Part shown: positions 1 to 64,000 of the stretch, piece by piece
Position numbering within the stretch: the stretch's first letter is position 1
Layout of the letters: every line of letters begins with the position of its first letter
Assembly (NCBI GenBank): GCA_021791495.1
Contig: JAJYWN010000051.1
Location: 1-64,000, forward strand
Length of the DNA: 64,000 bases
Reading direction: 5' to 3'
Source: Bacillota bacterium
GTDB taxonomy: Bacteria; Bacillota; Sulfobacillia; JAJYWN01
The notes under the pieces: model-generated
Databases searched by the model: none
Told to the model about the DNA's origin: nothing
Seen by the model: only the letters and a program-made list of their open reading frames with translations
Position numbers and translations under genes: made by a program

Positions 1-1
1 G

Positions 2-2815
2 CTGGTGGTCGGCAGCGGCATCGGGGGCATGGAGTCCGCCCTGAAGCTGGGCGACATGGGCTATAAGGTCCTGCTGGTGGAGAAGGAAGCCAGCGTGGGC
101 GGGAAGATGATCCTGCTCAGCAAGGTGTTCCCCACCCTGGACTGCGCCAGCTGCATCTCCACGCCGAAGATGGCCGCCACCATCCACCACCCCAATATCA
201 CCGCCCTCACCTACTCCGAGGTGGAAGGGATCCAACGGAACGGGAATGGCCGCTTCAAGGTGAAAATCCGGCGCAAGCCCACCTTCATCGATCCGGCGCT
301 GTGCACGGGCTGCCGCCAGTGCGAGATGGGTTGCAACGTCGCCGTGCCGGACCAGTTCAACTCCGATCTGGTGTCACGGCGGGCCGCCTATATCGCTTTC
401 CCGCAGGCCGTGCCGAAAAAGGCCGTCATTGAGCGGGCCGGTACGTCCCCGTGCACCTTCGCCTGCCCCGCTGGGATCAAGTCCCACGGATACGTGGCCC
501 TGATCCGCGGCGGCGAGTATGAGAAAGCCTTCAACCTGATCTTGGAGGCCACGCCCCTGGTCGGTAGCCTGGGGAGGTCCTGTTTCGCCCCGTGCGAATC
601 CGAGTGCACCAGGGGTAGCCTGGAAGGCCCCCTGCCCATCCGCCGCTTGAAGAGGTTCGTGGCCGACACCCATTACCGTGACCACGATGCCCCGGCGGTC
701 GAGAAAGCGCCCCCCAACGGCAAGAAAGTGGCCATCGTCGGCTCCGGGCCGGCCGGCCTGACGGCCGCCTGGCAGCTGGCCCTCCGGGGCTATGAAGTCA
801 AGATTCTGGAAGCGGCGCCCCAGCCCGGCGGAGCGCTCCGGCTGGCCATCCCGGCCTACCGGTTGCCCGCCGAAGTGGTGGAAGCCGACGTCCGGAACGT
901 CACCAGCGTCGGCGTGGAGATCGCCTGCAACACCCGGGTTGAGAATCTGGAAGACCTCAAAGCCGAGGGCTTTGATGCCATCCTGGTGGCCACCGGCACG
1001 CCCCGCGCCGCCCGGCTGAACGTGCCCGGCGAAGACCTCCCCGGAGTGGTCGCTTCCCTGGACTTTCTGAGAGCGCCCAAGCTGGGAGCCGCCATCACCG
1101 GTGCAGAGGCCCCAGCCGCGCACACCGTCGACGCGGTCGCCGCCGTGGCCGAAGTCGCCGCCGCGAAGGCTGTACCGCCGGCCGGCGCCGCGACGTCTGA
1201 TCCCACTTTCGGCGCCAAGGACCTGAGCGGTAAGGATGTGGTGGTCATCGGCGGCGGTAACGTGGCCATCGATGCCAGCCGCACCGCGCTGCGCCTTGGA
1301 GCCAAGTCGGTGCGTCAGGTCAGTCTGGAGTCCCGGCTCGAAATGCCGGCCCACACCTGGGAAGTGGAAGAAGCCATCACCGAAGGCGTCACCGTCCTCA
1401 ACTCCTGGGGCGTGAAGCAGGTTCTGGGAACCGGCGAAGGCCAGGTCAAGGGCGTGGAACTGAAGCGCTGCACCGCCGTGTTCGACAGTAACCACCGTTT
1501 CAGCCCGCAGTACGATGAGGCTGTCACCCAGACCCTAAACTGCGACGCCGTCATCGTGGCCATCGGTATGGGTCCGGATACGGCGGCCTTCGCCAACCTT
1601 CTGACCTTGAACCGGAACCGGACCATCACCGTCGACCCGGCTACCCAGCAGAGTAGCGTCCCTTACATCTTCGCCGCCGGGGACGTGGTCTCAGGGGCAT
1701 CCTTCATCAACACCTCGGCCGGTCAGGGGCGCAAGGCCGCCTTCATGATCGACCGCTGGCTGCAGGGTAAAGAGATGAACGAAACCGAGTTCGATCCCAA
1801 GCTGCCCGTGGTGGATAAGACGCAGGTTCTGGCCCGCCAGAAGAGCCACAGCCGACGCGACCCGGTGGCAGGCGGGCTAACCTTGGTCGCCCGGCCGCGC
1901 GGTTTCGCCGAGATCGAAGCTCCGCTCACCGAGGACGAGGCGTTGGCCAGCGTTGGTCGTTGCCTTGACTGCGGCGTGTGCTCAGAGTGCCACCAGTGCG
2001 TGAATGTCTGTCCGGCAGACGCCGTGAAGATGGAGATGCGCGAGCAGACGGTCGAGGCCAAGGTGGGGGCCGTCATCGTCTCCACCGGGTTCAAGCTCTT
2101 CCCGGCCGACCTGAAGCCCCAGTATGGTTACGGCAAGTTCAAGAACGTCATCACCGGCATGCAGATGGACCGGCTCCTGGCCCCCACGCGGCCCTATAAC
2201 ACGGTCCTCCGGCCGGGGGACGGCAAGGTGCCGGACCGCATCGCCTACATCATGTGCACCGGTTCACGCGACCAGACCGTCGGCAACCCGCTCTGCTCCA
2301 GGGTCTGCTGCATGTACTCCATCAAGCAGAACCAGCTCATCATGGGCGCTCTGCCCCTGGCCGACGTCACCGTGCACTACATCGACGTCCGTGCTTTCAG
2401 TAAGGGATACGACGAGTTCTACGAGCAGGCCAAGGCCATGGGCGCCAACTTCATCAAGGGCCGTGTGGCGCGGATCAAGGAGAAGGAAGACGGTAACCTG
2501 CTCCTCTCCTACGAAGACATCGAAAACGGCGGAGCGATCGCCGAGGCCGAGTACGACCTGGTGGTGCTGGCCGTGGGCATTCAGCCCAATCTGGAGGCCC
2601 GGGACCTGTTCCCCGGCGGCGAGCTGAAGATGGACGACTACTACTACGTGCAGGAAGTGAACGAGGACCTGAACCCTGGCCAGACCAGTATCGACGGGGT
2701 CTACGTGGCCGGCGCGGCTTCCGGCGCCAAGGATATCCCTGATTCCATCCTGCATGCCGGCGCGGCAGCCGCTCAGGCCGCCGCCTACGTGGAAAAGGTG
2801 GGGAGGCCGGCATGA
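2..2815 (+). CDS. hdrA: HdrA-like flavoprotein with inserted NfnB/GltD-like module (5' partial)
   Basis: Heterodisulfide reductase subunit A-like iron-sulfur flavoprotein, cut by the left window edge: the reading frame is open to base 2 and begins inside the FAD Rossmann loop (VGSGIGGMES). The HdrA N-terminal half carries a DCASC cysteine pair and a ferredoxin-like CTGCRQCEMGC motif (about residues 98-108). An inserted glutamate-synthase-small-subunit/NfnB-like module (about residues 140-640) follows, with CTFACP, a second dinucleotide fold (VGSGPAGL) and a third (GGGNVAID). The HdrA C-terminal half resumes with CGVCSECHQCVNVCP. The architecture suggests NAD(P)H or ferredoxin electrons entering a bifurcating HdrABC-type complex; that is inference. 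The stop overlaps the next start (ATGA). Confidence 0.9.
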   Translation: MVVGSGIGGMESALKLGDMGYKVLLVEKEASVGGKMILLSKVFPTLDCASCISTPKMAATIHHPNITALTYSEVEGIQRNGNGRFKVKIRRKPTFIDPALCTGCRQCEMGCNVAVPDQFNSDLVSRRAAYIAFPQAVPKKAVIERAGTSPCTFACPAGIKSHGYVALIRGGEYEKAFNLILEATPLVGSLGRSCFAPCESECTRGSLEGPLPIRRLKRFVADTHYRDHDAPAVEKAPPNGKKVAIVGSGPAGLTAAWQLALRGYEVKILEAAPQPGGALRLAIPAYRLPAEVVEADVRNVTSVGVEIACNTRVENLEDLKAEGFDAILVATGTPRAARLNVPGEDLPGVVASLDFLRAPKLGAAITGAEAPAAHTVDAVAAVAEVAAAKAVPPAGAATSDPTFGAKDLSGKDVVVIGGGNVAIDASRTALRLGAKSVRQVSLESRLEMPAHTWEVEEAITEGVTVLNSWGVKQVLGTGEGQVKGVELKRCTAVFDSNHRFSPQYDEAVTQTLNCDAVIVAIGMGPDTAAFANLLTLNRNRTITVDPATQQSSVPYIFAAGDVVSGASFINTSAGQGRKAAFMIDRWLQGKEMNETEFDPKLPVVDKTQVLARQKSHSRRDPVAGGLTLVARPRGFAEIEAPLTEDEALASVGRCLDCGVCSECHQCVNVCPADAVKMEMREQTVEAKVGAVIVSTGFKLFPADLKPQYGYGKFKNVITGMQMDRLLAPTRPYNTVLRPGDGKVPDRIAYIMCTGSRDQTVGNPLCSRVCCMYSIKQNQLIMGALPLADVTVHYIDVRAFSKGYDEFYEQAKAMGANFIKGRVARIKEKEDGNLLLSYEDIENGGAIAEAEYDLVVLAVGIQPNLEARDLFPGGELKMDDYYYVQEVNEDLNPGQTSIDGVYVAGAASGAKDIPDSILHAGAAAAQAAAYVEKVGRPA

Positions 2816-4728
2816 CCATGCGACGGATTGGCGTTTACATCTGCCACTGCGGTGGCAATATCTCCGACTACGTGGACGTGGAGAAGGTCCGGGGCACCGT
2901 GGAAAGCGAACCGGGCGTGGTGGTGGCCAAGACGGCCATGTTCACCTGTTCCGATGCGACCCAGCAGGAGATGCTCCAGGACATTCAGGAGCAGAACCTG
3001 GACGGCCTGGTGGTCGCCTCCTGCTCTCCCAAACTGCACACTTTCACCTTCCGCGGTGTGGCCCGGCGGGCGGGGTTGAACCCCTACGAGTACACCCAGG
3101 TCAACGTGCGTGAGCAGTGCTCCTGGGCGCACACTGACGATCGGGCCGGGGCCACCGAGAAGGCCATCCGCCTGGTGCGCGCCGGCATCGCCCGGACCGG
3201 GCTGACCGTGCCCCTGGATCCCACCGTGGTGCAGACCGTTCCGAAGGCCCTGGTGGTCGGGGGTGGCATCGCCGGCCTGCGGGCGGCCCTGGGGCTGTCC
3301 GACATCGGCATCGCCGTCTTCCTTGTGGAAAAGGAAGCGCAGGTGGGCGGCTGGGTGGCGGGCTTCGGCAGCATGTATCCGCACGAGAAGAACGGCCAGG
3401 AACTCATGGCCCATCTCAAGGGCGAGATCGCCAAGCGGTCCAACATCACGGTATTCACCAAGGCGGAACTGGTGGGTAAGGCCGGCAGTTTCGGCAACTA
3501 CCAAGCCACCATCAAGGTTGGCGGTGGAAAAGCGGGGGCGGCGCCGGCGGCCGCGGCCGAGACCATCCAGGTCGACGTGGGATCGATCATCGTCGCCACC
3601 GGTTTCGACAGCTACCACCCCGAGGCGGGCGAGTACGGCTACGGCATGGAGGGCGTCGTCACCCTGCCGGAGTTCAAGGAACTCCTCGACAGTTCAGGCC
3701 TCGGGGCCGGGGAAGGCCGTGGGAATGGCCACCGCGACGGCCACGATTCGGGACGCGACGACGGTGGCGCGGGGACGGCCTTGACATATAAGGGCCGGCC
3801 CGTGAGGAGCATCGCCTATATCTACTGCGTGGGCAGCCGGCAGAGTCGCGACGTGCCCAACGCGAACACTTACTGCTCCCGTTTCTGCTGCAACGCGGCG
3901 GTCCACACCTCCCTAGAAGTGGCCGCCGCCGCGGCCCCTCGTACAGGTGGCGGCGGCGTTAGCGCCGGAGTACGCCAATACCACCTGTACCGGGACATGC
4001 GCACTTACGGCAAGTACGAACTCCTGTTTAACGAAGCCCGCGACAAGGGGTCGGTCTTCCTCAAGTTCGGCGACGACGCGCCGCCGGCCGTGGCCCGGGA
4101 CGAGCGGAGCGGCCGCCTCCTGGTGACCGTGGCCGACCAACTGACCATGAGCACGGAAGTGACCATCCCCGCCGACCTGGTGGTCCTGGTCACCGGCATG
4201 GTCCCCCGGTCCAACGAGGAACTGATCAAGACCTTGAAACTCCCGGTGGGCAAGGACCGCTTCTTCAACGAGATCCACCCAAAACTGCGTCCCGTGGAGA
4301 CCGTGGTGGACGGAGTCTACATCTGCGGTGCTTGCCAGGGTCCCAAGAACTCCGCCGAGAGCGTGGCTTCGGCTCTGGCGGCGGTGACCCAGAGCGCCGG
4401 CATCTTGAAGAAGGGCTTCGCCGAGTTGGAACCACTGGTGGCCAAGGTAGACCCGGACCAGTGCACGTGGTGCGGGAAGTGCCAGGAGAGTTGCCCCTAC
4501 GATGGGGCCATCCGCCGGGAGCAGGTCGCCGAAGGCCAGGGCGAGGGCAAGGTCACGGGCAGGGTCAAGGGCAGGGGCAAGGAAGTGGCGGTCATCGACG
4601 CGGCCGTATGCAAGGGCTGCGGCGGGTGCGCTCCGCTGTGCCCCAAGGACGCCATTGACCTCCAAGGCTACACCGACGCCCAGATCAAAGCGATGATCGA
4701 AGGCCTGGCGAAGGAGGTGGGCCAATGA
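2812..4728 (+). CDS. hdrA: HdrA-like CoB--CoM heterodisulfide reductase iron-sulfur subunit A
   Basis: A 638-residue HdrA homologue starting with the family-typical segment MRRIGVYICHCGGNI. The FAD-binding motif VVGGGIAGLRAALGL lies near residues 146-160, VEKEAQVGG follows, and two C-terminal 4Fe-4S motifs (CTWCGKCQESCP and CKGCGGCAPLCP) sit near residues 545 and 603. It overlaps the preceding hdrA by ATGA, so the two are probably translationally coupled and form two HdrA-type subunits of one complex. Low-complexity insertions rich in Gly, Ala, Asp and Arg (about residues 235-250 and 295-325) interrupt otherwise conserved blocks. The start at 2812 or the in-frame ATG at 2818 are both possible. 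Confidence 0.92.
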   Translation: MTMRRIGVYICHCGGNISDYVDVEKVRGTVESEPGVVVAKTAMFTCSDATQQEMLQDIQEQNLDGLVVASCSPKLHTFTFRGVARRAGLNPYEYTQVNVREQCSWAHTDDRAGATEKAIRLVRAGIARTGLTVPLDPTVVQTVPKALVVGGGIAGLRAALGLSDIGIAVFLVEKEAQVGGWVAGFGSMYPHEKNGQELMAHLKGEIAKRSNITVFTKAELVGKAGSFGNYQATIKVGGGKAGAAPAAAAETIQVDVGSIIVATGFDSYHPEAGEYGYGMEGVVTLPEFKELLDSSGLGAGEGRGNGHRDGHDSGRDDGGAGTALTYKGRPVRSIAYIYCVGSRQSRDVPNANTYCSRFCCNAAVHTSLEVAAAAAPRTGGGGVSAGVRQYHLYRDMRTYGKYELLFNEARDKGSVFLKFGDDAPPAVARDERSGRLLVTVADQLTMSTEVTIPADLVVLVTGMVPRSNEELIKTLKLPVGKDRFFNEIHPKLRPVETVVDGVYICGACQGPKNSAESVASALAAVTQSAGILKKGFAELEPLVAKVDPDQCTWCGKCQESCPYDGAIRREQVAEGQGEGKVTGRVKGRGKEVAVIDAAVCKGCGGCAPLCPKDAIDLQGYTDAQIKAMIEGLAKEVGQ

Positions 4729-5024
4729 GCGCGGGCATGAGCACGAGCACAGGTACGAGCACAGGTACGAGCATGAGTGCGAGTACGAACCGTGATACCC
4801 GGGAAATCATCCGGGACGAACACCTCATGCGCCGGCGCATCCTGAAGGTTCTGGCCGATGGCCCCAAGACGGTCCCTGAGATCGCCGCGGCCCTGGACCG
4901 CCCAACCCACGAAGTGGTCTTCTGGGTAATGGGGATGCGCAAGTACGGCTACGTGGCCGAGATCAAAGAGGTCACCGACGAGGGATATTTCCAGTACCAG
5001 GCCGTTCCGAGGGAGGGAGCGTGA
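4725..5024 (+). CDS. small winged-helix protein inside the hdr operon
   Basis: A 99-residue protein. Residues 1-22 are a Ser/Thr/Gly low-complexity leader (STSTGTSTGTS). From about residue 34 the sequence MRRRILKVLADGPKTVPEIAAAL followed by a PTHEVVFWVMGMRKYG segment reads as a helix-turn-helix/winged-helix fold of the type that senses or docks rather than catalyses. The ATG overlaps the hdrA stop (ATGA) and has AAGGAGGTGG just upstream; its own stop overlaps the hdrC start (GTGATG). Co-translation with hdrA and hdrC suggests a regulator or accessory subunit of the Hdr complex. No metal-binding cysteines are present. The function is not established. Confidence 0.8.
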   Translation: MSAGMSTSTGTSTGTSMSASTNRDTREIIRDEHLMRRRILKVLADGPKTVPEIAAALDRPTHEVVFWVMGMRKYGYVAEIKEVTDEGYFQYQAVPREGA

Positions 5025-5335
5025 TGGCCGTGGCCGTCTTGAATCCGGATCTGGTCGATATGGTGCGGCGGGGCAGCCACGACTTCAACGCCTCCGCCTG
5101 CATGAACTGCGGTGCCTGCAGCGCGGTCTGTCCCATGGGGATACAGCTGCTGCCCCGAAAGCTCTTCCGTTACGTCCTGCTCGGCATGGAAGACCAGGTG
5201 AAGGAGAATACCGAGACCATCTACTCCTGCCTCCTGTGCAAGATGTGCGAGGTGAATTGCCCGGGTGGAGTGCACATCGCGGAAAACGTGCGCTCCCTGC
5301 GGCACTTCATCAATCGCCAGGTTTTCCGGTTGTAA
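5021..5335 (+). CDS. hdrC: HdrC-like 4Fe-4S ferredoxin subunit
   Basis: A 104-residue HdrC-type protein with two 4Fe-4S motifs, CMNCGACSAVCPMG (about residues 27-40) and CLLCKMCEVNCPGG (about residues 70-83). This spacing is usual for the subunit that passes electrons between HdrA and HdrB. The GTG at 5021 overlaps the preceding stop; the ATG at 5024 is an alternative start, with GGGAGGGAG upstream. It is followed after 15 bp by the hdrB-like gene. Confidence 0.9.
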   Translation: MMAVAVLNPDLVDMVRRGSHDFNASACMNCGACSAVCPMGIQLLPRKLFRYVLLGMEDQVKENTETIYSCLLCKMCEVNCPGGVHIAENVRSLRHFINRQVFRL

Positions 5336-5350
5336 GGAGGAGGGATCATC

Positions 5351-6361
5351 ATGCCGCTGCCAATCGGCGATACCATCGGCATTCTGGCCGACAACCTGCG
5401 CCAGCGCAGGTCGGTGCTCCCCATCCCGGTACGGGCCGCCACACGGTGGGCCCGGGGGCTGAACCTGCCACGGGGCGGGGAGACCGTGATGTACACGGGA
5501 CTCATGTTCCAGCTGATTCCCTATATCGAAGCCATGAGCGGAGCCGAAGAACGCCTGGGCGATTCCTGGCTGGCCGGCTTCACCGGCCTGGGACGGCAGG
5601 TCAATAAAGTGGTGAACATCTCCGCCTTCATGGCCCGGCCATCGGCCCAGGCGCAGGCGGCCAACGACCAGGTCCTGGTGAACGTGGCTCTCCTCCTTAA
5701 GCAGGCGGAAGTCGACTTCGGATACCTGTACGAAGAAGAGCTGTACTCCGGGGCCCTCATCTACGACCTGGGAGTGCACGAAGCTCTGGTCTCTCATGCC
5801 CGCAAGGTCTACGACGTCTTGAAAAAGCACAGCGTCAAGAACGTCATCACAGTGGACCCGCATACCACCAACATGCTGCGTTCGGTCTATCCCACCATCA
5901 TCGATGGGTACGACTTGAAGGTCCAGAGTTACCTGGAAGTTCTGGCCGAAAAGGGGCTGAAACCGGTCAAGACCCTGGCCGGTGAGGTGGCCATCCACGA
6001 CTCCTGCGTCTTCGCCCGCTACGAGAACGTCGTGGACCAGCCCCGGGACCTCCTGGCGCAGGCGGGGATCACGGTGCGCGAGCCCGAGGACGCCGGCAAA
6101 TACACCTGGTGCTGCGGCGGTCCGGCCGAATCCCTCTACCCGAAAAAGGCCTTGGCCAACGCCGAGAAGCGGGTCGCACAGCTGAAGAAAGCGGTCACAG
6201 CCGAAAGGGCCGGGGGGGCTGAGGCCGGTGTGGAAACCGGTATAACCATGTGCCCCATCTGCCTTGTGAACCTACAGAAAGCGGCTCAGGAGTCCCTGCG
6301 TTTCCAGGACATCTCCCATTACCTGCGGCAGGCCTACTGCCCGCAAGCCGAGGTGAAATGA
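5351..6361 (+). CDS. hdrB: HdrB/HdrD-like CCG-domain iron-sulfur protein
   Basis: A 336-residue heterodisulfide-reductase-related Fe-S-binding protein. One full cysteine-rich (CCG) half is visible: HDSCVFAR (about residue 217), then WCCGGPAES (about residue 250), then MCPIC near residue 300. The N-terminal half lacks a matching CCG set and instead has YTGLMFQLIPYIEAM, as in HdrD/GlpC-like proteins, so one non-cubane cluster may be present rather than two. SD AAGGAGGAGGG precedes the ATG. Its place after hdrC makes it the probable disulfide- or sulfur-substrate-reducing subunit. The natural substrate cannot be read from the sequence; a methanogen CoM-CoB role is unlikely in a bacterium. Confidence 0.85.
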   Translation: MPLPIGDTIGILADNLRQRRSVLPIPVRAATRWARGLNLPRGGETVMYTGLMFQLIPYIEAMSGAEERLGDSWLAGFTGLGRQVNKVVNISAFMARPSAQAQAANDQVLVNVALLLKQAEVDFGYLYEEELYSGALIYDLGVHEALVSHARKVYDVLKKHSVKNVITVDPHTTNMLRSVYPTIIDGYDLKVQSYLEVLAEKGLKPVKTLAGEVAIHDSCVFARYENVVDQPRDLLAQAGITVREPEDAGKYTWCCGGPAESLYPKKALANAEKRVAQLKKAVTAERAGGAEAGVETGITMCPICLVNLQKAAQESLRFQDISHYLRQAYCPQAEVK

Positions 6362-6362
6362 C

Positions 6363-6842
6363 GTGGAGAACAAAACTAAAAAGACCATCATCGTGTTCAG
6401 CGGCGACCTGGACAAGGCCATGGCGGCTTTCATCATCGCCAACGGCGCTGCCGCCATGGGGGACGAGGTGACCATGTTCTTCACCTTCTGGGGTCTGAAC
6501 ATCCTGCGTAAGGCCCAAAAGATCCGCGCGAAGAAGAGCTTCCTTCAAGGGATGTTCGGCGGCATGATGCCCCGCGGCGCCGGAAGGCTCGGGCTGTCGA
6601 AGATGAACTTCGGCGGCATGGGCGCCAAGATGATGAAGATGGTCATGAAGCAGCAGAACGTGACTTCCTTGGAAGAACTCATCGCCACCGCTAAGGAGCA
6701 GGGCATCAAAATGGTGGCCTGCACCATGTCCATGGGCGTGATGGGCTTCAAGGAAGAGGAGCTCATCGATGGTCTGGAGTTCGCGGGAGTCGCCAGCTAC
6801 CTGGGTGAAGCCGACGAGGCCAACGTCAACCTGTTCATCTAG
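6363..6842 (+). CDS. DsrE/DsrF/DrsH-like sulfur-carrier family protein
   Basis: A 159-residue protein opening with KKTIIVFSGDLDKAMAAFIIANGAAAMGDEVTMFFTFWGL, the classical DsrE/YchN/peroxiredoxin-like start, with a central methionine-rich amphipathic segment and a cysteine at about residue 120 (VACTMSMGVMGF). This is the position of the persulfide-carrying cysteine in DsrE-type carriers. The GTG start at 6363 lies two bases after the hdrB stop with GAGGTG upstream. A DsrE directly after hdrABC resembles sulfur-oxidation Hdr (sHdr) layouts in which DsrE/TusA hand sulfur to Hdr; here that is an inference from context. Confidence 0.88.
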   Translation: MENKTKKTIIVFSGDLDKAMAAFIIANGAAAMGDEVTMFFTFWGLNILRKAQKIRAKKSFLQGMFGGMMPRGAGRLGLSKMNFGGMGAKMMKMVMKQQNVTSLEELIATAKEQGIKMVACTMSMGVMGFKEEELIDGLEFAGVASYLGEADEANVNLFI

Positions 6843-6862
6843 GAGAAGGGATACCATCGCTA

Positions 6863-7000
6863 GGCCTACGCCTTCAAGAAGGACGTGGTGGAAAGCCAGG
6901 CCCACTCCTTCGACCGGCCCGACCCGACGCCACCAAGCGCGAGGACTTCGTGGACTTGGTCGATGATATGGTGGCAGCCGGGCCGGGGTATGAGCCCTGA
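6863..7000 (+). pseudogene. frameshifted remnant of a small hdr-operon gene
   Basis: After the dsrE stop an SD-like AGGAGAAGGG leads into a stretch that reads AYAFKKDVVESQAHSFDRPD in one frame (6863 on). It continues after a +1/-2 shift near 6925-6935 as ATKREDFVDLVDDMVAAG to a TGA at 6998-7000. Both halves have protein-like composition and typical codon choice, and the upstream frame starts directly after a TAG. This looks like a short (~45 aa) gene broken by a frameshift and a lost start, or a sequencing indel. The family is not recognised. Confidence 0.45.
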
Positions 7001-7015
7001 AGATAAGAACTAGAG

Positions 7016-7069
7016 AGGGAAAGGGCCGGGAGAGCGCGCGAAGGTGCGCTGCCTCCCGGCCCTTTCCCT
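7016..7069. terminator. long hairpin terminator between convergent operons
   Basis: A 17-bp perfect outer stem (7016-7032 pairing with 7053-7069, AGGGAAAGGGCCGGGAG/CTCCCGGCCCTTTCCCT) is topped by an inner AGCGC/GCGCT stem. It lies between the + strand hdr operon and the - strand rhodanese gene and can act in both directions. There is no clear U-tract. Confidence 0.8.
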
Positions 7070-7120
7070 GTGCCGTATCTTCCCATCCGGAGAGGGGTAT
7101 CCGAAAGGGGGGGTGATGGC

Positions 7121-8092
7121 TTACTTGGCAGTCGGGTACTCGGGCTGCTTGCACCCGAAGGGCTTGGTACCGATGATGTCTTCCTTTGAGGTCCAGGCCA
7201 TCATACCCTGGCCGGCCGCATAGGCGTCGTAGCCCAGCATGTTTAGGAAGATGGTCGCCTGGCTGGCAGACTGCCCCGAGTAGCAGAAGAGCACGATCTT
7301 CTTGTCGGTCGGGAGTTTCTTGAGACTGGCTTCCTTGGCGATTTCCGTCAGGGGGATGTTGATGGCGCCGGTCGCGTGCCCCTTGGCGTAGTGCTCCGCC
7401 TTGCGGACGTCGACGTAGAAGTAGGAAGCATCCTTGGCGGTGATGTTGGTGTTGATGTCGGCGGCCTTGATGGAGGCCGCTTTTCCTAGAGCCAGATAGG
7501 CTCCGGCGCGGTCGAGGATAAGCTTGTTATCGTCGGCTATCTTGGTCTTCAGTTCAGGCAGTTTGTTGTCGGCCTTCACATCGGGCACGGCCGTGGTGAC
7601 CGGGTACTCACCGGCCTGGCAGTTCCAGGGCTTGATGCCCAGGATCTTCTCGTCCTTGGTCCATCCCAGCATGCCAAAACTCATCGAGGAGGCATCATAC
7701 CCCAGCATGTTCAGGAGGGCCGAGGTCTGCCCCGCGGTCTGACCGGTGTAGCAGATAACGAGGATTTTCTTATCCTTCTTGAATTTGTCGATGTTCTGGA
7801 CGACGGTCTTGTAGGGGATATTGATGGCGCCCTCGACATGACCTAGAGCGTAATGGTCGGCCGAGCGGATGTCCACGATCTGCCATCCGGGGTCCTTGGC
7901 TTTGACGATGTTGTTGTAGACATCATCTACGCTGACGACCTTGGTCTTTCCGGCGGCGAAGAACTTGTCCGCCACGGCAGCCAGACGCTGGACTTCGGTG
8001 GGCCCCTTCTGACCACAGGCGGACGCGGACAGAATGGCCAAGATCACGGCCAGGATAAGGGCGGAAACGCGTAGAACCCGATATTTCCTCAT
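7121..8092 (-). CDS. lipoprotein with two rhodanese domains
   Basis: An exported protein with a signal peptide and lipobox (ILSASACG), followed by two rhodanese-like domains. The first has IVDIRSADHYALGHVEGAINIP and active-site loop CYTGQTAGQT; the second has YVDVRKAEHYAKGHATGAINIP and loop CYSGQSASQA. Both keep the loop cysteine, so both may carry persulfide. The start is set at the second ATG (8092), which has GAGAGGAG upstream and leaves a normal basic n-region (MRKYR). It lies downstream of, and codirectional with, the multihaem cytochrome, suggesting extracytoplasmic sulfur or polysulfide handling; the coupling to the cytochrome is inferred. Confidence 0.9.
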   Translation of the reverse strand: MRKYRVLRVSALILAVILAILSASACGQKGPTEVQRLAAVADKFFAAGKTKVVSVDDVYNNIVKAKDPGWQIVDIRSADHYALGHVEGAINIPYKTVVQNIDKFKKDKKILVICYTGQTAGQTSALLNMLGYDASSMSFGMLGWTKDEKILGIKPWNCQAGEYPVTTAVPDVKADNKLPELKTKIADDNKLILDRAGAYLALGKAASIKAADINTNITAKDASYFYVDVRKAEHYAKGHATGAINIPLTEIAKEASLKKLPTDKKIVLFCYSGQSASQATIFLNMLGYDAYAAGQGMMAWTSKEDIIGTKPFGCKQPEYPTAK

Positions 8093-8147
8093 CGCTGAGA
8101 CTCCTCTCATTCTCCACCTTTGCGCTTAGGGGTGGTTGTCCAGGGTA

Positions 8148-9296
8148 CTACCTGCCAAGACGTGGCGGTAGTGCCGGTACGATCACGTTGGCGTTGGCTT
8201 TCTGTTCGTCAAGGCTCACGTCGGACGCTTTCAGGAACAAGCTGGCGTTGGCGTGACAGCTGTCGCAGCTTTTGTTCTGGTCGGTGACCCGAAGGATGTT
8301 GTGGGGCGTGGCTTTCTTCCAGGTCGCCTGGTTGTCGAACCCGGTCAGGAAGTCCTTTCCGTAGTAGGCGAAAGTATCGCGCGCCACTGGAACGTGCCTC
8401 ACGACCACGAAATCCCAGGGAGCGTCCGCCGTCTTATTGGGGTTACGCCCGATCTTGAAGTTGAACTCAGACTTGTCGACTTTGTAGTAGGCCAGACCTT
8501 TGGCGTCCTTCCCAACGTGGCATCCGTAGCAGGTGTTATAAGACTGGGAATGGCATACCTGGCATTGCAGGGTCGGCAGGCCGCTGGTTGTTCCACCGGT
8601 GGCTGAGGCCTGAGCGTGTATCTTATGCTGGTCCACCTTAGCGAACTTGTCGCTGTTCAGATGGCAAGAGACGCACGATGGTCTGGCGGGCGCCTGATAG
8701 CGGCCTGTCGGAGGAGCTGCTGTTCCGTGCAGTTCGTCTTCCGTGTGGCATGCGGCGCATTGCAGCCCTCCAGGGGTCCAGTGGACGTCCGGCTTTAGAG
8801 CTACCGTGGCATCCTCGGGGGCCTTACCCATGAACTCGCGTTCAATGCGACTGCCGTGGCAGGCTGTGCAGTTCAGAACGGAGTTTGGGACGCTGTAGAA
8901 GTTGTGGCCGTCGACCAGCCCACCGCCCGAATACTGCGGGCGGGAAACATGACAGTCCCCGCAGGTCGTGGTGTGGCACGACGCACAGTGGGTGTTGACG
9001 GGCCCCTGCAACACGTCCTTGGCCGCGGGGTCGACGCGGGCCGCCAGGACCCCCACGTCCAGGTTAACTATGCCGGCGCTGGTCCAGTGCAGGTTCTTTT
9101 GGAACATGTCCACCGACTTTGTGTGGCAGGTTTTGCAGACGGCGACGTTCTCGTCGGGCTTGACCTTCATGCCCTTATGGGCTTCGGTGCGCGCGCGCGC
9201 CACGGCCTGTCCGCCGTGACAGGTGGTGCATTTCTGCTTGCCGTGAGTGGTGGCGAGGAAATCGGGACTTACCAGCACCTTCTGATCCACCTCCAA
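8148..9296 (-). CDS. multihaem cytochrome c, main part (10 CxxCH)
   Basis: A 382-residue segment with ten CxxCH haem c motifs (CTTCH, CKTCH, CASCH, CGDCH, CTACH, CAACH, CVSCH, CQVCH, CYGCH, CDSCH), including the close pair CASCHTTTCGDCH. It has no signal peptide of its own. It lies in exactly the same frame as the upstream 9315-9542 segment, which supplies the membrane anchor and one more haem motif; only a TGA at 9315-9317 separates them. Without read-through, translation would have to restart, for example at GTG 9278, which has GGAGG about 11 nt upstream, and the product would stay cytoplasmic without haem attachment. It was probably one 11-haem periplasmic-side electron-transfer protein. 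Confidence 0.85.
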   Translation of the reverse strand: MEVDQKVLVSPDFLATTHGKQKCTTCHGGQAVARARTEAHKGMKVKPDENVAVCKTCHTKSVDMFQKNLHWTSAGIVNLDVGVLAARVDPAAKDVLQGPVNTHCASCHTTTCGDCHVSRPQYSGGGLVDGHNFYSVPNSVLNCTACHGSRIEREFMGKAPEDATVALKPDVHWTPGGLQCAACHTEDELHGTAAPPTGRYQAPARPSCVSCHLNSDKFAKVDQHKIHAQASATGGTTSGLPTLQCQVCHSQSYNTCYGCHVGKDAKGLAYYKVDKSEFNFKIGRNPNKTADAPWDFVVVRHVPVARDTFAYYGKDFLTGFDNQATWKKATPHNILRVTDQNKSCDSCHANASLFLKASDVSLDEQKANANVIVPALPPRLGR

Positions 9297-9314
9297 CGGA
9301 GGCAGAGCTCCGCC

Positions 9315-9542
9315 TCACCCCTCACCCGAGGTCTCGGACGATTTCTCCGCCACGGGCATGGGCTCGGCTTTCAAGGAGGCGGCCAGGTTCTCCCTACTAG
9401 TATGACACTTGATGCATGAAGTCGAGGGTGAACCATCGCCACCGGCCAGGGCGCCGATGGCAGCCCCGACCGCTCCGGCGCCGGCTAGGACGAGCAAGAG
9501 GACACTTGCTCCTAGCAGGATGTTTCGCAGTGATAGCTTCAT
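9315..9542 (-). CDS. N-terminal part of the multihaem cytochrome, ended by in-frame TGA
   Basis: ATG at 9542 with the strong SD GGGAGGTGAGACA. The product has a signal/anchor helix (LLGASVLLLVLAGAGAVG), then one haem motif CIKCH at about residue 44, and a Glu/Ser-rich linker ending SGEG before TGA at 9315. The next codons (GGC GGA GCT...) continue in frame into the ten-haem segment. A single base change (for example GGA or CGA to TGA in a Gly-rich linker) would explain the break. The alternatives are a sequencing error or programmed read-through. As it stands the gene is split and possibly a pseudogene. Confidence 0.8.
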   Translation of the reverse strand: MKLSLRNILLGASVLLLVLAGAGAVGAAIGALAGGDGSPSTSCIKCHTSRENLAASLKAEPMPVAEKSSETSGEG

Positions 9543-9636
9543 TGTCTCACCTCCCTTTCTTTCGTATGTTTGTCCTGGTACGAATGTCCTGGGACATTGC
9601 ACAGTTCGGCCTAAGGGTATGCGGAAACCTTGTAGT

Positions 9637-9666
9637 TTGTTATCACAAATTCAAAAGTGATATAAT
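9637..9666 (+). promoter_or_regulatory. sigma-A-type promoter of the LysR gene with overlapping dyad
   Basis: -10 TATAAT at 9661-9666 and -35 TTGTTA at 9637-9642, spacer 18. The -35 is covered by the inverted repeat TTTGT-tatc-ACAAA (9636-9649). The dyad sits in the divergent region between the cytochrome and the LysR gene, a usual place for a LysR autoregulatory site. Binding is inferred. Confidence 0.6.
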
Positions 9667-9706
9667 GTTGGCGTAGTACCTCGGAGCACTCTGGGGAGGG
9701 ATCTGC

Positions 9707-10615
9707 CTGGATACTGAAAGCCTGAGGGTCTTCTGTGCCGTGGCCCGCGCCGGCAATCTTAGCCGGGCCGCCAAAGCTTTGAACTACAGTCAGCCAGCCA
9801 TCAGCGCGCGCATGGCCCGCCTGGAACGATCTCTGGGGATGCCCCTGATCGAGAGGCATAGCCGGGGCGTTTCGCTGACTGCCGCGGGGGAAATCGTGGC
9901 CGAACACGCCAGGCGCATGATTGAACTGGAGGATGCCATTAAAGACCGGCTGAGCTATCTGTCGGCGAGGAGGAGCCGCCTGTTGCCGGTTTCCGCCGGC
10001 TACATCGCGGGGACCTACTACCTCCCTTGCAGCGTTTGGACCTTCGAGCAGGGTAACCGCGGTGTGCATATCCGGCTGACCGTGACCACGCCGCTAGAGG
10101 TGATCCACAGCGTAATCGACGGGCGATCGGAAATCGGAGTGTGTGAGGGCGGAGTCGAGTCGGATGGAGTTCTTTCGGTCGAGGTGATCGGCAACGAACC
10201 TGTCTGGTTGGTGACGGCCCCGTCCTACGGGCAGCGATGCCACCCTGGCTCCAAGGCCGATGTCTCGCTGAGTAGGCTGAACCTCCTGGCATTGGACTAC
10301 GGATCGGGGCTACGCGAGCTAACCGAGGGTTACCTGGCCGGGAGCGGGCGAAACCTGGGGATAGCTCAAACGTGGAAGATGACCAGCCTGGAGGGGCTGA
10401 AAGCCGCGCTGGTGGGCGGTCTGGGAATGGCCTTCCTACCCCGGTGCGCGGTGATCAAGGAGATCCACGAAAGAAAACTGACACAGGTGGCGTTGCCCGA
10501 CGGGTGCTTCGACCTTCCGGTCTCTTTGGTTTACCGACAAGACCACGAACTCAGCGCTGAAGCTGTCCGTTTCCTGGAGTTTCTCAAACGCCCCTGTGCC
10601 GCCTGCAATCTGTGA
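9707..10615 (+). CDS. LysR-family transcriptional regulator, probable CTG start
   Basis: A roughly 302-residue LysR regulator. The N-terminal helix-turn-helix LRVFCAVARAGNLSRAAKALNYSQPAISARMARLE is complete only if translation begins upstream of the GTG at 9740. The only well-placed initiator is CTG 9707, six bases after GGGGAGGG, giving the family-typical (M)DTESLRVF. The co-inducer domain follows (from about residue 90). Divergent to the cytochrome/rhodanese genes and upstream of tusA, it is a likely regulator of this redox/sulfur region. The inducer is unknown. Confidence 0.88.
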   Translation: MDTESLRVFCAVARAGNLSRAAKALNYSQPAISARMARLERSLGMPLIERHSRGVSLTAAGEIVAEHARRMIELEDAIKDRLSYLSARRSRLLPVSAGYIAGTYYLPCSVWTFEQGNRGVHIRLTVTTPLEVIHSVIDGRSEIGVCEGGVESDGVLSVEVIGNEPVWLVTAPSYGQRCHPGSKADVSLSRLNLLALDYGSGLRELTEGYLAGSGRNLGIAQTWKMTSLEGLKAALVGGLGMAFLPRCAVIKEIHERKLTQVALPDGCFDLPVSLVYRQDHELSAEAVRFLEFLKRPCAACNL

Positions 10616-10620
10616 TACGC

Positions 10621-10845
10621 CTAGCGTTTCATTAGAGTAAGCTGCCAGATTCCACGCTCATCTCTGACCACATCGGTGCCAAAGGAGTTCTGCCGGGCCC
10701 ATTCAAGGATATTCCGTACCGCCTGCGGCTCTGCGGTGTCGACGATGATGGTGCCGCCTGAGCGGAGTGTCGCCGCTTCCTCCTGCACGCGCAAGAGCGG
10801 TATAGGGCAGATGTCACGGACCGCATCGATCTTCCGAGTCTCCAA
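10621..10845 (-). CDS. tusA: TusA-family sulfurtransferase
   Basis: A 74-residue TusA/SirA/YedF-like protein with the hallmark CPIPLLRVQEE (cysteine at about residue 14) and the compact beta-alpha fold ending RDERGIWQLTLMKR. The TTG start has GGAGGG about ten bases upstream. TusA proteins carry persulfide on this cysteine and deliver it to DsrE, Hdr or biosynthetic partners. With DsrE, the rhodaneses and Hdr nearby it fits a sulfur-relay set, although it lies in a separate, convergent transcription unit next to the LysR gene. Confidence 0.88.
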   Translation of the reverse strand: METRKIDAVRDICPIPLLRVQEEAATLRSGGTIIVDTAEPQAVRNILEWARQNSFGTDVVRDERGIWQLTLMKR

Positions 10846-10891
10846 ATGACGGTCTTCCCTCCGCCCCCGCGGACCTTGGGTGTCGTTGTTG

Positions 10892-11305
10892 CTACTCTTT
10901 CTGCTTCTCCGCGAGCTTAGGGGCCTTCATCAAGGCGGCCGTGAGGGGATATTCCGCCGCCATCGTGCCATCGAGGTAGACCTGGACCCAATAGGTGCCC
11001 TGCCTCTCAAAGGTCAGGTTCTCCACCTTCAAGGCCACCGTGTGGATGCGGCTGCGGTCGGCCAGGTAGAACTTGGTCTCCGGCCCTTCCATGATTACGC
11101 GCTGACCGTCCGGAGACTCGATGCGGACCTTCTCCGTATGCTCCCCAGTGCCACCGGACCAGCGGTTCACGATCATCATCTCGGGGTGGGTGGCGGGAAA
11201 AGCGCTGGCCAGCACCACTTCAAAAATGCCAAGGTAGTTCGGTTTGCCGCCCTCGGTGACCTGAACTTGGTCACACAGGACAGAGAACTGCAAAACGGGT
11301 TTCAA
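10892..11305 (-). CDS. DUF6941-like protein
   Basis: A 137-residue protein beginning MKPVLQFSVLCDQVQV, with EGGKPNYLGIFEVVLASAFPA and a beta-rich body ending in a Lys/Glu-rich tail. This resembles the DUF6941 family, proteins of unknown function that look like small beta-sandwiches with an N-terminal cysteine. The TTG start at 11305 is preceded by AAGGAG. No catalytic motif can be named, and it has no signal peptide or membrane helix. The family assignment is from memory of the conserved opening and is moderate. Confidence 0.6.
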   Translation of the reverse strand: MKPVLQFSVLCDQVQVTEGGKPNYLGIFEVVLASAFPATHPEMMIVNRWSGGTGEHTEKVRIESPDGQRVIMEGPETKFYLADRSRIHTVALKVENLTFERQGTYWVQVYLDGTMAAEYPLTAALMKAPKLAEKQKE

Positions 11306-11428
11306 AAGACCACTCCTTGTTATGCCTCAAAGGAAGCACAACGCATTTCGCATCCAACGTCCGGAATTCCTGCCTCTTCCTGCCTCTTCCCGCCTGCTCG
11401 CCAGCGAGGACCCGGCGGCTCGCGGGCA

Positions 11429-12946
11429 TCAGGATTTTCCTTTTCTCACCAGCATGGATAGCCTGCCACCGCGGTAGCGGACGATACCATCGGCGGCGCC
11501 GCTTCCTCCCCACGGCACCCCTTCCGCCTTCCCGGCGGCGATAGAGTCACTAAGTTGGATGGCGTCCCAGAGGAGACCTGTGGGGCTAACCGGATCATCG
11601 TGGCCGCCCAGGATGAAGTTGATGTCCATCGCCAGATTCGAGAGACGGGCCAGGCTCTCCCGGAAGGCGCAGAAATCGGCGTCGGCGGTCTGGAGCCACA
11701 TGGTCCCGGCATACAGGGAGTCGGCCGTGAACAACAGGTGGCAGGCGCGGTCGAACAGGCAGATGCTACCGGGGGAGTGTCCCGGAGTGTGGATTACCTC
11801 AAGTGACCGGCCGCCCAGATCCAGACGGTCCCGGTCGGCCACCGCCCGAGTCGCCGCCGAGGGACGGATGCGGTAGTCCCGGGGTGTGAAACGGGCCGGC
11901 AGGAAGGGCCTGATCTCGGCCCGCTTCTGAGCCGCCGCCAAGGTCGCCCGCAGGCCCGTCATATCCGGCTCCTGTTCCAGCCGTCGCCGTTCGTAGCGGT
12001 GGGTGGCGATATCCGCGAAACCAGAGTTCCCACCCACGTGGTCCCAGTGGGAATGGGAGTTCACCACCAGCACGGGGAGCCAGGTGGTCTCCTTGACCAC
12101 GGCGCCGATGTCCCCAACTCCCATGCCGGTGTCGATAAGGACGGCGAGACGGGAACCCACTACAAGGTAAGAGTTCACCCACGACACCCCGTAGGAGGGA
12201 GCTACCAGCCCCAGCGGTTCCGAAATGGCGTGGACGCCCTCGGCCACTTCATGGACGGAGAACCAGGAGTACGTCCCCTGCCGGGCGATGGTCCGCCCGC
12301 CGGCAGCAGCGGAGGAGGAGGAGGAAGAGGAAGAGGAAGAGGAAGAGGAAGCCCGCCCGCGGGGCGATGGCCTGACCGAGGTCGACGCCGACGCCGACCG
12401 GTTCTCCGCAAAGAACTCTTCCACCACTTCCACGACGCGCCTTAAGGTCACCTGTCCAAGGTTGGGTGTGTTGCGCAGGGTGGCGAAGGGCAGCGAAAGG
12501 AGATCATCCAAAGTGAGAAGCTCCAGGCGGGTGAAAGCGTTCGCCGCCCGGGTCGGAAACGGAATCTCGGTGAGGGATCTCTGGAGGGCCTGCCGGCCCA
12601 CGGGCTGGCGGGAAAGCCATTGCCACTTCAAAGCCAGGTCCGGGTCGCCGCCCTCGGCTCCGCGCCGGTCCGTCACCCCGGCCACAGCGCGCGCCCAGTC
12701 CACGAAGGATGAGAAACGCTGGTTGGCCTCACGCGCCCGTGCGGCACCGAGAATCGCCGTCAGCCTGGTCTGGCTGACCCGGGCAAACTCGCCCACCGAA
12801 TGCAGACCCTCCGCACCCAAGTCGTCAAGAGCGGAGCCGGACAAGCCTGCCAATCCGAGAGGCCAGTCCGAAAACTCCGGACCGGCCGCGGCCAACTCGT
12901 TCTTCAGGTTGCTCGCCTTCCTGGCCACCATCGCCCTGGGCGCCAC
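11429..12946 (-). CDS. MBL-fold metallo-hydrolase with N-terminal helix-hairpin-helix region
   Basis: A 505-residue two-part protein. Residues 1-190 contain alpha-helical HhH-like segments, including TLDDLLSLPFATLRNTPNLGQVTLRRVVEVV, which resembles the RNA polymerase alpha C-terminal domain. A poly-serine linker (about residues 198-212) joins it to a metallo-beta-lactamase domain with HSHWDHVGG (metal ligands, about residues 297-305), HTPGHSPGSICLF, and GGHDDPVSP near the end. A thiolesterase/glyoxalase II-like or nuclease-like hydrolase is possible, but the substrate is not shown. The serine run is encoded by a TTCCTC-type microsatellite. The start is uncertain (GTG 12946 or ATG 12931). Confidence 0.82.
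   Translation of the reverse strand: MAPRAMVARKASNLKNELAAAGPEFSDWPLGLAGLSGSALDDLGAEGLHSVGEFARVSQTRLTAILGAARAREANQRFSSFVDWARAVAGVTDRRGAEGGDPDLALKWQWLSRQPVGRQALQRSLTEIPFPTRAANAFTRLELLTLDDLLSLPFATLRNTPNLGQVTLRRVVEVVEEFFAENRSASASTSVRPSPRGRASSSSSSSSSSSSSAAAGGRTIARQGTYSWFSVHEVAEGVHAISEPLGLVAPSYGVSWVNSYLVVGSRLAVLIDTGMGVGDIGAVVKETTWLPVLVVNSHSHWDHVGGNSGFADIATHRYERRRLEQEPDMTGLRATLAAAQKRAEIRPFLPARFTPRDYRIRPSAATRAVADRDRLDLGGRSLEVIHTPGHSPGSICLFDRACHLLFTADSLYAGTMWLQTADADFCAFRESLARLSNLAMDINFILGGHDDPVSPTGLLWDAIQLSDSIAAGKAEGVPWGGSGAADGIVRYRGGRLSMLVRKGKS
12311..12350. repeat. GGA/AGA microsatellite encoding poly-Ser
   Basis: A purine-rich run of GGAGGA and GGAAGA units on the + strand. Read on the - strand it gives about 14 consecutive serines that link the HhH-like and MBL domains. 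Slippage-prone by composition. Confidence 0.75.
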
Positions 12947-12950
12947 TCCG

Positions 12951-14750
12951 TCAAGGACGGACGGGGCGCGTCTCCACTTCGAATTCGGCGTCGGCGGGCA
13001 GGACCGTCTGCCTGGGTACCTGCTGGGACTGATGCGTCGACTGTGCCTGCTGAACCTGCTGTGCCCGCGGCCTCAAGATGACGTGCCTGGCCCAGTCGGC
13101 CCTCTCCTCGGGGAATTCCTCGCGGAAGTGGGCGCCCCGGCTTTCCTCGCGCTCCAACGCCGCCCGGGCCACCATGCGCGCCACGAACACCAGGTTCTCC
13201 GCTTCCAGGGCGGCCATCAAGTCCTGCCACGACGCCACGGCCAGGTCGGGCAGCGAAGCCACCAACGCGGTGATCTCACCGTAGGCTTGCCGCAGGTTGG
13301 CCGCGTTGCGGACGGGGCCCAGATAACGGTCGCACACCTTGTTCAGAGCGGCCTTTAACTCCGCCGGCTGGACCTTGCCGCCGGAGCCAGTCCCGGCCCC
13401 TGCCGCATTATCTCTCCACCTCTGAATCTGGGCCAGCTCCGGCCACTCCGCCGGGGAGTTCTCCGTGCCGGTGTCGCCGGCGGCTCCGGCCGCCCCGCCG
13501 GCTTCGGGTGCGTTCGGCGTCCCGCTCCGGACTTTGGCCGCGTAGGCCGCCGCCGCCCGGCCGGCTCGGGTGCCGAAGACGGTGATATTAGAAAGAGCGT
13601 TACCGCCGACCCGGTTGGCGCCATCCACGCCGCCGGTGGACTCGCCGCAGGCGTAGAGGCCGGGCACGCCCGTCCATCCGTGCTCGTCGATGACCGCGCC
13701 ACCGCAGAAGTAGTGCTGCGTGGGCCGGATGCGCACGGGGCCGTCGGCCACCGTATATCCCTTGGGCAGGAACGGTTTCAGCCATTTCAGCAGGTCGTCC
13801 CGGCGCTGGCCCGCTTCGGCCCGCTCCAAGTGCAAGAACACTTCATTTCCCGCGTGCCACTGGCGGGCGATGGCCACGGTACAACGGTCCCGGGCGTGGA
13901 GATTGGCCTGTCGGCCGTCCTCCAGCTCCATGGGGTCCAGCACCTCTTCCCGGAGGAAGTCGCGGCCCTCGGAGTTTCGCAGAGGCGCCACATCGATGCA
14001 CCCCAGGTCGATCAGGTACGGCACCGACCCCGGCTCCGCCAGGGAGATGGGATAGAACTGCACGAACTCCATGTCTTGCATGGGAACTCCCGCCGCGAAG
14101 AGTAGGCGGTAGCCGTCGCCGGTGGTGTGGATGGGGTTGTCGGTGCGCGAATAGATGCGCCCGCCGCCGCCCGTGGCCACGATCAGCGCCGCGGCCTGGA
14201 CTTCCACCGGCTGGCCGGACTGCAGGCGTACGCCGCGGACCCCGGCCACCTCTCCGCCGCCGGTGCCATCGCCCCCCGCGAAAAGCGGAGCAGTGGCAAA
14301 GAAGTCCTCAATGATCACGGCGTCGGTCCGCCGCAGGTGATCCGCCAGCGGTAAGGTCATGCCTGTTCCGCCCTGCAGGCGCGAGCGGGAGAACGGGGTA
14401 ACGCTGCACCCGCTCTTCCGCCACTGGGCCCGGACCCCGAACCGCTCCAGGCTCTTCACCGTCAGCGCCGCCTCTGAGCACAACGTCCGCAGGAGGTCGC
14501 CGTCGTTAAGACCGCGACCGGCGCGCCGGGTGACCGCCTCGTGGTCTTCAATCGACAGGCCCTGCCCAGCGCCCAGTACCGGCTCGACGCCGAAGGTGAA
14601 GCCGCCGCCGGCGTAAGTGGTGCAGTTGTTCAACCCGAGGACGGATTTCGACAACAGAGCCACCTTGGCGCCCGCCTCCTGAGCCACAGCCGCCGCCACC
14701 AGGCCGGCGCCGCCGGCTCCGACCACTGCCACATCGACTTTGACCGTCAT
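12951..14750 (-). CDS. FAD-dependent fumarate reductase/succinate dehydrogenase-type flavoprotein
   Basis: A roughly 599-residue flavoprotein of the FrdA/SdhA/L-aspartate oxidase superfamily. It has the N-terminal FAD fold VDVAVVGAGGAGLVAAAVAQEAG, catalytic-core segments HTTGDGYRLLFAAGVPMQDMEFVQFYP and LYACGESTGGVDGANRVGGNALSNITVFG, and a C-terminal helical domain. It ends in a Gln-rich tail (QQVQQAQSTHQSQQ). No iron-sulfur or membrane partner lies beside it, so whether it reduces fumarate, oxidises another C4 acid or acts on a different enoate is open. The start ATG 14750 gives the usual MTVKVDV opening; ATG 14762 is an alternative. It lies immediately downstream of cobO. Confidence 0.85.
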   Translation of the reverse strand: MTVKVDVAVVGAGGAGLVAAAVAQEAGAKVALLSKSVLGLNNCTTYAGGGFTFGVEPVLGAGQGLSIEDHEAVTRRAGRGLNDGDLLRTLCSEAALTVKSLERFGVRAQWRKSGCSVTPFSRSRLQGGTGMTLPLADHLRRTDAVIIEDFFATAPLFAGGDGTGGGEVAGVRGVRLQSGQPVEVQAAALIVATGGGGRIYSRTDNPIHTTGDGYRLLFAAGVPMQDMEFVQFYPISLAEPGSVPYLIDLGCIDVAPLRNSEGRDFLREEVLDPMELEDGRQANLHARDRCTVAIARQWHAGNEVFLHLERAEAGQRRDDLLKWLKPFLPKGYTVADGPVRIRPTQHYFCGGAVIDEHGWTGVPGLYACGESTGGVDGANRVGGNALSNITVFGTRAGRAAAAYAAKVRSGTPNAPEAGGAAGAAGDTGTENSPAEWPELAQIQRWRDNAAGAGTGSGGKVQPAELKAALNKVCDRYLGPVRNAANLRQAYGEITALVASLPDLAVASWQDLMAALEAENLVFVARMVARAALEREESRGAHFREEFPEERADWARHVILRPRAQQVQQAQSTHQSQQVPRQTVLPADAEFEVETRPVRP

Positions 14751-14788
14751 TGCTTCGACCATGCCCGGATCCGTCCACCCTTCCAAAA

Positions 14789-15325
14789 CTAGAACTCGAT
14801 CCCTTCCCTGGCCGGTACCCCATCGGCGTAGTGATGCTTTATCTCCTGGACCTCACTGACCATGTCGGCCCGGTCCATCAAAGGCTGCGGTGCCCAGCGT
14901 CCGGTCAGCACCAGGTCCACGTGGGGAGGGCGCTCGTCCAGGAGCTTCATGACGGCATCCAGGGAGATGAGACGGAAGTCCAGAGCGACATTGATCTCGT
15001 CCAGGATGACCAAGTCGTACTCACCTGAACGAATGACTTCGCCGGCGCGGGACAAGGCCTTCATCGCCAAGTCAACATCTTCCCAGGCCGGGTGGGTTTT
15101 ACTGACGAAACTCTCCCGCCCCCACTGCTCGACGGTGATCTGGGGCAGGTGGCGGCGGATGGCCTGGATCTCGCCGTAGGTCTCGCTGCCCTTCATGAAT
15201 TGGAGGATGAATACGGAGAAGTCGTGGCCGGCGGCGCGCAAGGCCAACCCCAGGGCGGCGGTGGTTTTGCCCTTGCCGTTCCCTGTATACAGCATGACCA
15301 GCCCTTTTTTCTCGCGGTTTGCCAT
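14789..15325 (-). CDS. cobO: cob(I)yrinic acid a,c-diamide adenosyltransferase
   Basis: A 178-residue ATP:corrinoid adenosyltransferase of the CobA/CobO/BtuR family. The P-loop is GNGKGKTTAALGLALRAAG (about residues 15-33), followed by FILQFMKGSETYGE, the DLVILDEINVALDF strand with catalytic acids, and the conserved LTGRWAPQPLMDRADMVSE block. It makes adenosylcobalamin from reduced corrinoid in the cytoplasm. It sits between the flavoprotein and a TIGR04076 gene in a - strand run. No cobalamin riboswitch was recognised upstream. Confidence 0.93.
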   Translation of the reverse strand: MANREKKGLVMLYTGNGKGKTTAALGLALRAAGHDFSVFILQFMKGSETYGEIQAIRRHLPQITVEQWGRESFVSKTHPAWEDVDLAMKALSRAGEVIRSGEYDLVILDEINVALDFRLISLDAVMKLLDERPPHVDLVLTGRWAPQPLMDRADMVSEVQEIKHHYADGVPAREGIEF

Positions 15326-15338
15326 GGCTGGTGGTGTT

Positions 15339-15608
15339 CTACTGTTTCTTGACGCGGCGTAATTCGAAGGTGACGGGGTTTGTGCCGTCAGAGCAGGTCA
15401 CTTCCACCGCGTCCGGTTCCTCGGCCCACGGGAAAGTTCCGCCGAACTGCATGGTGCGGATGTCGGGGAGCAAGGTGCCGAACGCCGACAGACAGACGCC
15501 GCCCGGCGTCGTCCCGGAACAGACCCAGCGGTCACCCTTCTCATGGCCCCAAGCGCAATGACCCTTCTGATTAACGACGGTGATAACGACATCGTACCTA
15601 TCGGCCAC
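15339..15608 (-). CDS. TIGR04076 family protein
   Basis: An 89-residue protein starting at GTG 15608, with GGGGAGGT eight bases upstream. The conserved pattern is VVITVVNQKGHCAWGHEKGD, then GGVCLSAFGTLLPDIRTMQFGG, then a C-terminal VTCSDGTNPVTFELRRVKK, matching the small cysteine-containing TIGR04076 proteins common in anaerobic Bacillota. Four cysteines (QKGHC, WVCSG, GGVCL, VTCSD) could bind metal or sulfur. The longer frame back to 15737 is not supported by an SD. The function of the family is unknown. Confidence 0.78.
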   Translation of the reverse strand: MADRYDVVITVVNQKGHCAWGHEKGDRWVCSGTTPGGVCLSAFGTLLPDIRTMQFGGTFPWAEEPDAVEVTCSDGTNPVTFELRRVKKQ

Positions 15609-15763
15609 GTGGCAGACCTCCCCGGACAACTCTTCCGTGCCTGGATTCCGCCGCCCGGAGCCAAATTCCTCCCAGGAACCTTTTGGCGTGGCATTCGTAG
15701 GAAGTGACGGACTTGGTGCAGAATAACTGGCGGGCATACGCCGGTGTTCAAGGGAGGTTCGTG

Positions 15764-16027
15764 GTGGACTTTTCGTTGATCGAATACACGCTCTGGGTCA
15801 TGGTGGCCTTTTGGAGCCTGGTCCTGATCGATAACGTCTATGCCAAGGTCGCCGGAGGACTCCTCCTGGCTCTGGCCTTCGTCCGCGCGCTCCTGGAACC
15901 CAACCGGCCGATTAGCGGCCGCGAGGGCTCCGACCACCCTGGGCACTCCAGTCCACCGGCGCCGGGCACTGACGACCAAGGCCCTGCCGGTGCTGAACCT
16001 CATAGAGGAGGCCGTAACGTCTTCTAG
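15764..16027 (+). CDS. small two-helix membrane protein
   Basis: Product of about 87 residues from a GTG at 15764 (or 15761) just after AGGGAGGT. It has two probable membrane segments (YTLWVMVAFWSLVLIDNVY and AKVAGGLLLALAFVRALLE) followed by a Pro/Gly/His-rich cytoplasmic or external tail. It is read on the opposite strand to its neighbours. No family recognised; the SD and membrane pattern support a real gene. Confidence 0.5.
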   Translation: MDFSLIEYTLWVMVAFWSLVLIDNVYAKVAGGLLLALAFVRALLEPNRPISGREGSDHPGHSSPPAPGTDDQGPAGAEPHRGGRNVF

Positions 16028-16509
16028 TAGGCGATTCAATAGTCTGTTCGTTGCTCTTGCCTACTCGCCCGATCCGGGTCCGCCAACCTCGAGAGCATGA
16101 ACCGCTATGGCTTCGGTCATCGCCAGGAGGGGGGCAGAGGAGAACCGCCAAAACGTGGCACCCCCACGCGGGGAAAACGCTAGGTTTTGTCTTTGTCAGA
16201 CTATTGGAGGCCGATTTCCGCCAAATTCTAGCGGTAACCACGAGACACCCATTGGCTTTTGGCGGAAAACCGCCCCAAACCCACCGTCCCAGAGTGCCAA
16301 CCGATAAATCTTAGCGATTTGCTCCTGAGACACCGCCAAATTCTGGCGATTCTCGTTCGGAGGATGCTCAGACAACCGGATTCCTCTCGGTCGGCGGCCG
16401 AACTGATCTCGACCTCAGTAGGAAGCTCTCAACCGCAGTTGCGGCTGGAGGCTCAGAACCGCATGGAGAGCCTTGATTCCCAAGGGTATCGGGACTTCGC
16501 GGACGTGGT
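16028..16509. other. intergenic region between two gene 3' ends
   Basis: A 480-bp stretch between the + strand membrane-protein gene and the - strand FG-GAP gene. It has no supported ORF. Its AT content is locally higher than in the genes, and its main content is the repeat cluster at 16144-16351. Confidence 0.6.
16144..16351. repeat. cluster A of a degenerate ~17-bp dyad repeat
   Basis: Six related elements at about 30-45 bp pitch: 16144-16160, 16174-16188 (AAAACGCTAGGTTTT), 16218-16234 (CCGCCAAATTCTAGCGG), 16257-16274 (with GGCGGAAAACCGCC), 16299-16320 (CCGATAAATCTTAGCGA) and 16332-16351 (CCGCCAAATTCTGGCGA). The consensus CCGCCAAATTCTAGCGG is an imperfect palindrome. The same element recurs at 40327-40531. 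Confidence 0.65.
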
Positions 16510-18402
16510 CTAACTCCCGACCACGCACCCATCTTCCCGACAGGCTCTGGGTGCCGCGTAGTCCACCTCGGGGATGAGCAAGTGGGCTTCCTGGGTGACG
16601 CCGAAGACCACTGCTACCGAGGCCGTTCCGGCGATGGCTGCCTGCCCGGTGGAGGCACCGTAGAGAATGGCCGCACCCGCGGCGTTGGTCCCGCTATCCG
16701 TCTCGGTTGCACTCAAAGGCTCCCGGCCGTCCTGGTAGCCGGCCGACGGCGCGCCGACCATGACCATGGCCGAATGCCGCGAAGAGGCGCCGGCTCCCAG
16801 AGACCAACCGAACTCCTCCCCCGCCGTCTGACCATTCAGTCGCTGCACAAGGGCACCGTCGCCGGCACGGAAGATGAAAACGCTGCCCGCCCAGTACCGG
16901 CCATCAGGAGAAGTCCAGGGCGCCCCGGCCGCGAAGCACGGGTCTGAACCGGCCAGCCCTCCGGCCACCGAGGTCCCCATCCCACCGCCGGCTTCCGGCC
17001 CATCGACCCTTGTGAGCACCGACCCGGTCCGGCCCGAGCAGACGAAAACGCTGCCGGCTTCTTCCCTCAACCCCGGCGAGGCGGACGGAGCCCCGATGAG
17101 CAAATCCGGCCGCGCGCCGCCGGTATGGGCCAGGGAAAAACCGAAACCGTCACCGGGCGAGATACCGTCGATCCGGTAAAGGAGGCGGCCGTCGGCGCCC
17201 GAAAAGACGTAGACGCTGCCGGCTTCCGTTCTTCCTTCTGGAGAGGCCCAGGGCGCGCCGGCAACGATGTCCGGGACGCCGTCACCGTCCAGGTCGGCTC
17301 CACCCATCACCGCGTAGCCGAAGGCGTCTCCAGCGGCTTCACCGTCCCAACGGGCGAGCAGCCTGCCATCGCGCCCGGAATAGAGGTAGGTGGAGCCGGC
17401 GTCCGTCCGGGCGCCGGGGTCGGTGGACGGGGCGCCGATGAGGATGTCCGGCACACCGTCACCATCAACGTCTCCCGCCCACGATACGGCCCACGCGAAC
17501 TGGTCCCAGACGCCCTCGCCGTTGAAACGGAGCGAAGCTTGGCAGGTCCCGCCGGACAAAGAGTAGGCGCTGCCGGCATTCGGGTGAAGACCGTCCGGGT
17601 CGGCGGACGGACTACCCACCAGGACGCTAGGGCCGGGGCCGAGGCCGGGGCCAAAGCCGGGACGGGGGCCGGGACGGGGGCCGGGACCGGAGCCAGGACG
17701 GGGGCCGGGATCGGAGCCAGGTCCAGGGCCGGCCGCGGACGGCGGCATCGCAACGGCGAAGCCGAACTCCTCGGGCTGTGATTGCCCGTCGCAGCGGAGG
17801 AGAGGGACGGCGGAGTCGGGCGAATAGACGTAAAGGCTACCGGCGTCCTCCAGTCCCCCTGGGGAGGATGACGGGGCGCCCGCCCCGGCGAAGTCTTGGG
17901 ACCGGTAACCAGAAAACCAGGTCGCGTAACCCAGTTGCCCTCCGCCCTCGACTCCGGTGTAGCGCCGTACGGGCACGAGATGCAGGTCGCTACCAGGCAC
18001 TCCGGGAGGAAGAGGACATAGAACGAAGGAAGCTTGACATGGCTGGGCGTCGATGCGCAGGCGCGCGGTCCGGGGGTCGGGGAAGTTTACATAAGCGGTG
18101 ACGGGAAAGGACAGTTCCCGCGCGGCGGTGAGGGTCGAAGGGCCGCAACGGAAGTGAAAGACATAGGTTACCAAGACCTCCAAAGCGACGGCCGCCTGCC
18201 CGTGCCCCACCGGCGTCACCACCGGCCCCTTGATGACGATCCCGCCTGGAAGGGGAGCGTAGTCGGTGAGCTGGCAGTCCGTGGATACCTCAGGAGGCGC
18301 CGGCCAGATGAAGCAGCCGGAGGCTATCTTGCAGCAATAGTCCAGGACCAGTTGTGCCTTGTGGCAGCCTATCCTGCTTGGGCGAAAGGCGTTGCCGTTC
18401 AC
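16510..18402 (-). CDS. FG-GAP (integrin-alpha-type) beta-propeller protein
   Basis: A roughly 630-residue protein. The first ~200 residues are a beta-rich domain with several cysteines (DYCCKIASGCFIW). The rest is a run of FG-GAP blades, each with a VLVGAPSAD / GSVYVFSG pattern and Ca-binding DxDGDGxPD loops (DVDGDGVPDILIGAP, DLDGDGVPDIVAGAP). A Gly/Pro/Arg repeat linker (GPGPRPGPRPG) sits between two blades. The start is GTG 18402 with GGGGA seven bases upstream; the ORF extends further but would overlap the cupin gene. No clear signal peptide is present with this start, so surface location is unproven. It ends the sugar-nucleotide operon. Confidence 0.82.
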   Translation of the reverse strand: MNGNAFRPSRIGCHKAQLVLDYCCKIASGCFIWPAPPEVSTDCQLTDYAPLPGGIVIKGPVVTPVGHGQAAVALEVLVTYVFHFRCGPSTLTAARELSFPVTAYVNFPDPRTARLRIDAQPCQASFVLCPLPPGVPGSDLHLVPVRRYTGVEGGGQLGYATWFSGYRSQDFAGAGAPSSSPGGLEDAGSLYVYSPDSAVPLLRCDGQSQPEEFGFAVAMPPSAAGPGPGSDPGPRPGSGPGPRPGPRPGFGPGLGPGPSVLVGSPSADPDGLHPNAGSAYSLSGGTCQASLRFNGEGVWDQFAWAVSWAGDVDGDGVPDILIGAPSTDPGARTDAGSTYLYSGRDGRLLARWDGEAAGDAFGYAVMGGADLDGDGVPDIVAGAPWASPEGRTEAGSVYVFSGADGRLLYRIDGISPGDGFGFSLAHTGGARPDLLIGAPSASPGLREEAGSVFVCSGRTGSVLTRVDGPEAGGGMGTSVAGGLAGSDPCFAAGAPWTSPDGRYWAGSVFIFRAGDGALVQRLNGQTAGEEFGWSLGAGASSRHSAMVMVGAPSAGYQDGREPLSATETDSGTNAAGAAILYGASTGQAAIAGTASVAVVFGVTQEAHLLIPEVDYAAPRACREDGCVVGS

Positions 18403-18427
18403 TGCGGGTTCCCCGCTTCCCCGCTTC

Positions 18428-18832
18428 CTATGGCTCCCAGGGATATGTGTCTGGATCCCTCGGGTCAAAGGCCTCGCTGATGTACGCCAGGAGCATCAAT
18501 GTTTCCGTTCCCGTGTTTCTCACGGCGTGGGCCACCATGGGCGGTATTCGCACGACCTCCGGCCGGCGGCCATCCAGCGGAATCCGCCCGGACGCGCCGG
18601 TGGACGGGTCTGACAGGCGAATTTCCGCCGCCCCCTGAAGAACACAGAACCATTCGGTCTTGCGTCGGTGGAAGTGGTTACCTTTGACCGCGCCCACCAC
18701 GGCTGTGGTCAAGTATACCTGGCCTTCTAGCGCCAGCGAGACCCACGGGGCACGGAAGACTTCCACCAACAGGCCGCGGTGGTCGGCGTGGATTTCCAGG
18801 GGAGTGACCGTAACCCCGTTGAGGTCAATCAT
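18428..18832 (-). CDS. cupin-fold sugar epimerase-like protein (WxcM/CapF C-terminal type)
   Basis: A 134-residue single-domain cupin starting at ATG 18832 (MIDLNGVTVTPLEIHADHRG), with VVGAVKGNHFHRRKTEWFCVLQGAAEIRL as the cupin motif and VVRIPPMVAHAVRNTG as the second. It resembles dTDP-4-dehydrorhamnose 3,5-epimerase/WxcM and the C-terminal domain of CapF. It overlaps rmlD by 8 bp (ATGATTGA). It probably epimerises or isomerises a nucleotide-linked keto-sugar in the same pathway as the adjacent reductase. Confidence 0.82.
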   Translation of the reverse strand: MIDLNGVTVTPLEIHADHRGLLVEVFRAPWVSLALEGQVYLTTAVVGAVKGNHFHRRKTEWFCVLQGAAEIRLSDPSTGASGRIPLDGRRPEVVRIPPMVAHAVRNTGTETLMLLAYISEAFDPRDPDTYPWEP

Positions 18833-19826
18833 CAGGCCCAACCCCTTGGCGGACTTCCTCGCGCACGCCTTCGTCGAGCGACGGGAGACTGCATCCCAGA
18901 GTCCCCTGGGCCTTCCCGACCAGGAGCGAGACATCGGCCGGCCTCACCGCCCGTCCCCTGACCACGGCGGGCGAGTTGTCGGCGGGCGAGTGGTCGGGAC
19001 CGCAAACGGACATAACGGGGCGCAGAAGGCGGTCCGTTTCGTCCTTGGGCAGGTCCAACTCATGGGCCACCGCCAGGGCGAATTCGTAGCGGTTGCACCT
19101 GGTAGTCCCACCCATGTGAAAGAGGCCGGTCAAGCCACGCTCGGCTACCTCGGCGACGCCTCTGGCCAGAGCACTGACGGACAGCGGCGAGGAGAATTGG
19201 TCCAACACCAGGTCCAGAGGTGCCCCCCGCCCCCCGTTCGCACCGGCATCGGCCCCGGCGTCAATCCGTGCTCTCCGGCAGGTTTCAACGACGCGATTGA
19301 ACAGCCCTTTTCCGTCCGGCCGCATCCCGAAAAAGGTGGTCCTCAAGATGGCGTGGTCGGCGCCACCCGACACGGCGGCGATCTCCCCCGCGCGCTTGGT
19401 CACCCCGTACCAGTTGCACGGATGGGGCAGGTCGCCTTCACGATAGAGTCCCCGGCGACCGTCGAAGACATAATCCGTGGAAATGTAGACAAGGAGCGCT
19501 CCGACAGCCGCCGCCGCCGCCGCCAGATGGGCCGTACCACAGGCGTTCACCCGCCAGGCCAACTCCGGCTCGGTCTCGCACCGGTCCACGTCGGTCAGCG
19601 CCGCAGTGTGGATGATGACCTCCGGTCGCAGACCCGCTACTAGGTCGCACACGCCCGGCCGGTCGACCAGATCCACGACCTCGTGACTGCAGGAGGGAGT
19701 CTTGGCCTGCCGTCCCGGCTCGTGATGGAGAAGGGCGACGGGTTCGAGGGCCAGACTGACCGACAGAGCGCCCAGGAGGCGCTCTCCGAGGAAACCGCCC
19801 GCGCCCGTGACCAAGACCCGCTTCAA
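18825..19826 (-). CDS. rmlD: dTDP-4-dehydrorhamnose reductase-like protein
   Basis: A 333-residue SDR of the RmlD type: RVLVTGAGGFLGERLLGAL (NAD(P)-binding), VIHTAALTDVDRCE, the catalytic-site strand LVYISTDYVFDGRRGLY with YxxxK as YGVTKRAGE, and AILRTTFFG. The TTG start at 19826 overlaps the upstream stop (TTGA), so it is translationally coupled to the epimerase gene. A short Ala/Gly/Asp insertion (DAGADAGANGGRG) lies near residue 225. With the cupin gene it would make a 6-deoxyhexose nucleotide. Confidence 0.85.
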   Translation of the reverse strand: MKRVLVTGAGGFLGERLLGALSVSLALEPVALLHHEPGRQAKTPSCSHEVVDLVDRPGVCDLVAGLRPEVIIHTAALTDVDRCETEPELAWRVNACGTAHLAAAAAAVGALLVYISTDYVFDGRRGLYREGDLPHPCNWYGVTKRAGEIAAVSGGADHAILRTTFFGMRPDGKGLFNRVVETCRRARIDAGADAGANGGRGAPLDLVLDQFSSPLSVSALARGVAEVAERGLTGLFHMGGTTRCNRYEFALAVAHELDLPKDETDRLLRPVMSVCGPDHSPADNSPAVVRGRAVRPADVSLLVGKAQGTLGCSLPSLDEGVREEVRQGVGPDD

Positions 19827-20833
19827 GGGGTCCGCCCCGCTTCCACCGAAGGTGTCACCGCGGTCGCCCCTTGCCGCGAGCGTGTCCAGGCTACCGTACG
19901 GCGGATCCCTTCCTCCAGGCCCACCACGGGCCGCCAACCCAAGAGGCGGTGGACCTTCCCGTAGTCGCACACCAACCGCCCTATCTCGCTGCGCGGGTGC
20001 AGGGGAGGGACATGCCGGATGGGAACCTTCCGCGCCCCGCTTTCCACCACGCTATCACGCACCTTGGAGGCCAGGTCGATAATGGCGGTGTCCTGGCCTG
20101 TTCCCGCATTCAGTATCTGCCCGACGGCTTGTTCGGCCAGGGACGCCCGGCAGATGAACTCAACACAGTCCCCGACGTACATGAGGTCTCGGGTCTGGGA
20201 CCCATTTCCGTAAACGTTAAGTGGAAGCCCGCGCAAGGCCCTGTCCGTAAAGATGGCCACTACGCCGCCTTCCGCATCGGCGCGCTGGAAAGGACCGTAG
20301 GTGTTGAAAGGACGGAGGACAGTGACCGGTAGGCCGTAGGCGCGACAGTACCCCAGAGCCAACTCCTCCGCGGCGAGCTTGGCGGCGGCGTAGGGGGAGC
20401 GGGGTTCCACCGGGTGAGTCTCGTCGATGGCCTTCCCCTCCACCGCCGGAGCGTACACCATGCAGGTGCTGACCATAACGAGGCGGACATGGTGCCGCCG
20501 GCATTGTTCCAGTATCTCGTGGGCACCGGCCACGTTGGTAGCGAAATCGCGTCCGGGATCGTCCAGACTGGATTGGACATTCACCTGACCGGCCAGGTGC
20601 AGGCACAGTTCAGGAGCGGCCGGGGTCCCAAAGAACCGTGACAATGCTGCCCTGTCTCCCACGCCGGCCACCGTCAGCCCCTCGAAGTTCGGGGAGGCTT
20701 CGCATTCGGCGAGGTTCTGGCGGTTCCCGCTGGATAGATCGTCGATGACGCCCACGCGGTGGCCGGCGAACAGGAACCTCTTGACCACCCATCGACCAAT
20801 GAATCCGGCCCCGCCAGTCACCAGGATCCTCAT
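19823..20833 (-). CDS. NAD-dependent epimerase/dehydratase (GalE-like SDR)
   Basis: A 336-residue extended SDR: MRILVTGGAGFIGRWVVKRFLFAG, VIDDLSSGNRQNL, LHLAGQVNVQSSLDDP, the active-site YAAAK (PRSPYAAAKLAAEEL), and LRPFNTYGP. The pattern matches UDP-glucose 4-epimerase or UDP-glucuronate epimerase/decarboxylase relatives. The ATG at 20833 overlaps the neighbouring gene's stop. Together with the next gene it supplies nucleotide sugars for the glycosyltransferases upstream on the same strand; the exact sugar is not determinable. Confidence 0.85.
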   Translation of the reverse strand: MRILVTGGAGFIGRWVVKRFLFAGHRVGVIDDLSSGNRQNLAECEASPNFEGLTVAGVGDRAALSRFFGTPAAPELCLHLAGQVNVQSSLDDPGRDFATNVAGAHEILEQCRRHHVRLVMVSTCMVYAPAVEGKAIDETHPVEPRSPYAAAKLAAEELALGYCRAYGLPVTVLRPFNTYGPFQRADAEGGVVAIFTDRALRGLPLNVYGNGSQTRDLMYVGDCVEFICRASLAEQAVGQILNAGTGQDTAIIDLASKVRDSVVESGARKVPIRHVPPLHPRSEIGRLVCDYGKVHRLLGWRPVVGLEEGIRRTVAWTRSRQGATAVTPSVEAGRTP

Positions 20834-20835
20834 TT

Positions 20836-21846
20836 TCACCACTGCTCCAGACCGGCCGCCGGACCGGAGATCGGCGACCCGGGAGAACGGCCGAGGAACT
20901 TCTCATACCAGGCGATGGTCCGGCGTAGCCCTTCGGTTAACGTGTATTGCGGTTCCCATCCAGTCAGAGCCTTGATTCTCGAGATGTCCGCTAACAACCG
21001 GGGCAGATCGCCCTGACGGGCTTTCGTCTTCACTATCGACGACGGGGAGCCTGTCAGATCGATGATGATCCGGGCGAGCGACTCGATACTGGTCTCCGTG
21101 CCCGTCCCTATATTCAGCGTCTGTCCGGCCAGGCGGTCGCGGCCGTCCAGGACCTGGCAGTAAGCCCTGACCGCGTCCTTCACGTACATGAAGTCCCTGG
21201 TCTGGGTGCCTTCACCCTGGATGGTCAGGGGCTGACCTCCGAGGGCCTTCGCAATGAAGGACGGGATGACCGCGGCGTGGCCGGCGGTATTCTGGTTCTC
21301 CCCGAAGGTGTTGAAGTTCCGGATGATGATCACAGGATAGCCGTACCACTGGTAAAGGGACTGGCAGTGCTTCTCCGCGGCCAGTTTGGTCACAGCGTAG
21401 ACGCTCTTCGGGTAAGATGGGTGATCTTCGTCCAGGGGAACGTACCGCGGCGCCCCGTAGACCTCTGGGGAGGAAGCGTAGATCAGGACCGGCCGCCGTT
21501 CGCTGGCCATCAGAACGCGGGCCAGGTGGAACGTCCCTTGTTCGTTGTTTTGGAAATACCTCCAAGGCTGCTCCATGGACTCGTCGATTGATACGTAGGC
21601 CGCCAGGTGGATGACGGCGTCTACCTCCCAACGGTTGAGGTCGTGAGTAGTGAGATCCTGAAAACGGCGCCGGTGCAGTTGAACCTTGGCGGCGGCCTCG
21701 TCGGAAGGTAGGAAGGGGTCTGGTACGTCGAAGTGCCGGGAGAAGTTGTCAACGGCAATAACCCGCTCCACATCCTGACGGCGGACCAAGGCGTCAACCA
21801 GATGGACCCCGTAGAGGCCGGCCGCCCCTGTTACCAACACTCGCAG
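20836..21846 (-). CDS. NAD-dependent epimerase/dehydratase, probable CTG start
   Basis: An extended SDR of about 336 residues: RVLVTGAAGLYGVHLVDALV, VIHLAAYVSIDESMEQP, YPKSVYAVTKLAAEKHCQ (YxxxK), IIIRNFNTFGENQNT. Related to UDP-glucose/UDP-GlcNAc 4-epimerases and dTDP-glucose 4,6-dehydratase-like proteins. The family start (M)RVLVTG aligns with CTG 21846, six bases after AAGGGGGGA; the in-frame GTG at 21873 lacks an SD. It is the first gene of a five-gene - strand operon ending with the FG-GAP gene. Confidence 0.83.
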   Translation of the reverse strand: MRVLVTGAAGLYGVHLVDALVRRQDVERVIAVDNFSRHFDVPDPFLPSDEAAAKVQLHRRRFQDLTTHDLNRWEVDAVIHLAAYVSIDESMEQPWRYFQNNEQGTFHLARVLMASERRPVLIYASSPEVYGAPRYVPLDEDHPSYPKSVYAVTKLAAEKHCQSLYQWYGYPVIIIRNFNTFGENQNTAGHAAVIPSFIAKALGGQPLTIQGEGTQTRDFMYVKDAVRAYCQVLDGRDRLAGQTLNIGTGTETSIESLARIIIDLTGSPSSIVKTKARQGDLPRLLADISRIKALTGWEPQYTLTEGLRRTIAWYEKFLGRSPGSPISGPAAGLEQW

Positions 21847-21973
21847 GGCGATTCCCCCCTTACCTATCAGCACATTCTGTAAACACGGTTCATTCTATGA
21901 CGAGGTACCCAAAAGGGTCCCGCCCGGACGGGACGTTGGCCCCCCATCCACCATAAGTTGGGATGAGGATGAA

Positions 21974-23419
21974 GTGATCCGGCCCAGGGCCGGCGCGGGA
22001 GGGCTAATCTTGGACGGCGGACCATTGAATGGTGGGTTGGGAGCCAGCATCATCGTCACCACCTACAACCAGCTTCCCTATACGAAAATGTGCCTGGAGA
22101 GCATTGCGGCCTTCGTCCCGGCGGGTTACGAGCTTGTCGTGGTGGATAACGCGTCCGCGGACGGGACGCGGGAGTACCTGAAGGGATTGGCGGCGGCCGA
22201 TCCGGGAATGAAGGTGATCTTCAACCGGCGCAACCGGGGTTTCCCCGCCGCCGCGAACCAAGGTCTCCGGGCAGCGTCCAAGGATGTCTTGGTGCTGCTA
22301 AATAACGACATGGTGGTCTCCCGGAACTGGATGGAGAACCTGTTGAACTGCCTGGCTGAAGCGGGAGCGGGAATGGTTGGCCCCATGTGCAACTTCATCT
22401 CGGGTGCCCAGAGGATCCCCACCACCTATAAGGACATGGGCGAGATGCACGCGTTCGCGGAGGCTTTCAACCGGCCCGACCCGTCCAAGTGGCGGCGGGC
22501 CACGCGGTTGGGCGGAGGATCATTGGCCATTTCAAGGAAGTTGGTGGAGGCCGTCGGCTACTTCGACGAACGTTTCACCCCTGGGAACTATGAAGACGAT
22601 GACTATTCGCTACGGGCCGTAGCTGCTGGTTTCAAGCTCTTCATCGCGGGGGACACTTTCGTCCACCATTTTGGCAACACCACCTTACGGCGGGACGGAG
22701 ACAAGGCTTACGAGAACCTGCTCGAACGGAACGGGCGGCTCCTGACCGCCAAGTGGCACACAGATGATTGCGGGGTGGCCTATTTTCGGAGCGCTCTGGC
22801 TGATGCGGTGCCACCCGGGGGCTCACGGGCTTTGGACCTGTGCTGTAAGGCCGGCGCCCTCGGGCTGGAACTAAAGAACCGGGGCCTGTCGGAAGTGGTG
22901 GGAGTGGAGACCGGACGGCGCCTGGCGATGGTGGCGACGCACAGCCTTGACCGTGTGTTTCTGGCTTCCCCCGAGAGAGTGCGCCTGCCGTATCCAGAAG
23001 GCTATTTCGATCGGGTCGTGGTCGCGGGCGCCTTCGAGCGCGCCCATGACCCGTGGCGGCTCCTCCGGTCCGTGGCCGGATGGCTGGCTCCCGGAGGTTA
23101 CCTGGTGACAATGGTGCCAAACGTCAGCCACGTCAGCGTCCTGGCCAACCTCCTGGGGGGGCGGTGGGATTACGGGCTGGGGGGTGTCCTTCAGCCGCCG
23201 CACCTGCGTTTTTTCACGATGTCAACCTTCGTGCGGGGGCTGCGGGAGGCAGGCTTCCAGATGGTCAGCGCGAGGGGTTTGGGTGGAGAACTCAATGAGA
23301 CCACCCTTGACTTCCTACGGGACCTGGAAGCCGTCGCTCGAAAATACGGGCTGGCGCCGGGGAATCTGCCCATGGAGGGGCAGGCCTTGGAGCTACTGGT
23401 GGTGGCCAAACGCACGTGA
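21974..23419 (+). CDS. GT2 glycosyltransferase fused to a class I methyltransferase
   Basis: A 481-residue fusion. Residues ~16-250 form a GT2 (GT-A) domain: ASIIVTTYNQLPYTKMCLESI, VVDNASADGTREYL, the DxD-like VLLNNDMVVSRNW, and GNYEDDDYSLRAVAAGFKLF. Residues ~265-480 form a SAM-dependent methyltransferase (GSRALDLCCKAGALGLELKN, then LPYPEGYFDRVVVAGAFERAHDPWRLL). A nucleotide-sugar glycosyltransfer followed by O-methylation on one chain is plausible. The GTG start at 21974 is the family-compatible choice. Its 3' end overlaps the convergent GT2-TPR gene by 27 bp. Confidence 0.85.
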   Translation: MIRPRAGAGGLILDGGPLNGGLGASIIVTTYNQLPYTKMCLESIAAFVPAGYELVVVDNASADGTREYLKGLAAADPGMKVIFNRRNRGFPAAANQGLRAASKDVLVLLNNDMVVSRNWMENLLNCLAEAGAGMVGPMCNFISGAQRIPTTYKDMGEMHAFAEAFNRPDPSKWRRATRLGGGSLAISRKLVEAVGYFDERFTPGNYEDDDYSLRAVAAGFKLFIAGDTFVHHFGNTTLRRDGDKAYENLLERNGRLLTAKWHTDDCGVAYFRSALADAVPPGGSRALDLCCKAGALGLELKNRGLSEVVGVETGRRLAMVATHSLDRVFLASPERVRLPYPEGYFDRVVVAGAFERAHDPWRLLRSVAGWLAPGGYLVTMVPNVSHVSVLANLLGGRWDYGLGGVLQPPHLRFFTMSTFVRGLREAGFQMVSARGLGGELNETTLDFLRDLEAVARKYGLAPGNLPMEGQALELLVVAKRT

Positions 23420-24589
23420 GGGGCGGGCGAGGGTGTCCGTGAGGGACTGTCTCATCCCCTGGAGCCGGTGCAGTAGTGGTGTCGCCGCGGACGTGGCCGC
23501 GGCCTCGACCGAGGCGTTATCCCCAGTCGCGACCGTGTCAGTTCCCTCAGGCTCGCATCCGGCTGCGGTGATGGCCAACTCAAGCCAGGTGAGGGCCACT
23601 CCGAGGACGGCCCGGTCTCCCCCCACTCCCGAGAAAGAGCTGTAGCGTGGGGGAGCCGGGCCCAGACTCAGGCATCTCTCAAAGCACTTGCGGCCGGCGG
23701 CGGTCCGTCCCGCCTGGAACTCCAGGCCGCCCAGGAGGAACCAGAGGTCGGTGAAGTCCGGGTAGAGCCGGATACCCTCCCGGAGCACCTCTCTTGCCTC
23801 ACGGTAACCGCCCTGGTAAAGGTGGCAGAGAGCCACCTTAGCCAAGAGGTCGCCGTGCCTTGGCTCTGTCGGTCCCCAATGGCCCAGAGCGATCTGAAAA
23901 TGGGATAGGGCCCCGGGGTAGTCGGCCGAACCGAGCAGTTCGGCGCCCAGGCAATAATGCAGGAAGGGGTCGTCCGGCCGCCGTTCCAGTTCTTTCGAGA
24001 GCAGGCGGCGGTTGCGGGTCCCTTTCTGTTTCGAGACCATCCGGCCATCGAGATAGCCGTAGTGGAGAATGCGCAAGGGCGCCAGAGCCGTGCCTTCCGG
24101 TTCGAAATCACCTGTCAGTTCCTCGTGGATGGCGCCTTTGAACCGGTAGCAGGGGCGGTTCCGGAAAAGGGAAAGGCGGAGGTCCCGGACGAAATCCCTG
24201 GCCGGGACCGTGGCTACGGTGGCCGTGGCGGCCGGAGTGGCCGCTCCCAGGAAGCTGATGATCGGGAGGTGGTAGGCCTCAACATCTGTCTGGAGGAGTG
24301 GCCGCACCTGATCCCGGTCGTCCGGATGAAGCTCCTCGTCGGCGTCCAGCATCAGGACCCACCGGCCGGTGGCCCGGCCTATGGCGTAATTCCGGGCGGC
24401 AGCGAAATCGTCCGTCCACGGGAAGTCATAGACCAGGGCGCCAAGGTCGCGAGCGATGGTTTTCGTGTCGTCGGTGGAACCCGTGTCCACCACCACTACT
24501 TCGTCCGCCACCCCGGAAACGCTGGTAAGGCACCTGGGCAGGTCCGCCTCTTCGTCGCGAACCACAACGCAAACGGTTAACAGGTTCAC
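23393..24589 (-). CDS. GT2 glycosyltransferase with C-terminal TPR-like helices
   Basis: A 398-residue protein. The N-terminal GT2 domain (LLTVCVVVRDEEADLPRCLTSV, VVVVDTGSTDDTKTIARD, YDFPWTDDFAAARNYA, the DxD in WVLMLDADEELHPDD) is followed by alpha-helical repeats (about residues 190-330). This GT2-TPR architecture is shared with SunS-type peptide glycosyltransferases. GTG 24589 overlaps the upstream stop by 4 bp. It is the last of three consecutive paralogous GT2-TPR genes, all - strand and coupled. Confidence 0.88.
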   Translation of the reverse strand: MNLLTVCVVVRDEEADLPRCLTSVSGVADEVVVVDTGSTDDTKTIARDLGALVYDFPWTDDFAAARNYAIGRATGRWVLMLDADEELHPDDRDQVRPLLQTDVEAYHLPIISFLGAATPAATATVATVPARDFVRDLRLSLFRNRPCYRFKGAIHEELTGDFEPEGTALAPLRILHYGYLDGRMVSKQKGTRNRRLLSKELERRPDDPFLHYCLGAELLGSADYPGALSHFQIALGHWGPTEPRHGDLLAKVALCHLYQGGYREAREVLREGIRLYPDFTDLWFLLGGLEFQAGRTAAGRKCFERCLSLGPAPPRYSSFSGVGGDRAVLGVALTWLELAITAAGCEPEGTDTVATGDNASVEAAATSAATPLLHRLQGMRQSLTDTLARPSRAFGHHQ

Positions 24590-26556
24590 GTCGGCAGCGC
24601 GGCCCGGCGCCAGCGTTGCCCTTGTTGTTGGATGGCTTTAGCCAGCCCCAGGGTGGCTTTGAGGTCCCAGGCCTGTGTCCGGAGGACGCGGCGGTAGAGA
24701 GTGGCGGCCCGCCCCAGATTCCCGCGGCCCAACTCGATTTCCGCCAGGAGTCCCATGCCCTCCATACTTGACGGGCCGGTCGGGCCCTCCTGTCCCGCCG
24801 GACAGGCCACGACGCCTCCTTCGAGCAGCTTCGCCGCCAAGTCCAGGTCCCCGTGGCGGGCCAGCATGCGCGCCACTCGAGTCGCCTCAGCGGTGTCGGC
24901 CCCCCGGGGTCCCAACAAGGACAAGGCCAGCAGGGCTTTCTCGGGATCACCCAGTTCCGCCAGTCTCTCGGCCAAGTTCACGGCGGCTTCGCGGGCCGCC
25001 GCCGGGAGGCGGCCGGCCGTTCTTTCCGCGGCGGGAGACAGCAATGACCGGGTGAAAACCCGGTACACCGCAAGCTGTGGGTCACGGGTGACCTTGCCGG
25101 TGACCGACCGGTCCCTAGCCGTCAACCGTGTCAGGAGAGCCTGGGCGAGGTCCGGCCGGTCCTCCAGCCACGCGCAGAGACACAGGTTCAATTGAGCCTG
25201 GCGGTAGACTCCCGCCGCCCCGGGTGGGATCTTAGACAGCCACTGCCTCGCTAGGGATGTGTCCCCCACCCCTAACCAGCACAGGGCAGTCAGGAGGGCC
25301 TCGTGAGCTTGGGCGGGGGATTGGCTTTCAGCGGCCCCTAAGAGTGTGAGGGCATCCCGGTACAGCCCGTTGGACATCAATGCTTCGGCCAACCGGACTG
25401 TGGACCCGCCCGTCGCGTCGACCAGGTCCAGCAGCGCCTGCCGCACCCGGCCGCTCCCCTTCCAGGCTTCCAACGCCCCGACTAGGAAATCAAGCGCCGG
25501 CATGAAGCGTGGGTTCGCTTTTAGGGCGATCAGATACGCCTGGACCGCTGCCTCGTAACAGCCCATCGCCTGCATAGCGTGGCCCAGGCCGAAGGCGGCC
25601 TTGAAGCTCCCCACTCCCAGGTCGCTGGGGTAATGAAACGGAGCCTCACCCATAGCTAGGCAGCGCCGGAAGCCTTCGGCCGCGCCTCTCAGGTCGCCCA
25701 GTTGCTGGAGGAGCCCCGCTCGGAGAAAGTGCAGGTCCGTGTAGTCAGGGTAGGTCCCTAACCCCTGGTCGGCCTCCTCCAAAGCTTCGGAGGCCCGGTC
25801 CAGGAGAGTCAGGCAGAGCACCGTCTTCTTGGCCAGCTCGGGGACCCACCCTCCCCGGCCCCCACGGACCAGCCGCGCGGCCTGCCGGTAACTGTCCAAG
25901 GCCTTGGCATAAGCCCCGGCGCGTATATGCTCGGTTCCCAGATGGAAGTGGGCCGAAGGGTCGTCAGGATGCCGCTTTACCACGTTCCGGCAGATGACCA
26001 GATTCCTCCGGATTTTCTTGCGCCCGCGGACTTCCGGAGTAAGGTACCCGTAATGGAGGACCTGGACGTCCTCACGGGCCAGACGTGCACCGGGCGCGAT
26101 GGTCAGGTACTCGTGGATGGCCCCGACGTAGCGGCGCCCGGGGCGGTTTCGGAAAAGGCGCAGGTGAGGGCAGACGACGACGTCCTCGCCGGGCTGGTCG
26201 CCGACGTAGCTCACAGTCTGAAAAAAGAAACCCTCGACGGCTTCGTCGGCGCTGCCAGCCAGTCCGCGCACCCGTGACCGGTCCCTGGCGGCTATCTCGT
26301 CATCGGCGTCGAGCACCAGGATCCAACGCCCGGCCGCCCGCTCCAACCCGAAGTTCCGGGCGGCGGCGAAGTCGTCGGCCCAGGCCATGGAGTAGATGGT
26401 GGCCCCGTAGGCGCGGCACACTTCCACCGTCCGGTCGGTGGAACCGGTATCGACGACGATAATCTCGTCCGCCAGTCCTTTGGCGCTTTCAAGGCAACGG
26501 CCGATGTTGGCCTCCTCGTTCCTCGCGATCAGGCAAAGGCTAATGAGCGCTGTCAT
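24586..26556 (-). CDS. GT2 glycosyltransferase with long TPR region
   Basis: A 656-residue protein. The GT2 domain is residues 1-~230 (ISLCLIARNEEANIGRCLES, IIVVDTGSTDRTVEVCRAYG, YSMAWADDFAAARNFG, the DxD in WILVLDADDEIAARD). Over 400 residues of helical TPR-like repeats follow (for example AHFHLGTEHIRAGAYAKALDSYRQAARL). ATG 26556 overlaps the upstream gene by 17 bp and has GGAG upstream. The longest of the three paralogues; its TPR arm could hold a protein or peptide acceptor, by analogy with SunS. Confidence 0.88.
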   Translation of the reverse strand: MTALISLCLIARNEEANIGRCLESAKGLADEIIVVDTGSTDRTVEVCRAYGATIYSMAWADDFAAARNFGLERAAGRWILVLDADDEIAARDRSRVRGLAGSADEAVEGFFFQTVSYVGDQPGEDVVVCPHLRLFRNRPGRRYVGAIHEYLTIAPGARLAREDVQVLHYGYLTPEVRGRKKIRRNLVICRNVVKRHPDDPSAHFHLGTEHIRAGAYAKALDSYRQAARLVRGGRGGWVPELAKKTVLCLTLLDRASEALEEADQGLGTYPDYTDLHFLRAGLLQQLGDLRGAAEGFRRCLAMGEAPFHYPSDLGVGSFKAAFGLGHAMQAMGCYEAAVQAYLIALKANPRFMPALDFLVGALEAWKGSGRVRQALLDLVDATGGSTVRLAEALMSNGLYRDALTLLGAAESQSPAQAHEALLTALCWLGVGDTSLARQWLSKIPPGAAGVYRQAQLNLCLCAWLEDRPDLAQALLTRLTARDRSVTGKVTRDPQLAVYRVFTRSLLSPAAERTAGRLPAAAREAAVNLAERLAELGDPEKALLALSLLGPRGADTAEATRVARMLARHGDLDLAAKLLEGGVVACPAGQEGPTGPSSMEGMGLLAEIELGRGNLGRAATLYRRVLRTQAWDLKATLGLAKAIQQQGQRWRRAALPT

Positions 26557-28216
26557 AGCTACTCCCAGTCCGCGGCGGCGCGGCAGGACCCGCCTCCAAG
26601 CGCCCGGCCTGGTCCGCTCCGATGTCGACCAATGCTTTTCGGAGGAGTTCGGACTCGGGAAAGCGCTTCAACCCCTCGCGCAAGACGATGGCCGCTTCCT
26701 CGAAGAACATCGCCGCCAGGGACAGGAAAGTGGCCTGATCCGCCCCGATCCGGTCGAGGACCGCCCGGGCCTCGGAGAGGCGATCTTCCGACCAGTAGCT
26801 AAAACAGAGCCCCAAGGCGCTCTGGCGGTAGTAGGGACTGTCTTCGGGGACTTGCAGAAACTCCTCGGCGGCTAGGTTGTAGCGGCCCGTTCTCAGCAGG
26901 CAGATGCCGCGGAGGTAACGAACTTGGGCGGTGGGCGGGGCGATCTGAACGGCCCGGTTCAAGTACTCCAGAGCGACGGCGTGCCCGGCGGCCACGCAGA
27001 AGATGTCGGCCAGTGTCACTAGCGGACCTTGACGGTCGAGATCGAAGTACCGTTCGAGGTAAGCCCGGACTGCCGCCGGCCCTTCCCTGGGAAGGACCAG
27101 GGCGGTCAGGCGGTAAAGGGGCTGCAACCAGCCGGCGCTGCTCTCGAAGGCCACTTGGTACGCGCGTGCCGCCTGCGCCACCCGCCCCATGTCTTCGTAG
27201 CACTGACCCAAGGCGTAGTGCGCGCGGTGTCCGGCCAGTCCTTCTTCGGCCGCGGCATAGGGCGGAACCGGTGGCGGGCCCATCGCCAGGCATTGATAGA
27301 AGGAACCCAGAGCCTGCCGGTAACGGCGGGCCGAATGGTGGGCCACGCCCTCCAGGTAAACCAGGTCCGTGTACTCCGGGTATACCCTCAAGCCTTCATC
27401 GATTCGGACCACAGCTTCGTCCCAGCGGCCCAACTTCATGAGGCTGATAACGGTGGTCTTGACCAGCTTGCTGCCCCACATGGCGCCGGCGGCCATGTAC
27501 TTGGCTGCTTTCTCCAAGCACTCGAGAGCTTCCTGGTGTCGGTTCAGCCGGTGATACTCGACGCCAAGGTTGAACAGGATGAAACCGTTTTCGGGGTTCG
27601 CTTCGACCTGAAGCCTGGCCAGATCCAGGTTGCGCTGGCTCTTACTCCTCGCCTTAGGCAAGTCGGAGAGATACCCGAAGTGGTTGATGCGCAGCGGCGC
27701 AGGGGTGAGGACGGTCCCGGACGCCGACCCTGACCGTGCTTTCAGGATATTCTCCCCGACCTGCTCGTGCAGGGCCCCGGAAAAGCGGTATTCCCAGCGG
27801 TTCCGGAAAAGGCGGACGGCGGCGGAGAGTTCCACTTCGGGCTGGGAGGACATCCCGGTGTAGTTTCGGATTTGGACCAGATGCCCTTCGGCCTCACTCT
27901 TCGCCAGGAACGCCTTGATCCCCGGTCGGTCCTCGACCACCAGTTCCTCGTCGGCGTCTAGGACCAGAATCCAGTCACTGGTAGCTCTCTCCAGAGAGGC
28001 GTTGCGGGCCGCGGAAAAGTCACCGTTCCAAGGGAAGAAGCTAACGAAAGCGCCATGTCTCTCCGCGATCTCCACCGTGCGGTCGGAAGATCCTGTATCC
28101 ACCACGATGATCTCGTCCACAACCCCGCTTGTGCTGGCGAGACACTTCTCCAGGAAGTCCTCCTCGTTTCGGGTGATCATGCACAGAGTCAGCCGGTTGG
28201 GGGCCGCTTCCACCAC
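26540..28216 (-). CDS. GT2 glycosyltransferase with TPR region
   Basis: A roughly 558-residue protein beginning at GTG 28216, just after GGAGGTG. GT2 domain: RLTLCMITRNEEDFLEKCLAST, IIVVDTGSSDRTVEIAERHG, VSFFPWNGDFSAARNAS, the DxD in WILVLDADEELVVED. The C-terminal half is TPR-like (NGFILFNLGVEYHRLNRHQEALECLEKAAKY). It is the first gene of the three-gene GT2-TPR operon and diverges from the sequon-repeat gene, whose start lies 150 bp away. Confidence 0.88.
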   Translation of the reverse strand: MVEAAPNRLTLCMITRNEEDFLEKCLASTSGVVDEIIVVDTGSSDRTVEIAERHGAFVSFFPWNGDFSAARNASLERATSDWILVLDADEELVVEDRPGIKAFLAKSEAEGHLVQIRNYTGMSSQPEVELSAAVRLFRNRWEYRFSGALHEQVGENILKARSGSASGTVLTPAPLRINHFGYLSDLPKARSKSQRNLDLARLQVEANPENGFILFNLGVEYHRLNRHQEALECLEKAAKYMAAGAMWGSKLVKTTVISLMKLGRWDEAVVRIDEGLRVYPEYTDLVYLEGVAHHSARRYRQALGSFYQCLAMGPPPVPPYAAAEEGLAGHRAHYALGQCYEDMGRVAQAARAYQVAFESSAGWLQPLYRLTALVLPREGPAAVRAYLERYFDLDRQGPLVTLADIFCVAAGHAVALEYLNRAVQIAPPTAQVRYLRGICLLRTGRYNLAAEEFLQVPEDSPYYRQSALGLCFSYWSEDRLSEARAVLDRIGADQATFLSLAAMFFEEAAIVLREGLKRFPESELLRKALVDIGADQAGRLEAGPAAPPRTGSSYDSAH

Positions 28217-28366
28217 GGGACACCTCCAGAACAACCTTCGGTTCCAGGGTATGCCTCATGGTCATCGCCGGTTCGAAGGGGGACATCCGCCCAATGTTCA
28301 TGTGTTATGGTAACTTCTGTGTAGGGCGTTCATATTTGTGGACGGAGGAAGAAAGGAGGGATGACA

Positions 28367-29296
28367 ATGCCAAACTTCAAGGTGTTCAGTGAGTCGCCTT
28401 CGCAATTATTGGCTCAAGTGTCCAACACGACGGCGGCCAGCCTGGTCACCCAAGTCACAAACCTCACGGCGGCCAGTCTGGTTACGCAGATGAGCAACTT
28501 GACCCCTGCCAGCCTGCTGGCCCAGGTCTCTAACGAAACCGCGGCGAGCCTACTGTCCCAGGTCTCCAACAGCACGGCAGCCAGCCTACTCTCGCAAGTC
28601 TCCAATAGCACGGCGGCCAGCTTGCTGTCGCAGGTATCGAACAGCACGGCCGCTAGCCTGCTGTCGCAGGTATCCAACAGCACGGCCGCCAGCTTACTCT
28701 CCCAGGTATCCAACAGCACGGCGGCCAGTTTGCTGTCGCAGGTATCGAACAGTACCGCCGCCAGCTTGCTCTCCCAAGTGTCCAACAGCACGGCGGCGAG
28801 CTTGCTGTCCCAGGTCTCCAACAGTACCGCCGCCAGCTTGCTCTCCCAAGTGTCCAACAGCACGGCGGCGAGCTTGCTGTCCCAGGTCTCCAACAGTACG
28901 GCCGCCAGCTTGCTGTCGCAGGTGTCCAACACCACCGCGGCCAGCCTGGTAATGCAGTTGGGCGGACGGGCCACGACGGACACGGAGACGGATGTGGCCG
29001 ACTCTGGAAGCACGACTTACAAGGATACCACCGCGCGCAACGTACTCCAGTTGAGCCAACTGACCTTTACGGTCATCAACGCTGGCACTTCCAACACCGC
29101 TCAGGCCCGTATCATGTTGAGCGCGGACGACACCACCTACACCATCGACCCGACCGTTACGGCGCAAAGCATCACCCCAGGCACACAGTACTTCTTCGTT
29201 CCCGGCCGTTTCACCAAGTATGCCAAGATTCAGTACGCGTCTCTTACCACCGACCTGACGACGTCGTTAAGTATCTACTTCCAGGCCAGCAACTAG
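28367..29296 (+). CDS. 12-residue-repeat protein with an N-x-T sequon in every repeat; DUF6385-like C-terminus
   Basis: A 309-residue protein starting at ATG 28367, seven bases after AAAGGAGGG. Residues ~14-200 are 15 tandem units of 12 residues with consensus SLLSQVSNSTAA. Every unit keeps N-x-T while x varies (T, L, L, E, then S, last T). The C-terminal ~110 residues (from LGGRATTDTETD) are a beta-rich domain resembling DUF6385 (LQLSQLTFTVINAGTSNTAQARIMLSADD). No signal peptide, membrane segment or cysteine is present. Silent differences between units with constant protein sequence point to selection on the protein. Its position beside four glycosyltransferase genes suggests a glycosylated or structural repeat; this is unproven. 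Confidence 0.82.
   Translation: MPNFKVFSESPSQLLAQVSNTTAASLVTQVTNLTAASLVTQMSNLTPASLLAQVSNETAASLLSQVSNSTAASLLSQVSNSTAASLLSQVSNSTAASLLSQVSNSTAASLLSQVSNSTAASLLSQVSNSTAASLLSQVSNSTAASLLSQVSNSTAASLLSQVSNSTAASLLSQVSNSTAASLLSQVSNTTAASLVMQLGGRATTDTETDVADSGSTTYKDTTARNVLQLSQLTFTVINAGTSNTAQARIMLSADDTTYTIDPTVTAQSITPGTQYFFVPGRFTKYAKIQYASLTTDLTTSLSIYFQASN
28409..28956 (+). repeat. 36-bp tandem repeat array within the sequon-repeat gene
   Basis: About 15 units of 36 bp. Most units differ at synonymous positions, but 28748-28819 and 28820-28891 are an exact 72-bp tandem duplication, showing that the array still changes copy number by two-unit steps. Confidence 0.85.
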
Positions 29297-29349
29297 GGCG
29301 CGGCTTCCTCAAGGTGAGAATCATGACCGATGTGGCTCGCACCGACTTC

Positions 29350-29382
29350 CCCGCCACTCCTATAGTGGCGGGACCTCTTTTT
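29350..29382 (+). terminator. intrinsic terminator after the sequon-repeat gene
   Basis: Stem CCCGCCACT (29350-29358)/AGTGGCGGG (29364-29372), loop cctat, followed by acctc and TTTTT (29378-29382). A textbook rho-independent terminator 54 bp after the stop. Confidence 0.88.
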
Positions 29383-29448
29383 CAGGCATACATTTGGATG
29401 TGTCCGAGGGCCCATCGGGGCCGAAGCGACGAAAGGTGAGGAGCAACC

Positions 29449-30069
29449 ATGGGCCAGCCGTTTGCAGATAACCCGATGTTGTACCCACCCACTCTGGGGG
29501 CCAAGTTGAAGGCTTTGGTCGACGGCCATGCCAGCCTGCTGGACCTGGGTTGTGGTACGGGGAAGTGGGCGGAGATATTCGACTGCCCCGTTAAGGTGGG
29601 CGTGGACATCCACCGGCCCCACTTGGAAGCCCGGCATCCGGCGGCGCACCTCATCCCCCTCTGCCTGGATCTACGCCGGATCGGCGAGGTCTTCTTGCCC
29701 CGCACTTTCGCGGCGGTCCTTTTGATGGACATCGTAGAGCATTTGGCGAAGCCGGACGGGATAGCACTTCTGGCGCAAGCGAGCCTCATCGCCACCCACC
29801 GCGTGGTCTTGTTCACTCCACGCGGTTTTTTCCCTCAAGGAGCGGTGGACCTCACGGGCCGAGGTGGCGCCCAATACCAGGAGCATCTGTCCGGCTGGGA
29901 ACCTGACGACCTCCTTGGACTGGGCTTTAATGTCCTCATCCTCCAAGGTTTCCACGGCCCGGAAGACCCGGCTTTCTTGGCGGCTTTCGGCGGTCCGGAA
30001 GCTTCCCGCGTCGATGCCTTGCTGGCATGGAAGGACGTTTGGGCGGACTGGGTGCAGGGTAGGACGTAG
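29449..30069 (+). CDS. class I SAM-dependent methyltransferase
   Basis: A 206-residue methyltransferase with a compact motif I (HASLLDLGCGTGKWAEIFD), an acidic loop VGVDIHRPHLEARH and the motif IV-like FAAVLLMDIVEHLAKPDG. ATG 29449 has GTGAGGAG upstream. It follows the terminator of the sequon-repeat gene and so has its own transcript. In this locus it probably methylates a sugar or glycolipid intermediate; the acceptor is unknown. It converges with the TPR gene 6 bp away. Confidence 0.85.
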   Translation: MGQPFADNPMLYPPTLGAKLKALVDGHASLLDLGCGTGKWAEIFDCPVKVGVDIHRPHLEARHPAAHLIPLCLDLRRIGEVFLPRTFAAVLLMDIVEHLAKPDGIALLAQASLIATHRVVLFTPRGFFPQGAVDLTGRGGAQYQEHLSGWEPDDLLGLGFNVLILQGFHGPEDPAFLAAFGGPEASRVDALLAWKDVWADWVQGRT

Positions 30070-30074
30070 TGCCC

Positions 30075-31409
30075 TCAGGCGTGTTTCAGAAGCTCGCCCA
30101 CGACCTCGGCGCCCTTCGTGTCCCCCGCCTTGCGCGCCTGGTCCTGGGTCCTATTCAGCACCTCGCGGCTGACCAACTGCCTGACCAGGGGAGCCAGCGG
30201 ACCGGGGAAGCCGGGTAGCAATTCGGCGCCTTTCTTCCAGGACGCGACGGCCGGCGCGGGCTCACCGCTCCGGGCCTGTATAATCCCCAGATCCAGAAAT
30301 GCCCTAGGATACTTGGCGTTCAGTTGCAAGGCCCGGTCCACCTCGGCGCGGGCCCCGTTGAGGTCGTTCTGGCGGATCTTGATCTCGGCGATATTCACAG
30401 GGACATCGGGGTTGTCTTTCTCCAATTCGCCAAGCTTCTCCCACCACTGGATGGAGCCGGCCTGGTCACCTTTCCTCAGGCGCGAGACGGCCATGTTGAT
30501 GTAGGCCTTGCTATAGCCGGGGGCTATCTCGATGGTTTGTTGCCACTGCCTTTCCGCCCCCTCCAAGTCACCGCGCTGGGCCTGCGCCAAGCCCAGGTTG
30601 TAGAGGGCGTCGGGGAACTTGGGGTCCAGCTCCAAGGCCTTCTCCCAGCAGGATTCGGCGTCCTTCATATTCCCCGCCACCGCGTGGGCCTCACCTAGGG
30701 TGCTGATGATGCGTGGGTCCTTGGGGTCCAGTTCCGTGGCTTTCTTAAAGGCTTCAGTAGCTTTCGGCAGCTGGCCCTGACGGAAAAAGGCCAAGCCGAT
30801 ATTGAAATACGGCAGGGGCAGGTTAGCATCCAATTGCAGAGCTTGGCGGCTTTCGAAGACCGATTGTTCCAGATCACCTTGGTCCAAGAACGCTCCACCG
30901 AGGAGCTGGTGCACGCGGGCGTCGTCGGGGTTGATGGAGGCCGCCTTGGTCCAGACCTTGATGGCCTCTTCCAGCTGCCCGATCATCAGGTGGACCTCGC
31001 CCAGGTGCATCAACGCCAGGGGATGCTTGTTCTCTGGGTCATATTCCACGGCTTTCTTGAACTCGTGGATGGCGCCGTCCCACATACCGCGGGCGGTGTA
31101 GATCTTCCCCAGGTTGAAGTGGGCGTGGGCGTGGCGAGGGTTGAGTTTGATGACTTCCTTGAAATGACCCTGCGCTTCGTCGAGCTTGTCTTGTTCGGCG
31201 AAGGTCACGCCGATGAGGTAATGGGCGCTGATGTTCCGGGGGTCCAGACGCAGCGTCTCCTCAAACTCGGCGAGGGCCTCGTTGAACATGTTCTTCCCCA
31301 TGTAGGCGACGGCCAAGTCGTGATGGTACATCCAGTTCTTCGGGTTCTTCTTAATCTCGAGCTTGCATTTCTCGATGATCTCGTCGAGCTTCTCGCCGGG
31401 TATGTTCAT
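30075..31409 (-). CDS. TPR repeat protein
   Basis: A 444-residue protein made almost wholly of tetratricopeptide repeats (about 11 units such as AHAHFNLGKIYTARGMWDGAIHEFKKAVEYDP), starting at ATG 31409 (MNIPGEKLDEIIEKCK) with GGGGAGGG upstream. The open frame reaches 31607, but that extension is low-complexity and has no SD. No signal peptide or enzymatic domain. A cytoplasmic scaffold, perhaps for the adjacent glycosylation enzymes; the partner is unknown. Confidence 0.85.
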   Translation of the reverse strand: MNIPGEKLDEIIEKCKLEIKKNPKNWMYHHDLAVAYMGKNMFNEALAEFEETLRLDPRNISAHYLIGVTFAEQDKLDEAQGHFKEVIKLNPRHAHAHFNLGKIYTARGMWDGAIHEFKKAVEYDPENKHPLALMHLGEVHLMIGQLEEAIKVWTKAASINPDDARVHQLLGGAFLDQGDLEQSVFESRQALQLDANLPLPYFNIGLAFFRQGQLPKATEAFKKATELDPKDPRIISTLGEAHAVAGNMKDAESCWEKALELDPKFPDALYNLGLAQAQRGDLEGAERQWQQTIEIAPGYSKAYINMAVSRLRKGDQAGSIQWWEKLGELEKDNPDVPVNIAEIKIRQNDLNGARAEVDRALQLNAKYPRAFLDLGIIQARSGEPAPAVASWKKGAELLPGFPGPLAPLVRQLVSREVLNRTQDQARKAGDTKGAEVVGELLKHA

Positions 31410-31667
31410 GCTGTCGCCCTCCCCGTTCTCGTACGCCCGGGCATGCGGGGTGTTCCAGCTGCCGCTACACCCGTTGGGCCTGTTTCCATCTTCGCCCAAG
31501 GTCGGGGGCTCCCCTTCTGCCTTGGAATCCACAGGAGCTAGTATTGCCTCACCAAGGTCGACGGTCTGCGCCTGCCCGTCCCGACGCGGACCGTTGGGTT
31601 GGTACATTATGTTAACACACCATCATTCCGGTGAATAGGGTGGCATGGCGGAATCAACCCCTGAGAG

Positions 31668-32045
31668 GTGTGTCTGACCTTGCCAAACACCAAAGCCTGG
31701 CTACCGAACGGCGCAGAAGACGAAAACGGCCAAGACGGGTTGGGCGTCAGCCAACGGGTGGCCGTTCTCGAGGAGAGAGTGGGCAACGTTGCGCGCGAGT
31801 TGGCCGAGATCCGCAAGCTCTTTGCCATGATGATGGAACGCATCGACACCGGCATGTCCAGGGTCGAGGAGAAACTGGACCAGCGGCTGCAGCAGGCAAA
31901 GGACGACACCAAAGCTCTGGACACCCAATTGCAGGAGGTCCGGGACCAGGCCCTGCGCAAGCCCTCTTGGTTCACCGCCTGGGTCCTCACTGCTCTGGTG
32001 GGTATGGTCACGGCCTTGCTGGTGTTGGTCGCCCAAGGGAAGTGA
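31668..32045 (+). CDS. coiled-coil protein with C-terminal membrane anchor
   Basis: A 125-residue protein. The GTG at 31668 (or TTG 31677) follows GAGAGG. Residues ~28-92 form a heptad-rich coiled coil (VSQRVAVLEERVGNVARELAEIRK, then RVEEKLDQRLQQAKDD) and residues ~100-122 a membrane helix (FTAWVLTALVGMVTALLVLV) with two residues after it, a tail-anchored layout. Resembles small hemolysin XhlA-like or DUF-type coiled-coil membrane proteins, without firm family assignment. It stands alone between the TPR and argH genes. Confidence 0.6.
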   Translation: MCLTLPNTKAWLPNGAEDENGQDGLGVSQRVAVLEERVGNVARELAEIRKLFAMMMERIDTGMSRVEEKLDQRLQQAKDDTKALDTQLQEVRDQALRKPSWFTAWVLTALVGMVTALLVLVAQGK

Positions 32046-32095
32046 CCGGGCACTCTTCAGGACGGCCCTCAGTTACAGGCCGGCGAGGGTTTCCC

Positions 32096-33484
32096 CTAGC
32101 GAGACCGGGCCGCCAACCGGCGGCGGGCTTCCGCGATTTGCCTTTCCACCTCGGGCGGAGCGGTGCCGCCGGATGAACGGCGCGCTTCGACCATGGCCCG
32201 TGGCTGCAGGCAGGTCAGGGCGCTCTCGTCCGCCAACGGTGAGAACTGGCCGAGCTCGGCTACCGAGAGGTCGGCCAGGTTCTTCCCCTGTTCAATGCAG
32301 TAACGGACGGCCCGGCCGGCCACACCGTGGGCCTCGCGGAAAGGCAGGCCGCGGCGGGCTAGGTAGTCCGCAAGGTCGGTGGCGCCGAGGTATCCTTCGG
32401 TGGCGGCGGCCAGCATCCGCTCGGGGCGGGCCTTGACCGTGGCCAGCGCCCCGGCCATCACTTCCAAGCAGGCAAGGAGGGTGTCGACGGTGTCGAAGAG
32501 TGCCTCCTTGTCCTCCTGGAAATCGCTGTTGTAGGCCAGCGGCATCCCCTTGACCGTGGCGAAGAGGGCAAGCAGGTTCCCGTAGACGCGACCGGCCTTG
32601 CCGCGTACCAGTTCCATGGTGTCGGGGTTCTTCTTCTGCGGCATGATGGAGGATCCGGTGGCGTAGGCGTCGTCCATCTCCACGAAGGCAAATTCCTGAG
32701 TGCTCCAGAGGACCATCTCGCCGGCCAGGCGCGAGAGGTGCGTCATGATGAGGGCGGCGGCGGACATATACTCAAGGACGTAGTCGCGGTCACTGACGGC
32801 GTCCATGCTGTTCTGGTACACCCCGCCGGAAAAGCCCAGCTTAGCGGCGGAGGCGGCTGGGTCGATGGGGAAAGAGGTTCCGGCCAGGGCGGCGGCTCCA
32901 AGGGGTGAAACGTCGGCGCGGCGCCGGCAGTCTTCCAGGCGGGCGGCGTCCCGCTCGAGCATCCAAAAGTAGGCCAGGAGGTGCTGGGAGAGGAGGACGG
33001 GTTGGGCCCGTTGCATGTGGGTGTAGCCCGGGAGGATGACTCCTTGATATTCTTCGGCCCGCGCCAATAGGACTTCCTGGAGGCGGTTGAGGCCGGCCAG
33101 GGCCGCGTCGATCTCCCGCCGCACGTAGAGGTGGGTATCCACGGCCACCTGATCATTGCGGCTGCGCCCGGTATGCAGGCGCCCGCCCGCGGGGCCGATC
33201 AGCTCCACCAGGCGGCGCTCGATGTTCATGTGGATGTCTTCGTCTTCGATGCGGAAGGGGAAGGTGTCGCCCTCCAACTCGGCGGCGACCTGGTCCAGGC
33301 CGTGGGCGATGGCCGCGCCGTCCTCAGGAGTGAGGATGCCCTGCTCCACTAGCATGGCGGCGTGGGCCCGGCTCCCGGCGATGTCCTCCCTCCAGAGGCG
33401 CTGGTCAAAGGGAAGAGAAGCGGTGAACTTTACCGCCTTGGTCCCGCCTGCCGCCGAAAACCTGCCGCCCCAAAGTTTCGTCAC
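32096..33484 (-). CDS. argH: argininosuccinate lyase
   Basis: A roughly 462-residue argininosuccinate lyase, last step of arginine synthesis (argininosuccinate to arginine and fumarate). The N-terminus is (M)TKLWGGRFSA from GTG 33484, preceded by GGGAGGT. It keeps HTGRSRNDQVAVD, the TxMQ-type YTHMQRAQPVLLSQHL and the signature GSSIMPQKKNPD. The open frame upstream to 33664 is non-homologous and rejected. It follows argG on the same strand with one gene of unknown function between them. Confidence 0.95.
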   Translation of the reverse strand: MTKLWGGRFSAAGGTKAVKFTASLPFDQRLWREDIAGSRAHAAMLVEQGILTPEDGAAIAHGLDQVAAELEGDTFPFRIEDEDIHMNIERRLVELIGPAGGRLHTGRSRNDQVAVDTHLYVRREIDAALAGLNRLQEVLLARAEEYQGVILPGYTHMQRAQPVLLSQHLLAYFWMLERDAARLEDCRRRADVSPLGAAALAGTSFPIDPAASAAKLGFSGGVYQNSMDAVSDRDYVLEYMSAAALIMTHLSRLAGEMVLWSTQEFAFVEMDDAYATGSSIMPQKKNPDTMELVRGKAGRVYGNLLALFATVKGMPLAYNSDFQEDKEALFDTVDTLLACLEVMAGALATVKARPERMLAAATEGYLGATDLADYLARRGLPFREAHGVAGRAVRYCIEQGKNLADLSVAELGQFSPLADESALTCLQPRAMVEARRSSGGTAPPEVERQIAEARRRLAARSR

Positions 33485-33590
33485 TGGATTCCAACCTCCC
33501 GTTTCTCCATGCGGCCGGCCATTCGTCTTACGGTCCAGTCGGCCTGCCCCCACCGTTGTGTCCGATTGTAGACGGTTCATCCCAGCCTTT

Positions 33591-34238
33591 TCAAGCGGGC
33601 CGTTCGGGGGCTTCCGCGGAACGGCCGCCGCTACCTTGACCGTCTCCTGCGGAGTTCGCTTCACGCGAGGTGCCCTCTTCTGCTGAATCGGTTGCGTCCG
33701 ACGCGGGCGGCTCCGCCTTCAAGACGAACTTTGTGACGCGGTTTCCCCGCCCGGCGTAGTTGAACCTGAGGGCAGCCTCGACACGTATGTCCCGCGAATG
33801 CCGGACCTGCGAGTGGAGCGTCACTTTGACCCCGCCAGATTCCGCGGAAACGGTCTGAAGCGAAGACTCCGCCACGAACTCCGCCCCGCCAAAGGCCTTT
33901 AACACCCAGGGTTCGAGCGTCGGCATCGTCTCCAGAACCTCATCGCTAAACAGGCCGTGGACCCTCTGAAAATCATCCTGGCGTACCGCTTCCTGCATCT
34001 GCCGGCACACCGCTGTCGCCCGAGACAACAGATGGTCCTTCTTCAGCCAGTCGGACGACAAGGACCGCAACTTAAGGGACAGGAAATCGATGAACGTAGA
34101 GTAGTACGCCCAGACAACGAAAACGAAGGCCGCGAACCCCAGCCAGGACCAGAACCCGAGCGGCTGCCAGAGCGCCCACACCACAATGATGATGGCATAC
34201 AGCGGAATCTCCGCGATGCGACGCAGCACCCAAGCCAA
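33591..34238 (-). CDS. membrane protein with two N-terminal helices and an NTF2-like soluble part
   Basis: A roughly 215-residue protein (open frame to 34325). Two close hydrophobic helices (PLYAIIIVVWALWQPLGFWSWLGFAAFVFVVWAYYS) precede a soluble domain (SRATAVCRQMQEAVRQDDFQRVHGLFSDEVLETM...) whose pattern resembles Tim44/NTF2-like domains. It ends in a low-complexity Ser/Gly/Glu tail. TTG 34238 has GGGGGAG nine bases upstream; TTG 34325 is the longest alternative but abuts the argG terminator. It is inserted between argG and argH; no link to arginine synthesis is evident. Confidence 0.65.
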   Translation of the reverse strand: MAWVLRRIAEIPLYAIIIVVWALWQPLGFWSWLGFAAFVFVVWAYYSTFIDFLSLKLRSLSSDWLKKDHLLSRATAVCRQMQEAVRQDDFQRVHGLFSDEVLETMPTLEPWVLKAFGGAEFVAESSLQTVSAESGGVKVTLHSQVRHSRDIRVEAALRFNYAGRGNRVTKFVLKAEPPASDATDSAEEGTSREANSAGDGQGSGGRSAEAPERPA

Positions 34239-34330
34239 GGCAACACTCTCCCCCAAGGTTTTTCCAACAAAAGCCGATAGGACGAATTCGCGGCGCGGCG
34301 GACACGTCCTGTCAGGGTGGTACAACTGAA

Positions 34331-34359
34331 CTGCCGCAAGGCTGGGGGCCTTGCGGCAG
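34331..34359 (-). terminator. hairpin downstream of argG
   Basis: Perfect 11-bp stem CTGCCGCAAGG/CCTTGCGGCAG with a 7-nt loop, 46 bp past the argG stop. On the - strand it is followed by TTCAGTTGT, only a weak U-tract, so termination or attenuation strength is uncertain. Confidence 0.65.
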
Positions 34360-34404
34360 CCGAATTCCCTGTAGGAGTCGGGGCTTGCCCTGGAAGGGGT
34401 CTGC

Positions 34405-35670
34405 TTAGTCCCCCACCATCTTCAGCTTGCCAGACTTTTGCTTCTCGCCGGCCGCACCCTTCGCGCCCGCCCCCGCGTCCGTATTCTTCTTCATCGTCGC
34501 GTAGACCTTGGTCGGCAGGCCCCAGAGCTGAATGAAGCCCACCGCGGCGTCGTGCTTGAACTCATCGCCCTCGGCGTAGGTGGCCAGGGAGAAGTCGTAC
34601 AAGGAGTACGGTGACTTGCGACCGACCGGGATGGCTTGGCCCTTCCAGAGCTTCAGGCGCACCGTGCCGGTGACCGTCTCCTGGGTCTTGTCGATGAAGG
34701 CGTCCAAGGCTTCCTTGGCCTGCGAGTACCAGAGGCCGTTGTAGATGATCTCGGCGTACTTCTGCTCCAGCATCGGTTTGAGCTGAAGCGTTTCCCTGGA
34801 TAACGTCAGGTTCTCCAGTTCCCGGTGGGCGGCGATAAGGACCACGGCCGCCGGCGCCTCGTAGATCTCGCGGGACTTGATGCCTACCAGGCGGTCTTCG
34901 ACCATGTCGATGCGGCCCACGCCGTTCTGACCGGCGATGTCGTGCAGAGTCAGGATGAGGTTCACGGGGTCCATGGCCTCGCCGTTCAGTGAGACCGGCA
35001 CACCCTTCTCGAAACCGATCTCCACATAGGTGGGCTTATCGGGCGACTGGCCCGGGTTCAAGGTCCAGATATAGATGTCTTCGGGGGGCTCATTCCACGG
35101 GTCTTCCAGCACGCCGCACTCGATGCTGCGGCCCCAGAGGTTCTGGTCGATGCTGTAAGGGCTCTTCTTCCCCACCGGAATGGGGATGTTGTGCTTATGG
35201 GCGTAGTCAATCTCGTCCTCGCGGGTCATAGGCCACTCCCGCACCGGGGCGATGACCTTCAGCGCCGGGTTCAGGGCCGTGGTGGAAACGTCGAAGCGAA
35301 CCTGGTCGTTGCCCTTGCCCGTGCAACCGTGGGCCACGGCCACGGCGCCTTCCTTCTCGGCCACTTCCACAAGGTACTTCACGATCAGAGGCCTCGACAG
35401 CCCCGCCGACAGCGGGTACTTGCCCATGTATAGCGCATTCGCCTTCAGGGCCGGCCAACAGTAGTTCTCCGCGAAGTCTTTCTTCGCATCCACCACGTAG
35501 CACTCGAGAGCGCCGGCCTTCAGCGCCCGTTCCTTGATGGCGGCGTTGTCCTTGCCGTCACCCACGTCCACGGTCATGGCGACCGTCTTCAAACCGTACT
35601 TCTCTTCCAGCCATTTGATACTTACTGAAGTGTCCAGCCCACCGGAGTAAGCGAGAACGACTTTATCCAT
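34405..35670 (-). CDS. argG: argininosuccinate synthase
   Basis: A 421-residue ATP-dependent citrulline-aspartate ligase. The start ATG 35670 ([21 protein letters not shown]) has GGAGGT upstream. It keeps the PP-loop [23 protein letters not shown], and [25 protein letters not shown] low-complexity tail ([18 protein letters not shown]) extends the usual C-terminus by ~20 residues. It is expressed from the promoter at 35700-35728, whose -35 overlaps a likely ArgR site. Confidence 0.96.
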
Positions 35671-35699
35671 TAATCCTACCTCCAGGCCGTGATGGCATA

Positions 35700-35728
35700 A
35701 GTATACCGTACAAGGCATCATTATGCAA
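35700..35728 (-). promoter_or_regulatory. argG promoter with candidate ARG box
   Basis: -35 TTGCAT (35723-35728) and -10 TATACT (35700-35705) with a 17-bp spacer, 30 bp before the argG ATG. The dyad GCAT-AATG-ATGC overlaps the -35 (TTGCATAATGATGC), resembling ArgR/AhrC operators. Repression by arginine is the expected but untested reading. Confidence 0.7.
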
Positions 35729-35775
35729 TCCGCTGCAGTAAGATTACGGCCCTGGATAAGGTTAGCAGTGTGCAG

Positions 35776-36351
35776 CTAGATGTCTTTCATCTGCCGCCAG
35801 ACGGACCGCACGGTGACCAAGGCCTTCTCGACCCATAACCCCAGGGGTGAGGTGATATGAGTGACCTTGCCCGTTACCTTGCCGCCGGGCAGCCGGATCA
35901 GTTCCCCGCGGAGGATGCGCAGGTTTCCCCGCACCGTCCCGCCAAGGAGGAACATCCCCCCGATGACCGTTAGGTCACCGTTGACCACGGCACCGTGTGG
36001 CAATCTTACGGTGGTCCCACGGACGTCGATCGGAGCCTGGGGATCCGCCGTCAAGACCTGTGGTGCCACCACCGTGCGCTGGGCAGCCCGCCGCTCGCGG
36101 AGCAGGGCTTCCTTTTCCCCGGCGGACACCACATCCTCGGGCAGCCGCTCCAGGAGGCGCTCTAGGAAGTCCTCGGATACCACCACTTCGCCGAGGCTCT
36201 CGATATGCGTCACCGTTTTCTGCAGAGAGAAGAGACGTTTCTTGCATACCGGGCAGAGGCGCAGGTGGACCTCAAGTTTCTTCTCAGCGTCCGGGGTCAG
36301 CTCCCGGTCGAGGTATGCTTGCATATACTGGTATATTTCATCGCACTTCAC
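35776..36351 (-). CDS. anti-sigma factor with zf-HC2 and bactofilin-like segment
   Basis: A 191-residue protein. The N-terminal zinc-finger anti-sigma domain (CDEIYQYMQAYLDREL...HLRLCPVCKKRL) has the HxxxCxxC ligands. The C-terminal part has polymer-forming/bactofilin-like repeats (VRLPHGAVVNGDLTVIGGMFLLGGTVRGNLRIL). No membrane helix is evident, so it would be a soluble anti-sigma, redox- or metal-sensitive through the zinc site. The GTG start at 36351 overlaps the sigma gene's stop (GTGA), so the pair is coupled. Confidence 0.8.
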   Translation of the reverse strand: MKCDEIYQYMQAYLDRELTPDAEKKLEVHLRLCPVCKKRLFSLQKTVTHIESLGEVVVSEDFLERLLERLPEDVVSAGEKEALLRERRAAQRTVVAPQVLTADPQAPIDVRGTTVRLPHGAVVNGDLTVIGGMFLLGGTVRGNLRILRGELIRLPGGKVTGKVTHITSPLGLWVEKALVTVRSVWRQMKDI

Positions 36352-36935
36352 TGCGGTTCCACCACCCCAGAAAGCCAACGCCGCAGAATCTCCCGGGCCC
36401 GGAACAGGCGGGTCTTCACCGTGCCCAGAGGGAGGTCTACGATTTCCGCAATCTCTTCATATGACCTATCGTGCAAATGCCGCAATATCACTATGGTCCG
36501 ATACCGCTCCGGGAGCGCGTCCACCGCCCTTTGGACATCATCCCGCAGCTCGGACAGCTCCAGCGCGGCATCGGGTCCGTCACCCGGATCGGCTACTTGC
36601 AGGTAGACGTCGGATTCCGGTCCCATGGGCGCGTCAAGAGAAATGGACATCCCCTTATTCCGCCGTAGTTTGTCCAAACAGAGGTTGGTCGCAATGCGGT
36701 AAACCCACGGGGAGAACCGTTCGCCCGTCTGAAACCGGTTGAGGGCCCGAAAGACGTGCAAGAACGTCTCCTGGGCGATGTCTTCCGCTTCCTGACGGTC
36801 GCGCAGCATCCGGTAGGCCAGGTTATACATGGGATCCTTATAGCGTTGGACCAGCTCCGCGAAGGCCCTCACGTCGCCTATCTGAGCGCGGTTCATCAGG
36901 ACCTCGTCGGTCGCTTCCCCGGAGCCCCTCGCCAT
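36348..36935 (-). CDS. ECF RNA polymerase sigma factor
   Basis: A 195-residue sigma-70 family ECF factor: region 2 (RYKDPMYNLAYRMLRDRQEAEDIAQETFLHVFRAL, then FSPWVYRIATNLCLDKLRRNK) and region 4 (LPERYRTIVILRHLHDRSYEEIAEIVDLPLGTVKTRLFRAREIL). SigW-like. Its own upstream region carries TGAAAC-N17-CGTATA, which indicates autoregulation. The gene is followed directly by its cognate anti-sigma gene. Confidence 0.93.
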   Translation of the reverse strand: MARGSGEATDEVLMNRAQIGDVRAFAELVQRYKDPMYNLAYRMLRDRQEAEDIAQETFLHVFRALNRFQTGERFSPWVYRIATNLCLDKLRRNKGMSISLDAPMGPESDVYLQVADPGDGPDAALELSELRDDVQRAVDALPERYRTIVILRHLHDRSYEEIAEIVDLPLGTVKTRLFRAREILRRWLSGVVEPQ

Positions 36936-36965
36936 GGCTCTTCCCCCACCGTCGAGTCACGGGGT

Positions 36966-36994
36966 TATACGCTGGGACGCTTGCGAAGGTTTCA
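36966..36994 (-). promoter_or_regulatory. ECF (sigma-W-like) autoregulatory promoter
   Basis: -35 TGAAAC (36989-36994) and -10 CGTATA (36966-36971), spacer 17, matching the Bacillus sigma-W consensus TGAAAC...CGTA. The predicted transcript starts about 25 nt before the sigma ATG. The same AAC-N17-CGTATA pattern occurs at 51590-51618 and 53910-53938. Confidence 0.78.
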
Positions 36995-37098
36995 CCTCCG
37001 ACCGGCGCGCGGCGGCGGCACTGGAGGGCGCCAAATCGGGGGCCAGATCGGGCGCCGGACAGGGCCCCGGACGGGGCGGTCGGGGCGGCCCGGTCCAC

Positions 37099-37371
37099 CT
37101 AGAGTTTGCCGCTGACCAGCAATGCCCCCAGGACGATGAACACCAAGCCCGCCGCCAAGTGGATGGTCCTTTCCGGAATGAACCGGGTGATGACGTCGCC
37201 GAGGAGCACGCCAAGGAGGGAGGTCATGGCCAAGGCGATGGCCGCCCCAAGGAAGACCGCGACGGGTTTCTTCGTCTGAGCGGCCAGTACCATTGTGGTT
37301 AGCTGGGTCTTGTCACCCAGCTCGGCGAAAAACACTAGTCCAAGAGTGGAGAAGAAGATTTTCCAGCCCAA
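37099..37371 (-). CDS. GDT1/TMEM165 (UPF0016) family membrane protein, single-repeat form
   Basis: A roughly 90-residue three-helix protein with the family motif ELGDKTQLTTMVLAAQ, followed by VFLGAAIALAMTSLLGVLLGDVI and a last helix. It is half the size of two-repeat GDT1 proteins, so it probably works as a dimer. The family moves Mn2+ or Ca2+ across membranes. TTG 37371 follows GGGGGA; TTG 37389 is an alternative. No second half-gene lies next to it. Confidence 0.85.
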   Translation of the reverse strand: MGWKIFFSTLGLVFFAELGDKTQLTTMVLAAQTKKPVAVFLGAAIALAMTSLLGVLLGDVITRFIPERTIHLAAGLVFIVLGALLVSGKL

Positions 37372-37424
37372 GTCGTTTCCCCCAACCAAGAACCTGTTGC
37401 CGACCTATTCGGTGGGGGCTTCCG

Positions 37425-38456
37425 TCATTCCTTGCGGCTACCTTTGTCGCCCTTGCTACCCCTGTCGCCCTCATCGCCCTGGCCGCCGCCCTGGCCGCCA
37501 CCCTTGGTGCCGCCTCCCTTGGTGCCGCCACCTCCACCGTTGCCGCCGTCGCCGCCGCTGCCGCCACTGCCGCCGCTGCCGCCACTGCCGCCGCTGCCGC
37601 CACTACCACCGCCGGCACCACCCTGGCTCCTCTTGGCGCTCCCAACCTGCTGGGAGGCGCGCCGAGCCATGAAGGGGTTCTTGGCCTGGTTAACCGGTAG
37701 AGTCTCCGGTCCCTGGTCTTTGTCCTGGGTCTTATGCGACTTCTGAGGCTTACCCGGGTTGACTTGACGGCGCTGTTTCTTCACCTGGAGCTTCCCGGTG
37801 GGGTCCAGGAACGCTGTTTCCACGTCGGAGATGTTCTTGATGCCCCTACGCTCCAGGAGCTGTTTCAGGCGCTGCAGCCCGATGCCGGCGTCATGCATTT
37901 TCTTGCGGTCCAATTTGCCGTCGAAGATCAGGGGGACGGATACCGCGGTCCCCATGTACCTTGGGGTTAGGGGTTCAGCCTCCTTCTTCTTGATCACCGA
38001 CAGGCCGCCGTTAGGCTCCAGATAGGCCAGTTCGACATCGTCCACCGTGCGGATGCCTTTCTCCCGCAGGTGCTCGACCAGGTCGTCCATGTTGTACTTG
38101 GCTTTGGCCATGTTCTTCGTCAAGGCTTGCCCGTTCTTGACGATGAGCGTAGCCTTGCCTTCGATCAACTGCCGGATGGGTCGGTTCTTCAGGGCCGCCC
38201 AGGCCAGGAGAAGCTGGAGGGCGGCCAGCGTGGTGATGCCGGCCAGCGGAGACCACATTTTCAGGTCCGGGTCCGCCAGGGGTTCGCCCAAGACCTCAGC
38301 CATGGCGATCACAATGACGAAGTCGTGGGGCTGCATCTCTCCCAGCGTCCGCTTCCCCATCAGTCTGAAGTAAAACAGGGTCAGGAAATAGAGGAGAGTG
38401 GCGCGAATAATCGTCTCGGTGATATTGCCGAGAATCTCGCTGCCAAACAGCTTCAC
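37425..38456 (-). CDS. DUF421 (YetF-like) membrane protein with Gly/Ser-rich tail
   Basis: A 343-residue protein. Residues 1-~100 contain three membrane helices and the YetF signature LYFLTLFYFRLMGKRTLGEMQPHDFVIVIAMAEVLGEPL. Two DUF421-type soluble repeats follow (MDDLVEHLREKGIRTVDDVELAYLEPNGGLSVIKK and RLKQLLERRGIKNISDVETAFLDPTGKLQVKK). After about residue 235 comes a Lys/Gln/Pro stretch and then a pure GGSGGS-type run with a KGG tail. YetF homologues are usually ~200-230 residues, so the tail is a lineage-specific addition. Confidence 0.85.
   Translation of the reverse strand: MKLFGSEILGNITETIIRATLLYFLTLFYFRLMGKRTLGEMQPHDFVIVIAMAEVLGEPLADPDLKMWSPLAGITTLAALQLLLAWAALKNRPIRQLIEGKATLIVKNGQALTKNMAKAKYNMDDLVEHLREKGIRTVDDVELAYLEPNGGLSVIKKKEAEPLTPRYMGTAVSVPLIFDGKLDRKKMHDAGIGLQRLKQLLERRGIKNISDVETAFLDPTGKLQVKKQRRQVNPGKPQKSHKTQDKDQGPETLPVNQAKNPFMARRASQQVGSAKRSQGGAGGGSGGSGGSGGSGGSGGSGGDGGNGGGGGTKGGGTKGGGQGGGQGDEGDRGSKGDKGSRKE
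37543..37611. repeat. Gly/Ser-coding microsatellite
   Basis: Repeated GCCGCCGCTGCCGCCACT-type units on the + strand. On the - strand they encode the GGSGGSGGSGG tail of the DUF421 protein. Confidence 0.75.
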
Positions 38457-38462
38457 CGGTCG

Positions 38463-40013
38463 CTACCGCCGTTCCCACTCGCGGCTGCTTGCCCCGCCAA
38501 CATACCTGCTATGAAGGTCCGCCCCACCACCGCGGGTCGCGGTCATCGGTTGCCCCGGTAGTCCCGGCTGTCCCGGTTGCCCAGGGTACCCAGGCTGTCC
38601 GAACTGCCCGACCTGCCCCGCCTGCCCCACCTGCCCCGCCTCCGTGTTCCAGCGCGAACCGGCGAAGTGGCGCGGCGCCGGCCGCTTCTGGAGGTTGGCC
38701 AGCACATCCTCAAGGGTCGGCCGCCCGATCTCCTGCAGCTCGTATCGTACCCGCACCGACGGCCGGCGGATGTTAATGACCTTCCGCAGGTCGATGGGGG
38801 TGGCGATGATGACGGCGTCGCAAGGGGTCGCGGCGACGGTGGCTTCGAGGTCGCGGACTTGCTGACCGCCGTAACCCATGGCCGGTAGGAGCGTGCCGAT
38901 GCCAGGATATTTCTGGAAGGTGCGGGCGATGGAGCCCACGGCGTAGGGCCGGGGATCCACCAGTTTGCAGCCAAACTTCTTCGCCGTGATGACTCCGGCG
39001 CCGTAGGTCATCTCACCGTGGGTGAGGGTCGGGCCGTCCTCGATGACCAGCACGGTTTTCCCTTGAATGACCGAATGGTCTTCCACCGTGATGGGCGACG
39101 CCGCCTCGATGAGCAAAGCGTCCGGGTTCGTGCGCCGGACGTTCTCGCGCACGGTGCTGATGCCCTCGGGGCTGGCGGTCTCAATCTTGTTAATGATGAC
39201 CACGTCGGCCATGCGTAGGTTCGCCTCGCCCGGGTGGAAGGACATCTCGTGACCGGGGCGGTGCGGATCGACCAAGACGATGTGGACGTCCGGAAGGAAG
39301 AAGGGCAGGTCGTTATTGCCGCCGTCCCAAATGACCACGTCGGCTTCCTGCTCGGCGGTGCGGAGGATGCGCTCGTAGTCGACGCCGGCGTAGACCACCA
39401 CGCCACGATCGATGAGGGGCTCGAACTCCTCGCGCTCCTCGATGGTGCATTCATTTACATCAAGGTCGCGGTAATCGGCGAACCGCTCGACGGCCTGCGA
39501 CAGGAGATTCCCGTAAGGCATGGGGTGGCGGACGGCGACGACGCGCAGACCGCGGGCACGGAGGACATCGGCCACGCGGCGGGTGGTCTGGCTCTTCCCG
39601 ACGCCGGTGCGCACGGCGGTGACGGCGACCACCGGTTTGGACGACTCCAACATGGTGGTGGCGGGGCCCATCAGGCGGAAGTCGGGGCCGTGGGCCATGA
39701 CCGAGGCGGCCTTGTGCATGACGTAAGTGTGGGCCACGTCACTGTAGGCAAAAACCACCTGCTCAATGTGGTCGGCGTCCAGGAGCCGGGGTAGGTCGTC
39801 TTCGGCGTAGATCGGAACCCCGTTCGGGTACAGGCGCCCGGCCAGCTCGGGCGGGTACTGGCGCCCCTCGATGTCCGGGATTTGTGTCGCGGTGAAGGCG
39901 ACCACCTGGAACTGGGGATTATCACGGAAATAGACGTTGAAGTTATGGAAGTCGCGTCCGGCGGCCCCCATGATGACTACACGGATTGGTTTCTCACCTT
40001 CGTTGCCGCGCAC
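38463..40013 (-). CDS. cyclic 2,3-diphosphoglycerate synthetase-like GTPase (first copy)
   Basis: A 516-residue protein: RVVIMGAAGRDFHNFNVYFRD N-terminal Rossmann-like domain, then a P-loop domain (TAVRTGVGKSQTTRRVADVL) with VVAVRHPMPYGNL, VIWDGGNNDLPFF, VIINKIETASPEG and VLVIEDGPTLTHGEMTYGAG, matching cyclic 2,3-diphosphoglycerate synthetase homologues. The last ~50 residues form a Gly/Gln/Pro collagen-like tail (GQVGQAGQVGQFGQPGYPG). GTG 40013 has GGAGGATG upstream. A paralogue lies at 53948-55339. In archaea cDPG is a thermoprotectant; bacterial homologues are uncharacterised as far as I know. Confidence 0.85.
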   Translation of the reverse strand: MRGNEGEKPIRVVIMGAAGRDFHNFNVYFRDNPQFQVVAFTATQIPDIEGRQYPPELAGRLYPNGVPIYAEDDLPRLLDADHIEQVVFAYSDVAHTYVMHKAASVMAHGPDFRLMGPATTMLESSKPVVAVTAVRTGVGKSQTTRRVADVLRARGLRVVAVRHPMPYGNLLSQAVERFADYRDLDVNECTIEEREEFEPLIDRGVVVYAGVDYERILRTAEQEADVVIWDGGNNDLPFFLPDVHIVLVDPHRPGHEMSFHPGEANLRMADVVIINKIETASPEGISTVRENVRRTNPDALLIEAASPITVEDHSVIQGKTVLVIEDGPTLTHGEMTYGAGVITAKKFGCKLVDPRPYAVGSIARTFQKYPGIGTLLPAMGYGGQQVRDLEATVAATPCDAVIIATPIDLRKVINIRRPSVRVRYELQEIGRPTLEDVLANLQKRPAPRHFAGSRWNTEAGQVGQAGQVGQFGQPGYPGQPGQPGLPGQPMTATRGGGADLHSRYVGGASSREWERR

Positions 40014-40602
40014 TTATAGCATCCTCCTAGGCCAGATTTGGCCGCTCACCTGCCGAGCTTCCGGCTACAGAAAACGTCAAGCCTTTCAGTTCGAGGCCTG
40101 GCAGAGAGCCTGGTATTGCTCGAAAAGGGGAGCGCGCACCAAGGCTAAGCTCCAGCTTTGGCTGCCTGACCTAGTATTGGGCTGGGAGCGGCGGCATATT
40201 CCGTGCGGTATCCGAGCCGGTTGGGGCATAGCAGGACCGGACCACTATCCTTGTGGTGTTGTCCGCGCCGTTGCCGGTGCAGGCGCGAGTGTCGTACCGA
40301 CGAAGCGACGCCCTGGGCTTCGAAAGTATGCTAATTTCTGAGGGTCGGCTTGGTGGAAAACGCTAAGAACTATCGTTGACAGATAACTTGCCCCTGAAAA
40401 CCGCCAATCTTTAGCATTTTTGAGGGGGTCGACCCAATCTTCGCTAGAAATTGGCGGCCTGGGCACCTCCCCCGAGGCTGCATCGCCAAAATTTATCGAT
40501 TTCAAGTTCCCGGGGTGCTAGGTTTTAGCGGCCGAACTCCGGCGGGTAATTCGCTTGGTGGTCGCCCGCCCCCGACCTGCCCCGACCCGCTCGCCCCCGA
40601 TT
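40014..40602. other. intergenic region with no gene
   Basis: 590 bp between the start of the cDPG-synthetase gene and the end of the ABC permease gene. The part nearest 40013 contains only the SD/leader; 40327-40531 carries repeat cluster B. No ORF with an SD or family match. Confidence 0.6.
40327..40531. repeat. cluster B of the degenerate ~17-bp dyad repeat
   Basis: Six elements at 26-45 bp pitch in both orientations: 40330-40343, 40357-40377 (reverse: CGATAGTTCTTAGCG), 40397-40420 (CCGCCAATCTTTAGCAT), 40442-40457 (reverse: CCGCCAATTTCTAGCG), 40482-40502 (TCGCCAAAATTTATCGA), 40517-40531 (reverse: CCGCTAAAACCTAGC). The 40442 element differs from the 16218 element of cluster A at one position over 16 bases. 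Confidence 0.65.
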
Positions 40603-41412
40603 CTAGCTCTGCAGATTTACCAGGTTTCCCGACTCGTAACGCCGCAGGCCACGATGGAACATTGCGTAAGCCAGGGTGGCCAAGGCGAAGGACGAGGCCG
40701 CCAGCAGGCCCAGCGCCGGCCAGGTCGGCTGGCGGAGCACGGCGACGGGCAGCGCACTGACGAAGAAGACGGGGATAGCGGTGTAGAGCAGCACCTTGAC
40801 CACCCCTTGGAAGATGTCCATGGGGTAGGTGGCGAAATGGATGACGGTGTTATAGAGCTGCCCGGATAGCACCTGAGTGCTACCCAGGAAGAAGGTCAGG
40901 GAGTTGACGATGATGACGGTGGAGATTAAGGCCAGCCCGCCAAGGAGTGACACGGCGAGGTAGACCACCACACGGAGCGGGGTCGGGTGGCCGAAGAGGG
41001 CGAAGACGACCAGGCCGAAGAGGCCGTCGCCCCAGGCGGTGAAGTACATCCGCCCGAGAAGGGAGTGGATCAGGGCATCTTTCGGTAGCACCAGGTAATA
41101 GTCGAGCTGGCCTTGGAGAATGAGGAAGCTCAGGCGGCTGGCGTTGCCGAAGAGGCCCATCATCACCCCGTAGCCGAGGGTGAGGACCGCCCAGAGCATG
41201 AAGATGTCTTGCTGCTGCCAGCCTTTGACCACGGGGAACCGGGTGAAGTAGAGGGCCCAGAACACCAGCCACAGGCCGTCGTTGATGAACATCCCGATGA
41301 CCTGGGAGGCGAAGCTGACGCGGTACTCAAGGGCCATAGACAGGTTAAGCTTGGCGTAGGCGCTGATGAGTCCGAAAGTGCCACGCAAACCACCGCGGCG
41401 CCTAACCTCCAT
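40603..41412 (-). CDS. ABC-2 type transporter permease (DUF990-like)
   Basis: A 269-residue membrane protein with about six helices, beginning FGLISAYAKLNLSMALEYRVSFASQVIGMFINDGLWLVFWALYF, as in COG3694 permeases. ATG 41412 overlaps the upstream permease by 11 bp and follows GAGGGTG. It forms a three-gene exporter with the two genes upstream. The substrate is unknown. Confidence 0.85.
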   Translation of the reverse strand: MEVRRRGGLRGTFGLISAYAKLNLSMALEYRVSFASQVIGMFINDGLWLVFWALYFTRFPVVKGWQQQDIFMLWAVLTLGYGVMMGLFGNASRLSFLILQGQLDYYLVLPKDALIHSLLGRMYFTAWGDGLFGLVVFALFGHPTPLRVVVYLAVSLLGGLALISTVIIVNSLTFFLGSTQVLSGQLYNTVIHFATYPMDIFQGVVKVLLYTAIPVFFVSALPVAVLRQPTWPALGLLAASSFALATLAYAMFHRGLRRYESGNLVNLQS

Positions 41413-42292
41413 TGATGTTCACCCTCTTCACTCCGGCGCGATATACCAGCGCCAAGACCACCACGGTCACCGCCAGCCAGGTCGCTTGCCCCGCAAGGAC
41501 GCGCCAGAAGTCGCCGGCGGCGTACTTCACCGCCAACTGCGCCGGCCCGTTGATGATAAAGCGGAACGGCAGCACCTCGGCCACGCGCCGGATGGCGGCC
41601 GGGAAAAGGCTCAAGGGGAGGAGCAGGCCGCCCAGAATCCACATGCTTCGCTCGTACACCAGGAACAACGCCGTGGCGTCTTCCACCCAGAAAGCCAGCA
41701 GCCCCAGGGCCATCATGCTGGTGAAGTAAAGGGCCATGGCCATCAGGATGGTCAAGGCCGAGGCGCTCACCACGGCCAACAGATGCGCCGTACCGGCCAC
41801 GCCCGCCACACCGACCGCGCCTGTGGCCCCAGTGACGCGGGAAGCCGTGGCCTGCGCCGCTTCCAGGGCGCCGCCTGCCGGAAACCCCACTGACAGCCCG
41901 GCCACCAGCCCACCCACGGCCAGGTTGATGAAGAAGCGGACCGCCGCCTCCCCCATGAAAGAGGCGTACTGGAAGCCCACGTAGCTGTAAGGGCGGTTCA
42001 GGCTGTAAGCCAAGTCGCCGCCCTTCACCTCAGCGTCAATGCGGGTGGTGATGCGGGGAGACGACATGGTGATGGTCTCGGTCATCACCAGGTACCAGAT
42101 GGTCTGCTGCAGGGTGAACCCGCCCAGGGACTGCTCGCCCGTGACGGAATAGGTCGTCTTCCACAGGGCCACAAAGACAAAAATGACCACCAGCATGAAA
42201 ATGCTGTTCAGGGCCACGTCCTGAATGTAGGCCAGGTTGTTCATGAGGGTGATGCGGAACACCCCGGTGTACTTGCCGGCGCGCCTCAGCAT
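41402..42292 (-). CDS. ABC-2 type transporter permease
   Basis: A 296-residue permease with about six helices, of the COG4587 type (YTGVFRITLMNNLAYIQDVALNSIFMLVVIFVFVALWK). An Ala/Gly/Val low-complexity insertion (VTGATGAVGVAGVAGTAHL) lies near residue 160. It overlaps the ATPase gene by 7 bp. Confidence 0.85.
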   Translation of the reverse strand: MLRRAGKYTGVFRITLMNNLAYIQDVALNSIFMLVVIFVFVALWKTTYSVTGEQSLGGFTLQQTIWYLVMTETITMSSPRITTRIDAEVKGGDLAYSLNRPYSYVGFQYASFMGEAAVRFFINLAVGGLVAGLSVGFPAGGALEAAQATASRVTGATGAVGVAGVAGTAHLLAVVSASALTILMAMALYFTSMMALGLLAFWVEDATALFLVYERSMWILGGLLLPLSLFPAAIRRVAEVLPFRFIINGPAQLAVKYAAGDFWRVLAGQATWLAVTVVVLALVYRAGVKRVNINGG

Positions 42293-43347
42293 AGGGCATC
42301 ACCCGTCGCGCTCTCCGTCCAACCGGCCTCCGGCGCCGCATCCTCCCGCAGCTCGGCCGGCACCCCTTGTTCATAAATCGTCTTGATAATGGACTCCACC
42401 GGTGGGTCGGTGATGGCGATGTCCGCCACCCGCAACCCTTCGACTACAAGGCCGAGCACCCGCTCCATGGGCGCCACCGCCGTGTCGACCTCCAGTTTCA
42501 ACCCATACCCGCGCGCCTTGACGACGGTTACCCCGGCCAACGGGAAGGCGTAGTCGTCCGCCACCGGCGCCGCCAGCTTCAGGTCGATGACCTTGTTATG
42601 CAGGTAGTTATGCCGCAAAGTGTTGACCCCGGCGTCCATCACCACTTGACCATGGTTGATGATGATGACCCGCTTGCACAGGCGCTCGATGTCCCCGGCG
42701 TCGTGGGAGGTCAGGAAGACCGTGACCCCTTCCTCGCGGTTCATAGCGCGGATGAGGTCGCGGATCTGTTGCTTAGCCACCACATCCAGACCGATGGTGG
42801 GTTCATCAAGGAAAAGGACCGAGGGCCGGTGCAACAGGCTGGCGGCGATCTCGCATCTCATGCGTTGCCCCAGAGAAAGCTTCCGAACAGGGGTCTTCAA
42901 GAACTCCCCGATGTCGAAGAGGTCCACCATCCGGTCGCGGCGCTGCCGGTATTCCGCCGTCGGCAGTTCGTAGACGCGCGCCAGCAAGTCAAAGGTGTCC
43001 GCCGCCGGCAGGTGGTACCACAGCTGCGACTTCTGGCCGAAGACCGAACCGATCTGGAAGGCTAGACGTTGCCGGTCCACCCACGGGCGCAGCCCCAGGA
43101 CCGTGGCGTCACCGCCGCTCGGGTACAGGATCCCCGTCAGCATCTTGATGGTGGTGGACTTGCCGGCGCCGTTGGGGCCGATGAAGGCCAGCACCTCGCC
43201 TTGGTCAACCGAGAAGGAGATGCCGCGGACAGCCTCAACCTTCCGGTAGTGGGGGGCGAAGGCGGCCTTCATGCTACCAAGGAGACCAGGCTCCTTCTCC
43301 TTCGCCAGAAAGTCCTTACGGAGGTCTGTCAGGATAATGGCGGCCAT
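42286..43347 (-). CDS. ABC exporter ATP-binding protein
   Basis: A 353-residue ATPase starting at ATG 43347 (MAAIILTDLRKDF). Walker A GPNGAGKST, Q-loop, signature LSLGQRMR, Walker B SVLFLDEPTIGLD, then a ~90-residue C-terminal extension typical of COG4586 (NatA-like) ATPases. The start is supported by a promoter whose -10 ends at 43382; an upstream in-frame ATG (43383) would lie inside the promoter. First gene of the ABC-2 operon. Confidence 0.9.
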   Translation of the reverse strand: MAAIILTDLRKDFLAKEKEPGLLGSMKAAFAPHYRKVEAVRGISFSVDQGEVLAFIGPNGAGKSTTIKMLTGILYPSGGDATVLGLRPWVDRQRLAFQIGSVFGQKSQLWYHLPAADTFDLLARVYELPTAEYRQRRDRMVDLFDIGEFLKTPVRKLSLGQRMRCEIAASLLHRPSVLFLDEPTIGLDVVAKQQIRDLIRAMNREEGVTVFLTSHDAGDIERLCKRVIIINHGQVVMDAGVNTLRHNYLHNKVIDLKLAAPVADDYAFPLAGVTVVKARGYGLKLEVDTAVAPMERVLGLVVEGLRVADIAITDPPVESIIKTIYEQGVPAELREDAAPEAGWTESATGDALC

Positions 43348-43381
43348 GGCACAAGCACCCGTTTCCCGCGGAGTTTTCATC

Positions 43382-43410
43382 ATTGTATATTCGGCCCTCC
43401 GGACGGTCAA
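43382..43410 (-). promoter_or_regulatory. promoter of the ABC-2 exporter operon
   Basis: -35 TTGACC (43405-43410), spacer 17, -10 TACAAT (43382-43387). The expected transcript begins about 28 nt before the ATPase ATG. Confidence 0.65.
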
Positions 43411-43998
43411 TGGGGCAAAAGGCAAGGCAAGTAGCGAGGGATTCCGCAGAGTGGGCATGTCACATGCGTTACGCTGGACTGGAGGAGTGCGGAGAAGATT
43501 ACCGCGGCATGGACATGGTGGGCTTTCGCCATGGACTTGATTTCGGCTGGGGGTCTGGTATGCATAAAAGAGAAGGCGGACAGGGGGAGCCGTCGGTGAA
43601 CGTAGCCAGGAGGGGTTGCGGAAAGAGGCATGCCGATATTTCAGTCTTTAGGCATCTGAAAAGACGACGAAACCGTCACGAGCCCCAACCTGGCACTCAC
43701 CAGCGGTGGTTTTCACGTAGAGGCCGGGTGATTCGGCACGAATCCAGCCTCATGTGGCCGTTCAAGAATACATAACACAGCCCGAATTGAGGCTTTCTGT
43801 AAACTTCAAGGACTCCAGACGGAAGCTTGCCATTCTCCTGAGTTGCCAAGGAAGGTGTCGTGCCGAAAATATCGTCATTTGACCCGCCAAATGACGAAGA
43901 TATCGTCAGGGCCTTCCCTTACCCGGTAGTATCGCCGGTAGTCTCGTCGTGCACTCCGGCATGACAGTTGGTCTTTCCCTGCTCTCCAAGCCCCTCGG
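43411..43998. other. intergenic region with inverted repeats
   Basis: About 590 bp without a supported gene. It contains GCATG-TCA-CATGC at 43455-43467 and the larger inverted repeat at 43873-43896. The + strand open frame that crosses it lacks an SD and has random composition. Confidence 0.55.
43873..43896. repeat. inverted repeat CGTCATTTG/CAAATGACG
   Basis: Perfect 9-bp arms around acccgc. It lies within a direct repeat of ATATCGTCA (43869 and 43900). About 100 bp past the stop of the amino-acid ABC ATPase gene, without a U-tract. Confidence 0.6.
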
Positions 43999-44799
43999 CT
44001 ACAGAATCTTACTCAAGAACGCCTGCGTCCGGGCCTGCTGTGGCCGGTTGAAAACCTCATCCGGGGTCCCGGTCTCGACGATCTTCCCGCCGTCCATGAA
44101 CATGACCCGGCTGGCCACCTCGCGGGCGAAGCCCATCTCGTGCGACACGACGACCATGGTCATGCCGCCCCGGGCCAGTCCCTTCATGACGTCCAGGACC
44201 TCGTTGATCATCTCCGGGTCCAGGGCCGAGGTGGGCTCGTCGAACATCATGACCTCCGGTTGCATGGCCAGGGCGCGGGCGATGGCCACCCGCTGCTGCT
44301 GACCGCCCGAAAGCTGTCCGGGGTGGGCCCCCGCCTTCTCGGCCAGCCCAACCCGCTTTAGCAGCTGCAGGCCCAGCTCCTCCGCCTCTCGCTGCGGCAT
44401 CTTCTTCGCCCGCACCGGCGCCAGGGTGATGTTCTGCAGCGCGGTCAGGTGCGGGAACAGGTTGAACTGCTGGAACACCATGCCCAGCCGTTGGCGCAGG
44501 GCCGGCAGGTTGGTTCTCCGGTCGTGCACCGGAATCCCATCGATGAGGATCTGTCCGTTCTGGATGACCTCAAGGCCGTTCATGCACCGCAAAAGGGTGC
44601 TCTTCCCGCTTCCCGACGGGCCGATGAGGACCATGACGTCACCCTTGTTCACCTCGAAGCTAACGCCCTGGAGGACGTGGAGCTTACCGAAGTGCTTGTG
44701 GACGTTTTCCACCCGAATGATTGTGTCAGGCATGGGGCTGGCCAAGGCGCCGGCCCCGTCCGTGTGGGAGGCGGTAACCGCATGGGCGGGACTAGTCAC
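43999..44799 (-). CDS. polar amino-acid ABC transporter ATP-binding protein
   Basis: A 266-residue GlnQ/HisP-type ATPase: Walker [17 protein letters not shown]-loop [17 protein letters not shown], signature [15 protein letters not shown], Walker [17 protein letters not shown]-loop [13 protein letters not shown] 44799 overlaps the permease stop by 8 bp (GTGACTAG) with GAGGAGGT upstream. A ~25-residue Ala/Ser-rich leader precedes the domain. Confidence 0.93.
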
Positions 44800-45448
44800 T
44801 GGGCGACGACCTCCTCTCCAAGTATCCGGCCAAACGCGATAGACTGAAAGTCATTACGAAGTAGATGGCCCCTACGATCACATAGCCCTCCAAGGATTTG
44901 AGTGTCCGCGTATTGATCTTCCGGGCGGTGTAGACCAGTTCCGAAATGGCAAGGACCGAAACCAATGATGAGTCTTTGATGAGGGAGATGAACTGGCCCG
45001 CCAAAGGGGGGAGAATCCGGCGCAGCGCCTGCGGCAGGATCACGAAACGCATGGTCTGAACATGGCTCAGGCCCAAGGACAGGGCTGCTTCGGTCTGCCC
45101 TCTATTGATGGACTGGATTCCGGCCCGCACAATCTCGGCCACATAGGCTCCGGCAAACAGAGTCAAGCTCAGGATGGCCGCGGTCCACGCCGGGAGATTG
45201 ATGATCGGCCCGATCCCGAAATAGAAGATCATGATCTGCAGCAGGAGCGGGGTTCCACGGATGACCTCGATGTAAACGGCCACGGGCCAGGCAATGAATG
45301 GGCGTTTGGATGTCCGGGCCAGGCCCGCGATGATCCCCACTATGGTGGCCAAGACCACGGAAACCACTGACAGCAGCAGGGTGTTCTTCATGGCCTGAAG
45401 GTAGACCGGAATGAACTCCCTTTGGCTACCGAAATCGAAATGGTAAAT
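44792..45448 (-). CDS. polar amino-acid ABC transporter permease, possible ATT start
   Basis: A roughly 218-residue HisM/GlnP-type permease with about five helices and the EAA-like loop ([43 protein letters not shown]). The best SD, AGGAGG, is eight bases before ATT 45448 ([12 protein letters not shown]); TTG 45454 would be only two bases from the SD, and the open frame to 45541 has no SD. Pairs with the ATPase and binding-protein genes. Confidence 0.88.
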
Positions 45449-45665
45449 GACCAACACCTCCTCATCTGAGGTGACAACGCTCCCTGGCGGGCGGCGATGC
45501 GCTGCGGCGGGCGCGAAAACCCGCCTGTAGGAACCCCGCAAACCCGGTAGACGCTCAGGCAGGGGCGAGGCTCTCCCCCCTCACCCCTGCCCGCTCTTCT
45601 TATGTACCTAAGACTCTATTCCCTTCCGCCCGACCGCCATCGGGCGGATTCTGGGTTCCAGGGAA

Positions 45666-46523
45666 CTACTTCTTCTGCTCGACCTCATTCCACCAGGGCA
45701 TGTCGGTGAACCAGTACTTCAACTTCGTATTGTACTCCTGGCTGCCAACATAGTTGTACATGAAGGTGCTCAGCCACTGGAGGAAGTCGGGCTGGCCCGG
45801 GGCGATGGCCACGCCAAGGTGCTCGGTGGTGAGCAGGGTATCCATCGAGGCGAGCTGGTCAGGGTTCCGCTTGACCCAAAGGCGGATCCAGTCGTAGTCG
45901 TAAACCATGGCGTCGGCGCGGCCGTTTACCACTTCGAGGCCGGCGTTGGTGGAGCTGTCAAACCGCTTGAGGGTGGCCTTCTTGAACATATCGGTGGCGG
46001 CCAGGTCGCCGGTGGTGCCCATGGAGAGGGCGATGGTCTTGCCGGCCACATCGAAATCCTGCCATTTGGTGACGTTGGGATTCTTCTGTTTGTTATACAT
46101 GACCACCTGGCCGGTGAGGAAGTAACCCGGCTGGACGAAGTTCACGCTCAGGGCGCGTTTCGGGGTGATGGTCATGCCGGCCAGGACCATGTCGATCTTG
46201 CCGGTGGAGAGGGCCGGAATGAGGCCATCGAAGTCCATGTCCTGCCACTTGACCGCCACGCCCAGGGCATCGGCGATTTTCTTCCCGGTGTCGATGTCAA
46301 ACCCGATGAGCTGGCCCTTCTTGTCGATCATCTCGAAGGGCATATAGCCACCCGAAGTCCCGATGACCAATTCCTTCTTGGCCTGAATCTTCTTGATGGT
46401 CGGGAAAGGCTCCGTCTTGGCACCTGTCGTCTCTTTGCTCTGGCTGCAGCCGGCGCCCACGGCGATGACGCCCAGGATCAGCATGGCGGCCAAGGCCAGG
46501 GAGACCCAACGCTTCAATGACAT
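45666..46523 (-). CDS. polar amino-acid ABC transporter substrate-binding lipoprotein
   Basis: A 285-residue family 3 solute-binding protein with a signal peptide and lipobox (IAVGAGCSQ). The ligand-domain patterns LVIGTSGGYMPFEMIDKKGQLIGFDIDTGKKIADALG, VLAGMTITPKRA and the C-terminal WFTDMPWWNEVEQ are typical of amino-acid binders. It lies 120 bp downstream of an amidinotransferase-family gene, so an arginine-like ligand is possible but unproven. Preceded by a promoter and a long leader hairpin. Confidence 0.93.
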   Translation of the reverse strand: MSLKRWVSLALAAMLILGVIAVGAGCSQSKETTGAKTEPFPTIKKIQAKKELVIGTSGGYMPFEMIDKKGQLIGFDIDTGKKIADALGVAVKWQDMDFDGLIPALSTGKIDMVLAGMTITPKRALSVNFVQPGYFLTGQVVMYNKQKNPNVTKWQDFDVAGKTIALSMGTTGDLAATDMFKKATLKRFDSSTNAGLEVVNGRADAMVYDYDWIRLWVKRNPDQLASMDTLLTTEHLGVAIAPGQPDFLQWLSTFMYNYVGSQEYNTKLKYWFTDMPWWNEVEQKK

Positions 46524-46561
46524 TCGATAATTCCCCTTTCACTTCACCCTAATCGGATTGG

Positions 46562-46593
46562 CAGGGCCCCAGCCAACAGGGGCTGGGGCCCTG
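46562..46593 (-). other. 13-bp-stem hairpin in the leader of the amino-acid transporter operon
   Basis: Stem CAGGGCCCCAGCC/GGCTGGGGCCCTG around loop aacagg, between the promoter at 46605-46634 and the binding-protein ATG at 46523. It could terminate read-through from the upstream gene, protect the 5' end or act in attenuation; there is no U-tract on the - strand. Confidence 0.6.
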
Positions 46594-46604
46594 GTACAAG
46601 CATA

Positions 46605-46634
46605 ATTATACTTTGCGGGAACCCGCACATGCAA
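46605..46634 (-). promoter_or_regulatory. promoter of the amino-acid ABC operon with spacer palindrome
   Basis: -35 TTGCAT (46629-46634), spacer 18, -10 TATAAT (46605-46610). The spacer is filled by TGCGGG-TT-CCCGCA (46614-46627), a 14-bp dyad positioned like a repressor or MerR-type site. Confidence 0.7.
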
Positions 46635-46673
46635 ACTCATTTGCGGCAAAATGCCACAATCTTCGCGGCCCCG

Positions 46674-47621
46674 CTAGTCCTCGTCCCGCTTGAGGAAAGC
46701 GGTCATGCAGTGCAGTCCACCCCAGCCCTTGCGGATTTCGCTGATATTCACCTCAATGACCTTAACCCCATTGGCGGCGATGAGGTCCCGGGTCTTGGGG
46801 TTGCCCTTGGGGAAGACGATGACGTCGGGCTCAAGGGCGACGAAGTTGACCGCCCCGTTCATCTTTGCCTCCTCCACGTAGGGCAGCTCGATAACCTTGA
46901 AGCCTTTCCGCTGCAGGACCTCGACGACAACGGCGGGGGTCTGCCAGGGGAAGATGATGGCCTTATCCCGGCCCAGGATGTTGAAGAGACCATCGAGATG
47001 GAGCATGCCGTAAGGGATCTGGACGATGTGAACGGTGGTACCCATGCGCTCCAGTTCGTAGGTGACCTGCCGAGCGCCGTCCTCATTGCAGCGGGTGCCG
47101 ACGCCGAGGAAGGCGGTCTTTCGGTCCACCCACATCAGGCAGGCGCCTTCGAAAGTACCGGCGCCGTTGATAGTGCGGACGACGGGGCAGCCGATGCGCC
47201 CCAGGGCTTCGGCGGCGAAGCGTTCCTCACCGCGGCGGAAGGGGACTGCGGGGCGGCAGACGATGGCGCCCTCGGGGGTCCCGGCCACCAAGTCGCGAAC
47301 GAAGATGCCATTGGGGCGGTCCACCCGCATGTTCTCGATATAGTGAACGGTGACGCCGTGCTCTCGGTAAATGCGGACGACCTCGTCTTGCTGGGCCTGG
47401 GCCGTCCGGAGGTCCATGACGTCTTGGAAACGCCACTCTTTCGGGTCTTTCACCGTTTCGATTTCGGGGCCGGGGCGGCGCATCAGGACGGCGCGCAGCT
47501 TCCCGACTTCCGAGGAGACTCCCCAGTCTCCCCAGGCCGCTTTCATATCGGCTTCGAAGGTGGTCTCATCGGCGTGCCAGCGTTCGCCGACCGCCTGGAG
47601 GTTGGCAAGGTCTTCGGCCAT
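46674..47621 (-). CDS. arginine deiminase/dimethylargininase-family amidinotransferase
   Basis: A 315-residue pentein-fold enzyme: LRAVLMRRPGPEIE, RVDRPNGIFVRDLVAGTPEGAIVCRPAVPFRRGEERFAAEAL, GAGTFEGACLMW, and the C-terminal catalytic cysteine in KGWGGLHCMTAFLKR. Related to N(omega),N(omega)-dimethylarginine dimethylaminohydrolase and glycine amidinotransferase-like proteins, acting on guanidino substrates. ATG 47621. Its neighbour is an amino-acid importer, suggesting joint uptake and breakdown of arginine or a relative. Confidence 0.85.
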   Translation of the reverse strand: MAEDLANLQAVGERWHADETTFEADMKAAWGDWGVSSEVGKLRAVLMRRPGPEIETVKDPKEWRFQDVMDLRTAQAQQDEVVRIYREHGVTVHYIENMRVDRPNGIFVRDLVAGTPEGAIVCRPAVPFRRGEERFAAEALGRIGCPVVRTINGAGTFEGACLMWVDRKTAFLGVGTRCNEDGARQVTYELERMGTTVHIVQIPYGMLHLDGLFNILGRDKAIIFPWQTPAVVVEVLQRKGFKVIELPYVEEAKMNGAVNFVALEPDVIVFPKGNPKTRDLIAANGVKVIEVNISEIRKGWGGLHCMTAFLKRDED

Positions 47622-47681
47622 GAGTTCGTTCGCAGCTCCTCTCTAACAGCAACGGCGGATGCGTCAGGTTGCACATCACTT

Positions 47682-47712
47682 CGCTCCGCGGGCATGTCTA
47701 CGCCGCGGAGCG
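47682..47712. terminator. hairpin downstream of the ABC permease gene
   Basis: Stem CGCTCCGCGG/CCGCGGAGCG (10 bp, 11-nt loop) 65 bp after the permease stop on the - strand, upstream of the amidinotransferase gene. No U-tract; terminator assignment is tentative. Confidence 0.5.
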
Positions 47713-47776
47713 TGGATTGATTCGGTCTACTTCCGTCGATTCCTGCCGGAAGCTGCATCTGATCGGCCGCGCCGGA

Positions 47777-48421
47777 CTACGGACGACGGCGGCTCAAGGC
47801 TATCACCGCGCCCACATGCATCGCCGCGCCCAGTCCGGTTAACAACCACCGGTTCACCGTCAGATTGAGGTCTTCCACTCTCATCAAGTACGGGAATAGG
47901 GCCAACAGCCCGCTCTGCCGGCTGGCCGTGGTCAAGTCCCAGGCCCAACACAGGGCCACCACCAACTGTGAAGAGAGCGCGTTCAGGGTCACGGCGCTGG
48001 CCATCACCCCCAGCCCGCCAAGGAACAACGCCGGCGGCAAGACCAGAGCCGCCGCCGTCCCGGGAGTCAAGGACAGGTAAGTCTGGTCCAGCCAGAGCGC
48101 CGTGCCCACCCCGATGCCCGCCCAGAAGACATACGGGAGACTGAGCTTCATCACCACGGTCCGCCACAGGGGCCTGGGGTAGCTGAGCCGGAACTCCAGG
48201 GTCCCCTGCTCTTTCTCGAGCGGGAGGGGCATGGCCGCCGCCAGTCCGAGGACCAGCGGCCACATGACCTCCAAGACCTCGTACACCTTGTCTATCCTCG
48301 GCGGGAAGGGAACGGGCGCGCGGTGGGTGGCCTCCCACAGATCCAAGAGAAAGATGACCAGAATGGCGAGGGGGGCCAGGTAAGCCCAGGTGGAGTTGAT
48401 CTTCCACTCATGACGCCACAT
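47777..48421 (-). CDS. ABC transporter membrane subunit
   Basis: A 214-residue protein with about six helices (YLAPLAILVIFLLDLWE, VMWPLVLGLAAAMPLP, ... AAMHVGAVIALSRRR), starting at ATG 48421 (MWRHEWKINSTW), inside the end of the ATPase gene (14-bp overlap). A segment EKEQGTLEFRLSYP resembles the conserved loop of ABC-2 permeases. It partners the ATPase at 48408. Confidence 0.75.
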   Translation of the reverse strand: MWRHEWKINSTWAYLAPLAILVIFLLDLWEATHRAPVPFPPRIDKVYEVLEVMWPLVLGLAAAMPLPLEKEQGTLEFRLSYPRPLWRTVVMKLSLPYVFWAGIGVGTALWLDQTYLSLTPGTAAALVLPPALFLGGLGVMASAVTLNALSSQLVVALCWAWDLTTASRQSGLLALFPYLMRVEDLNLTVNRWLLTGLGAAMHVGAVIALSRRRP

Positions 48422-49322
48422 ATTGCCGGTTCTCCTGGCAGCCATCCTGCCGGGCATCCTGCTCGAGGTCCCCCATGAGACTCATGTAGCCGTCCTCTAG
48501 AGTAGGCGGCAACTCCTCCCCCATTCCCCGGGGGTTTTCGCGTCCTATCAGCCGGACCTCAAGACCGGCCCCGTCGCGCCTGGTAGAGACAACCTTGCCC
48601 AGCTCCTTGAGCCTGCCGAACTCATCCTCCGGAACATGCACGCGCCATACCTTCCCGGCTGCCAGCGCCTTGAGGCCTTCCTGGTCTCCGGAGAAGGCGA
48701 GACGCCCGTGGTTCAACACGGCCAGCCGTTCGCAGGCACTCTCGATATCGCCCACAATATGGGTGGACAGGACGACGACCCGGTCACGGCTGAGTTCGGC
48801 CAAGAGATTGCGCAGACGGATGCGCTCTTCGGGGTCGAGGCCGGCCGTGGGCTCGTCGACCACCAGCAGGCGTGGATCGCCCAGGAGAGCCTGGGCGATT
48901 CCGACGCGCCGCTTCATCCTACCCGAATAGGTACCAAGCCGGCGGTGGCGCTGGTCCCAGAGATTGACCGCCCGAAGAACTCGTTCGACATCCCCCCGGC
49001 GTCGGGCCGGACTGATCTCTTTCAGACCGGATACCAGTTCCAGGAACTCCACGGCCGACAGCCTGCGGTACAAGCCGAACTCCTGCGGGAGGTATCCCAG
49101 GACGCGGCGGACGGCGGTCTTATCTTGCTGCACGTCCATCCCGAGGACTGATACCCGGCCCGAGCTCGGAGGCAGCAGAGTGGTGAGAACACGCATCAGA
49201 GTCGTCTTGCCCGCCCCATTGGGCCCGAGCAGTCCGAACATGCCCCGGCCGATTTCGAAGGTCACGCTGTCAAGAGCGCGGTGACGTCCGTAATCCTTGG
49301 TAAGACTCGAGATCGATATCAT
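48408..49322 (-). CDS. ABC transporter ATP-binding protein
   Basis: A 304-residue ATPase: Walker A GPNGAGKTTLMRVL, Q-loop YLPQEFGLYRRLSAVEFL, signature variant YSGRMKRRVGIAQAL, Walker B LLVVDEPTAGLDPEE, H-loop LSTHIVGDIES. C-terminal ~80-residue regulatory extension. ATG 49322. The signature is YSGRM rather than LSGGQ, a variation found in ABC-2 ATPases. Confidence 0.9.
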   Translation of the reverse strand: MISISSLTKDYGRHRALDSVTFEIGRGMFGLLGPNGAGKTTLMRVLTTLLPPSSGRVSVLGMDVQQDKTAVRRVLGYLPQEFGLYRRLSAVEFLELVSGLKEISPARRRGDVERVLRAVNLWDQRHRRLGTYSGRMKRRVGIAQALLGDPRLLVVDEPTAGLDPEERIRLRNLLAELSRDRVVVLSTHIVGDIESACERLAVLNHGRLAFSGDQEGLKALAAGKVWRVHVPEDEFGRLKELGKVVSTRRDGAGLEVRLIGRENPRGMGEELPPTLEDGYMSLMGDLEQDARQDGCQENRQYVAS

Positions 49323-49334
49323 GTGCTGTACCCC

Positions 49335-51551
49335 CTATCGTCCGAGTACCGGCAGGTGCATTAGCTCCTGCCCGACGGCGATGTCTCCGCCGGAGCGCCG
49401 GGCGTCATCAAGCTGCAGCCACACCCGGTTCGAGGCAGTTGACCAGTTGGGCCAGATCCACTGTCGCTCCCAGGGCCTTGCACCCCCGGCCGCCAAGGCC
49501 GATCTCGCTGCACCTTTCTTCTCTGCCTCACGTCGCAGGCCGGCCTCGTCATCGAAGCTGGGCGGTACTTTAAACACGTTCACCCGCAAGTCGGACCAGA
49601 GATATGCGTAGATGCCAAGGGCCTGGTCCCGGTCACTCGGTACGTCTGTGGCGGCATCGGCCGCGCCTGCCGCGCCTGCCGCACCGGACGCACCGGACGC
49701 ACCGGTCACCGGCCGGTCCTCCGGGAAGGAAGCCTGGCGGGGAAGCCAGTTCGAGATCATCCCTTCGGCGAAAGACATCCTGTCCCAGGAGGCGCGCTCG
49801 GGCCGGTCGGCCTGGGCCACGACGGCGTCGTTGATCCGGACCATCCCGCTTCCCACAGTATCAAGGTCACCGTAACCCCAGGACGGCAAGGTCACTAAGC
49901 TTATTTTCGGCACGGGAAGCGCCGGAAGCAGCTGTTCCAGGCGTTGGCGGATGCGCCCGGTATCGTCCAGTATGGACCGGGTTATCTGGTCATGGCCGCC
50001 GGTATACCAGAAACGCACCCCGGAACCCTCCGCTACCTGCCAGCGACCGGCCAACAGGTTGGCCGCCCTGACGCGGCCCACCCAAGACCCGTTGCTCTCG
50101 GGCTCCAAGTTCAGGACCGCTGTCCCTGGCGCTCGACCAACGGTGACCCGAAACAGCGCCGGGCCGGAGGCGCCGGAAGGTGTCTCCCACGAGTTGCCCG
50201 GAGCAGCGACGGACCCCATGACGCGCAGGCCTGGAAGCGGGTACCACCCGAAGAAGCCCGGCAGGAACACTCCCTGAGGAGCTATGAACTCGGTGAGTTC
50301 CGGATCCCGGTCACCCCACCGGAACGCCCACTGGTAGACGGTTCCTGAATAGGAGATGGCCATCTGGAGAGACCGCCCGGCTTCCAGGGGCCCCGGGAGC
50401 GCCACATCGTACCAAAGTCCGTTGGTGCGCCAATTCGGGCTTCCGGCCGTTGCCGGGTAACCGTCACCGCCGACGGTCAGGCGGTCGACCTTGAACACCG
50501 GGTTCAGGCTAAAGACTACGTGTTCCAAGGGGGACGGACCGCTGTTCTCCACGTTCACGGTGGCCAGTGCCGACATCCGGTGGCGGGATGGTTCCAGCGT
50601 CACCGTGATATCATAGGCGGTCAGACGCTGCCCGGGTGAGACCTGGGCGGACCATGGGACGAGGTCGGACTGCACGGCTTTTTGACGGAGGTCTTCGCCC
50701 GCGGCCAGCGCCTGGGAAATGGTTTTGTCTTGGGCTTTCAGCCCGAACCAGGCGCCGGCCACCGTCGCCAGGCATACCAGCGCCGCCACCACCGGGACAA
50801 GGTGTGGCCGCGCTTCACGGCTACGTTTGAAGAGCAAAGCCCCGGCAAACAGGACCAGCCCGGTGAAGGCTAGCACTCCCGCCCTGTTCAGCGCGAAGCG
50901 GTAGACCGGCAGGAGGCCGTACACCGCCGAGCTGGTGGAGGCATACTGGACGCCGGTCAGATCGACCATCTCCCCAAGGGGACCGGGGAGCGATCTCGTG
51001 GCATTGATCATCGGCGTCTCGAGGGCGGTGAAGCCTGCCCAGACGGCAAGGACCGCTGTCACAGCTATGAGCCCGTTCTGAATCAGGCTTCCCGCCACTA
51101 GGCCCACCGTGGCCCAGAACAGGGCCACCGGTCCCTCTACCAGCGCAAACCATTTCACCGCGGACACCAGGTCAAGCACCCCGCCACCGGCCACCACTCT
51201 CGCCAGGCTGACTAGGACGGATGTGCCGGAAAGACCAAGGGCGAGGATTCCCACACCCAGCCAGCGCCCGAATACCATGCCCCAACTGACGGCCGGCGTG
51301 CAATCCACCAGTTCGGAGACGCGCTCGCGCCGTTCCCGGCCGGCCACCGCCACGGCCCAGACAGCCAGCCCCAGACTGAACAAAGGAAGGACATCTGAGG
51401 TATGTGACCGGTGCAGATGCTCCCAGACGTTGGTCGAGAAGTAGTAGCCCGATAGTGATAGGGCGATCCCCAGTACTCCCAGGAGCCAGAACACGGGCGA
51501 GCGAGTCTCCTGCTTGATCTCCGAGCGCATCGATGGCCATAGAAAGCCCAT
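49335..51551 (-). CDS. ABC permease fused to an M1-aminopeptidase-like domain without HExxH
   Basis: A 738-residue protein starting at ATG 51551 (MGFLWPSMRSEIKQETRSP). Residues ~1-290 contain about six membrane helices of ABC-2 type. Residues ~330-740 resemble the M1 peptidase N-terminal beta domain and a degenerate catalytic region: where M1 enzymes have HExxHxW this protein reads MSFAEGMISNWLPRQ, so zinc catalysis is unlikely. An Ala/Gly/Ser insertion (GASGASGAAGAAGAADAA) lies near residue 635. A GCAAAC-N17-CGTATA promoter precedes it. Probable partner of the ATPase genes on either side. Confidence 0.75.
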   Translation of the reverse strand: MGFLWPSMRSEIKQETRSPVFWLLGVLGIALSLSGYYFSTNVWEHLHRSHTSDVLPLFSLGLAVWAVAVAGRERRERVSELVDCTPAVSWGMVFGRWLGVGILALGLSGTSVLVSLARVVAGGGVLDLVSAVKWFALVEGPVALFWATVGLVAGSLIQNGLIAVTAVLAVWAGFTALETPMINATRSLPGPLGEMVDLTGVQYASTSSAVYGLLPVYRFALNRAGVLAFTGLVLFAGALLFKRSREARPHLVPVVAALVCLATVAGAWFGLKAQDKTISQALAAGEDLRQKAVQSDLVPWSAQVSPGQRLTAYDITVTLEPSRHRMSALATVNVENSGPSPLEHVVFSLNPVFKVDRLTVGGDGYPATAGSPNWRTNGLWYDVALPGPLEAGRSLQMAISYSGTVYQWAFRWGDRDPELTEFIAPQGVFLPGFFGWYPLPGLRVMGSVAAPGNSWETPSGASGPALFRVTVGRAPGTAVLNLEPESNGSWVGRVRAANLLAGRWQVAEGSGVRFWYTGGHDQITRSILDDTGRIRQRLEQLLPALPVPKISLVTLPSWGYGDLDTVGSGMVRINDAVVAQADRPERASWDRMSFAEGMISNWLPRQASFPEDRPVTGASGASGAAGAAGAADAATDVPSDRDQALGIYAYLWSDLRVNVFKVPPSFDDEAGLRREAEKKGAARSALAAGGARPWERQWIWPNWSTASNRVWLQLDDARRSGGDIAVGQELMHLPVLGR

Positions 51552-51588
51552 GTCGTATTTCCCTTTCCTCTCCCTCGGTTTCCGAAGC

Positions 51589-52344
51589 CTATACGAGATG
51601 GACGGCCGGATGGTTTGCCGACTGGAGCCGGGCTTTCGGCAGTCTTTCGAGATAAGCCCGGTCGGGATCAGGAGATAGCGCCATGGCCGGGCCGTCATAG
51701 CAGAGACGGCCTTTGCAGAGAATGGCGACCCGGTCCGCGGCCGCCAAGGCTTCGTCGGGGAGGTGAGTAGCAAAGATGATGATCCGCCCCGGGGTGGCCA
51801 CGCGGAGGTGAGTGTGCAGGGCCACCCTTTCCTCAGGGTCCAGGAAGGACGAAGGCTCGTCCAAAAGGAGCACGTCGGGGTCGTGCACCAGGGCCTGGGC
51901 CAGGCCCACCCGTTGCCGCTCGCCCAGGGACAGCGCGGTCAGCCTGGTATCGGCCTTGCTTGTCAGCCCGAAGGCGTCCATCACCTGGTCGACACGGCCG
52001 GGCACCAGGGCCGGATGGACCAGCCGGATGGCGGCGAGGTAGCTTAGGGTCTGGCGGACGGTAAAGTGATGGTAGAAATCGAAACCTTGAGGAAGATAAC
52101 CAAGGGAGTGACGGTATCCCGCACCAAGTTGGCCGATGGCACGGCGCCCGTACCGTATCTGGCCGGCCGCGGGGGGCACCAGACCCGCCAGGGACCGCAG
52201 CAGGGTGGTTTTGCCCGAGCCATTGGGTCCGAGCATGGCCACGGTCTGGCCGGGGGTGATGGTCAGGGAAACGCCGGAAAGAACCGGCGTGCGCCCGAGT
52301 CGCACCTCCAGCCCTTCGGCCACTAGGGAAGCCGGCGCGAGCAA
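51589..52344 (-). CDS. ABC transporter ATP-binding protein
   Basis: A 251-residue ATPase: Walker A GPNGSGKTTLLRSLAG, Q-loop YLPQGFDFYHHFTVRQTL, signature LSLGERQRVGLAQAL, Walker B VLLLDEPSSFLDPEE, H-loop IFATHLPDEALAA. The TTG start (52344) lies just after the preceding gene, so it is part of the sigma-led operon. It has the compact size of exporter ATPases. Confidence 0.9.
   Translation of the reverse strand: MLAPASLVAEGLEVRLGRTPVLSGVSLTITPGQTVAMLGPNGSGKTTLLRSLAGLVPPAAGQIRYGRRAIGQLGAGYRHSLGYLPQGFDFYHHFTVRQTLSYLAAIRLVHPALVPGRVDQVMDAFGLTSKADTRLTALSLGERQRVGLAQALVHDPDVLLLDEPSSFLDPEERVALHTHLRVATPGRIIIFATHLPDEALAAADRVAILCKGRLCYDGPAMALSPDPDRAYLERLPKARLQSANHPAVHLV
51590..51618 (-). promoter_or_regulatory. 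ECF-type promoter within the end of the upstream ATPase gene
   Basis: -35 GCAAAC (51613-51618), spacer 17, -10 CGTATA (51590-51595), same spacing and -10 as the two ECF sigma-gene promoters. It lies at the 3' end of the ATPase CDS and would start transcription about 30 nt before the permease-peptidase ATG. Confidence 0.65.
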
Positions 52345-52350
52345 CAGCTT

Positions 52351-53274
52351 TCAGGCCACCCCTTCTGAGCCGCGCACGGGCTTCATCCTCGCGGCGAGGA
52401 AGATGGCTCCGGCACCGAGGATCAGCAGCAGCACACGAACTCCCAGATCCAAGCCGGTCTGGGCCACCCCGAGAAAGAACAGGCCGGGCCAAGTGAACCT
52501 GGCTACGAGTTCTAATGCCCACAACCCGGTGGCCAAACCCATTCCGATCCAGGGCCCCCAGCGTACCGAGGCGAACAAGGCCAGTCCCGACCAGAAGAGC
52601 AAAGTGGCCAGCCAGCTCACCGCCAGCATGCCCAGGTTGATTCCGGAGATGGTTAGAGCGGTGCCCGCCAAGACGACCAGTCCGACCAGCAGGTTATACG
52701 CCACGACCAGGGTCAGCCGGGCAAGTGTGATGGTCTCCATGGGCAGGGCGCTGGTGGCTTCCAGTTCGAAGGTGCTCCGGTCGGTGTTGCGGAAGGCGTA
52801 GGCCACTCCCAAGGCCGCCAGCAGGGGAGACAGGAGCATCAAGGGTACCAGGTCGCCGTCCGGGCGGTATAGAAGGAAGCTGCCCGCCAGGAGGACCAGG
52901 GCTGAGGCCAGCCAGAACGCGGGGGAGAAGACCCGCAGTTGGGGACGGACCGCCTGCAGCCAGGACCAGCCGGAGGAAGCCGTGAGGGGGAAGGCCGCCA
53001 TGGTCTGGCGAAAACGGGCCCGGGCACGGGTGCGGGGCAGCGCGACGTCGTCCCCGGCCGACACGTGGGATGTCAGCACGGTCAGCAACCGATCCGTATC
53101 GAGGGCCGAAGGCCGCGGGGCGGTGTAGCGGGGCAGGACCATCAACACTGCCGCAAGGCCGGCGGTTTCTTCCGGGGTGGCTGCCGCCCCGACCTCGGAA
53201 AGGGGGAATCCCAGGGCCGACTCCAGGTCTTGCTGGGCTTTCTTCAGGTCATCGTTCCCGTGTCGTCCTTTCAT
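52351..53274 (-). CDS. membrane protein co-encoded with an ECF sigma factor
   Basis: A 307-residue protein. Residues 1-~115 are soluble and hydrophilic; the rest has about six membrane helices (SPAFWLASALVLLAGSFLLY onwards). ATG 53274 overlaps the sigma stop (ATGA). Position directly after an ECF sigma gene and a soluble N-terminus before the membrane part suggest an anti-sigma/sensor, while the helices also fit an ABC permease for the next ATPase gene. No zinc-finger motif is visible. Confidence 0.65.
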   Translation of the reverse strand: MKGRHGNDDLKKAQQDLESALGFPLSEVGAAATPEETAGLAAVLMVLPRYTAPRPSALDTDRLLTVLTSHVSAGDDVALPRTRARARFRQTMAAFPLTASSGWSWLQAVRPQLRVFSPAFWLASALVLLAGSFLLYRPDGDLVPLMLLSPLLAALGVAYAFRNTDRSTFELEATSALPMETITLARLTLVVAYNLLVGLVVLAGTALTISGINLGMLAVSWLATLLFWSGLALFASVRWGPWIGMGLATGLWALELVARFTWPGLFFLGVAQTGLDLGVRVLLLILGAGAIFLAARMKPVRGSEGVA

Positions 53275-53894
53275 CTAGTCGGCCCCCTTCCCGTCCTTGA
53301 CTTCCGTTCGCCTGCCGGTAGTCCCCCGTCCATCGCCAGACCCTCGAGGTTCTTGCGCAGCTTGCGGAGAGACTCAAACAGCCGCCATTTCACGGTGCCT
53401 TCCGGTAGGAGGAGGGTTTCGGCGATCTCCTTGATGCTCAGATCCTGATAGAACCGGAGTACCAGCACCTCCCGGTAAGCTCCGGGAAGGGCGGACACGG
53501 CGGCCTCCACTTCGGCCCGCGTCTCCTGCCAGGCAGCCAGGTCTTCTACCCTGGACCGAAGGTCGGTGGCCGGTACCAGCGCCTCAGGGGCGTCAAACGT
53601 CAGTGTGGCGAGCGAATGCCGGTGGTGGGCGCTCTTCCAATAGTCGCGGCAGAGGTTCGTGGCGATCCCGTACAGCCAGGGACGGAAGGAGCTGGGATAG
53701 CGGTACTGACGGGCGCCCCGGCACAGGTGGATGAGCGTTTCCTGCACCAGGTCTTCGGCCACAGAGCGGTCTCGGAGCAGACGAAACAGATAGCCGAGGA
53801 GGGGCTCGTGGTAACGCCTGACCAGGGCCTCCAGGGCCGCGGCCTGACCCAGACCCAAATCGCGGGCCAATTCTTCATCGCTCAGCAAACCCAA
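53271..53894 (-). CDS. ECF RNA polymerase sigma factor
   Basis: A 207-residue ECF sigma: region 2 (RYHEPLLGYLFRLLRDRSVAEDLVQETLIHLCRGA, then FRPWLYGIATNLCRDYWKS) and region 4 (LPGAYREVLVLRFYQDLSIKEIAETLLLPEGTVKWRLFESLRKL). The start is TTG 53894 or, with better SD spacing (nine bases from GAGGGG), TTG 53888. Its promoter carries TCCAAC-N17-CGTATA. It leads an operon with a membrane protein and an ABC ATPase. Confidence 0.92.
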   Translation of the reverse strand: MGLLSDEELARDLGLGQAAALEALVRRYHEPLLGYLFRLLRDRSVAEDLVQETLIHLCRGARQYRYPSSFRPWLYGIATNLCRDYWKSAHHRHSLATLTFDAPEALVPATDLRSRVEDLAAWQETRAEVEAAVSALPGAYREVLVLRFYQDLSIKEIAETLLLPEGTVKWRLFESLRKLRKNLEGLAMDGGLPAGERKSRTGRGPTR

Positions 53895-53909
53895 ACACCC
53901 CTCATGTTC

Positions 53910-53938
53910 TATACGAGGGGTGCCGGCAAAAGGTTGGA
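53910..53938 (-). promoter_or_regulatory. ECF-type promoter of the second sigma gene
   Basis: -35 TCCAAC (53933-53938), spacer 17, -10 CGTATA (53910-53915). It shares AACCTT and CGTATA with the 36966-36994 promoter. The predicted transcript starts near 53903, giving a leader of only about 10-15 nt that begins at the SD. Confidence 0.68.
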
Positions 53939-53947
53939 GGGAGTACC

Positions 53948-55339
53948 CTACTCCGGGCGGATCGCCTTTTCCACTAGCTCTTTCAGAGATGGACCGGACA
54001 CTTCCTCAAGTTCGTATCTCACCCTGACCAGGGGCCTGGCGGCCTTCAACACGCGGCGGAGGTCGATGGGCGTAGCCGCCAGGACCAGATCGCAGGGGAC
54101 CGCGTTGATGGTCGCTTCCAGTTCGGCCACCTGTCGCGGACCATACCCCATGGCCGGCAGGACATTGGTCAAATGGGGGTACTTCTCGAAGGTCACCGCG
54201 ATGGATCCGACGGCATAAGGCCGCGGGTCGACCAGCTGGACGTTCCCCAACTGACGGGCGGCGACGACTCCGGCGCCGTAGCCCATCCCACCGTGGGTAA
54301 CTGTGGGACCATCCTCAATTACCAGGACTTCTGCGACGGGACGATCTGTTCCTGTGCCGGTCGCGTCCTTCGCAACCATGTCAGAAAGCAGCCCGGCCGC
54401 CGCCTCTTTCGTCCCGGTTTCGCCCCACTCCACCGTCACCGGTGACGCCGCTTCAATCACGACAGCGCGCGGGTTGGTCGCCGCCACGTTGGCCTTGACC
54501 GTCGCCACATCCTCGGGGCGGGCGGTGTCCACCTTGTTAATGATGACGACATCGGCGGCGCGCAGGTTCACTTCGCCGGGGAAGTAGGCCAGCTCATGGC
54601 CAGGGCGGTGTGGATCGACCAGGGTGATAAGGAGGTCCGGCTGGTAGAAGGGGAAGTCGTTGTTCCCCCCATCCCAGAGGATGACGTCGGCCTCCTTCTC
54701 CGCTTCGCGGAGGATGGCGCCGTAGTCCACCCCCGCGTACACCACGGTCCCGCGATCCAGGTGGGGTTCGTACTCCTCTCGTTCCTCGATGGTGCACTGG
54801 TGGAGGTCCAGGTCGCTGTAGGAGGCAAAACGCTGGCAGACCTGGCGCTCCAGGTCGCCGTAGGGCATGGGGTGGCGCACCACCACGGGGCGCAGGCCCA
54901 TTTCGCGGAGGAGCGCGGCCACGCGCCGGGTGGTCTGGCTCTTCCCCACCCCGGTGCGTACGGCACAGACGGCGACCACCGGTTTGGAGGACTGGAGGGC
55001 GGTACGGGCCGGGCCGAGCAGCGTGAAGTCGGCGCCGGCGGCCAAGGCCAAGGCGGCGCGGTGCATGACGTAGGGGTGCGACACGTCGCTGTAGGAGAAG
55101 ACCACCTCGTCCACGTCCAATTCCCTGATCAGGCCCGGCAGGTCGTCCTCAGGGTAGATGGGGATACCTTCCGGGTAGGCCGGCCCGGCCAGCGAGGCCG
55201 GGTAGCGGCGGCCGGCGATGTCCGGTATCTGGGTGGCGGTGAAACCGACGACACGGTGGTCCGGGTCGCCGCGATAGACGGTGTTGAAGTTATGGAAATC
55301 ACGGCCCGCGGCGCCCAGGATGAGTACGCGCTTCTGCAT
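53948..55339 (-). CDS. cyclic 2,3-diphosphoglycerate synthetase-like GTPase (second copy)
   Basis: A 463-residue paralogue of the 38463-40013 product: RVLILGAAGRDFHNFNTVYRG, P-loop CAVRTGVGKSQTTRRVAALL, VVVRHPMPYGDLE, VILWDGGNNDFPFY, VIINKVDTARPED, VLVIEDGPTVTHGGMGYGAGV. It lacks the collagen-like tail but has an insertion (WGETGTKEAAAGLLSDMVAKDATGTG) before the VLVIEDGP block. ATG 55339 follows CGGAGGAGG. Transcribed away from the M20 gene. Confidence 0.85.
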   Translation of the reverse strand: MQKRVLILGAAGRDFHNFNTVYRGDPDHRVVGFTATQIPDIAGRRYPASLAGPAYPEGIPIYPEDDLPGLIRELDVDEVVFSYSDVSHPYVMHRAALALAAGADFTLLGPARTALQSSKPVVAVCAVRTGVGKSQTTRRVAALLREMGLRPVVVRHPMPYGDLERQVCQRFASYSDLDLHQCTIEEREEYEPHLDRGTVVYAGVDYGAILREAEKEADVILWDGGNNDFPFYQPDLLITLVDPHRPGHELAYFPGEVNLRAADVVIINKVDTARPEDVATVKANVAATNPRAVVIEAASPVTVEWGETGTKEAAAGLLSDMVAKDATGTGTDRPVAEVLVIEDGPTVTHGGMGYGAGVVAARQLGNVQLVDPRPYAVGSIAVTFEKYPHLTNVLPAMGYGPRQVAELEATINAVPCDLVLAATPIDLRRVLKAARPLVRVRYELEEVSGPSLKELVEKAIRPE

Positions 55340-55562
55340 ATGCAGCCTCCTCCGAGAACCTTGTCCGGTAACGGAACGTGTGTGGCATTGTAGATTTCGG
55401 GACAGGTCTATGCACTCCTGCATACTTATCCTATTCTGCATGGTGTCGTACGGTCGTCATCGCCTCCATTTGCCGCGGCTGGGGTGGTCCGGTCCGGTAG
55501 GTAAGAAGCTCCTTCTGGCGAAGTCTCGCCTCACAAACTTTTGTTTCGGTGAGGTGCCCAAC

Positions 55563-56906
55563 ATGTCCGAGAACAACGCCCGCGAGAGTATCCTGAAATC
55601 CGCCGATGCCATCGCCGACTTCGTGACCGCTTTCCGACGTGACCTGCATAAGCATGCCGAAGTGGCCTGGACCGAATTCCGCACCGGGTCGAAGGTAGCC
55701 CTTGACTTGCTGAACCTCGGCGGTTGGGAAGTCAAGTACGGCCCCAGCCTCTACGACAAGTCCCTGATGATGGGCATGCCTCCCAAGGAAGAACTGGAGC
55801 GCCACGCGGAACGGGGCATCGCTCAGGGTGGTGACAAGGAGATCATTGAGGCCATGCGCGGCGGTTACACCGGCGTGGTGGCCACCTTGAAGACCGGCGA
55901 CGGAGACGGCCCGGTAGTCGGTTTCCGCTTCGACATCGACGCCAACGACGTTGAGGAGGCCCATGACGAGACGCACCGGCCGCACCGGGAAGGGTTCGAT
56001 TCGATCAACCCCAATGCCGACCACGCCTGCGGCCACGACTGCCACACCTCCATCGGGCTGGCGACGGCCCACGTCCTGTACGAGAACCGCCACCTCCTGC
56101 CCCCGGGCACGGTTAAGCTCATCTTTCAGACCGGAGAGGAGGGTGCCCGCGGCGGCAAGCCCATGGCGGCGGCGGGCTTGGCCGATGACTGCGATTACTT
56201 CATGCCCATCCACATGGCCCAGGGCGATGTCGGGATGAACGCTATCTCGTGCAGCGTCAGCGGCCAGAGCAATTCCATCAAGTCCGATGTCACCTTCACC
56301 GGTGTTCCGGCGCACGCGGGCGGGAGCCCGGAAACGGGGAAGAACGCGCTCTTGGCGGCGGCCAACGCTACCATTAACCTCTACGCCATCTCCCGCCACA
56401 GCAAAGGAATCAGTCGCGTGAACGTCGGCGTGCTCCAGGCCGGGTCGGGCCGCAACGTCATCCCGTCTCACGCCTATATGAAGATGGAAGTCCGCGGCGA
56501 AACCAAAGAGATTATGGAATACATGCAGAAGCGGGCCGTGGAAATCATCGAGGGCTCCGCCAAGATGTACGATGTGAACTACACGACGGTCCAGACGGGC
56601 GAATCCATCTCCGCACCAAGCAGCCCCGAAATGGTCGACATCATCGCCAAGACCGCGAGGGAAATCCCCGAAGTCAACAATGTCGTCTTGAACCGCAAGG
56701 GTACGGGCGGCGGCGAGGATTGCACCTTCTTCATGCTTCGGGTGCAGGAGCGGGGCGGGCTGTCCTCCATCGCCAATATCGGGACCGACAGCCCGGCGGT
56801 GGCCCACAACTCGTACTTCGATATCGATGAGCGGTCGCTGGTGACCGGGGCCAAGCTGGTGTCGTTGGTGGCGTTGAACGCGCTGAAGCGGGGTAAGGTG
56901 CGGTAG
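55563..56906 (+). CDS. M20 family amidohydrolase (AbgA-like)
   Basis: A 447-residue metallopeptidase/amidohydrolase: FRRDLHKHAEVAWTEFRT, VGFRFDIDANDVEEAHDETHRPHREGF, the zinc site HACGHDCHTSIGLATAH, IFQTGEEGARGG, and C-terminal GTGGGEDCTFFM. The pattern, especially SINPNADHACGHD, resembles p-aminobenzoyl-glutamate hydrolase subunits and related M20D hydrolases; the actual amide substrate is unknown. ATG 55563 has GTGAGGTG upstream; the open frame upstream to 55281 is antisense to the cDPG gene and rejected. Confidence 0.88.
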   Translation: MSENNARESILKSADAIADFVTAFRRDLHKHAEVAWTEFRTGSKVALDLLNLGGWEVKYGPSLYDKSLMMGMPPKEELERHAERGIAQGGDKEIIEAMRGGYTGVVATLKTGDGDGPVVGFRFDIDANDVEEAHDETHRPHREGFDSINPNADHACGHDCHTSIGLATAHVLYENRHLLPPGTVKLIFQTGEEGARGGKPMAAAGLADDCDYFMPIHMAQGDVGMNAISCSVSGQSNSIKSDVTFTGVPAHAGGSPETGKNALLAAANATINLYAISRHSKGISRVNVGVLQAGSGRNVIPSHAYMKMEVRGETKEIMEYMQKRAVEIIEGSAKMYDVNYTTVQTGESISAPSSPEMVDIIAKTAREIPEVNNVVLNRKGTGGGEDCTFFMLRVQERGGLSSIANIGTDSPAVAHNSYFDIDERSLVTGAKLVSLVALNALKRGKVR

Positions 56907-56951
56907 CGATTCCGGCCCGCCGAAGTCAAGCGGTGGTAAGGGGAGGGCGCT

Positions 56952-58985
56952 ATGCGGCGATTTCTGATACTGCTCCTGACGGGCCTGTTATCAATGTCGG
57001 GATTGGCGGGCGCCGGTCTTGCCGAAGGGGCAGAGGCGCCGGCGGGGTCTTTTCTCATCGGCCAGAGCACCTATGTGGTCGATGGAGAGACCCGGCCCAT
57101 GGATGTGGCGCCGTTCATCGACGCTAATGGCCGGACCATGGTGCCGGTCAGGTATCTGGCCTACACCCTCGGCATTTCCGATGACGGTATCCGCTGGGAT
57201 CCCCAATCCCAAAAGGTAAACCTGGCTAGGGACGGCGTCACCGTATCGCTGAGGGTCGGCGAGAATGGCCTCACGCGTAATGGAAATCTGGCGGGGTACA
57301 TGGATACTTCACCGGTGATCAAAGATGACCGTGTTTTCTTGCCGGCCCGGTATTTGGCGGAGGCTTTCGGTCATGCCGTCATCTGGGACGGAGCTGCCCG
57401 AAGAGTCCTGGTAGGGGCACTGGGTAGCGGCCAGGGGTTGAGCCTTAGGGCGATACACCCGTTCTCATCACCAACTGAAGCCGCCGAAACCGTAATGCTC
57501 TACCCTGGAGCAGCCGGATACAAGCTTCCCGAGGACCTCCGATCGACCTTTGACTCAAACAAGATCTCTCTTTTCGAGAGTTATCTGATCCCGGCGGGTT
57601 CGGCAACCATCCAGGCATGGTACCGAGAGAACGTACCGGGCTGGGTGCTCCAGAACGAAACAAAGCCTGCCGTTCCGGATGGACCCGATACCGGCCGTGG
57701 AGTCCAGCTTTTCAGGAAGGATTCGCAAGGTATCCTGTTGGTCACCCAAAGTACTTCGTCACAAGACCAGACTCTGTTGGTGATTGCCTGCGGTCCCTGG
57801 TCCAATATTGAGAGCTGCGGTCGGCAGGTCGCGGGAAGCCTAGGAGTGAACAGTGCCGGGGAAACGCCGCAAGAGCCCTCGCTGGCGCCGCCCCATGGAG
57901 AGATACCGGAAGAGCCCGATCTGCCGAAAGCCACGCCGCTGACCTGGGTGCCAAACGCGATAGTCCAGCCTGTACCGCCCGGCGCCTCCAGGGTGCGTCT
58001 CCAGCTTCCCGTACCCATCGATAAGATCGTCTTCGGAGACCTCGCCCACGGCAGCGGATTCACTCCCTTCGGGCATCACGGAGGTGGCCATCCGGAAGGA
58101 TTCGACCACGTGGGGATTCCCGTGGAGCCCGGTACGCCCATCGGCAGCTGGGCAGATGGTGAAGTTACACTGGTGAAACCCGCCGTGGACCCTGGGGAAT
58201 TCGTGATCGTCATCTCCTATGGCGACGGACTATGGGGGAGGCACGGCGAGGTAAGAACACCTTTGGTGAAGGTAGGCGATAAGGTAAAGGCGGGCGAACC
58301 GGTTGGGTTCGGTATGACGTACGTGGCCGGCACCGAAAGCGGTGAGTTCTTTCTTATGGATAACCACCGGACGGACGGCGTGCAGGAGAACGGCGTGCAC
58401 GTTTCACCCTTTGATTACCTGAGAGAAGACGTCCTGGAGCAGTTCACCTCGGCTTACAAGGCCAAAGTGCTGGACCCATACATCTCTAAGGGTCTTTCCT
58501 TCAGCGCCCTGACTCCGTGGGAACCTTACCTGACCAATCCGCTGCTCATTCACGAACAGCACCAAGGGACCCTGGTTGGTGAATGGTACTTGAAGGCCCC
58601 GTGGGAAATCGGCGGATACCCCGACGTGATGGTGTTAAAGGATGCCGACACCCCGTACTACAAGGAGAACCGGGTGTCGGCTTTGGACAGCACCCATGGG
58701 GAACAGGTCGAAGGACTCTCTTCTCTTATGGGTTCCTGGGAAGCCGATTACCAGAAACATCAGATCAGGATTGAGACCGACCGGACCACCTTTTACGGCC
58801 TCTTCGAACTGGACGAGACCGGTCCCCGGGCAACGCTGAAGATCGAATACCGCGAGGGCTCGTACCCCACCGGTTTTTCGGATCAGGCCGCCACCTACGT
58901 CGAGCGGCGCCCGCTCATGCGGGTGCAGGACGCCGCGGAAATGGGAGTCCTGCCGTTCCGCCAGACCTACCCAAATCCACGCTAA
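56952..58985 (+). CDS. secreted copper-amine-oxidase-N (stalk) protein with degenerate M23-like domain
   Basis: A 677-residue exported protein. Signal peptide (FLILLLTGLLSMSGLAGAGLAEG), then a copper amine oxidase N-terminal-type stalk domain (VVDGETRPMDVAPFIDANGRTMVPVRYLAYTLGI, then VFLPARYLAEAFGHAVIWDG). A middle domain (residues ~160-300) is unassigned. Residues ~360-490 resemble an M23/LytM beta-roll (HPEGFDHVGIPVEPGTPIGSWADGEVTLV; KVGDKVKAGEPVGFGM), where the second HxH motif is replaced by EFFLMDNH, so metal-dependent peptidase activity is doubtful. SD GGGGAGGG. Its 3' end overlaps the antisense tnpB frame by 71 bp. Confidence 0.8.
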   Translation: MRRFLILLLTGLLSMSGLAGAGLAEGAEAPAGSFLIGQSTYVVDGETRPMDVAPFIDANGRTMVPVRYLAYTLGISDDGIRWDPQSQKVNLARDGVTVSLRVGENGLTRNGNLAGYMDTSPVIKDDRVFLPARYLAEAFGHAVIWDGAARRVLVGALGSGQGLSLRAIHPFSSPTEAAETVMLYPGAAGYKLPEDLRSTFDSNKISLFESYLIPAGSATIQAWYRENVPGWVLQNETKPAVPDGPDTGRGVQLFRKDSQGILLVTQSTSSQDQTLLVIACGPWSNIESCGRQVAGSLGVNSAGETPQEPSLAPPHGEIPEEPDLPKATPLTWVPNAIVQPVPPGASRVRLQLPVPIDKIVFGDLAHGSGFTPFGHHGGGHPEGFDHVGIPVEPGTPIGSWADGEVTLVKPAVDPGEFVIVISYGDGLWGRHGEVRTPLVKVGDKVKAGEPVGFGMTYVAGTESGEFFLMDNHRTDGVQENGVHVSPFDYLREDVLEQFTSAYKAKVLDPYISKGLSFSALTPWEPYLTNPLLIHEQHQGTLVGEWYLKAPWEIGGYPDVMVLKDADTPYYKENRVSALDSTHGEQVEGLSSLMGSWEADYQKHQIRIETDRTTFYGLFELDETGPRATLKIEYREGSYPTGFSDQAATYVERRPLMRVQDAAEMGVLPFRQTYPNPR

Positions 58986-60174
58986 GGTAGTCTTGACGCT
59001 GGCTTCCTGCTTCATCGGGGCCGGTTTCACGCCGGCCGCAACCGGCGCCAGCGCCTTCCCCTTCACAGGCAGACACCGTGGAACTCACGGCGTAGGTAGC
59101 CAAGTTCCTGGCCGCATTTAGATCCCGCTCGTGGTGAGCGCCACAGACCGGGCATGTCCATTGCCGCGTTGACAGCGGCAACTCTTGCTGGATGCTGCCG
59201 CACACTGAGCACATCTTGCTCGACGCGAACCATAGATCCGCCACCACCACGGCCCTGCCGCGCCGTTTGGCCTTGTACTCCAGTTGCCGCCGGAACTCAA
59301 AGAAGCCCACGTCGGCGATGGAACGGGCCAGGTGATGGTTTTGGAGCATGCCGCGCACGTTCAGGTCTTCGATGACGACGGTGTGGAACCGGCGCGTTAG
59401 GTCCGCTGTGAGCTTATGGAGGGCGTCGGCGCGGATGTCGGCGATACGCGCATGCAGTTTCGCCAGCTTCTGACGCGCCTTACGCCGGTTGGCGGACCCC
59501 TTCTGCTTACGCGAGAGGCTCCGCGAAAGGCGGCGCAAGCGGGCGTTCAGAGTCCTATGCGGCTTGGGACCAGGGACGACTTCTCCCGTCGAGAGCGTCG
59601 CCAACATGGACACACCCAGGTCCACCCCCACCACGCCTTGGTTTTCGGCGGGACGCTTGGGCGGATCGGCAGTGTCCACGGTGACGCTGACAAGCCAGCG
59701 GCCGGCCACGCGGGAGATCGTGGCCGACATGATTTTCCCGGTGAAACGCAACGGCTCTCGCATTCGCACCCAGCCAAGATTGGGGATGCGGATGTGGCGG
59801 CCTTCGACCCGGAACTGATCGTTGGTGATGCTGAAACGATCGTCGCGCCCCTTCTTTCGAAAGACGGGATAGCGGGCACGGCCGGCAAAGTAGTTCTGGA
59901 ATGCCTGTCCAAGCTGAATGATGGCCATCTGTGGGGCGTTCTTGGTAACCTCCAGCATCCACGGGAACTGTTCGCGCTTGATGGCGTTCAGTTGCCGCCG
60001 CAGTAGCATTTGTGATGGCTTCGGCAGGCTATTATCGGCCTTCCACGCCTCATACTGGTGTCGCCACTCGGTCAGCCCCCAGTTATAGGCGAAGCGTGCG
60101 ACTCCGGCGGCCCTGGCGAAGTGGGTCGCCTGCCTGTTGTTGGGCTCGAGGGCAATCCGGTGGGCCATCAGCAT
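58915..60174 (-). CDS. tnpB: TnpB RNA-guided nuclease of an IS607/IS605-type element
   Basis: A 419-residue TnpB. RuvC-I GVDLGVSMLATLSTG (about residue 195), RuvC-II HTVVIEDLNVRGM, zinc ribbon CSVCG...CPVCG, RuvC-III RDLNAARNL; all catalytic acids are present, so it may be active. After about residue 375 the frame (SACEGEGAGAGCGRRE...) reads through the region expected to encode the guide-RNA scaffold and then beyond the likely element end into the 3' end of the neighbouring gene. ATG 60174 overlaps the tnpA remnant stop (ATGCTGA), the usual tnpA/tnpB junction of IS607. Confidence 0.92.
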   Translation of the reverse strand: MLMAHRIALEPNNRQATHFARAAGVARFAYNWGLTEWRHQYEAWKADNSLPKPSQMLLRRQLNAIKREQFPWMLEVTKNAPQMAIIQLGQAFQNYFAGRARYPVFRKKGRDDRFSITNDQFRVEGRHIRIPNLGWVRMREPLRFTGKIMSATISRVAGRWLVSVTVDTADPPKRPAENQGVVGVDLGVSMLATLSTGEVVPGPKPHRTLNARLRRLSRSLSRKQKGSANRRKARQKLAKLHARIADIRADALHKLTADLTRRFHTVVIEDLNVRGMLQNHHLARSIADVGFFEFRRQLEYKAKRRGRAVVVADLWFASSKMCSVCGSIQQELPLSTRQWTCPVCGAHHERDLNAARNLATYAVSSTVSACEGEGAGAGCGRRETGPDEAGSQRQDYLSVDLGRSGGTAGLPFPRRPAPA

Positions 60175-60308
60175 GATTGCGGCTCCTCCACTGGGTCTTT
60201 CAGACCGTCGATGAGCTTGTGATCCCTATGGCCGCGTGAGCCGTACAGCCGGGCGGGAAAGACGATGATCATCTCCGGCACGTCTTCGCCATGTCTTTCC
60301 CGAAGGTA
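60168..60308 (-). pseudogene. tnpA: C-terminal remnant of an IS607-type serine recombinase TnpA
   Basis: The residues EDVPEMIIVFPARLYGSRGHR match the C-terminal end of IS607 TnpA serine recombinases (typically ...IVTVFSARLYGRR...), and the stop overlaps the tnpB start by 7 bp. Upstream of about 60310 the frame stays open but loses resemblance to the recombinase, so the catalytic domain is gone. Assignment rests on this short motif and the junction. Confidence 0.55.
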
Positions 60309-60698
60309 ACTCCTCGCCGAATGTCGTAGCGAACGTATGTTCGATACTCCGATTATAACCTTGCTTTTTCCCGTGGTCAACAAAGGGCCTTTGGAACACC
60401 GAACGTCGTGTATTTGACCATGTCTTAAAACACCCCTCAGCTGCGGCGACCAGCCTTCTCTCGAAAGGCTGAACGTCAACAGCATCGTCCCCACGAAGAG
60501 GGAGAAAGCCAACTCCCACCCTCCGAAGCACGGCGTTGATCTCCTTGGGCACGCTCCAGGGTCAACATCCCCCCACCAACCACCGGCACTAGGTCGGAAT
60601 CGATACGCCGATCACCTTCGAAGCTTCGCCTATGCCAGGTGATCTTTCCATATGGCAGAAGACCACATTTGGTTAGATATTGGGTGTACTGCTCAAGC
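60309..60698. other. region between tnpA remnant and the DUF4179 gene
   Basis: About 390 bp with overlapping open frames on the - strand, none with an SD or recognisable domain. Probably decayed mobile-element DNA. Confidence 0.4.
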
Positions 60699-60731
60699 CC
60701 CGGACCATGGGTACAAACGCCATGGTCCGGG
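60699..60731. terminator. hairpin downstream of the DUF4179 gene
   Basis: Perfect 12-bp stem CCCGGACCATGG/CCATGGTCCGGG with a 9-nt loop, 9 bp past the stop of the - strand DUF4179 gene. No U-tract on the - strand. Confidence 0.6.
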
Positions 60732-60739
60732 TCTATGCC

Positions 60740-62176
60740 CTATCGCGGCAAATCGAAGACCAACGGCCCCGCCGCGATCATCCCTACCTGATGGGCCCGG
60801 ACCGCCACGGGGTGGAAACCCGTCGGCAATTCGGCGACGATGGTTTTGGTGACTTGCTGGCTGCTGCGGGCCGTGCCTTCACTGACGGCCTTTAACGGAT
60901 ATGCCTGGCCCGAAGCGTCAACCACATCGAACTCCGCCATCCCCACGAACTTGTCGTTCGTCGCGAAGGTCCACTGGGCCTGGAAACGGGCGCCGTCCCA
61001 ATGGGCATCGGTCAGGGTGACCGGGGCACCATCCACAGACTGCTTGCTCCCGGCGGTCAAGTCCCAGGTCAGAAGGGTCTCCTTGCCGTAGACGTCTCCG
61101 TTGATGACGAACTTGGCGGGACCGGAGACCGCCGGAAAGACTTCGAACATGGTCACCGAAGAGCCGTCGGCCGACCAGCCGCCGTGGCTTTGGACCGGAT
61201 CCAACCGGCGGCCCCCTGCCTCAATGTAGTGCGATAGGCTCGTGCCGCCGCTGGAGTACCCGCCGGAGAACATGGGTTTCTTCACGTCATACTTCACCAG
61301 CGTTTCGGCCGGAGTGTAAATCACCGAATCCAGGGTGACGGTCACGCCATCCGCTAATTGGCCCTGGCTGCCGACGGGTGCCTTCACTTCCCGCGCGAAG
61401 CGGGCCGCCCCGGCCCGGGATGCCTGGAAGGATAGGCTAAGCCGGTGGCCGCCGTACCGGACTTCCAGCTTGAGCTCGGCGGAGTCCTTCTCCAAAGCGT
61501 AAGTGGATATGGCGCCGACCCATCCAAGGGGCGTCCTCACCGGCGACTGCTGCCAGGAAGCGGCACCCTGCCCATCGACGCTGGCGATGGCCACCGAGGG
61601 CCAGGCAGCGGTATCTGGCGCGGGCAGCGGGGGATCGCTCTCCGTGGCCGGCACCGGCTTGGAGTCGCCGGGCGCCGCCCCCGTGGCGGTCGTCTTGGCA
61701 CCAGATGTCCCGGGTACCCCAGATATCTGATAGATCACGGTGGTCCGCAAGGGGTCGGCCATGACCCCGAGCACCTTAAACACCATTTCGCCGTCACGGG
61801 CCTCGGCTATCCCTTTCTGAATCAGTCCGTTCTCGTAGGCCCACTTCAGCCCGGCGTCTTGCATCACGATCTCCGTGACCACCGGCCCGATTAGGGGCCA
61901 GTCGGCCACGGCGCCGGCCCAGGTCGGGAAGGTGCCTACAAGGACAACGGCCAGAGCGGCGGTGGCTGCCGCGGCACGCACCGGTCGAAGAGCCCATAGC
62001 CGGGCCCAAGGCTTCCGCGCTACAGTGGGCCGCTCCGACGCCACCTGCCCCGACGCCCGCGCCCCTTTAGCCATACCATTCTTGATCAGCTCATCCAGAT
62101 TCGGCGTCGCCTCTCCGGCCGATGCCCAGCGTTTCAACCCTTCTTCCAGGCGGACCTCAAACTCGTCCGACATCAT
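60740..62176 (-). CDS. DUF4179 domain anti-sigma-like membrane protein
   Basis: A 478-residue protein with a cytoplasmic N-terminus (~80 residues, no zinc finger), a single membrane helix (AAAATAALAVVLVGTFPTWAGAVA) and a large extracytoplasmic part. It begins with the DUF4179-like VADWPLIGPVVTEIVMQDAGLKWAYENGLIQ. ATG 62176 (or 62173) overlaps the sigma gene by 20 bp, with AGGAGGGG upstream. Anti-sigma/sensor role inferred from layout. Confidence 0.82.
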   Translation of the reverse strand: MMSDEFEVRLEEGLKRWASAGEATPNLDELIKNGMAKGARASGQVASERPTVARKPWARLWALRPVRAAAATAALAVVLVGTFPTWAGAVADWPLIGPVVTEIVMQDAGLKWAYENGLIQKGIAEARDGEMVFKVLGVMADPLRTTVIYQISGVPGTSGAKTTATGAAPGDSKPVPATESDPPLPAPDTAAWPSVAIASVDGQGAASWQQSPVRTPLGWVGAISTYALEKDSAELKLEVRYGGHRLSLSFQASRAGAARFAREVKAPVGSQGQLADGVTVTLDSVIYTPAETLVKYDVKKPMFSGGYSSGGTSLSHYIEAGGRRLDPVQSHGGWSADGSSVTMFEVFPAVSGPAKFVINGDVYGKETLLTWDLTAGSKQSVDGAPVTLTDAHWDGARFQAQWTFATNDKFVGMAEFDVVDASGQAYPLKAVSEGTARSSQQVTKTIVAELPTGFHPVAVRAHQVGMIAAGPLVFDLPR

Positions 62177-62660
62177 GGCCGATCCCCTCCTCCTGCCTAT
62201 CCCACCGCCGCAGAATGGATAGCGCCTTCCCGAGACGGGATTTCACAGTCCCCAGGGGGATACCCAGGTAGTCCGCTATCTCCGCTTGAGAGTAGTCCAG
62301 CATGTAGTGCAAGACGATCACCTGACGGAGATGCTCGCCCAGCCGGGAGACCATGTTCCAGAGGTCGGTCGCTTCCTCATCGGGGCCGGGCACAGCCTGG
62401 ACCGCCGCATTCTCCGCCAGGTCACCTATGGGCACCAAACCGCGACGCTTGGCGATGGCCCGGCGGCACTGGTTCAGCAAGATCCGGCGCACCCAGGCGC
62501 CGAAAGCGGCCTGCCCCCCGCGAAGCTGGTGGCGGTTGCGATAGGCATCCAGAACCGCCTCTTGTACGGCGTCTTCGGCATCGGCCCGGTTCCCTAACAA
62601 GGCCAGGGCGACCCGCTCGAGGTATCCTTGATGCGGTCTCAGCCATTCCATGAAGTCCAT
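62157..62660 (-). CDS. ECF RNA polymerase sigma factor
   Basis: A 167-residue ECF sigma: region 2 (HQGYLERVALALLGNRADAEDAVQEAVLDAYRNRHQLRGG, then FGAWVRRILLNQCRRAIAKRRG) and region 4 (LGEHLRQVIVLHYMLDYSQAEIADYLGIPLGTVKSRLGKALSIL). Typical of the SigV/SigM-like type followed by a DUF4179 protein. ATG 62660. Upstream lies TGAAAC (62739-62744), but no CGTATA at the expected distance. Confidence 0.92.
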   Translation of the reverse strand: MDFMEWLRPHQGYLERVALALLGNRADAEDAVQEAVLDAYRNRHQLRGGQAAFGAWVRRILLNQCRRAIAKRRGLVPIGDLAENAAVQAVPGPDEEATDLWNMVSRLGEHLRQVIVLHYMLDYSQAEIADYLGIPLGTVKSRLGKALSILRRWDRQEEGIGHDVGRV

Positions 62661-62748
62661 CTTGCTGCTATCCTTTCTGGGACTGGGTGTGAGCGATGTT
62701 GTGATATGTGGTGCGGCGGTAGTCTCGACGGTAATGCTGTTTCACTCC

Positions 62749-62766
62749 GGTGTGAGGCCTCACACC
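62749..62766. promoter_or_regulatory. 18-bp perfect palindrome upstream of the sigma gene
   Basis: GGTGTGAGGCCTCACACC, a perfect 18-bp dyad five bases from a TGAAAC motif in the region divergent between the sigma and methyltransferase genes. Likely an operator of a dimeric regulator; its owner is unknown. Confidence 0.6.
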
Positions 62767-62962
62767 TATAAAGAGCGGCCGGCGGCCGGTTTCGTTCGCA
62801 CGCGTCTCTAGATTCTGCGCCTGCGCCCTGAACCTTGTTGACGAGGACAAAGAGGGTTCGCCAGAAATCCCACCAACTACCAGGAAACCAGAGGCTTCAA
62901 GGGCGAATGGTGAGCTCCTATGGGAGGCTGCACACGCTGACCCCCTTCGGGAGTGACCATCT

Positions 62963-63697
62963 ATGAAACAGAACAAGTACGACGATGACGTGTTCTTCAG
63001 CAAGTACAGCAAGATGAGACGCTCCAGGGAGGGACTGGAGGGTGCCGGCGAGTGGCACGAGCTGGTGAAGATGCTCCCCGATTTCCACGGGAAGAGAGTG
63101 CTGGACCTGGGTTGCGGTTTCGGGTGGCATTGCCAATATGCGCTGGACTATGGGGCCCGATCGGTTACCGGAGTGGACATCTCCGAGAAGATGCTTCTCG
63201 AAGCTAAGGCCAGGACGTCCCCCGTGATCCGGTACATCTGCCTGCCCATGGAGGACATCGACTTCCCAGCGGATTCCTTCGATGTGGTCATAAGTTCTCT
63301 GGCCTTCCACTACGTCCAATTCTTCAAAGACATTGTGGGCAAAGTAGCCGCCTGTCTCTCAAGCCATGGGGAGTTCGTGTTTTCGGTCGAGCATCCGATC
63401 TTTACGGCTTGCGGAACACAGGATTGGCACTACGATGGCCAAGGGAACCGTCTACATTGGCCGGTGGACCAATACTTTACCGAAAGCAAACGCGACGCCC
63501 GGTTCCTCGGTGAGTCGGTCACAAAGTACCACCGGACCCTGACCACTTACGTGAGCAACCTGTTGGAACTGGGATTCGAGGTAACCGGCCTGGTTGAGCC
63601 CACTCCACCGGAAGACTGGCTCCACACCGTCTCTGGGATGTCGGACGAACTGCGCCGGCCCATGATGCTCCTTATCTCCGGAAAGAGAAAGTCCTAA
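62963..63697 (+). CDS. class I SAM-dependent methyltransferase
   Basis: A 244-residue methyltransferase: FHGKRVLDLGCGFGWHCQYAL (motif I), VTGVDISEKMLLEAKART, FPADSFDVVISSLAFHYV. The N-terminus MKQNKYDDDVFFSKYSKMRRSREGLEGAGEWHELVKML matches a common Firmicutes methyltransferase family. The acceptor is unknown. Divergent from the sigma factor gene. Confidence 0.88.
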   Translation: MKQNKYDDDVFFSKYSKMRRSREGLEGAGEWHELVKMLPDFHGKRVLDLGCGFGWHCQYALDYGARSVTGVDISEKMLLEAKARTSPVIRYICLPMEDIDFPADSFDVVISSLAFHYVQFFKDIVGKVAACLSSHGEFVFSVEHPIFTACGTQDWHYDGQGNRLHWPVDQYFTESKRDARFLGESVTKYHRTLTTYVSNLLELGFEVTGLVEPTPPEDWLHTVSGMSDELRRPMMLLISGKRKS

Positions 63698-63745
63698 CGG
63701 GAATCCCCTGCGAAAGCCCATCCATCGAGGAGGAGAGGAAACCAC

Positions 63746-64000
63746 ATGTTCGACTTGGTCATCCGTAACGGTGTGATCGTGGACGGTACCGGGCAGCCTC
63801 GTTTCCTTGGAGACATCGGTATCAAGGGGCAACGCATCACCGCCGTGGCCCGCCGACCGCAAACGTTGGCGGGGACCGTCGACGCGGCGCCGCTGGGCGG
63901 CTCCGACTACGCGGGACCGGTCATCGACGCCACCGGCAAGGTGGTGGCCCCCGGGTTCTTCGATATTCACTCCCACTCGGACCGTACCATCCTGGCCAAT
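63746..64000 (+). CDS. N-acyl-D-amino-acid deacylase-like amidohydrolase (3' partial)
   Basis: 85 residues before the window edge: MFDLVIRNGVIVDGTGQPRFLGDIGIKGQRI, then VIDATGKVVAPGFFDIHSHSDRTI with the HxH metal motif, typical of the D-aminoacylase/dihydroorotase branch of amidohydrolases. ATG 63746 after AGGAGGAGAGG. A Pro/Gly/Ala stretch (residues ~35-58) replaces the usual short linker. The substrate cannot be judged from this part. Confidence 0.85.
   Translation, partial: MFDLVIRNGVIVDGTGQPRFLGDIGIKGQRITAVARRPQTLAGTVDAAPLGGSDYAGPVIDATGKVVAPGFFDIHSHSDRTILAN

Follow-up and report, generated by a model that had tools for sequence, protein, structure and literature searches.

The stretch of DNA analysed here, referred to as the window, comprises 64,000 nucleotides of contig JAJYWN010000051.1 from the Bacillota bacterium assembly GCA_021791495.1. 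On its minus strand lies a c-type cytochrome frame that runs from an ATG at 9542 to a stop at 8148-8150 and contains a single internal stop, a TGA at 9315-9317. The N terminus is a hydrophobic export or anchor segment, and the frame encodes 11 CXXCH motifs (residues 43, 105, 136, 186, 194, 225, 262, 290, 327, 338, and 426), one upstream of the TGA and ten downstream. A first-pass annotation had described a single frame with 11 haem motifs split only by this TGA, a description that the reading frame and motifs confirm. The features of the locus are as follows.

9543 to 9560, minus strand: strong Shine-Dalgarno region of the cytochrome gene, sequence GGGAGGTGA, ahead of the ATG
8148 to 9542, minus strand: gene for a putative selenocysteine (Sec)-containing 11-haem c-type cytochrome, 464 residues if UGA is Sec
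9402 to 9416, minus strand: first haem motif, CIKCH, the sole motif before the UGA, by motif reading
9315 to 9317, minus strand: UGA codon predicted to encode Sec, residue 76 of 464, by comparison of TGA, Cys, and TGG states among 81 members
9286 to 9306, minus strand: putative SECIS hairpin with a 9-bp stem, loop GUU, and a conserved core at 9289-9303, by folding and covariation
7121 to 8110, minus strand: gene for a double-rhodanese lipoprotein, partner of the cytochrome, with two stretches matching Pfam Rhodanese
9707 to 10615, plus strand: divergent LysR-type regulator, listed as an open reading frame from GTG 9740

The LysR gene likely starts at CTG 9707, behind GGGAGGG; no ATG, GTG, or TTG is listed in its frame before GTG 9740, and a start at that GTG would clip the beginning of the helix-turn-helix. 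An Rfam scan of the window at the gathering threshold gave no match, and a tRNA scan of the window found none.

Relatives of the cytochrome were gathered by scanning a contig collection with an alignment of the ten-haem body; a first scan of the collection with a single-protein query had returned nothing useful. The resulting family comparison covers 81 members, namely, 79 loci from the best 80 of 101 relatives (truncated L035 was left out), the window, and L007. The codon at the site is TGA in 43 members, Cys in 37 (26 TGC and 11 TGT), and TGG in 1, and neither TAA nor TAG occurs there in any of the 81. By protein search, the body was found in 7 of 61 genomes (the window's own and those of 60 relatives), and an eighth has a weak match inside an 874-residue frame. 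The first-pass annotation had suggested comparing the site with relatives, and in this comparison the TGA recurs in 6/6 full-strength homologues from the 60 relatives' genomes, lying between GEG and GG in all seven genomes with the body.

A further set of 398 genomes, sampled separately from the window's phylum, yielded 15 matches (the window's own included), of which 12 have an in-frame TGA. The site was confirmed in seven of these 12 besides the window's own, and since one of the seven (L108) is a duplicate of L054, six are new beyond the 81. Four others (L114 and L116 to L118) were unconfirmed at the site, and three matches are without the TGA, one of them starting at profile position 61. 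Also in the window's phylum, L109 to L113 and L115 have TGA at the site within the motif GGUG[VA] rather than GEGUGG.

In a maximum-likelihood tree from which the site columns were excluded, the 37 Cys rows form a single clade (SH-aLRT 100). Surrounding this clade are Sec rows from about ten phylum-level groups: Bacillota, Actinomycetota (Coriobacteriia), Chloroflexota, Myxococcota, Thermodesulfobacteriota, Calditrichota, KSB1, and the candidate phyla Rokubacteria, Eisenbacteria, and Delongbacteria. The distribution of Sec and Cys needs only two state changes on this tree, a quick one that is unrooted, has long branches in places, and gives no direction for the change. The Cys homologues, from Ignavibacteriota, Bacteroidota, and Desulfobacteria (e.g., L062), have the same haem pattern and rhodanese partner as the window; however, they differ from the Sec members in that they are without a hairpin in the SECIS register and the Sec machinery is mostly absent from their genomes.

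Behind the UGA, the window sequence folds into a hairpin (-12.7 kcal/mol) whose loop begins 17 nt past the codon, with G first in the loop. It fits the bSECIS constraints given in the excerpted text of a recent review, i.e., an apical loop of 3 to 9 nt, a stem of 4 to 16 bp, a G in loop position 1 or 2, a distance of 16 to 37 nt from the UGA, and a minimum free energy of -7.5 kcal/mol or below (PMC13188914). Taken alone, the window hairpin is not unusually stable (z -0.73, with 44 of 200 shuffles folding equally well; z -0.09 over 46 nt). Such single-sequence stability is unconvincing, and the case for the hairpin rests on comparison.

The covariation set consists of 35 TGA members in which the 46 nt starting at the TGA align gap-free; the eight TGA members with a different hairpin register were left out. 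The commonest hairpin sequence is GCCUCC, GUU, GGAGGC. Across the 35 members, pairing in the fixed register holds in 95.2% of cells, and 16 double-sided changes are found in five of the six pairs. None of 500 shuffles matched any observed covariation value, and sliding the 3' arm reduced pairing to at most 55%. All six pairs form in 27 of 43 TGA members versus 0 of 37 Cys members, and the mean folding z is -1.07 for TGA versus -0.09 for Cys members (Mann-Whitney p 2e-5). Synonymous sites under the hairpin are likewise constrained, as evidenced by four of five codons being identical there versus 23 of 154 elsewhere (six members, p 0.003). A rule with a stem of at least 6 passes 36/43 TGA versus 5/37 Cys members. 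The loosest rule, with a stem of at least 5, passes 41/43 TGA members and 24/37 Cys members and was not relied on because so many Cys members pass too. L040 and L047 (2 of the 43), the latter from the cultured Anoxynatronum buryatiense, fail the simple SECIS rule.

SelB and tRNA-Sec were searched for in 48 genomes (30 TGA, 17 Cys, and 1 TGG), consisting of the 7 from the 61-genome search and 41 hand-picked among the genomes of L025 to L099. SelB scored over its curated cut-off in 26/30 TGA genomes (7/7 plus 19/23) versus 2/17 Cys genomes, and tRNA-Sec was found in 23/30 (7/7 plus 16/23) versus 3/17; with kinship ignored, the Fisher p values are 5e-7 and 2e-4, respectively. The window's genome has SelB over the cut-off, a tRNA-Sec with anticodon TCA, and SelD over the cut-off. 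Moreover, SelD has an in-frame TGA of its own in all seven TGA genomes searched for it, the window's included, such that selD provides a positive control for the decoding of UGA as Sec in the window's genome. SelB, tRNA-Sec, and SelD were all not found in three TGA genomes (G061, G066, and G080), perhaps because these assemblies are incomplete. Among the 17 Cys-member genomes, SelD was not found in 13 and SelB was not found in 15.

Two selD copies score over the cut-off in the window's genome (G000:C10:34029-35000 and G000:C54:48833-49753), each with an in-frame TGA, and contamination of the assembly (4.24%) could be the reason for there being two. In the one TGG member, L039 from Chloroflexota (7998-8043), the hairpin has lost its loop G. 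SelB is still present in the genome of L039, as is a selD with a TGA, and tRNA-Sec was not found there. The TGG may reflect a genuine loss of Sec, or else a mistake in the assembly.

Taken together, the conservation of UGA or Cys at one position, the covariation of the hairpin, and the presence of the decoding genes argue, with little room for doubt, for selenocysteine as the reading of the UGA at 9315-9317 and for a gene that encodes one intact 11-haem protein. SelB and tRNA-Sec would insert Sec at residue 76, directed by the hairpin at 9286-9306, and the product would be a single full-length extracytoplasmic 11-haem cytochrome. From the sequence comparisons we infer that Sec is actually present in the protein. 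Read-through had been among the choices offered by the first-pass annotation, which left its kind unnamed; this choice holds in outline, and the kind is most probably programmed selenocysteine insertion, involving the SECIS hairpin, tRNA-Sec, SelB, and SelD.

Other ways of reading the site fare poorly. That the UGA is instead decoded as Trp by a near-cognate tRNA, or under a reassigned code, might be suggested by the TGG (Trp) codon of L039, but this member has lost the loop G of the hairpin, and the site holds Cys in 37 members. Furthermore, the SECIS-like hairpin is found on UGA copies and is absent from Cys copies, SelB and tRNA-Sec track the TGA state, and, against a reassigned code, genes within the window were called with the standard one. 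We therefore consider such decoding very improbable. It is also very improbable that the locus encodes two proteins, with the TGA ending a one-haem anchor and the ten-haem body restarting by coupling or at a GTG or TTG. Such codons do follow shortly after the TGA, and the GGAGG close by (9290-9294) had earlier been taken as a Shine-Dalgarno-like restart signal; however, this GGAGG belongs to the covarying hairpin as its 3' arm, and it thus provides no evidence for restart. The body alone would be without a signal peptide for haem attachment, and the earlier reasoning that it would lack export and haem insertion unless the TGA is read through still holds as an inference. Also, 37 members join both parts in an unbroken Cys frame, and across the 81 members the site alternates with Cys, never with TAA or TAG. 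Finally, a recent nonsense mutation or a sequencing error, which the first-pass annotation had also raised and which would leave the gene broken or merely apparently so, would fit a lone TGA in the open frame of one assembly but is effectively ruled out, given that the identical TGA recurs in dozens of independent genomes, standing at one column in 43 of the 81 members, whose assemblies are separate and span some ten phylum-level groups, as well as in the independent sample, and that the hairpin behind it is conserved and covarying.

The selenocysteine reading has a practical consequence. Standard gene calling would split or truncate the cytochrome gene in Sec-using genomes, and the 11-haem cytochrome with its rhodanese partner is probably misannotated in such genomes across the roughly ten phylum-level groups.

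The genes around the cytochrome give clues to its role. Neighbourhoods were counted at 80 loci, with truncated L007 left out, and a member of the double-rhodanese lipoprotein cluster is present at 66 of them. It lies directly downstream on the same strand at 58 of these 66 loci (median gap, 45 nt), upstream at seven of the remaining eight, and farther downstream in L080. The partner is missing from 14 loci; the sequence stops within 500 nt downstream in five of these, and six more have less than 750 nt upstream. L039, L049, and L058 have both flanks present and no member of the rhodanese cluster. The lipobox Cys of the rhodanese protein and both of its catalytic-loop Cys show no substitution in 67 aligned members, the few exceptions being gaps.

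A divergent LysR gene is common to the window and its nearer kin. Its best NCBIfam match is the selenium-metabolism-associated LysR model (cut-off, 250 bits), which L102 exceeds with 288.8 bits and below which the window (133.8), L103 (208.7), and L106 (199.1) remain. In L103, SelB and selD flank the cytochrome-rhodanese pair, which adjoins an apparent selA (named by place and size), and in L102 the pair shares one 19.7-kb contig with selB, selD, and tRNA-Sec. Other loci have different companions. Loci of the Tissierellia type also encode ResB and CcsB, two proteins of haem attachment, and in several Chloroflexota loci the extra genes are those for an OTR-like octahaem cytochrome, a DsrO-like Fe-S protein, and an NrfD/QrcD-like membrane subunit. 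Such DsrO-like, NrfD/QrcD-like, and OTR-like genes are near the Sec cytochrome in L046 (4342-6465) and in its kin in L039, L042, L044, and L045, and by sequence the set looks like a respiratory complex. Elsewhere in the window, positions 5-6361 hold two large HdrA2/GltD-like flavoproteins (5-2815 and 2812-4728) and a CCG-domain protein (5351-6361), which probably form a set of the electron-bifurcation type with no obvious tie to the cytochrome.

Octahaem tetrathionate reductase (OTR) has eight haems, including an active-site haem with unusual ligation. The AlphaFold2 model of the window protein (pLDDT 85.6, pTM 0.81) has a predicted body fold like that of the Shewanella enzyme (PDB 1sp3; TIGR04315), as does the model of a Cys member (85.3 and 0.82). 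In VIA-align 2, 1sp3 ranks first for the window model (Z 9.1, 267 residues, 4.1 A; next row, Z 4.1) and for the Cys-member model (Z 8.2, 269 residues, 4.4 A; next row, Z 4.3), and the family sequence profile finds 1sp3 at E 1e-9. At Z scores of 8 to 9, this modelled likeness to OTR is only moderately convincing. Foldseek gave no match at E 0.001 or better, and phmmer searches of PDB sequences with the body and the full protein returned nothing convincing. The window protein also differs from OTR in having 11 motifs rather than 8, with the extra N-terminal haem and the Sec loop outside the aligned part. Against TIGR04315 (cut-off, 375 bits), the window protein has no match up to E 10, and 4 of the 81 members match weakly.

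Residue conservation was counted over 80 rows, truncated L007 again being left out. The eleven haem positions are conserved in 79 to 80 of the 80 rows, and only nine non-motif His are conserved. Sec/Cys76, in a loop rich in glycine that follows haem 1 and precedes the ten-haem body, is the sole conserved non-haem Cys or Sec; neither Met nor Lys nor Tyr reaches 85% conservation at any position in both the Sec and Cys groups of these rows. Among Cys/Sec, Met, Lys, and Tyr, this leaves Sec/Cys76 as the one further conserved candidate for haem ligation beside the nine His. Arg 201, 232, and 382 are conserved in every Sec and Cys row counted.

The predicted fold and the neighbouring genes, along with the conservation of Sec/Cys76 and the three Arg, suggest, tentatively, that the cytochrome may work outside the cytoplasm and reduce a small anionic compound of sulfur or selenium, with the rhodanese beside it; this is a possibility that falls short of a likely assignment. 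Electrons would run along the haems to a small compound, such as tetrathionate, thiosulfate, polysulfide, or selenite, and the double-rhodanese lipoprotein would serve the cytochrome as a sulfur carrier. Sec/Cys76 would lie at or close to the active haem, either as a residue that binds substrate or takes part in redox chemistry or as an axial ligand of a haem. A parallel by analogy may be found in Dethiobacter alkaliphilus, whose Otr/SirA-like octahaems, one kind of which is beside rhodanese genes, are described in the excerpted source as candidates for sulfur or thiosulfate reduction (PMC10376724).

An alternative is that the function is selenium handling, i.e., selenite reduction or selenium supply, rather than the reduction of sulfur compounds. 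This idea draws on the pair's placement among sel genes in two relatives (L103 and L102), on the selenium-metabolism-associated model that is the best match of the LysR protein and is exceeded in L102, and on ExtKL, a Sec pentahaem cytochrome that has a rhodanese in its cluster and is tied to selenite reduction by what the excerpted source presents as its authors' preliminary data (PMC5877670). However, the LysR of the window stays under the cut-off of that model (133.8 versus 250 bits), and the operon is kept where no selenoprotein seems to be made (SelD not found in 13/17 and SelB in 15/17 Cys genomes). Because the operon persists in Cys genomes that are mostly without SelD, its task is probably not selenium assimilation, and we regard selenium handling as doubtful, if still a serious contender. 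As to chemistry for the putative sulfur- or selenium-compound reductase, the selenolate (a thiolate in the Cys clade) of a widespread family of respiratory cytochromes might be an axial haem ligand or sit over the active haem and take sulfane sulfur or selenium from the rhodanese, in a haem-coupled selenosulfide chemistry that we put forward as speculative and rather unlikely.

Among the closest known systems is ExtKL of Geobacter (NF040886), a pentahaem c-type cytochrome in which, according to excerpts of two reports, a TGA lies between ExtK and ExtL, after the haem part (PMC5877670, PMC6148476). On this partial account, ExtKL and the window protein are both multihaem c-type cytochromes for which one Sec is predicted and whose cluster includes a gene for a rhodanese-like lipoprotein, but the window protein has 11 motifs rather than five haems, and its Sec, at residue 76, has ten motifs after it, whereas that of ExtKL follows the haems. 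NF040886 does not match the window protein up to E 10 and matches 1 of the 81 members (7e-4). MccSep U325 (PDB 9wt8-9wtc) is listed as a multihaem cytochrome with Sec and a solved structure, and its match to the family profile reaches only E 0.17; from the PDB entry names, our guess is that MccSep is ExtKL. It is not among the rows that VIA-align 2 reported (342 and 49 chains aligned), which has no bearing on its fold. Literature searches on MccSep and on OTR Cys64/lysine ligation found nothing on point.

Against NCBIfam, the window protein lists five families up to E 10, with none reaching its cut-off. The best are ExtM, ExtN, and ExtO (NF040943, NF040967, and NF040968), from the Geobacter selenite/tellurite operon, at 42, 41.5, and 39.8 bits, far under the cut-offs of 800, 200, and 200 bits, and the matched stretch begins past the Sec site. 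In NCBIfam release 20 no model covers the family; at E 0.001, 16 of its families match at least one of the 81 members. The 'hypothetical protein DG' (NF049953) has a motif, GUxG, similar to that of the window's family, as given in excerpts of the review (PMC13188914); at E 0.001, NF049953 has no match among the 81 members.

A term search of the table in the excerpted 2026 review returned, as cytochromes, ExtKL and a GenBank-annotated Sec member of TIGR04315 only (PMC13188914), and the latter record may belong to the window's family. Earlier selenoprotein lists, as excerpted, add no such cytochrome (PMC9312934, PMC12013277). A description or curated model of the family was found neither in NCBIfam release 20 nor in the open literature, most subscription papers being outside this scope. 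Thus, multihaem cytochromes that contain Sec and pair with a rhodanese are known as a kind, and the window's 11-haem family appears to be new.

With this putative family, the very short list of selenium-containing multihaem cytochromes is extended. Its operon provides a testable lead on the respiratory use of sulfur or selenium compounds by little-known Bacillota, Coriobacteriia, and Chloroflexota, and its natural Cys versions offer a comparison for the benefit of selenium in a haem electron-transfer protein. In the Cys clade, the last haem motif appears in the form CX3CH instead of CXXCH, as at residues 396-401 of L062 (7848-9182).

Follow-up and report, generated by a model that had tools for sequence, protein, structure and literature searches.

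Described glycosyltransferase and appendage systems

The closest described counterpart of the locus is found in C. difficile, in which the spore protein BclA3 receives beta-O-GlcNAc on Thr from SgtA, an enzyme with a GT-A domain and four TPRs whose gene adjoins bclA3 (PMC7157674), and in which bclA1-3 are under sigma-K control (PMC3789822). The present locus lies in a window of 64 kb (the whole stretch of DNA that was analyzed) and resembles this pair in having GT-A/GT2 enzymes with C-terminal TPRs, encoded beside a protein with Thr in its repeats, and in a late mother-cell expression that is here predicted from promoters. BclA3 is collagen-like, however, whereas the partner here is a DUF6385 protein with helical-looking 12-mers and a putative O-linkage, and a single glycosyltransferase is present there, while DUF6385 loci have up to four tandem GT2-TPR enzymes in addition to sugar-nucleotide genes.

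GmaR, the flagellin glycosyltransferase and antirepressor of Listeria, transfers O-GlcNAc to a surface protein. This enzyme was the closest solved relative of one of the enzymes of the window (enzyme c; PDB 22ao, E 2e-29) but acts on flagellin, binds the repressor MogR and has no DUF6385 partner. SunS and ThuS, which form S-linkages to Cys, likewise combine a GT2 domain with a helical arm; SunS was a further PDB relative of enzyme c (E 7e-21), and the SunS model (TIGR04195) was the nearest NCBIfam model to the GT2-TPR enzymes. A preliminary description of this DNA had reported three adjacent GT2-TPR enzymes with the architecture of SunS-type peptide glycosyltransferases. Pfam upheld three GT2-TPR enzymes, but matches to the SunS model reached only 62 to 80 bits against a curated cut-off of 350, and Cys was absent from the 12-residue repeats. 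A SunS/glycocin system was ruled out by these scores and by the absence of a glycocin precursor among the genes examined.

A third comparison is with the F-ENA endospore appendages, which carry a DUF4183 head and of which F-ENA-4 has likely O-glycans on Ser/Thr (PMC11952670). The DUF6385 proteins share with these an M-P-hydrophobic N-terminal hook, a spacer of variable length, a head domain and the lack of a signal peptide, and F-ENA anchor proteins bear the same head on another N-terminal part, as do DNRLRE-like DUF6385 proteins. In contrast to F-ENA, the repeat protein of the window has no DUF4183 head domain, and a fibre is here a candidate role. Homology of DUF6385 to DUF4183 was not detectable and was ruled out (hhalign probability, 0.2%).

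Gene content and promoters of the island

The domain make-up of the island was established computationally, and the following features were assigned.

16510..18468, - strand: FG-GAP repeat protein, after the cupin gene and in the same direction
18428..18934, - strand: cupin, a Polysacc_synt_C / FdtA / WbcJ-C-like sugar-modifying enzyme (Pfam, NCBIfam)
18825..19970, - strand: RmlD-like reductase (Pfam; NCBIfam below equivalog cut-off)
19823..20842, - strand: NAD-dependent sugar epimerase/dehydratase B (Pfam, NCBIfam)
20836..21873, - strand: NAD-dependent sugar epimerase/dehydratase A (Pfam, NCBIfam; start likely nearer 21840)
21891..21918, - strand: sigma-K-type promoter of the epimerase/RmlD/cupin operon, ACCCTTTTGGGTACCTCGTCATAGAATG
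21933..21960, + strand: sigma-K-type promoter of the GT2-methyltransferase gene, ACGTTGGCCCCCCATCCACCATAAGTTG
21974..23419, + strand: GT2-methyltransferase fusion (Pfam)
23393..24589, - strand: GT2-TPR enzyme a, 398 aa, LMLDADEE (Pfam)
24586..26556, - strand: GT2-TPR enzyme b, 656 aa, VLDADDEI, 35% identical to c (Pfam)
26540..28234, - strand: GT2-TPR enzyme c, 564 aa, DAD motif VLDADEEL (Pfam)
28245..28272, - strand: sigma-K-type promoter of the GT2-TPR operon, ACCGGCGATGACCATGAGGCATACCCTG
28313..28339, + strand: weaker sigma-K-like promoter of the repeat gene, ACTTCTGTGTAGGGCGTTCATATTTGT, 6/8 positions, 48 bp upstream of the ATG
28361..29296, + strand: open reading frame of the DUF6385 repeat protein, 311 aa
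residues 3-18 of this protein: MPNFKVF leader
28415-28954, + strand: block of 15 12-aa repeats, followed by a linker
29039-29290, + strand: C-terminal DUF6385 domain (PF19912), residues 227-310 (Pfam, E 6e-18)

The repeat protein contains exactly 15 consecutive units of 12 residues, all 15 with N-x-T, in which x is, in order, T, L, L, E, S (10 units) and T; TRF detected a 36-bp array at 28508-28945. These data bear out the 15-fold N-x-T repeat of the preliminary description, as well as the silent variation it saw in the DNA, since the units diverge mainly silently (mean dN, 0.14; mean dS, 1.26). Asn and Thr are invariant, as it had stated, but Q1, A8, S9 and L10 are equally so, which leaves N and T with no special status in the protein. 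Its view that a signal peptide and an oligosaccharyltransferase are lacking was also sustained, as there is no hydrophobic N-terminal segment in the repeat protein (maximum KD19, 1.0) and no STT3/PglB in the genome. The DUF6385 domain, which matched PF19912 at 65 bits against a gathering cut-off of 26.8, and the promoters of the island had been absent from that description.

Each of the GT2-TPR enzymes has an N-terminal GT2 (GT-A) domain with a DxD motif followed by TPRs; the true start of enzyme c is likely a GTG after GGAGGTG at about 28213. Pfam agreed with the earlier naming of the GT2-methyltransferase fusion, the two epimerase/dehydratase genes, the RmlD-like gene and the cupin. The former end of the island, at 31409, falls within a TPR gene of ordinary type (30075-31607) for which no tie to the island emerged, and the FG-GAP repeat protein at the other border is a possible further surface protein and putative island member. 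There was no Rfam match in the window. A phage or plasmid origin was ruled out, as DUF6385 has no PHROG and plasmids gave no match.

Only three strict matches to a sigma-K pattern (AC-N15-17-CATANNNT(A/G)) were detected on both strands of the 64-kb window, and all were correctly oriented within the two divergent intergenic regions of the island; the promoter of the repeat gene was the weakest of the island's four. Promoter counts in this genome cover the window and three other stretches. A sigma-K-type promoter was present at 20 of 38 repeat genes compared to 2.7 in shuffles (maximum of 9 in 200 shuffles), and patterns for sigma E, G and A were not in excess there. At least 7 of the 8 positions were matched before 76% of repeat genes versus 10% of other open reading frames, mostly 47 to 85 bp upstream of the start. 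Elsewhere, the strict motif preceded the first glycosyltransferase gene in only 8 of 46 runs, compared to 33 of 582 controls. The genome encodes SigK, above the curated cut-off, and also SpoIVA. The island probably belongs to the sigma-K regulon and is transcribed late in sporulation, and the sigma-K-type promoters point to the spore surface as the most likely location of the repeat protein.

Linkage of DUF6385 to GT2-TPR genes

DUF6385 was present in 56 of 399 genomes sampled from the phylum, or about one in seven. SpoIVA was found in 54 of these 56 genomes versus 282 of 343 others (P = 0.005), and the two lacking it are 75 to 80% complete, but SpoIVA is widespread across the phylum (84%) and this link is therefore weak on its own. 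Linkage to GT2-TPR genes was established in 30 DUF6385-positive genomes, in which 66 of 75 strong GT2-TPR matches were no more than 12 kb away from a DUF6385 domain versus approximately 1 expected. Such matches occurred in 25 of the 30 genomes; the other five had none nearby, indicating that the DUF6385 protein is not always dependent on these enzymes. GT2-TPR genes occurred in 26 of 30 DUF6385-positive genomes compared to 12 of 30 DUF6385-negative, SpoIVA-positive genomes (Fisher P = 4e-4), with P values being approximate because the genomes compared are phylogenetically related. Furthermore, the S+T content was 28% in GT-flanked repeat proteins versus 21% in unflanked ones (P = 0.004, with only seven of the latter). 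No solved relatives of the DUF6385 domain were found by sequence, no paper on DUF6385 was present in the literature searched, and none of the DNRLRE papers found there concerned spores.

A cytoplasmic protein-glycosylation locus is the best reading of the island because GT2-TPR genes follow DUF6385 across the phylum and characterized GT2-TPR enzymes modify proteins. We assign a probability of roughly 0.66 to a late mother-cell spore-surface locus in which cytoplasmic GT2-TPR enzymes O-glycosylate Ser/Thr of the DUF6385 repeat protein. We infer the acceptor (the repeat protein as candidate), the O-linkage, the spore localization and the sugar. Late in the mother cell, sigma K would transcribe four divergent units. 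The DUF6385 repeat gene and the GT2-methyltransferase gene would each form one, and the other two would be the GT2-TPR operon and the sugar-nucleotide operon, whose epimerase, RmlD and cupin products would supply at least one modified, probably deoxy, sugar nucleotide. In the cytoplasm, the TPR arms of the GT2-TPR enzymes would dock onto the repeat protein, and the enzymes would build glycans O-linked to Ser/Thr in its S/T-rich repeats; the GT2-methyltransferase would extend or cap the glycan and methylate it. Lacking a signal peptide, the protein would be deposited on the forespore by the mother cell and become part of the coat, the exosporium or a fibre. The MPNxKVF leader and the DUF6385 domain would serve in assembly, and the repeat block between them would be a spacer that varies. 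The earlier proposal of a protein glycosylation system thus survives as a cytoplasmic GT2-TPR locus for a surface repeat protein, given the DUF6385 linkage and the SgtA precedent, but without the sequon as target. The GT2-TPR enzymes could act on some other acceptor. A broader and rather doubtful extension is that DUF6385 proteins are subunits of an unrecognized class of O-glycosylated endospore surface fibres, controlled by sigma K across the Bacillota, in which the leader would be a docking hook, the repeats a spacer free in length and fold (alpha or beta), DUF6385 the head, DNRLRE-like DUF6385 proteins an anchor or tip, and the GT2-TPR enzymes dedicated glycosylators.

Alternatively, the glycosyltransferases and sugar genes may make a spore-surface polysaccharide of the crust or exosporium type, with the repeat protein merely coregulated or serving as a noncovalent anchor. 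The epimerase, RmlD and cupin genes do resemble those of polysaccharide loci, some DUF6385 proteins have no GT2-TPR partner, and other genomes appear, as judged by eye, to carry fusions of DUF6385 to DNRLRE-type domains, one relative of which, CBM96, binds alginate (PMC9971899). However, the GT2-TPR architecture characterizes enzymes that modify proteins (GmaR, SunS and SgtA), sugar-nucleotide genes are absent beside most DUF6385/GT2-TPR pairs although the two partners remain together, and no flippase or polymerase was recognized by Pfam among the island genes examined. We consider the polysaccharide explanation unlikely.

Fold of the repeats and the N-x-T motif

The S-N-x-T motif might be kept for folding only, the repeats forming an MgtE_N-like alpha-solenoid with S as the helix cap, N as the first helical residue and T completing a capping box; glycosylation may then be absent. 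The repeat protein matched the MgtE_N profile (PF03448) at 70 bits against a cut-off of 26, AlphaFold models of two homologues had an 8-residue helix per 12-residue unit, which started at N in the model of the window, and the tolerated changes, P at x and Q for N, suit a helix start. MgtE N domains were the top PDB hits for the first model, albeit at a weak Foldseek E value (0.02), and the models were built from a shallow alignment of four sequences, with a pLDDT of 76 to 90 in the center, poor values outside the repeats and mostly <50 in the DUF6385 domain. Helix capping may be the role of N-x-T on these models but leaves the GT2-TPR linkage unexplained, and so at most it replaces the reason for sequon conservation and not the reading of the locus as one for O-glycosylation; a purely structural account appears improbable.

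The earlier implication of a cytoplasmic N-glycosylation of Asn by the enzymes, with N-x-T itself as the target, had in its favor sequons in 15/15 units of the window (15 versus 5.8 expected from shuffling within the protein; z = 5.1), 14/14 units of a second locus (L068) and 9/9 of a third (L105), as well as the lack of a signal peptide and the fact that a cytoplasmic route would need no oligosaccharyltransferase. In homologous repeats of locus L076, however, five of six units lack N and two lack T, most being Q-P-T or Q-P-A, while the adjoining GT2-TPR enzyme is 51% identical; in locus L080, which has four adjacent GT2-TPR-like reading frames, all 10 units are N-P-T. Loss of N or T from homologous repeats without loss of the enzymes is what the preliminary description had itself named as a refutation. 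Homologous repeats with V-S-N-P-T or V-S-Q-P-T/A, and also unrelated S/T-rich repeats, retain GT2-TPR neighbors. Two or fewer sequons were present in 21 of 31 GT-flanked repeat proteins, most GT-flanked DUF6385 proteins had no sequon enrichment, and sequon density did not differ with glycosyltransferase presence (P = 0.21). SunS and GmaR modify Cys or Thr/Ser, not Asn, the known cytoplasmic N-glycosyltransferases belong to GT41, not GT2, and STT3 is absent from the genome. The characterized GT2-TPR enzyme SgtA modifies protein Thr (PMC7157674). N-x-T was ruled out as a true sequon by the N-P-T, Q-P-T and Q-P-A homologues and the lack of enrichment in GT-flanked relatives; N-glycosylation at this motif is unlikely on these comparisons, and Asn-directed action of the enzymes as an account of the locus is very improbable. 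By the same comparisons, the GT2-TPR linkage is one that tracks the DUF6385 family and not the sequon.

These results caution against taking N-x-T repeats for N-glycosylation sites. The DUF6385 family and GT2-TPR enzymes are colocated in distantly related Bacillota, and the N-x-T motif is not their common feature. The linkage and the promoters provide an unknown family with a testable place (the spore surface), time (late in the mother cell) and modification (an O-glycan). They also suggest that SgtA and BclA3 of C. difficile are an instance of a more general strategy that retains the GT2-TPR glycosylators while the spore repeat protein diverges until it is unrecognizable.

The repeat protein and enzyme genes of the island

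Pfam analysis confirmed that the repeat gene is surrounded by three GT2-TPR genes, a GT2-methyltransferase fusion, two epimerase/dehydratases, RmlD and a cupin gene. The DAD motif was kept in all three GT2-TPR enzymes. The repeat gene is as follows:

28361-29296, + strand, DUF6385 repeat gene, 311 residues

Fifteen 12-residue units in a row start at 28415 (consensus QVSNSTAASLLS) and, as the preliminary description had stated, N-x-T was found in 15/15 units with a varying x (T, L, L, E, S ten times, T). Mean values of 0.14 for dN and 1.26 for dS among these units indicated that the DNA differences were mainly silent and hence that the protein repeat is kept by selection. The earlier claim of invariant Asn and Thr over silently varying DNA was thus upheld, but Gln1, Ala8, Ser9 and Leu10 were equally invariant. 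A C-terminal DUF6385 domain (E 6e-18) and a match of the repeats to the MgtE_N profile had been overlooked. No secretion signal was evident in the repeat protein and STT3 was absent from the genome, in agreement with the reported lack of a signal peptide and an oligosaccharyltransferase.

AlphaFold modelled the window protein and a homologue from the comparison stretch L027 with one helix of 8 residues or slightly longer per 12-residue unit; pLDDT was 76-90 midway along the array, and the DUF6385 domain was poorly modelled. MgtE N domains led the PDB matches, which were weak (E 0.02). The helix begins at Asn in the model of the window protein, which would place Ser at the N-cap and Thr in the capping box and provide a structural reason for S-N-x-T and also for the tolerated S-N-P-T and S-Q-P-T.

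Directly downstream of the cupin gene and in the same direction is an FG-GAP repeat protein (16510-18468, -; 652 aa); it includes a G-P-rich stretch of low complexity, and a signal peptide is not evident. A TPR-only protein (30075-31607, -; 510 aa) adjoins the island, and no link between the two was found. At 11429-12946 (-), a metallo-beta-lactamase domain is joined to an RNA polymerase alpha C-terminal-type domain in one protein.

Sequons and Ser/Thr richness

The preliminary description had proposed that the enzymes glycosylate the N-x-T repeat protein. Among 70 units of the window's 12-residue type from eight loci, Thr/Ser was kept in 68 and Asn in 64, but N-x(not P)-T in only 52. GT2-TPR genes were next door to repeats with N-P-T in 10/10 units (L080) and to repeats with Q-P-T or Q-P-A in 5/6 units (L076; GT2-TPR identity, 51%); in the latter, N/T had been lost with GT co-occurrence unaffected, an outcome that the preliminary description had named as one that would refute its proposal. 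Outside this subfamily, GT2-TPR genes were still present beside wholly different repeats (e.g., GLAITAPANGLTVTAPASGLSIT, TITSVLGATITAGTL and LDIRDLTNATDSILVYGNDGT), and 21/31 GT-flanked repeat proteins had two or fewer sequons. Comparison of 38 repeat-type proteins, only 7 of which lacked an adjacent GT2-TPR gene, detected a Ser+Thr content of 0.283 with such a gene versus 0.211 without (P = 0.004) and no difference in sequon density (P = 0.21). These results make Ser/Thr richness, and not the sequon, the common property of GT-flanked repeat proteins and point to O-glycosylation as the probable modification.

DUF6385 and GT2-TPR genes across relatives

DUF6385 was present in 16/154 genomes of the class and 56/399 of the phylum, and SpoIVA was carried by 54/56 DUF6385-positive genomes versus 282/343 others. 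In the 60 stretches fetched for comparison (3 from the window's own genome), most DUF6385 loci had one to four tandem GT2-TPR genes directly beside the DUF6385 gene. Across 30 DUF6385-positive genomes, 66/75 strong GT2-TPR matches were within 12 kb of DUF6385, compared with ∼1 expected by chance, and 25 of the 30 genomes had such a neighbour. Only 12/30 DUF6385-negative, SpoIVA-positive genomes had any GT2-TPR match (15 matches in all).

Three parts recur in the repeat-type proteins: a leader at the N-terminus, a repeat block that varies and DUF6385 at the C-terminus. The leader, which reads approximately M-P-N-[FY]-K-[VI]-F-x-[DE]-x-[PA]-x-x-L-[RK]-x-x-[IV]-[YF]-G, served as the selection criterion for the set through the residue after F, and its later positions are independent of selection. 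A second DUF6385 protein was often present, with a DNRLRE-like or otherwise different N-terminal part. DNRLRE-like proteins (L023-L026, L069, L075, L077, L078, L088, L090, L101 and L109, assigned by eye) often adjoin the repeat-type protein and are candidate anchor or carbohydrate-binding partners. Short DUF6385 proteins (L099 9663-10145 and L115 9590-10225) have an N-terminal part resembling a membrane helix. In the relative genome G078, a TPR-like frame with no recognisable GT2 part is divergent from the DUF6385 gene and runs off the contig (L079 9065-10072, +); GT2-TPR genes are located on other contigs of that genome.

Sigma-K-type promoters and a proposed mechanism

AC at -35 is the mark of sigma-K promoters. 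A pattern of this type, in which AC is followed after 15-17 bases by CATANNNTA or a close variant, was detected upstream of 20/38 repeat genes (200 shuffles: mean, 2.7; maximum, 9), and sigma-E, sigma-G and sigma-A patterns were not enriched there. At least 7/8 sigma-K positions were matched for 76% of repeat genes versus 10% of the remaining long ORFs on these stretches. On both strands of the 64-kb window, only three matches to the strict pattern, AC-N15-17-CATANNNT[AG], were found, all inside the island's two divergent intergenic regions. These three and the weaker match of the repeat gene are:

21933, + strand, strict match oriented into the GT2-methyltransferase gene
21918, - strand, strict match oriented into the epimerase operon
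28272, - strand, strict match oriented into the GT2-TPR operon
28313, toward the repeat gene, sigma-K-like match (6/8)

Other stretches of this genome (16, 16 and 20 kb) had 0, 2 and 1 strict matches, and so the pattern is not unique to the island. SpoIVA was present in the genome, and SigK scored above the curated cut-off. A similar layout was found on another contig of the same genome (L083 5674-16000; contig C47, 47.7-58 kb):

L083 5674-9704, - strand, second GT2-TPR cluster, no DUF6385
L083 9812-10258, + strand, divergent S/T-rich protein of 148 residues without a known domain

A strict match at L083 9759 precedes the S/T-rich protein, and a further sigma-K-type match at 13730 is ahead of a UDP-sugar dehydrogenase-epimerase pair. 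This region appears to be a second locus for a spore-surface glycoprotein and, as its S/T-rich protein is unrelated, argues that S/T-rich proteins of late sporulation, and not the N-x-T motif, are what GT2-TPR enzymes accompany.

For the DUF6385 family, its phylum-wide GT2-TPR linkage and its promoters, no description was found in the literature searched; the kind of system is known already. Analogy with F-ENA endospore appendages (PMC11952670) would make DUF6385 proteins a new glycosylated endospore fibre, an unlikely reading based on architecture, and no homology was found between DUF6385 and DUF4183, the F-ENA head domain. The closest known mechanism is that of C. difficile SgtA, which has a GT-A domain and four TPRs. 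Its gene adjoins bclA3, and the enzyme adds beta-O-GlcNAc to Thr within the repeats of a protein on the spore surface (PMC7157674). The bclA genes are under sigma-K control, and the sigma-E and sigma-K promoters of C. difficile were reported to resemble their B. subtilis counterparts closely, with -10 elements in common and -35 elements that differ (PMC3789822). From the SgtA/BclA3 precedent and this sigma-K control, we infer acceptor, linkage, sugar and location for the island: the DUF6385 repeat protein would be made in the mother cell, O-glycosylated in the cytoplasm with a sugar supplied by the epimerase, RmlD and cupin enzymes and deposited on the forespore.
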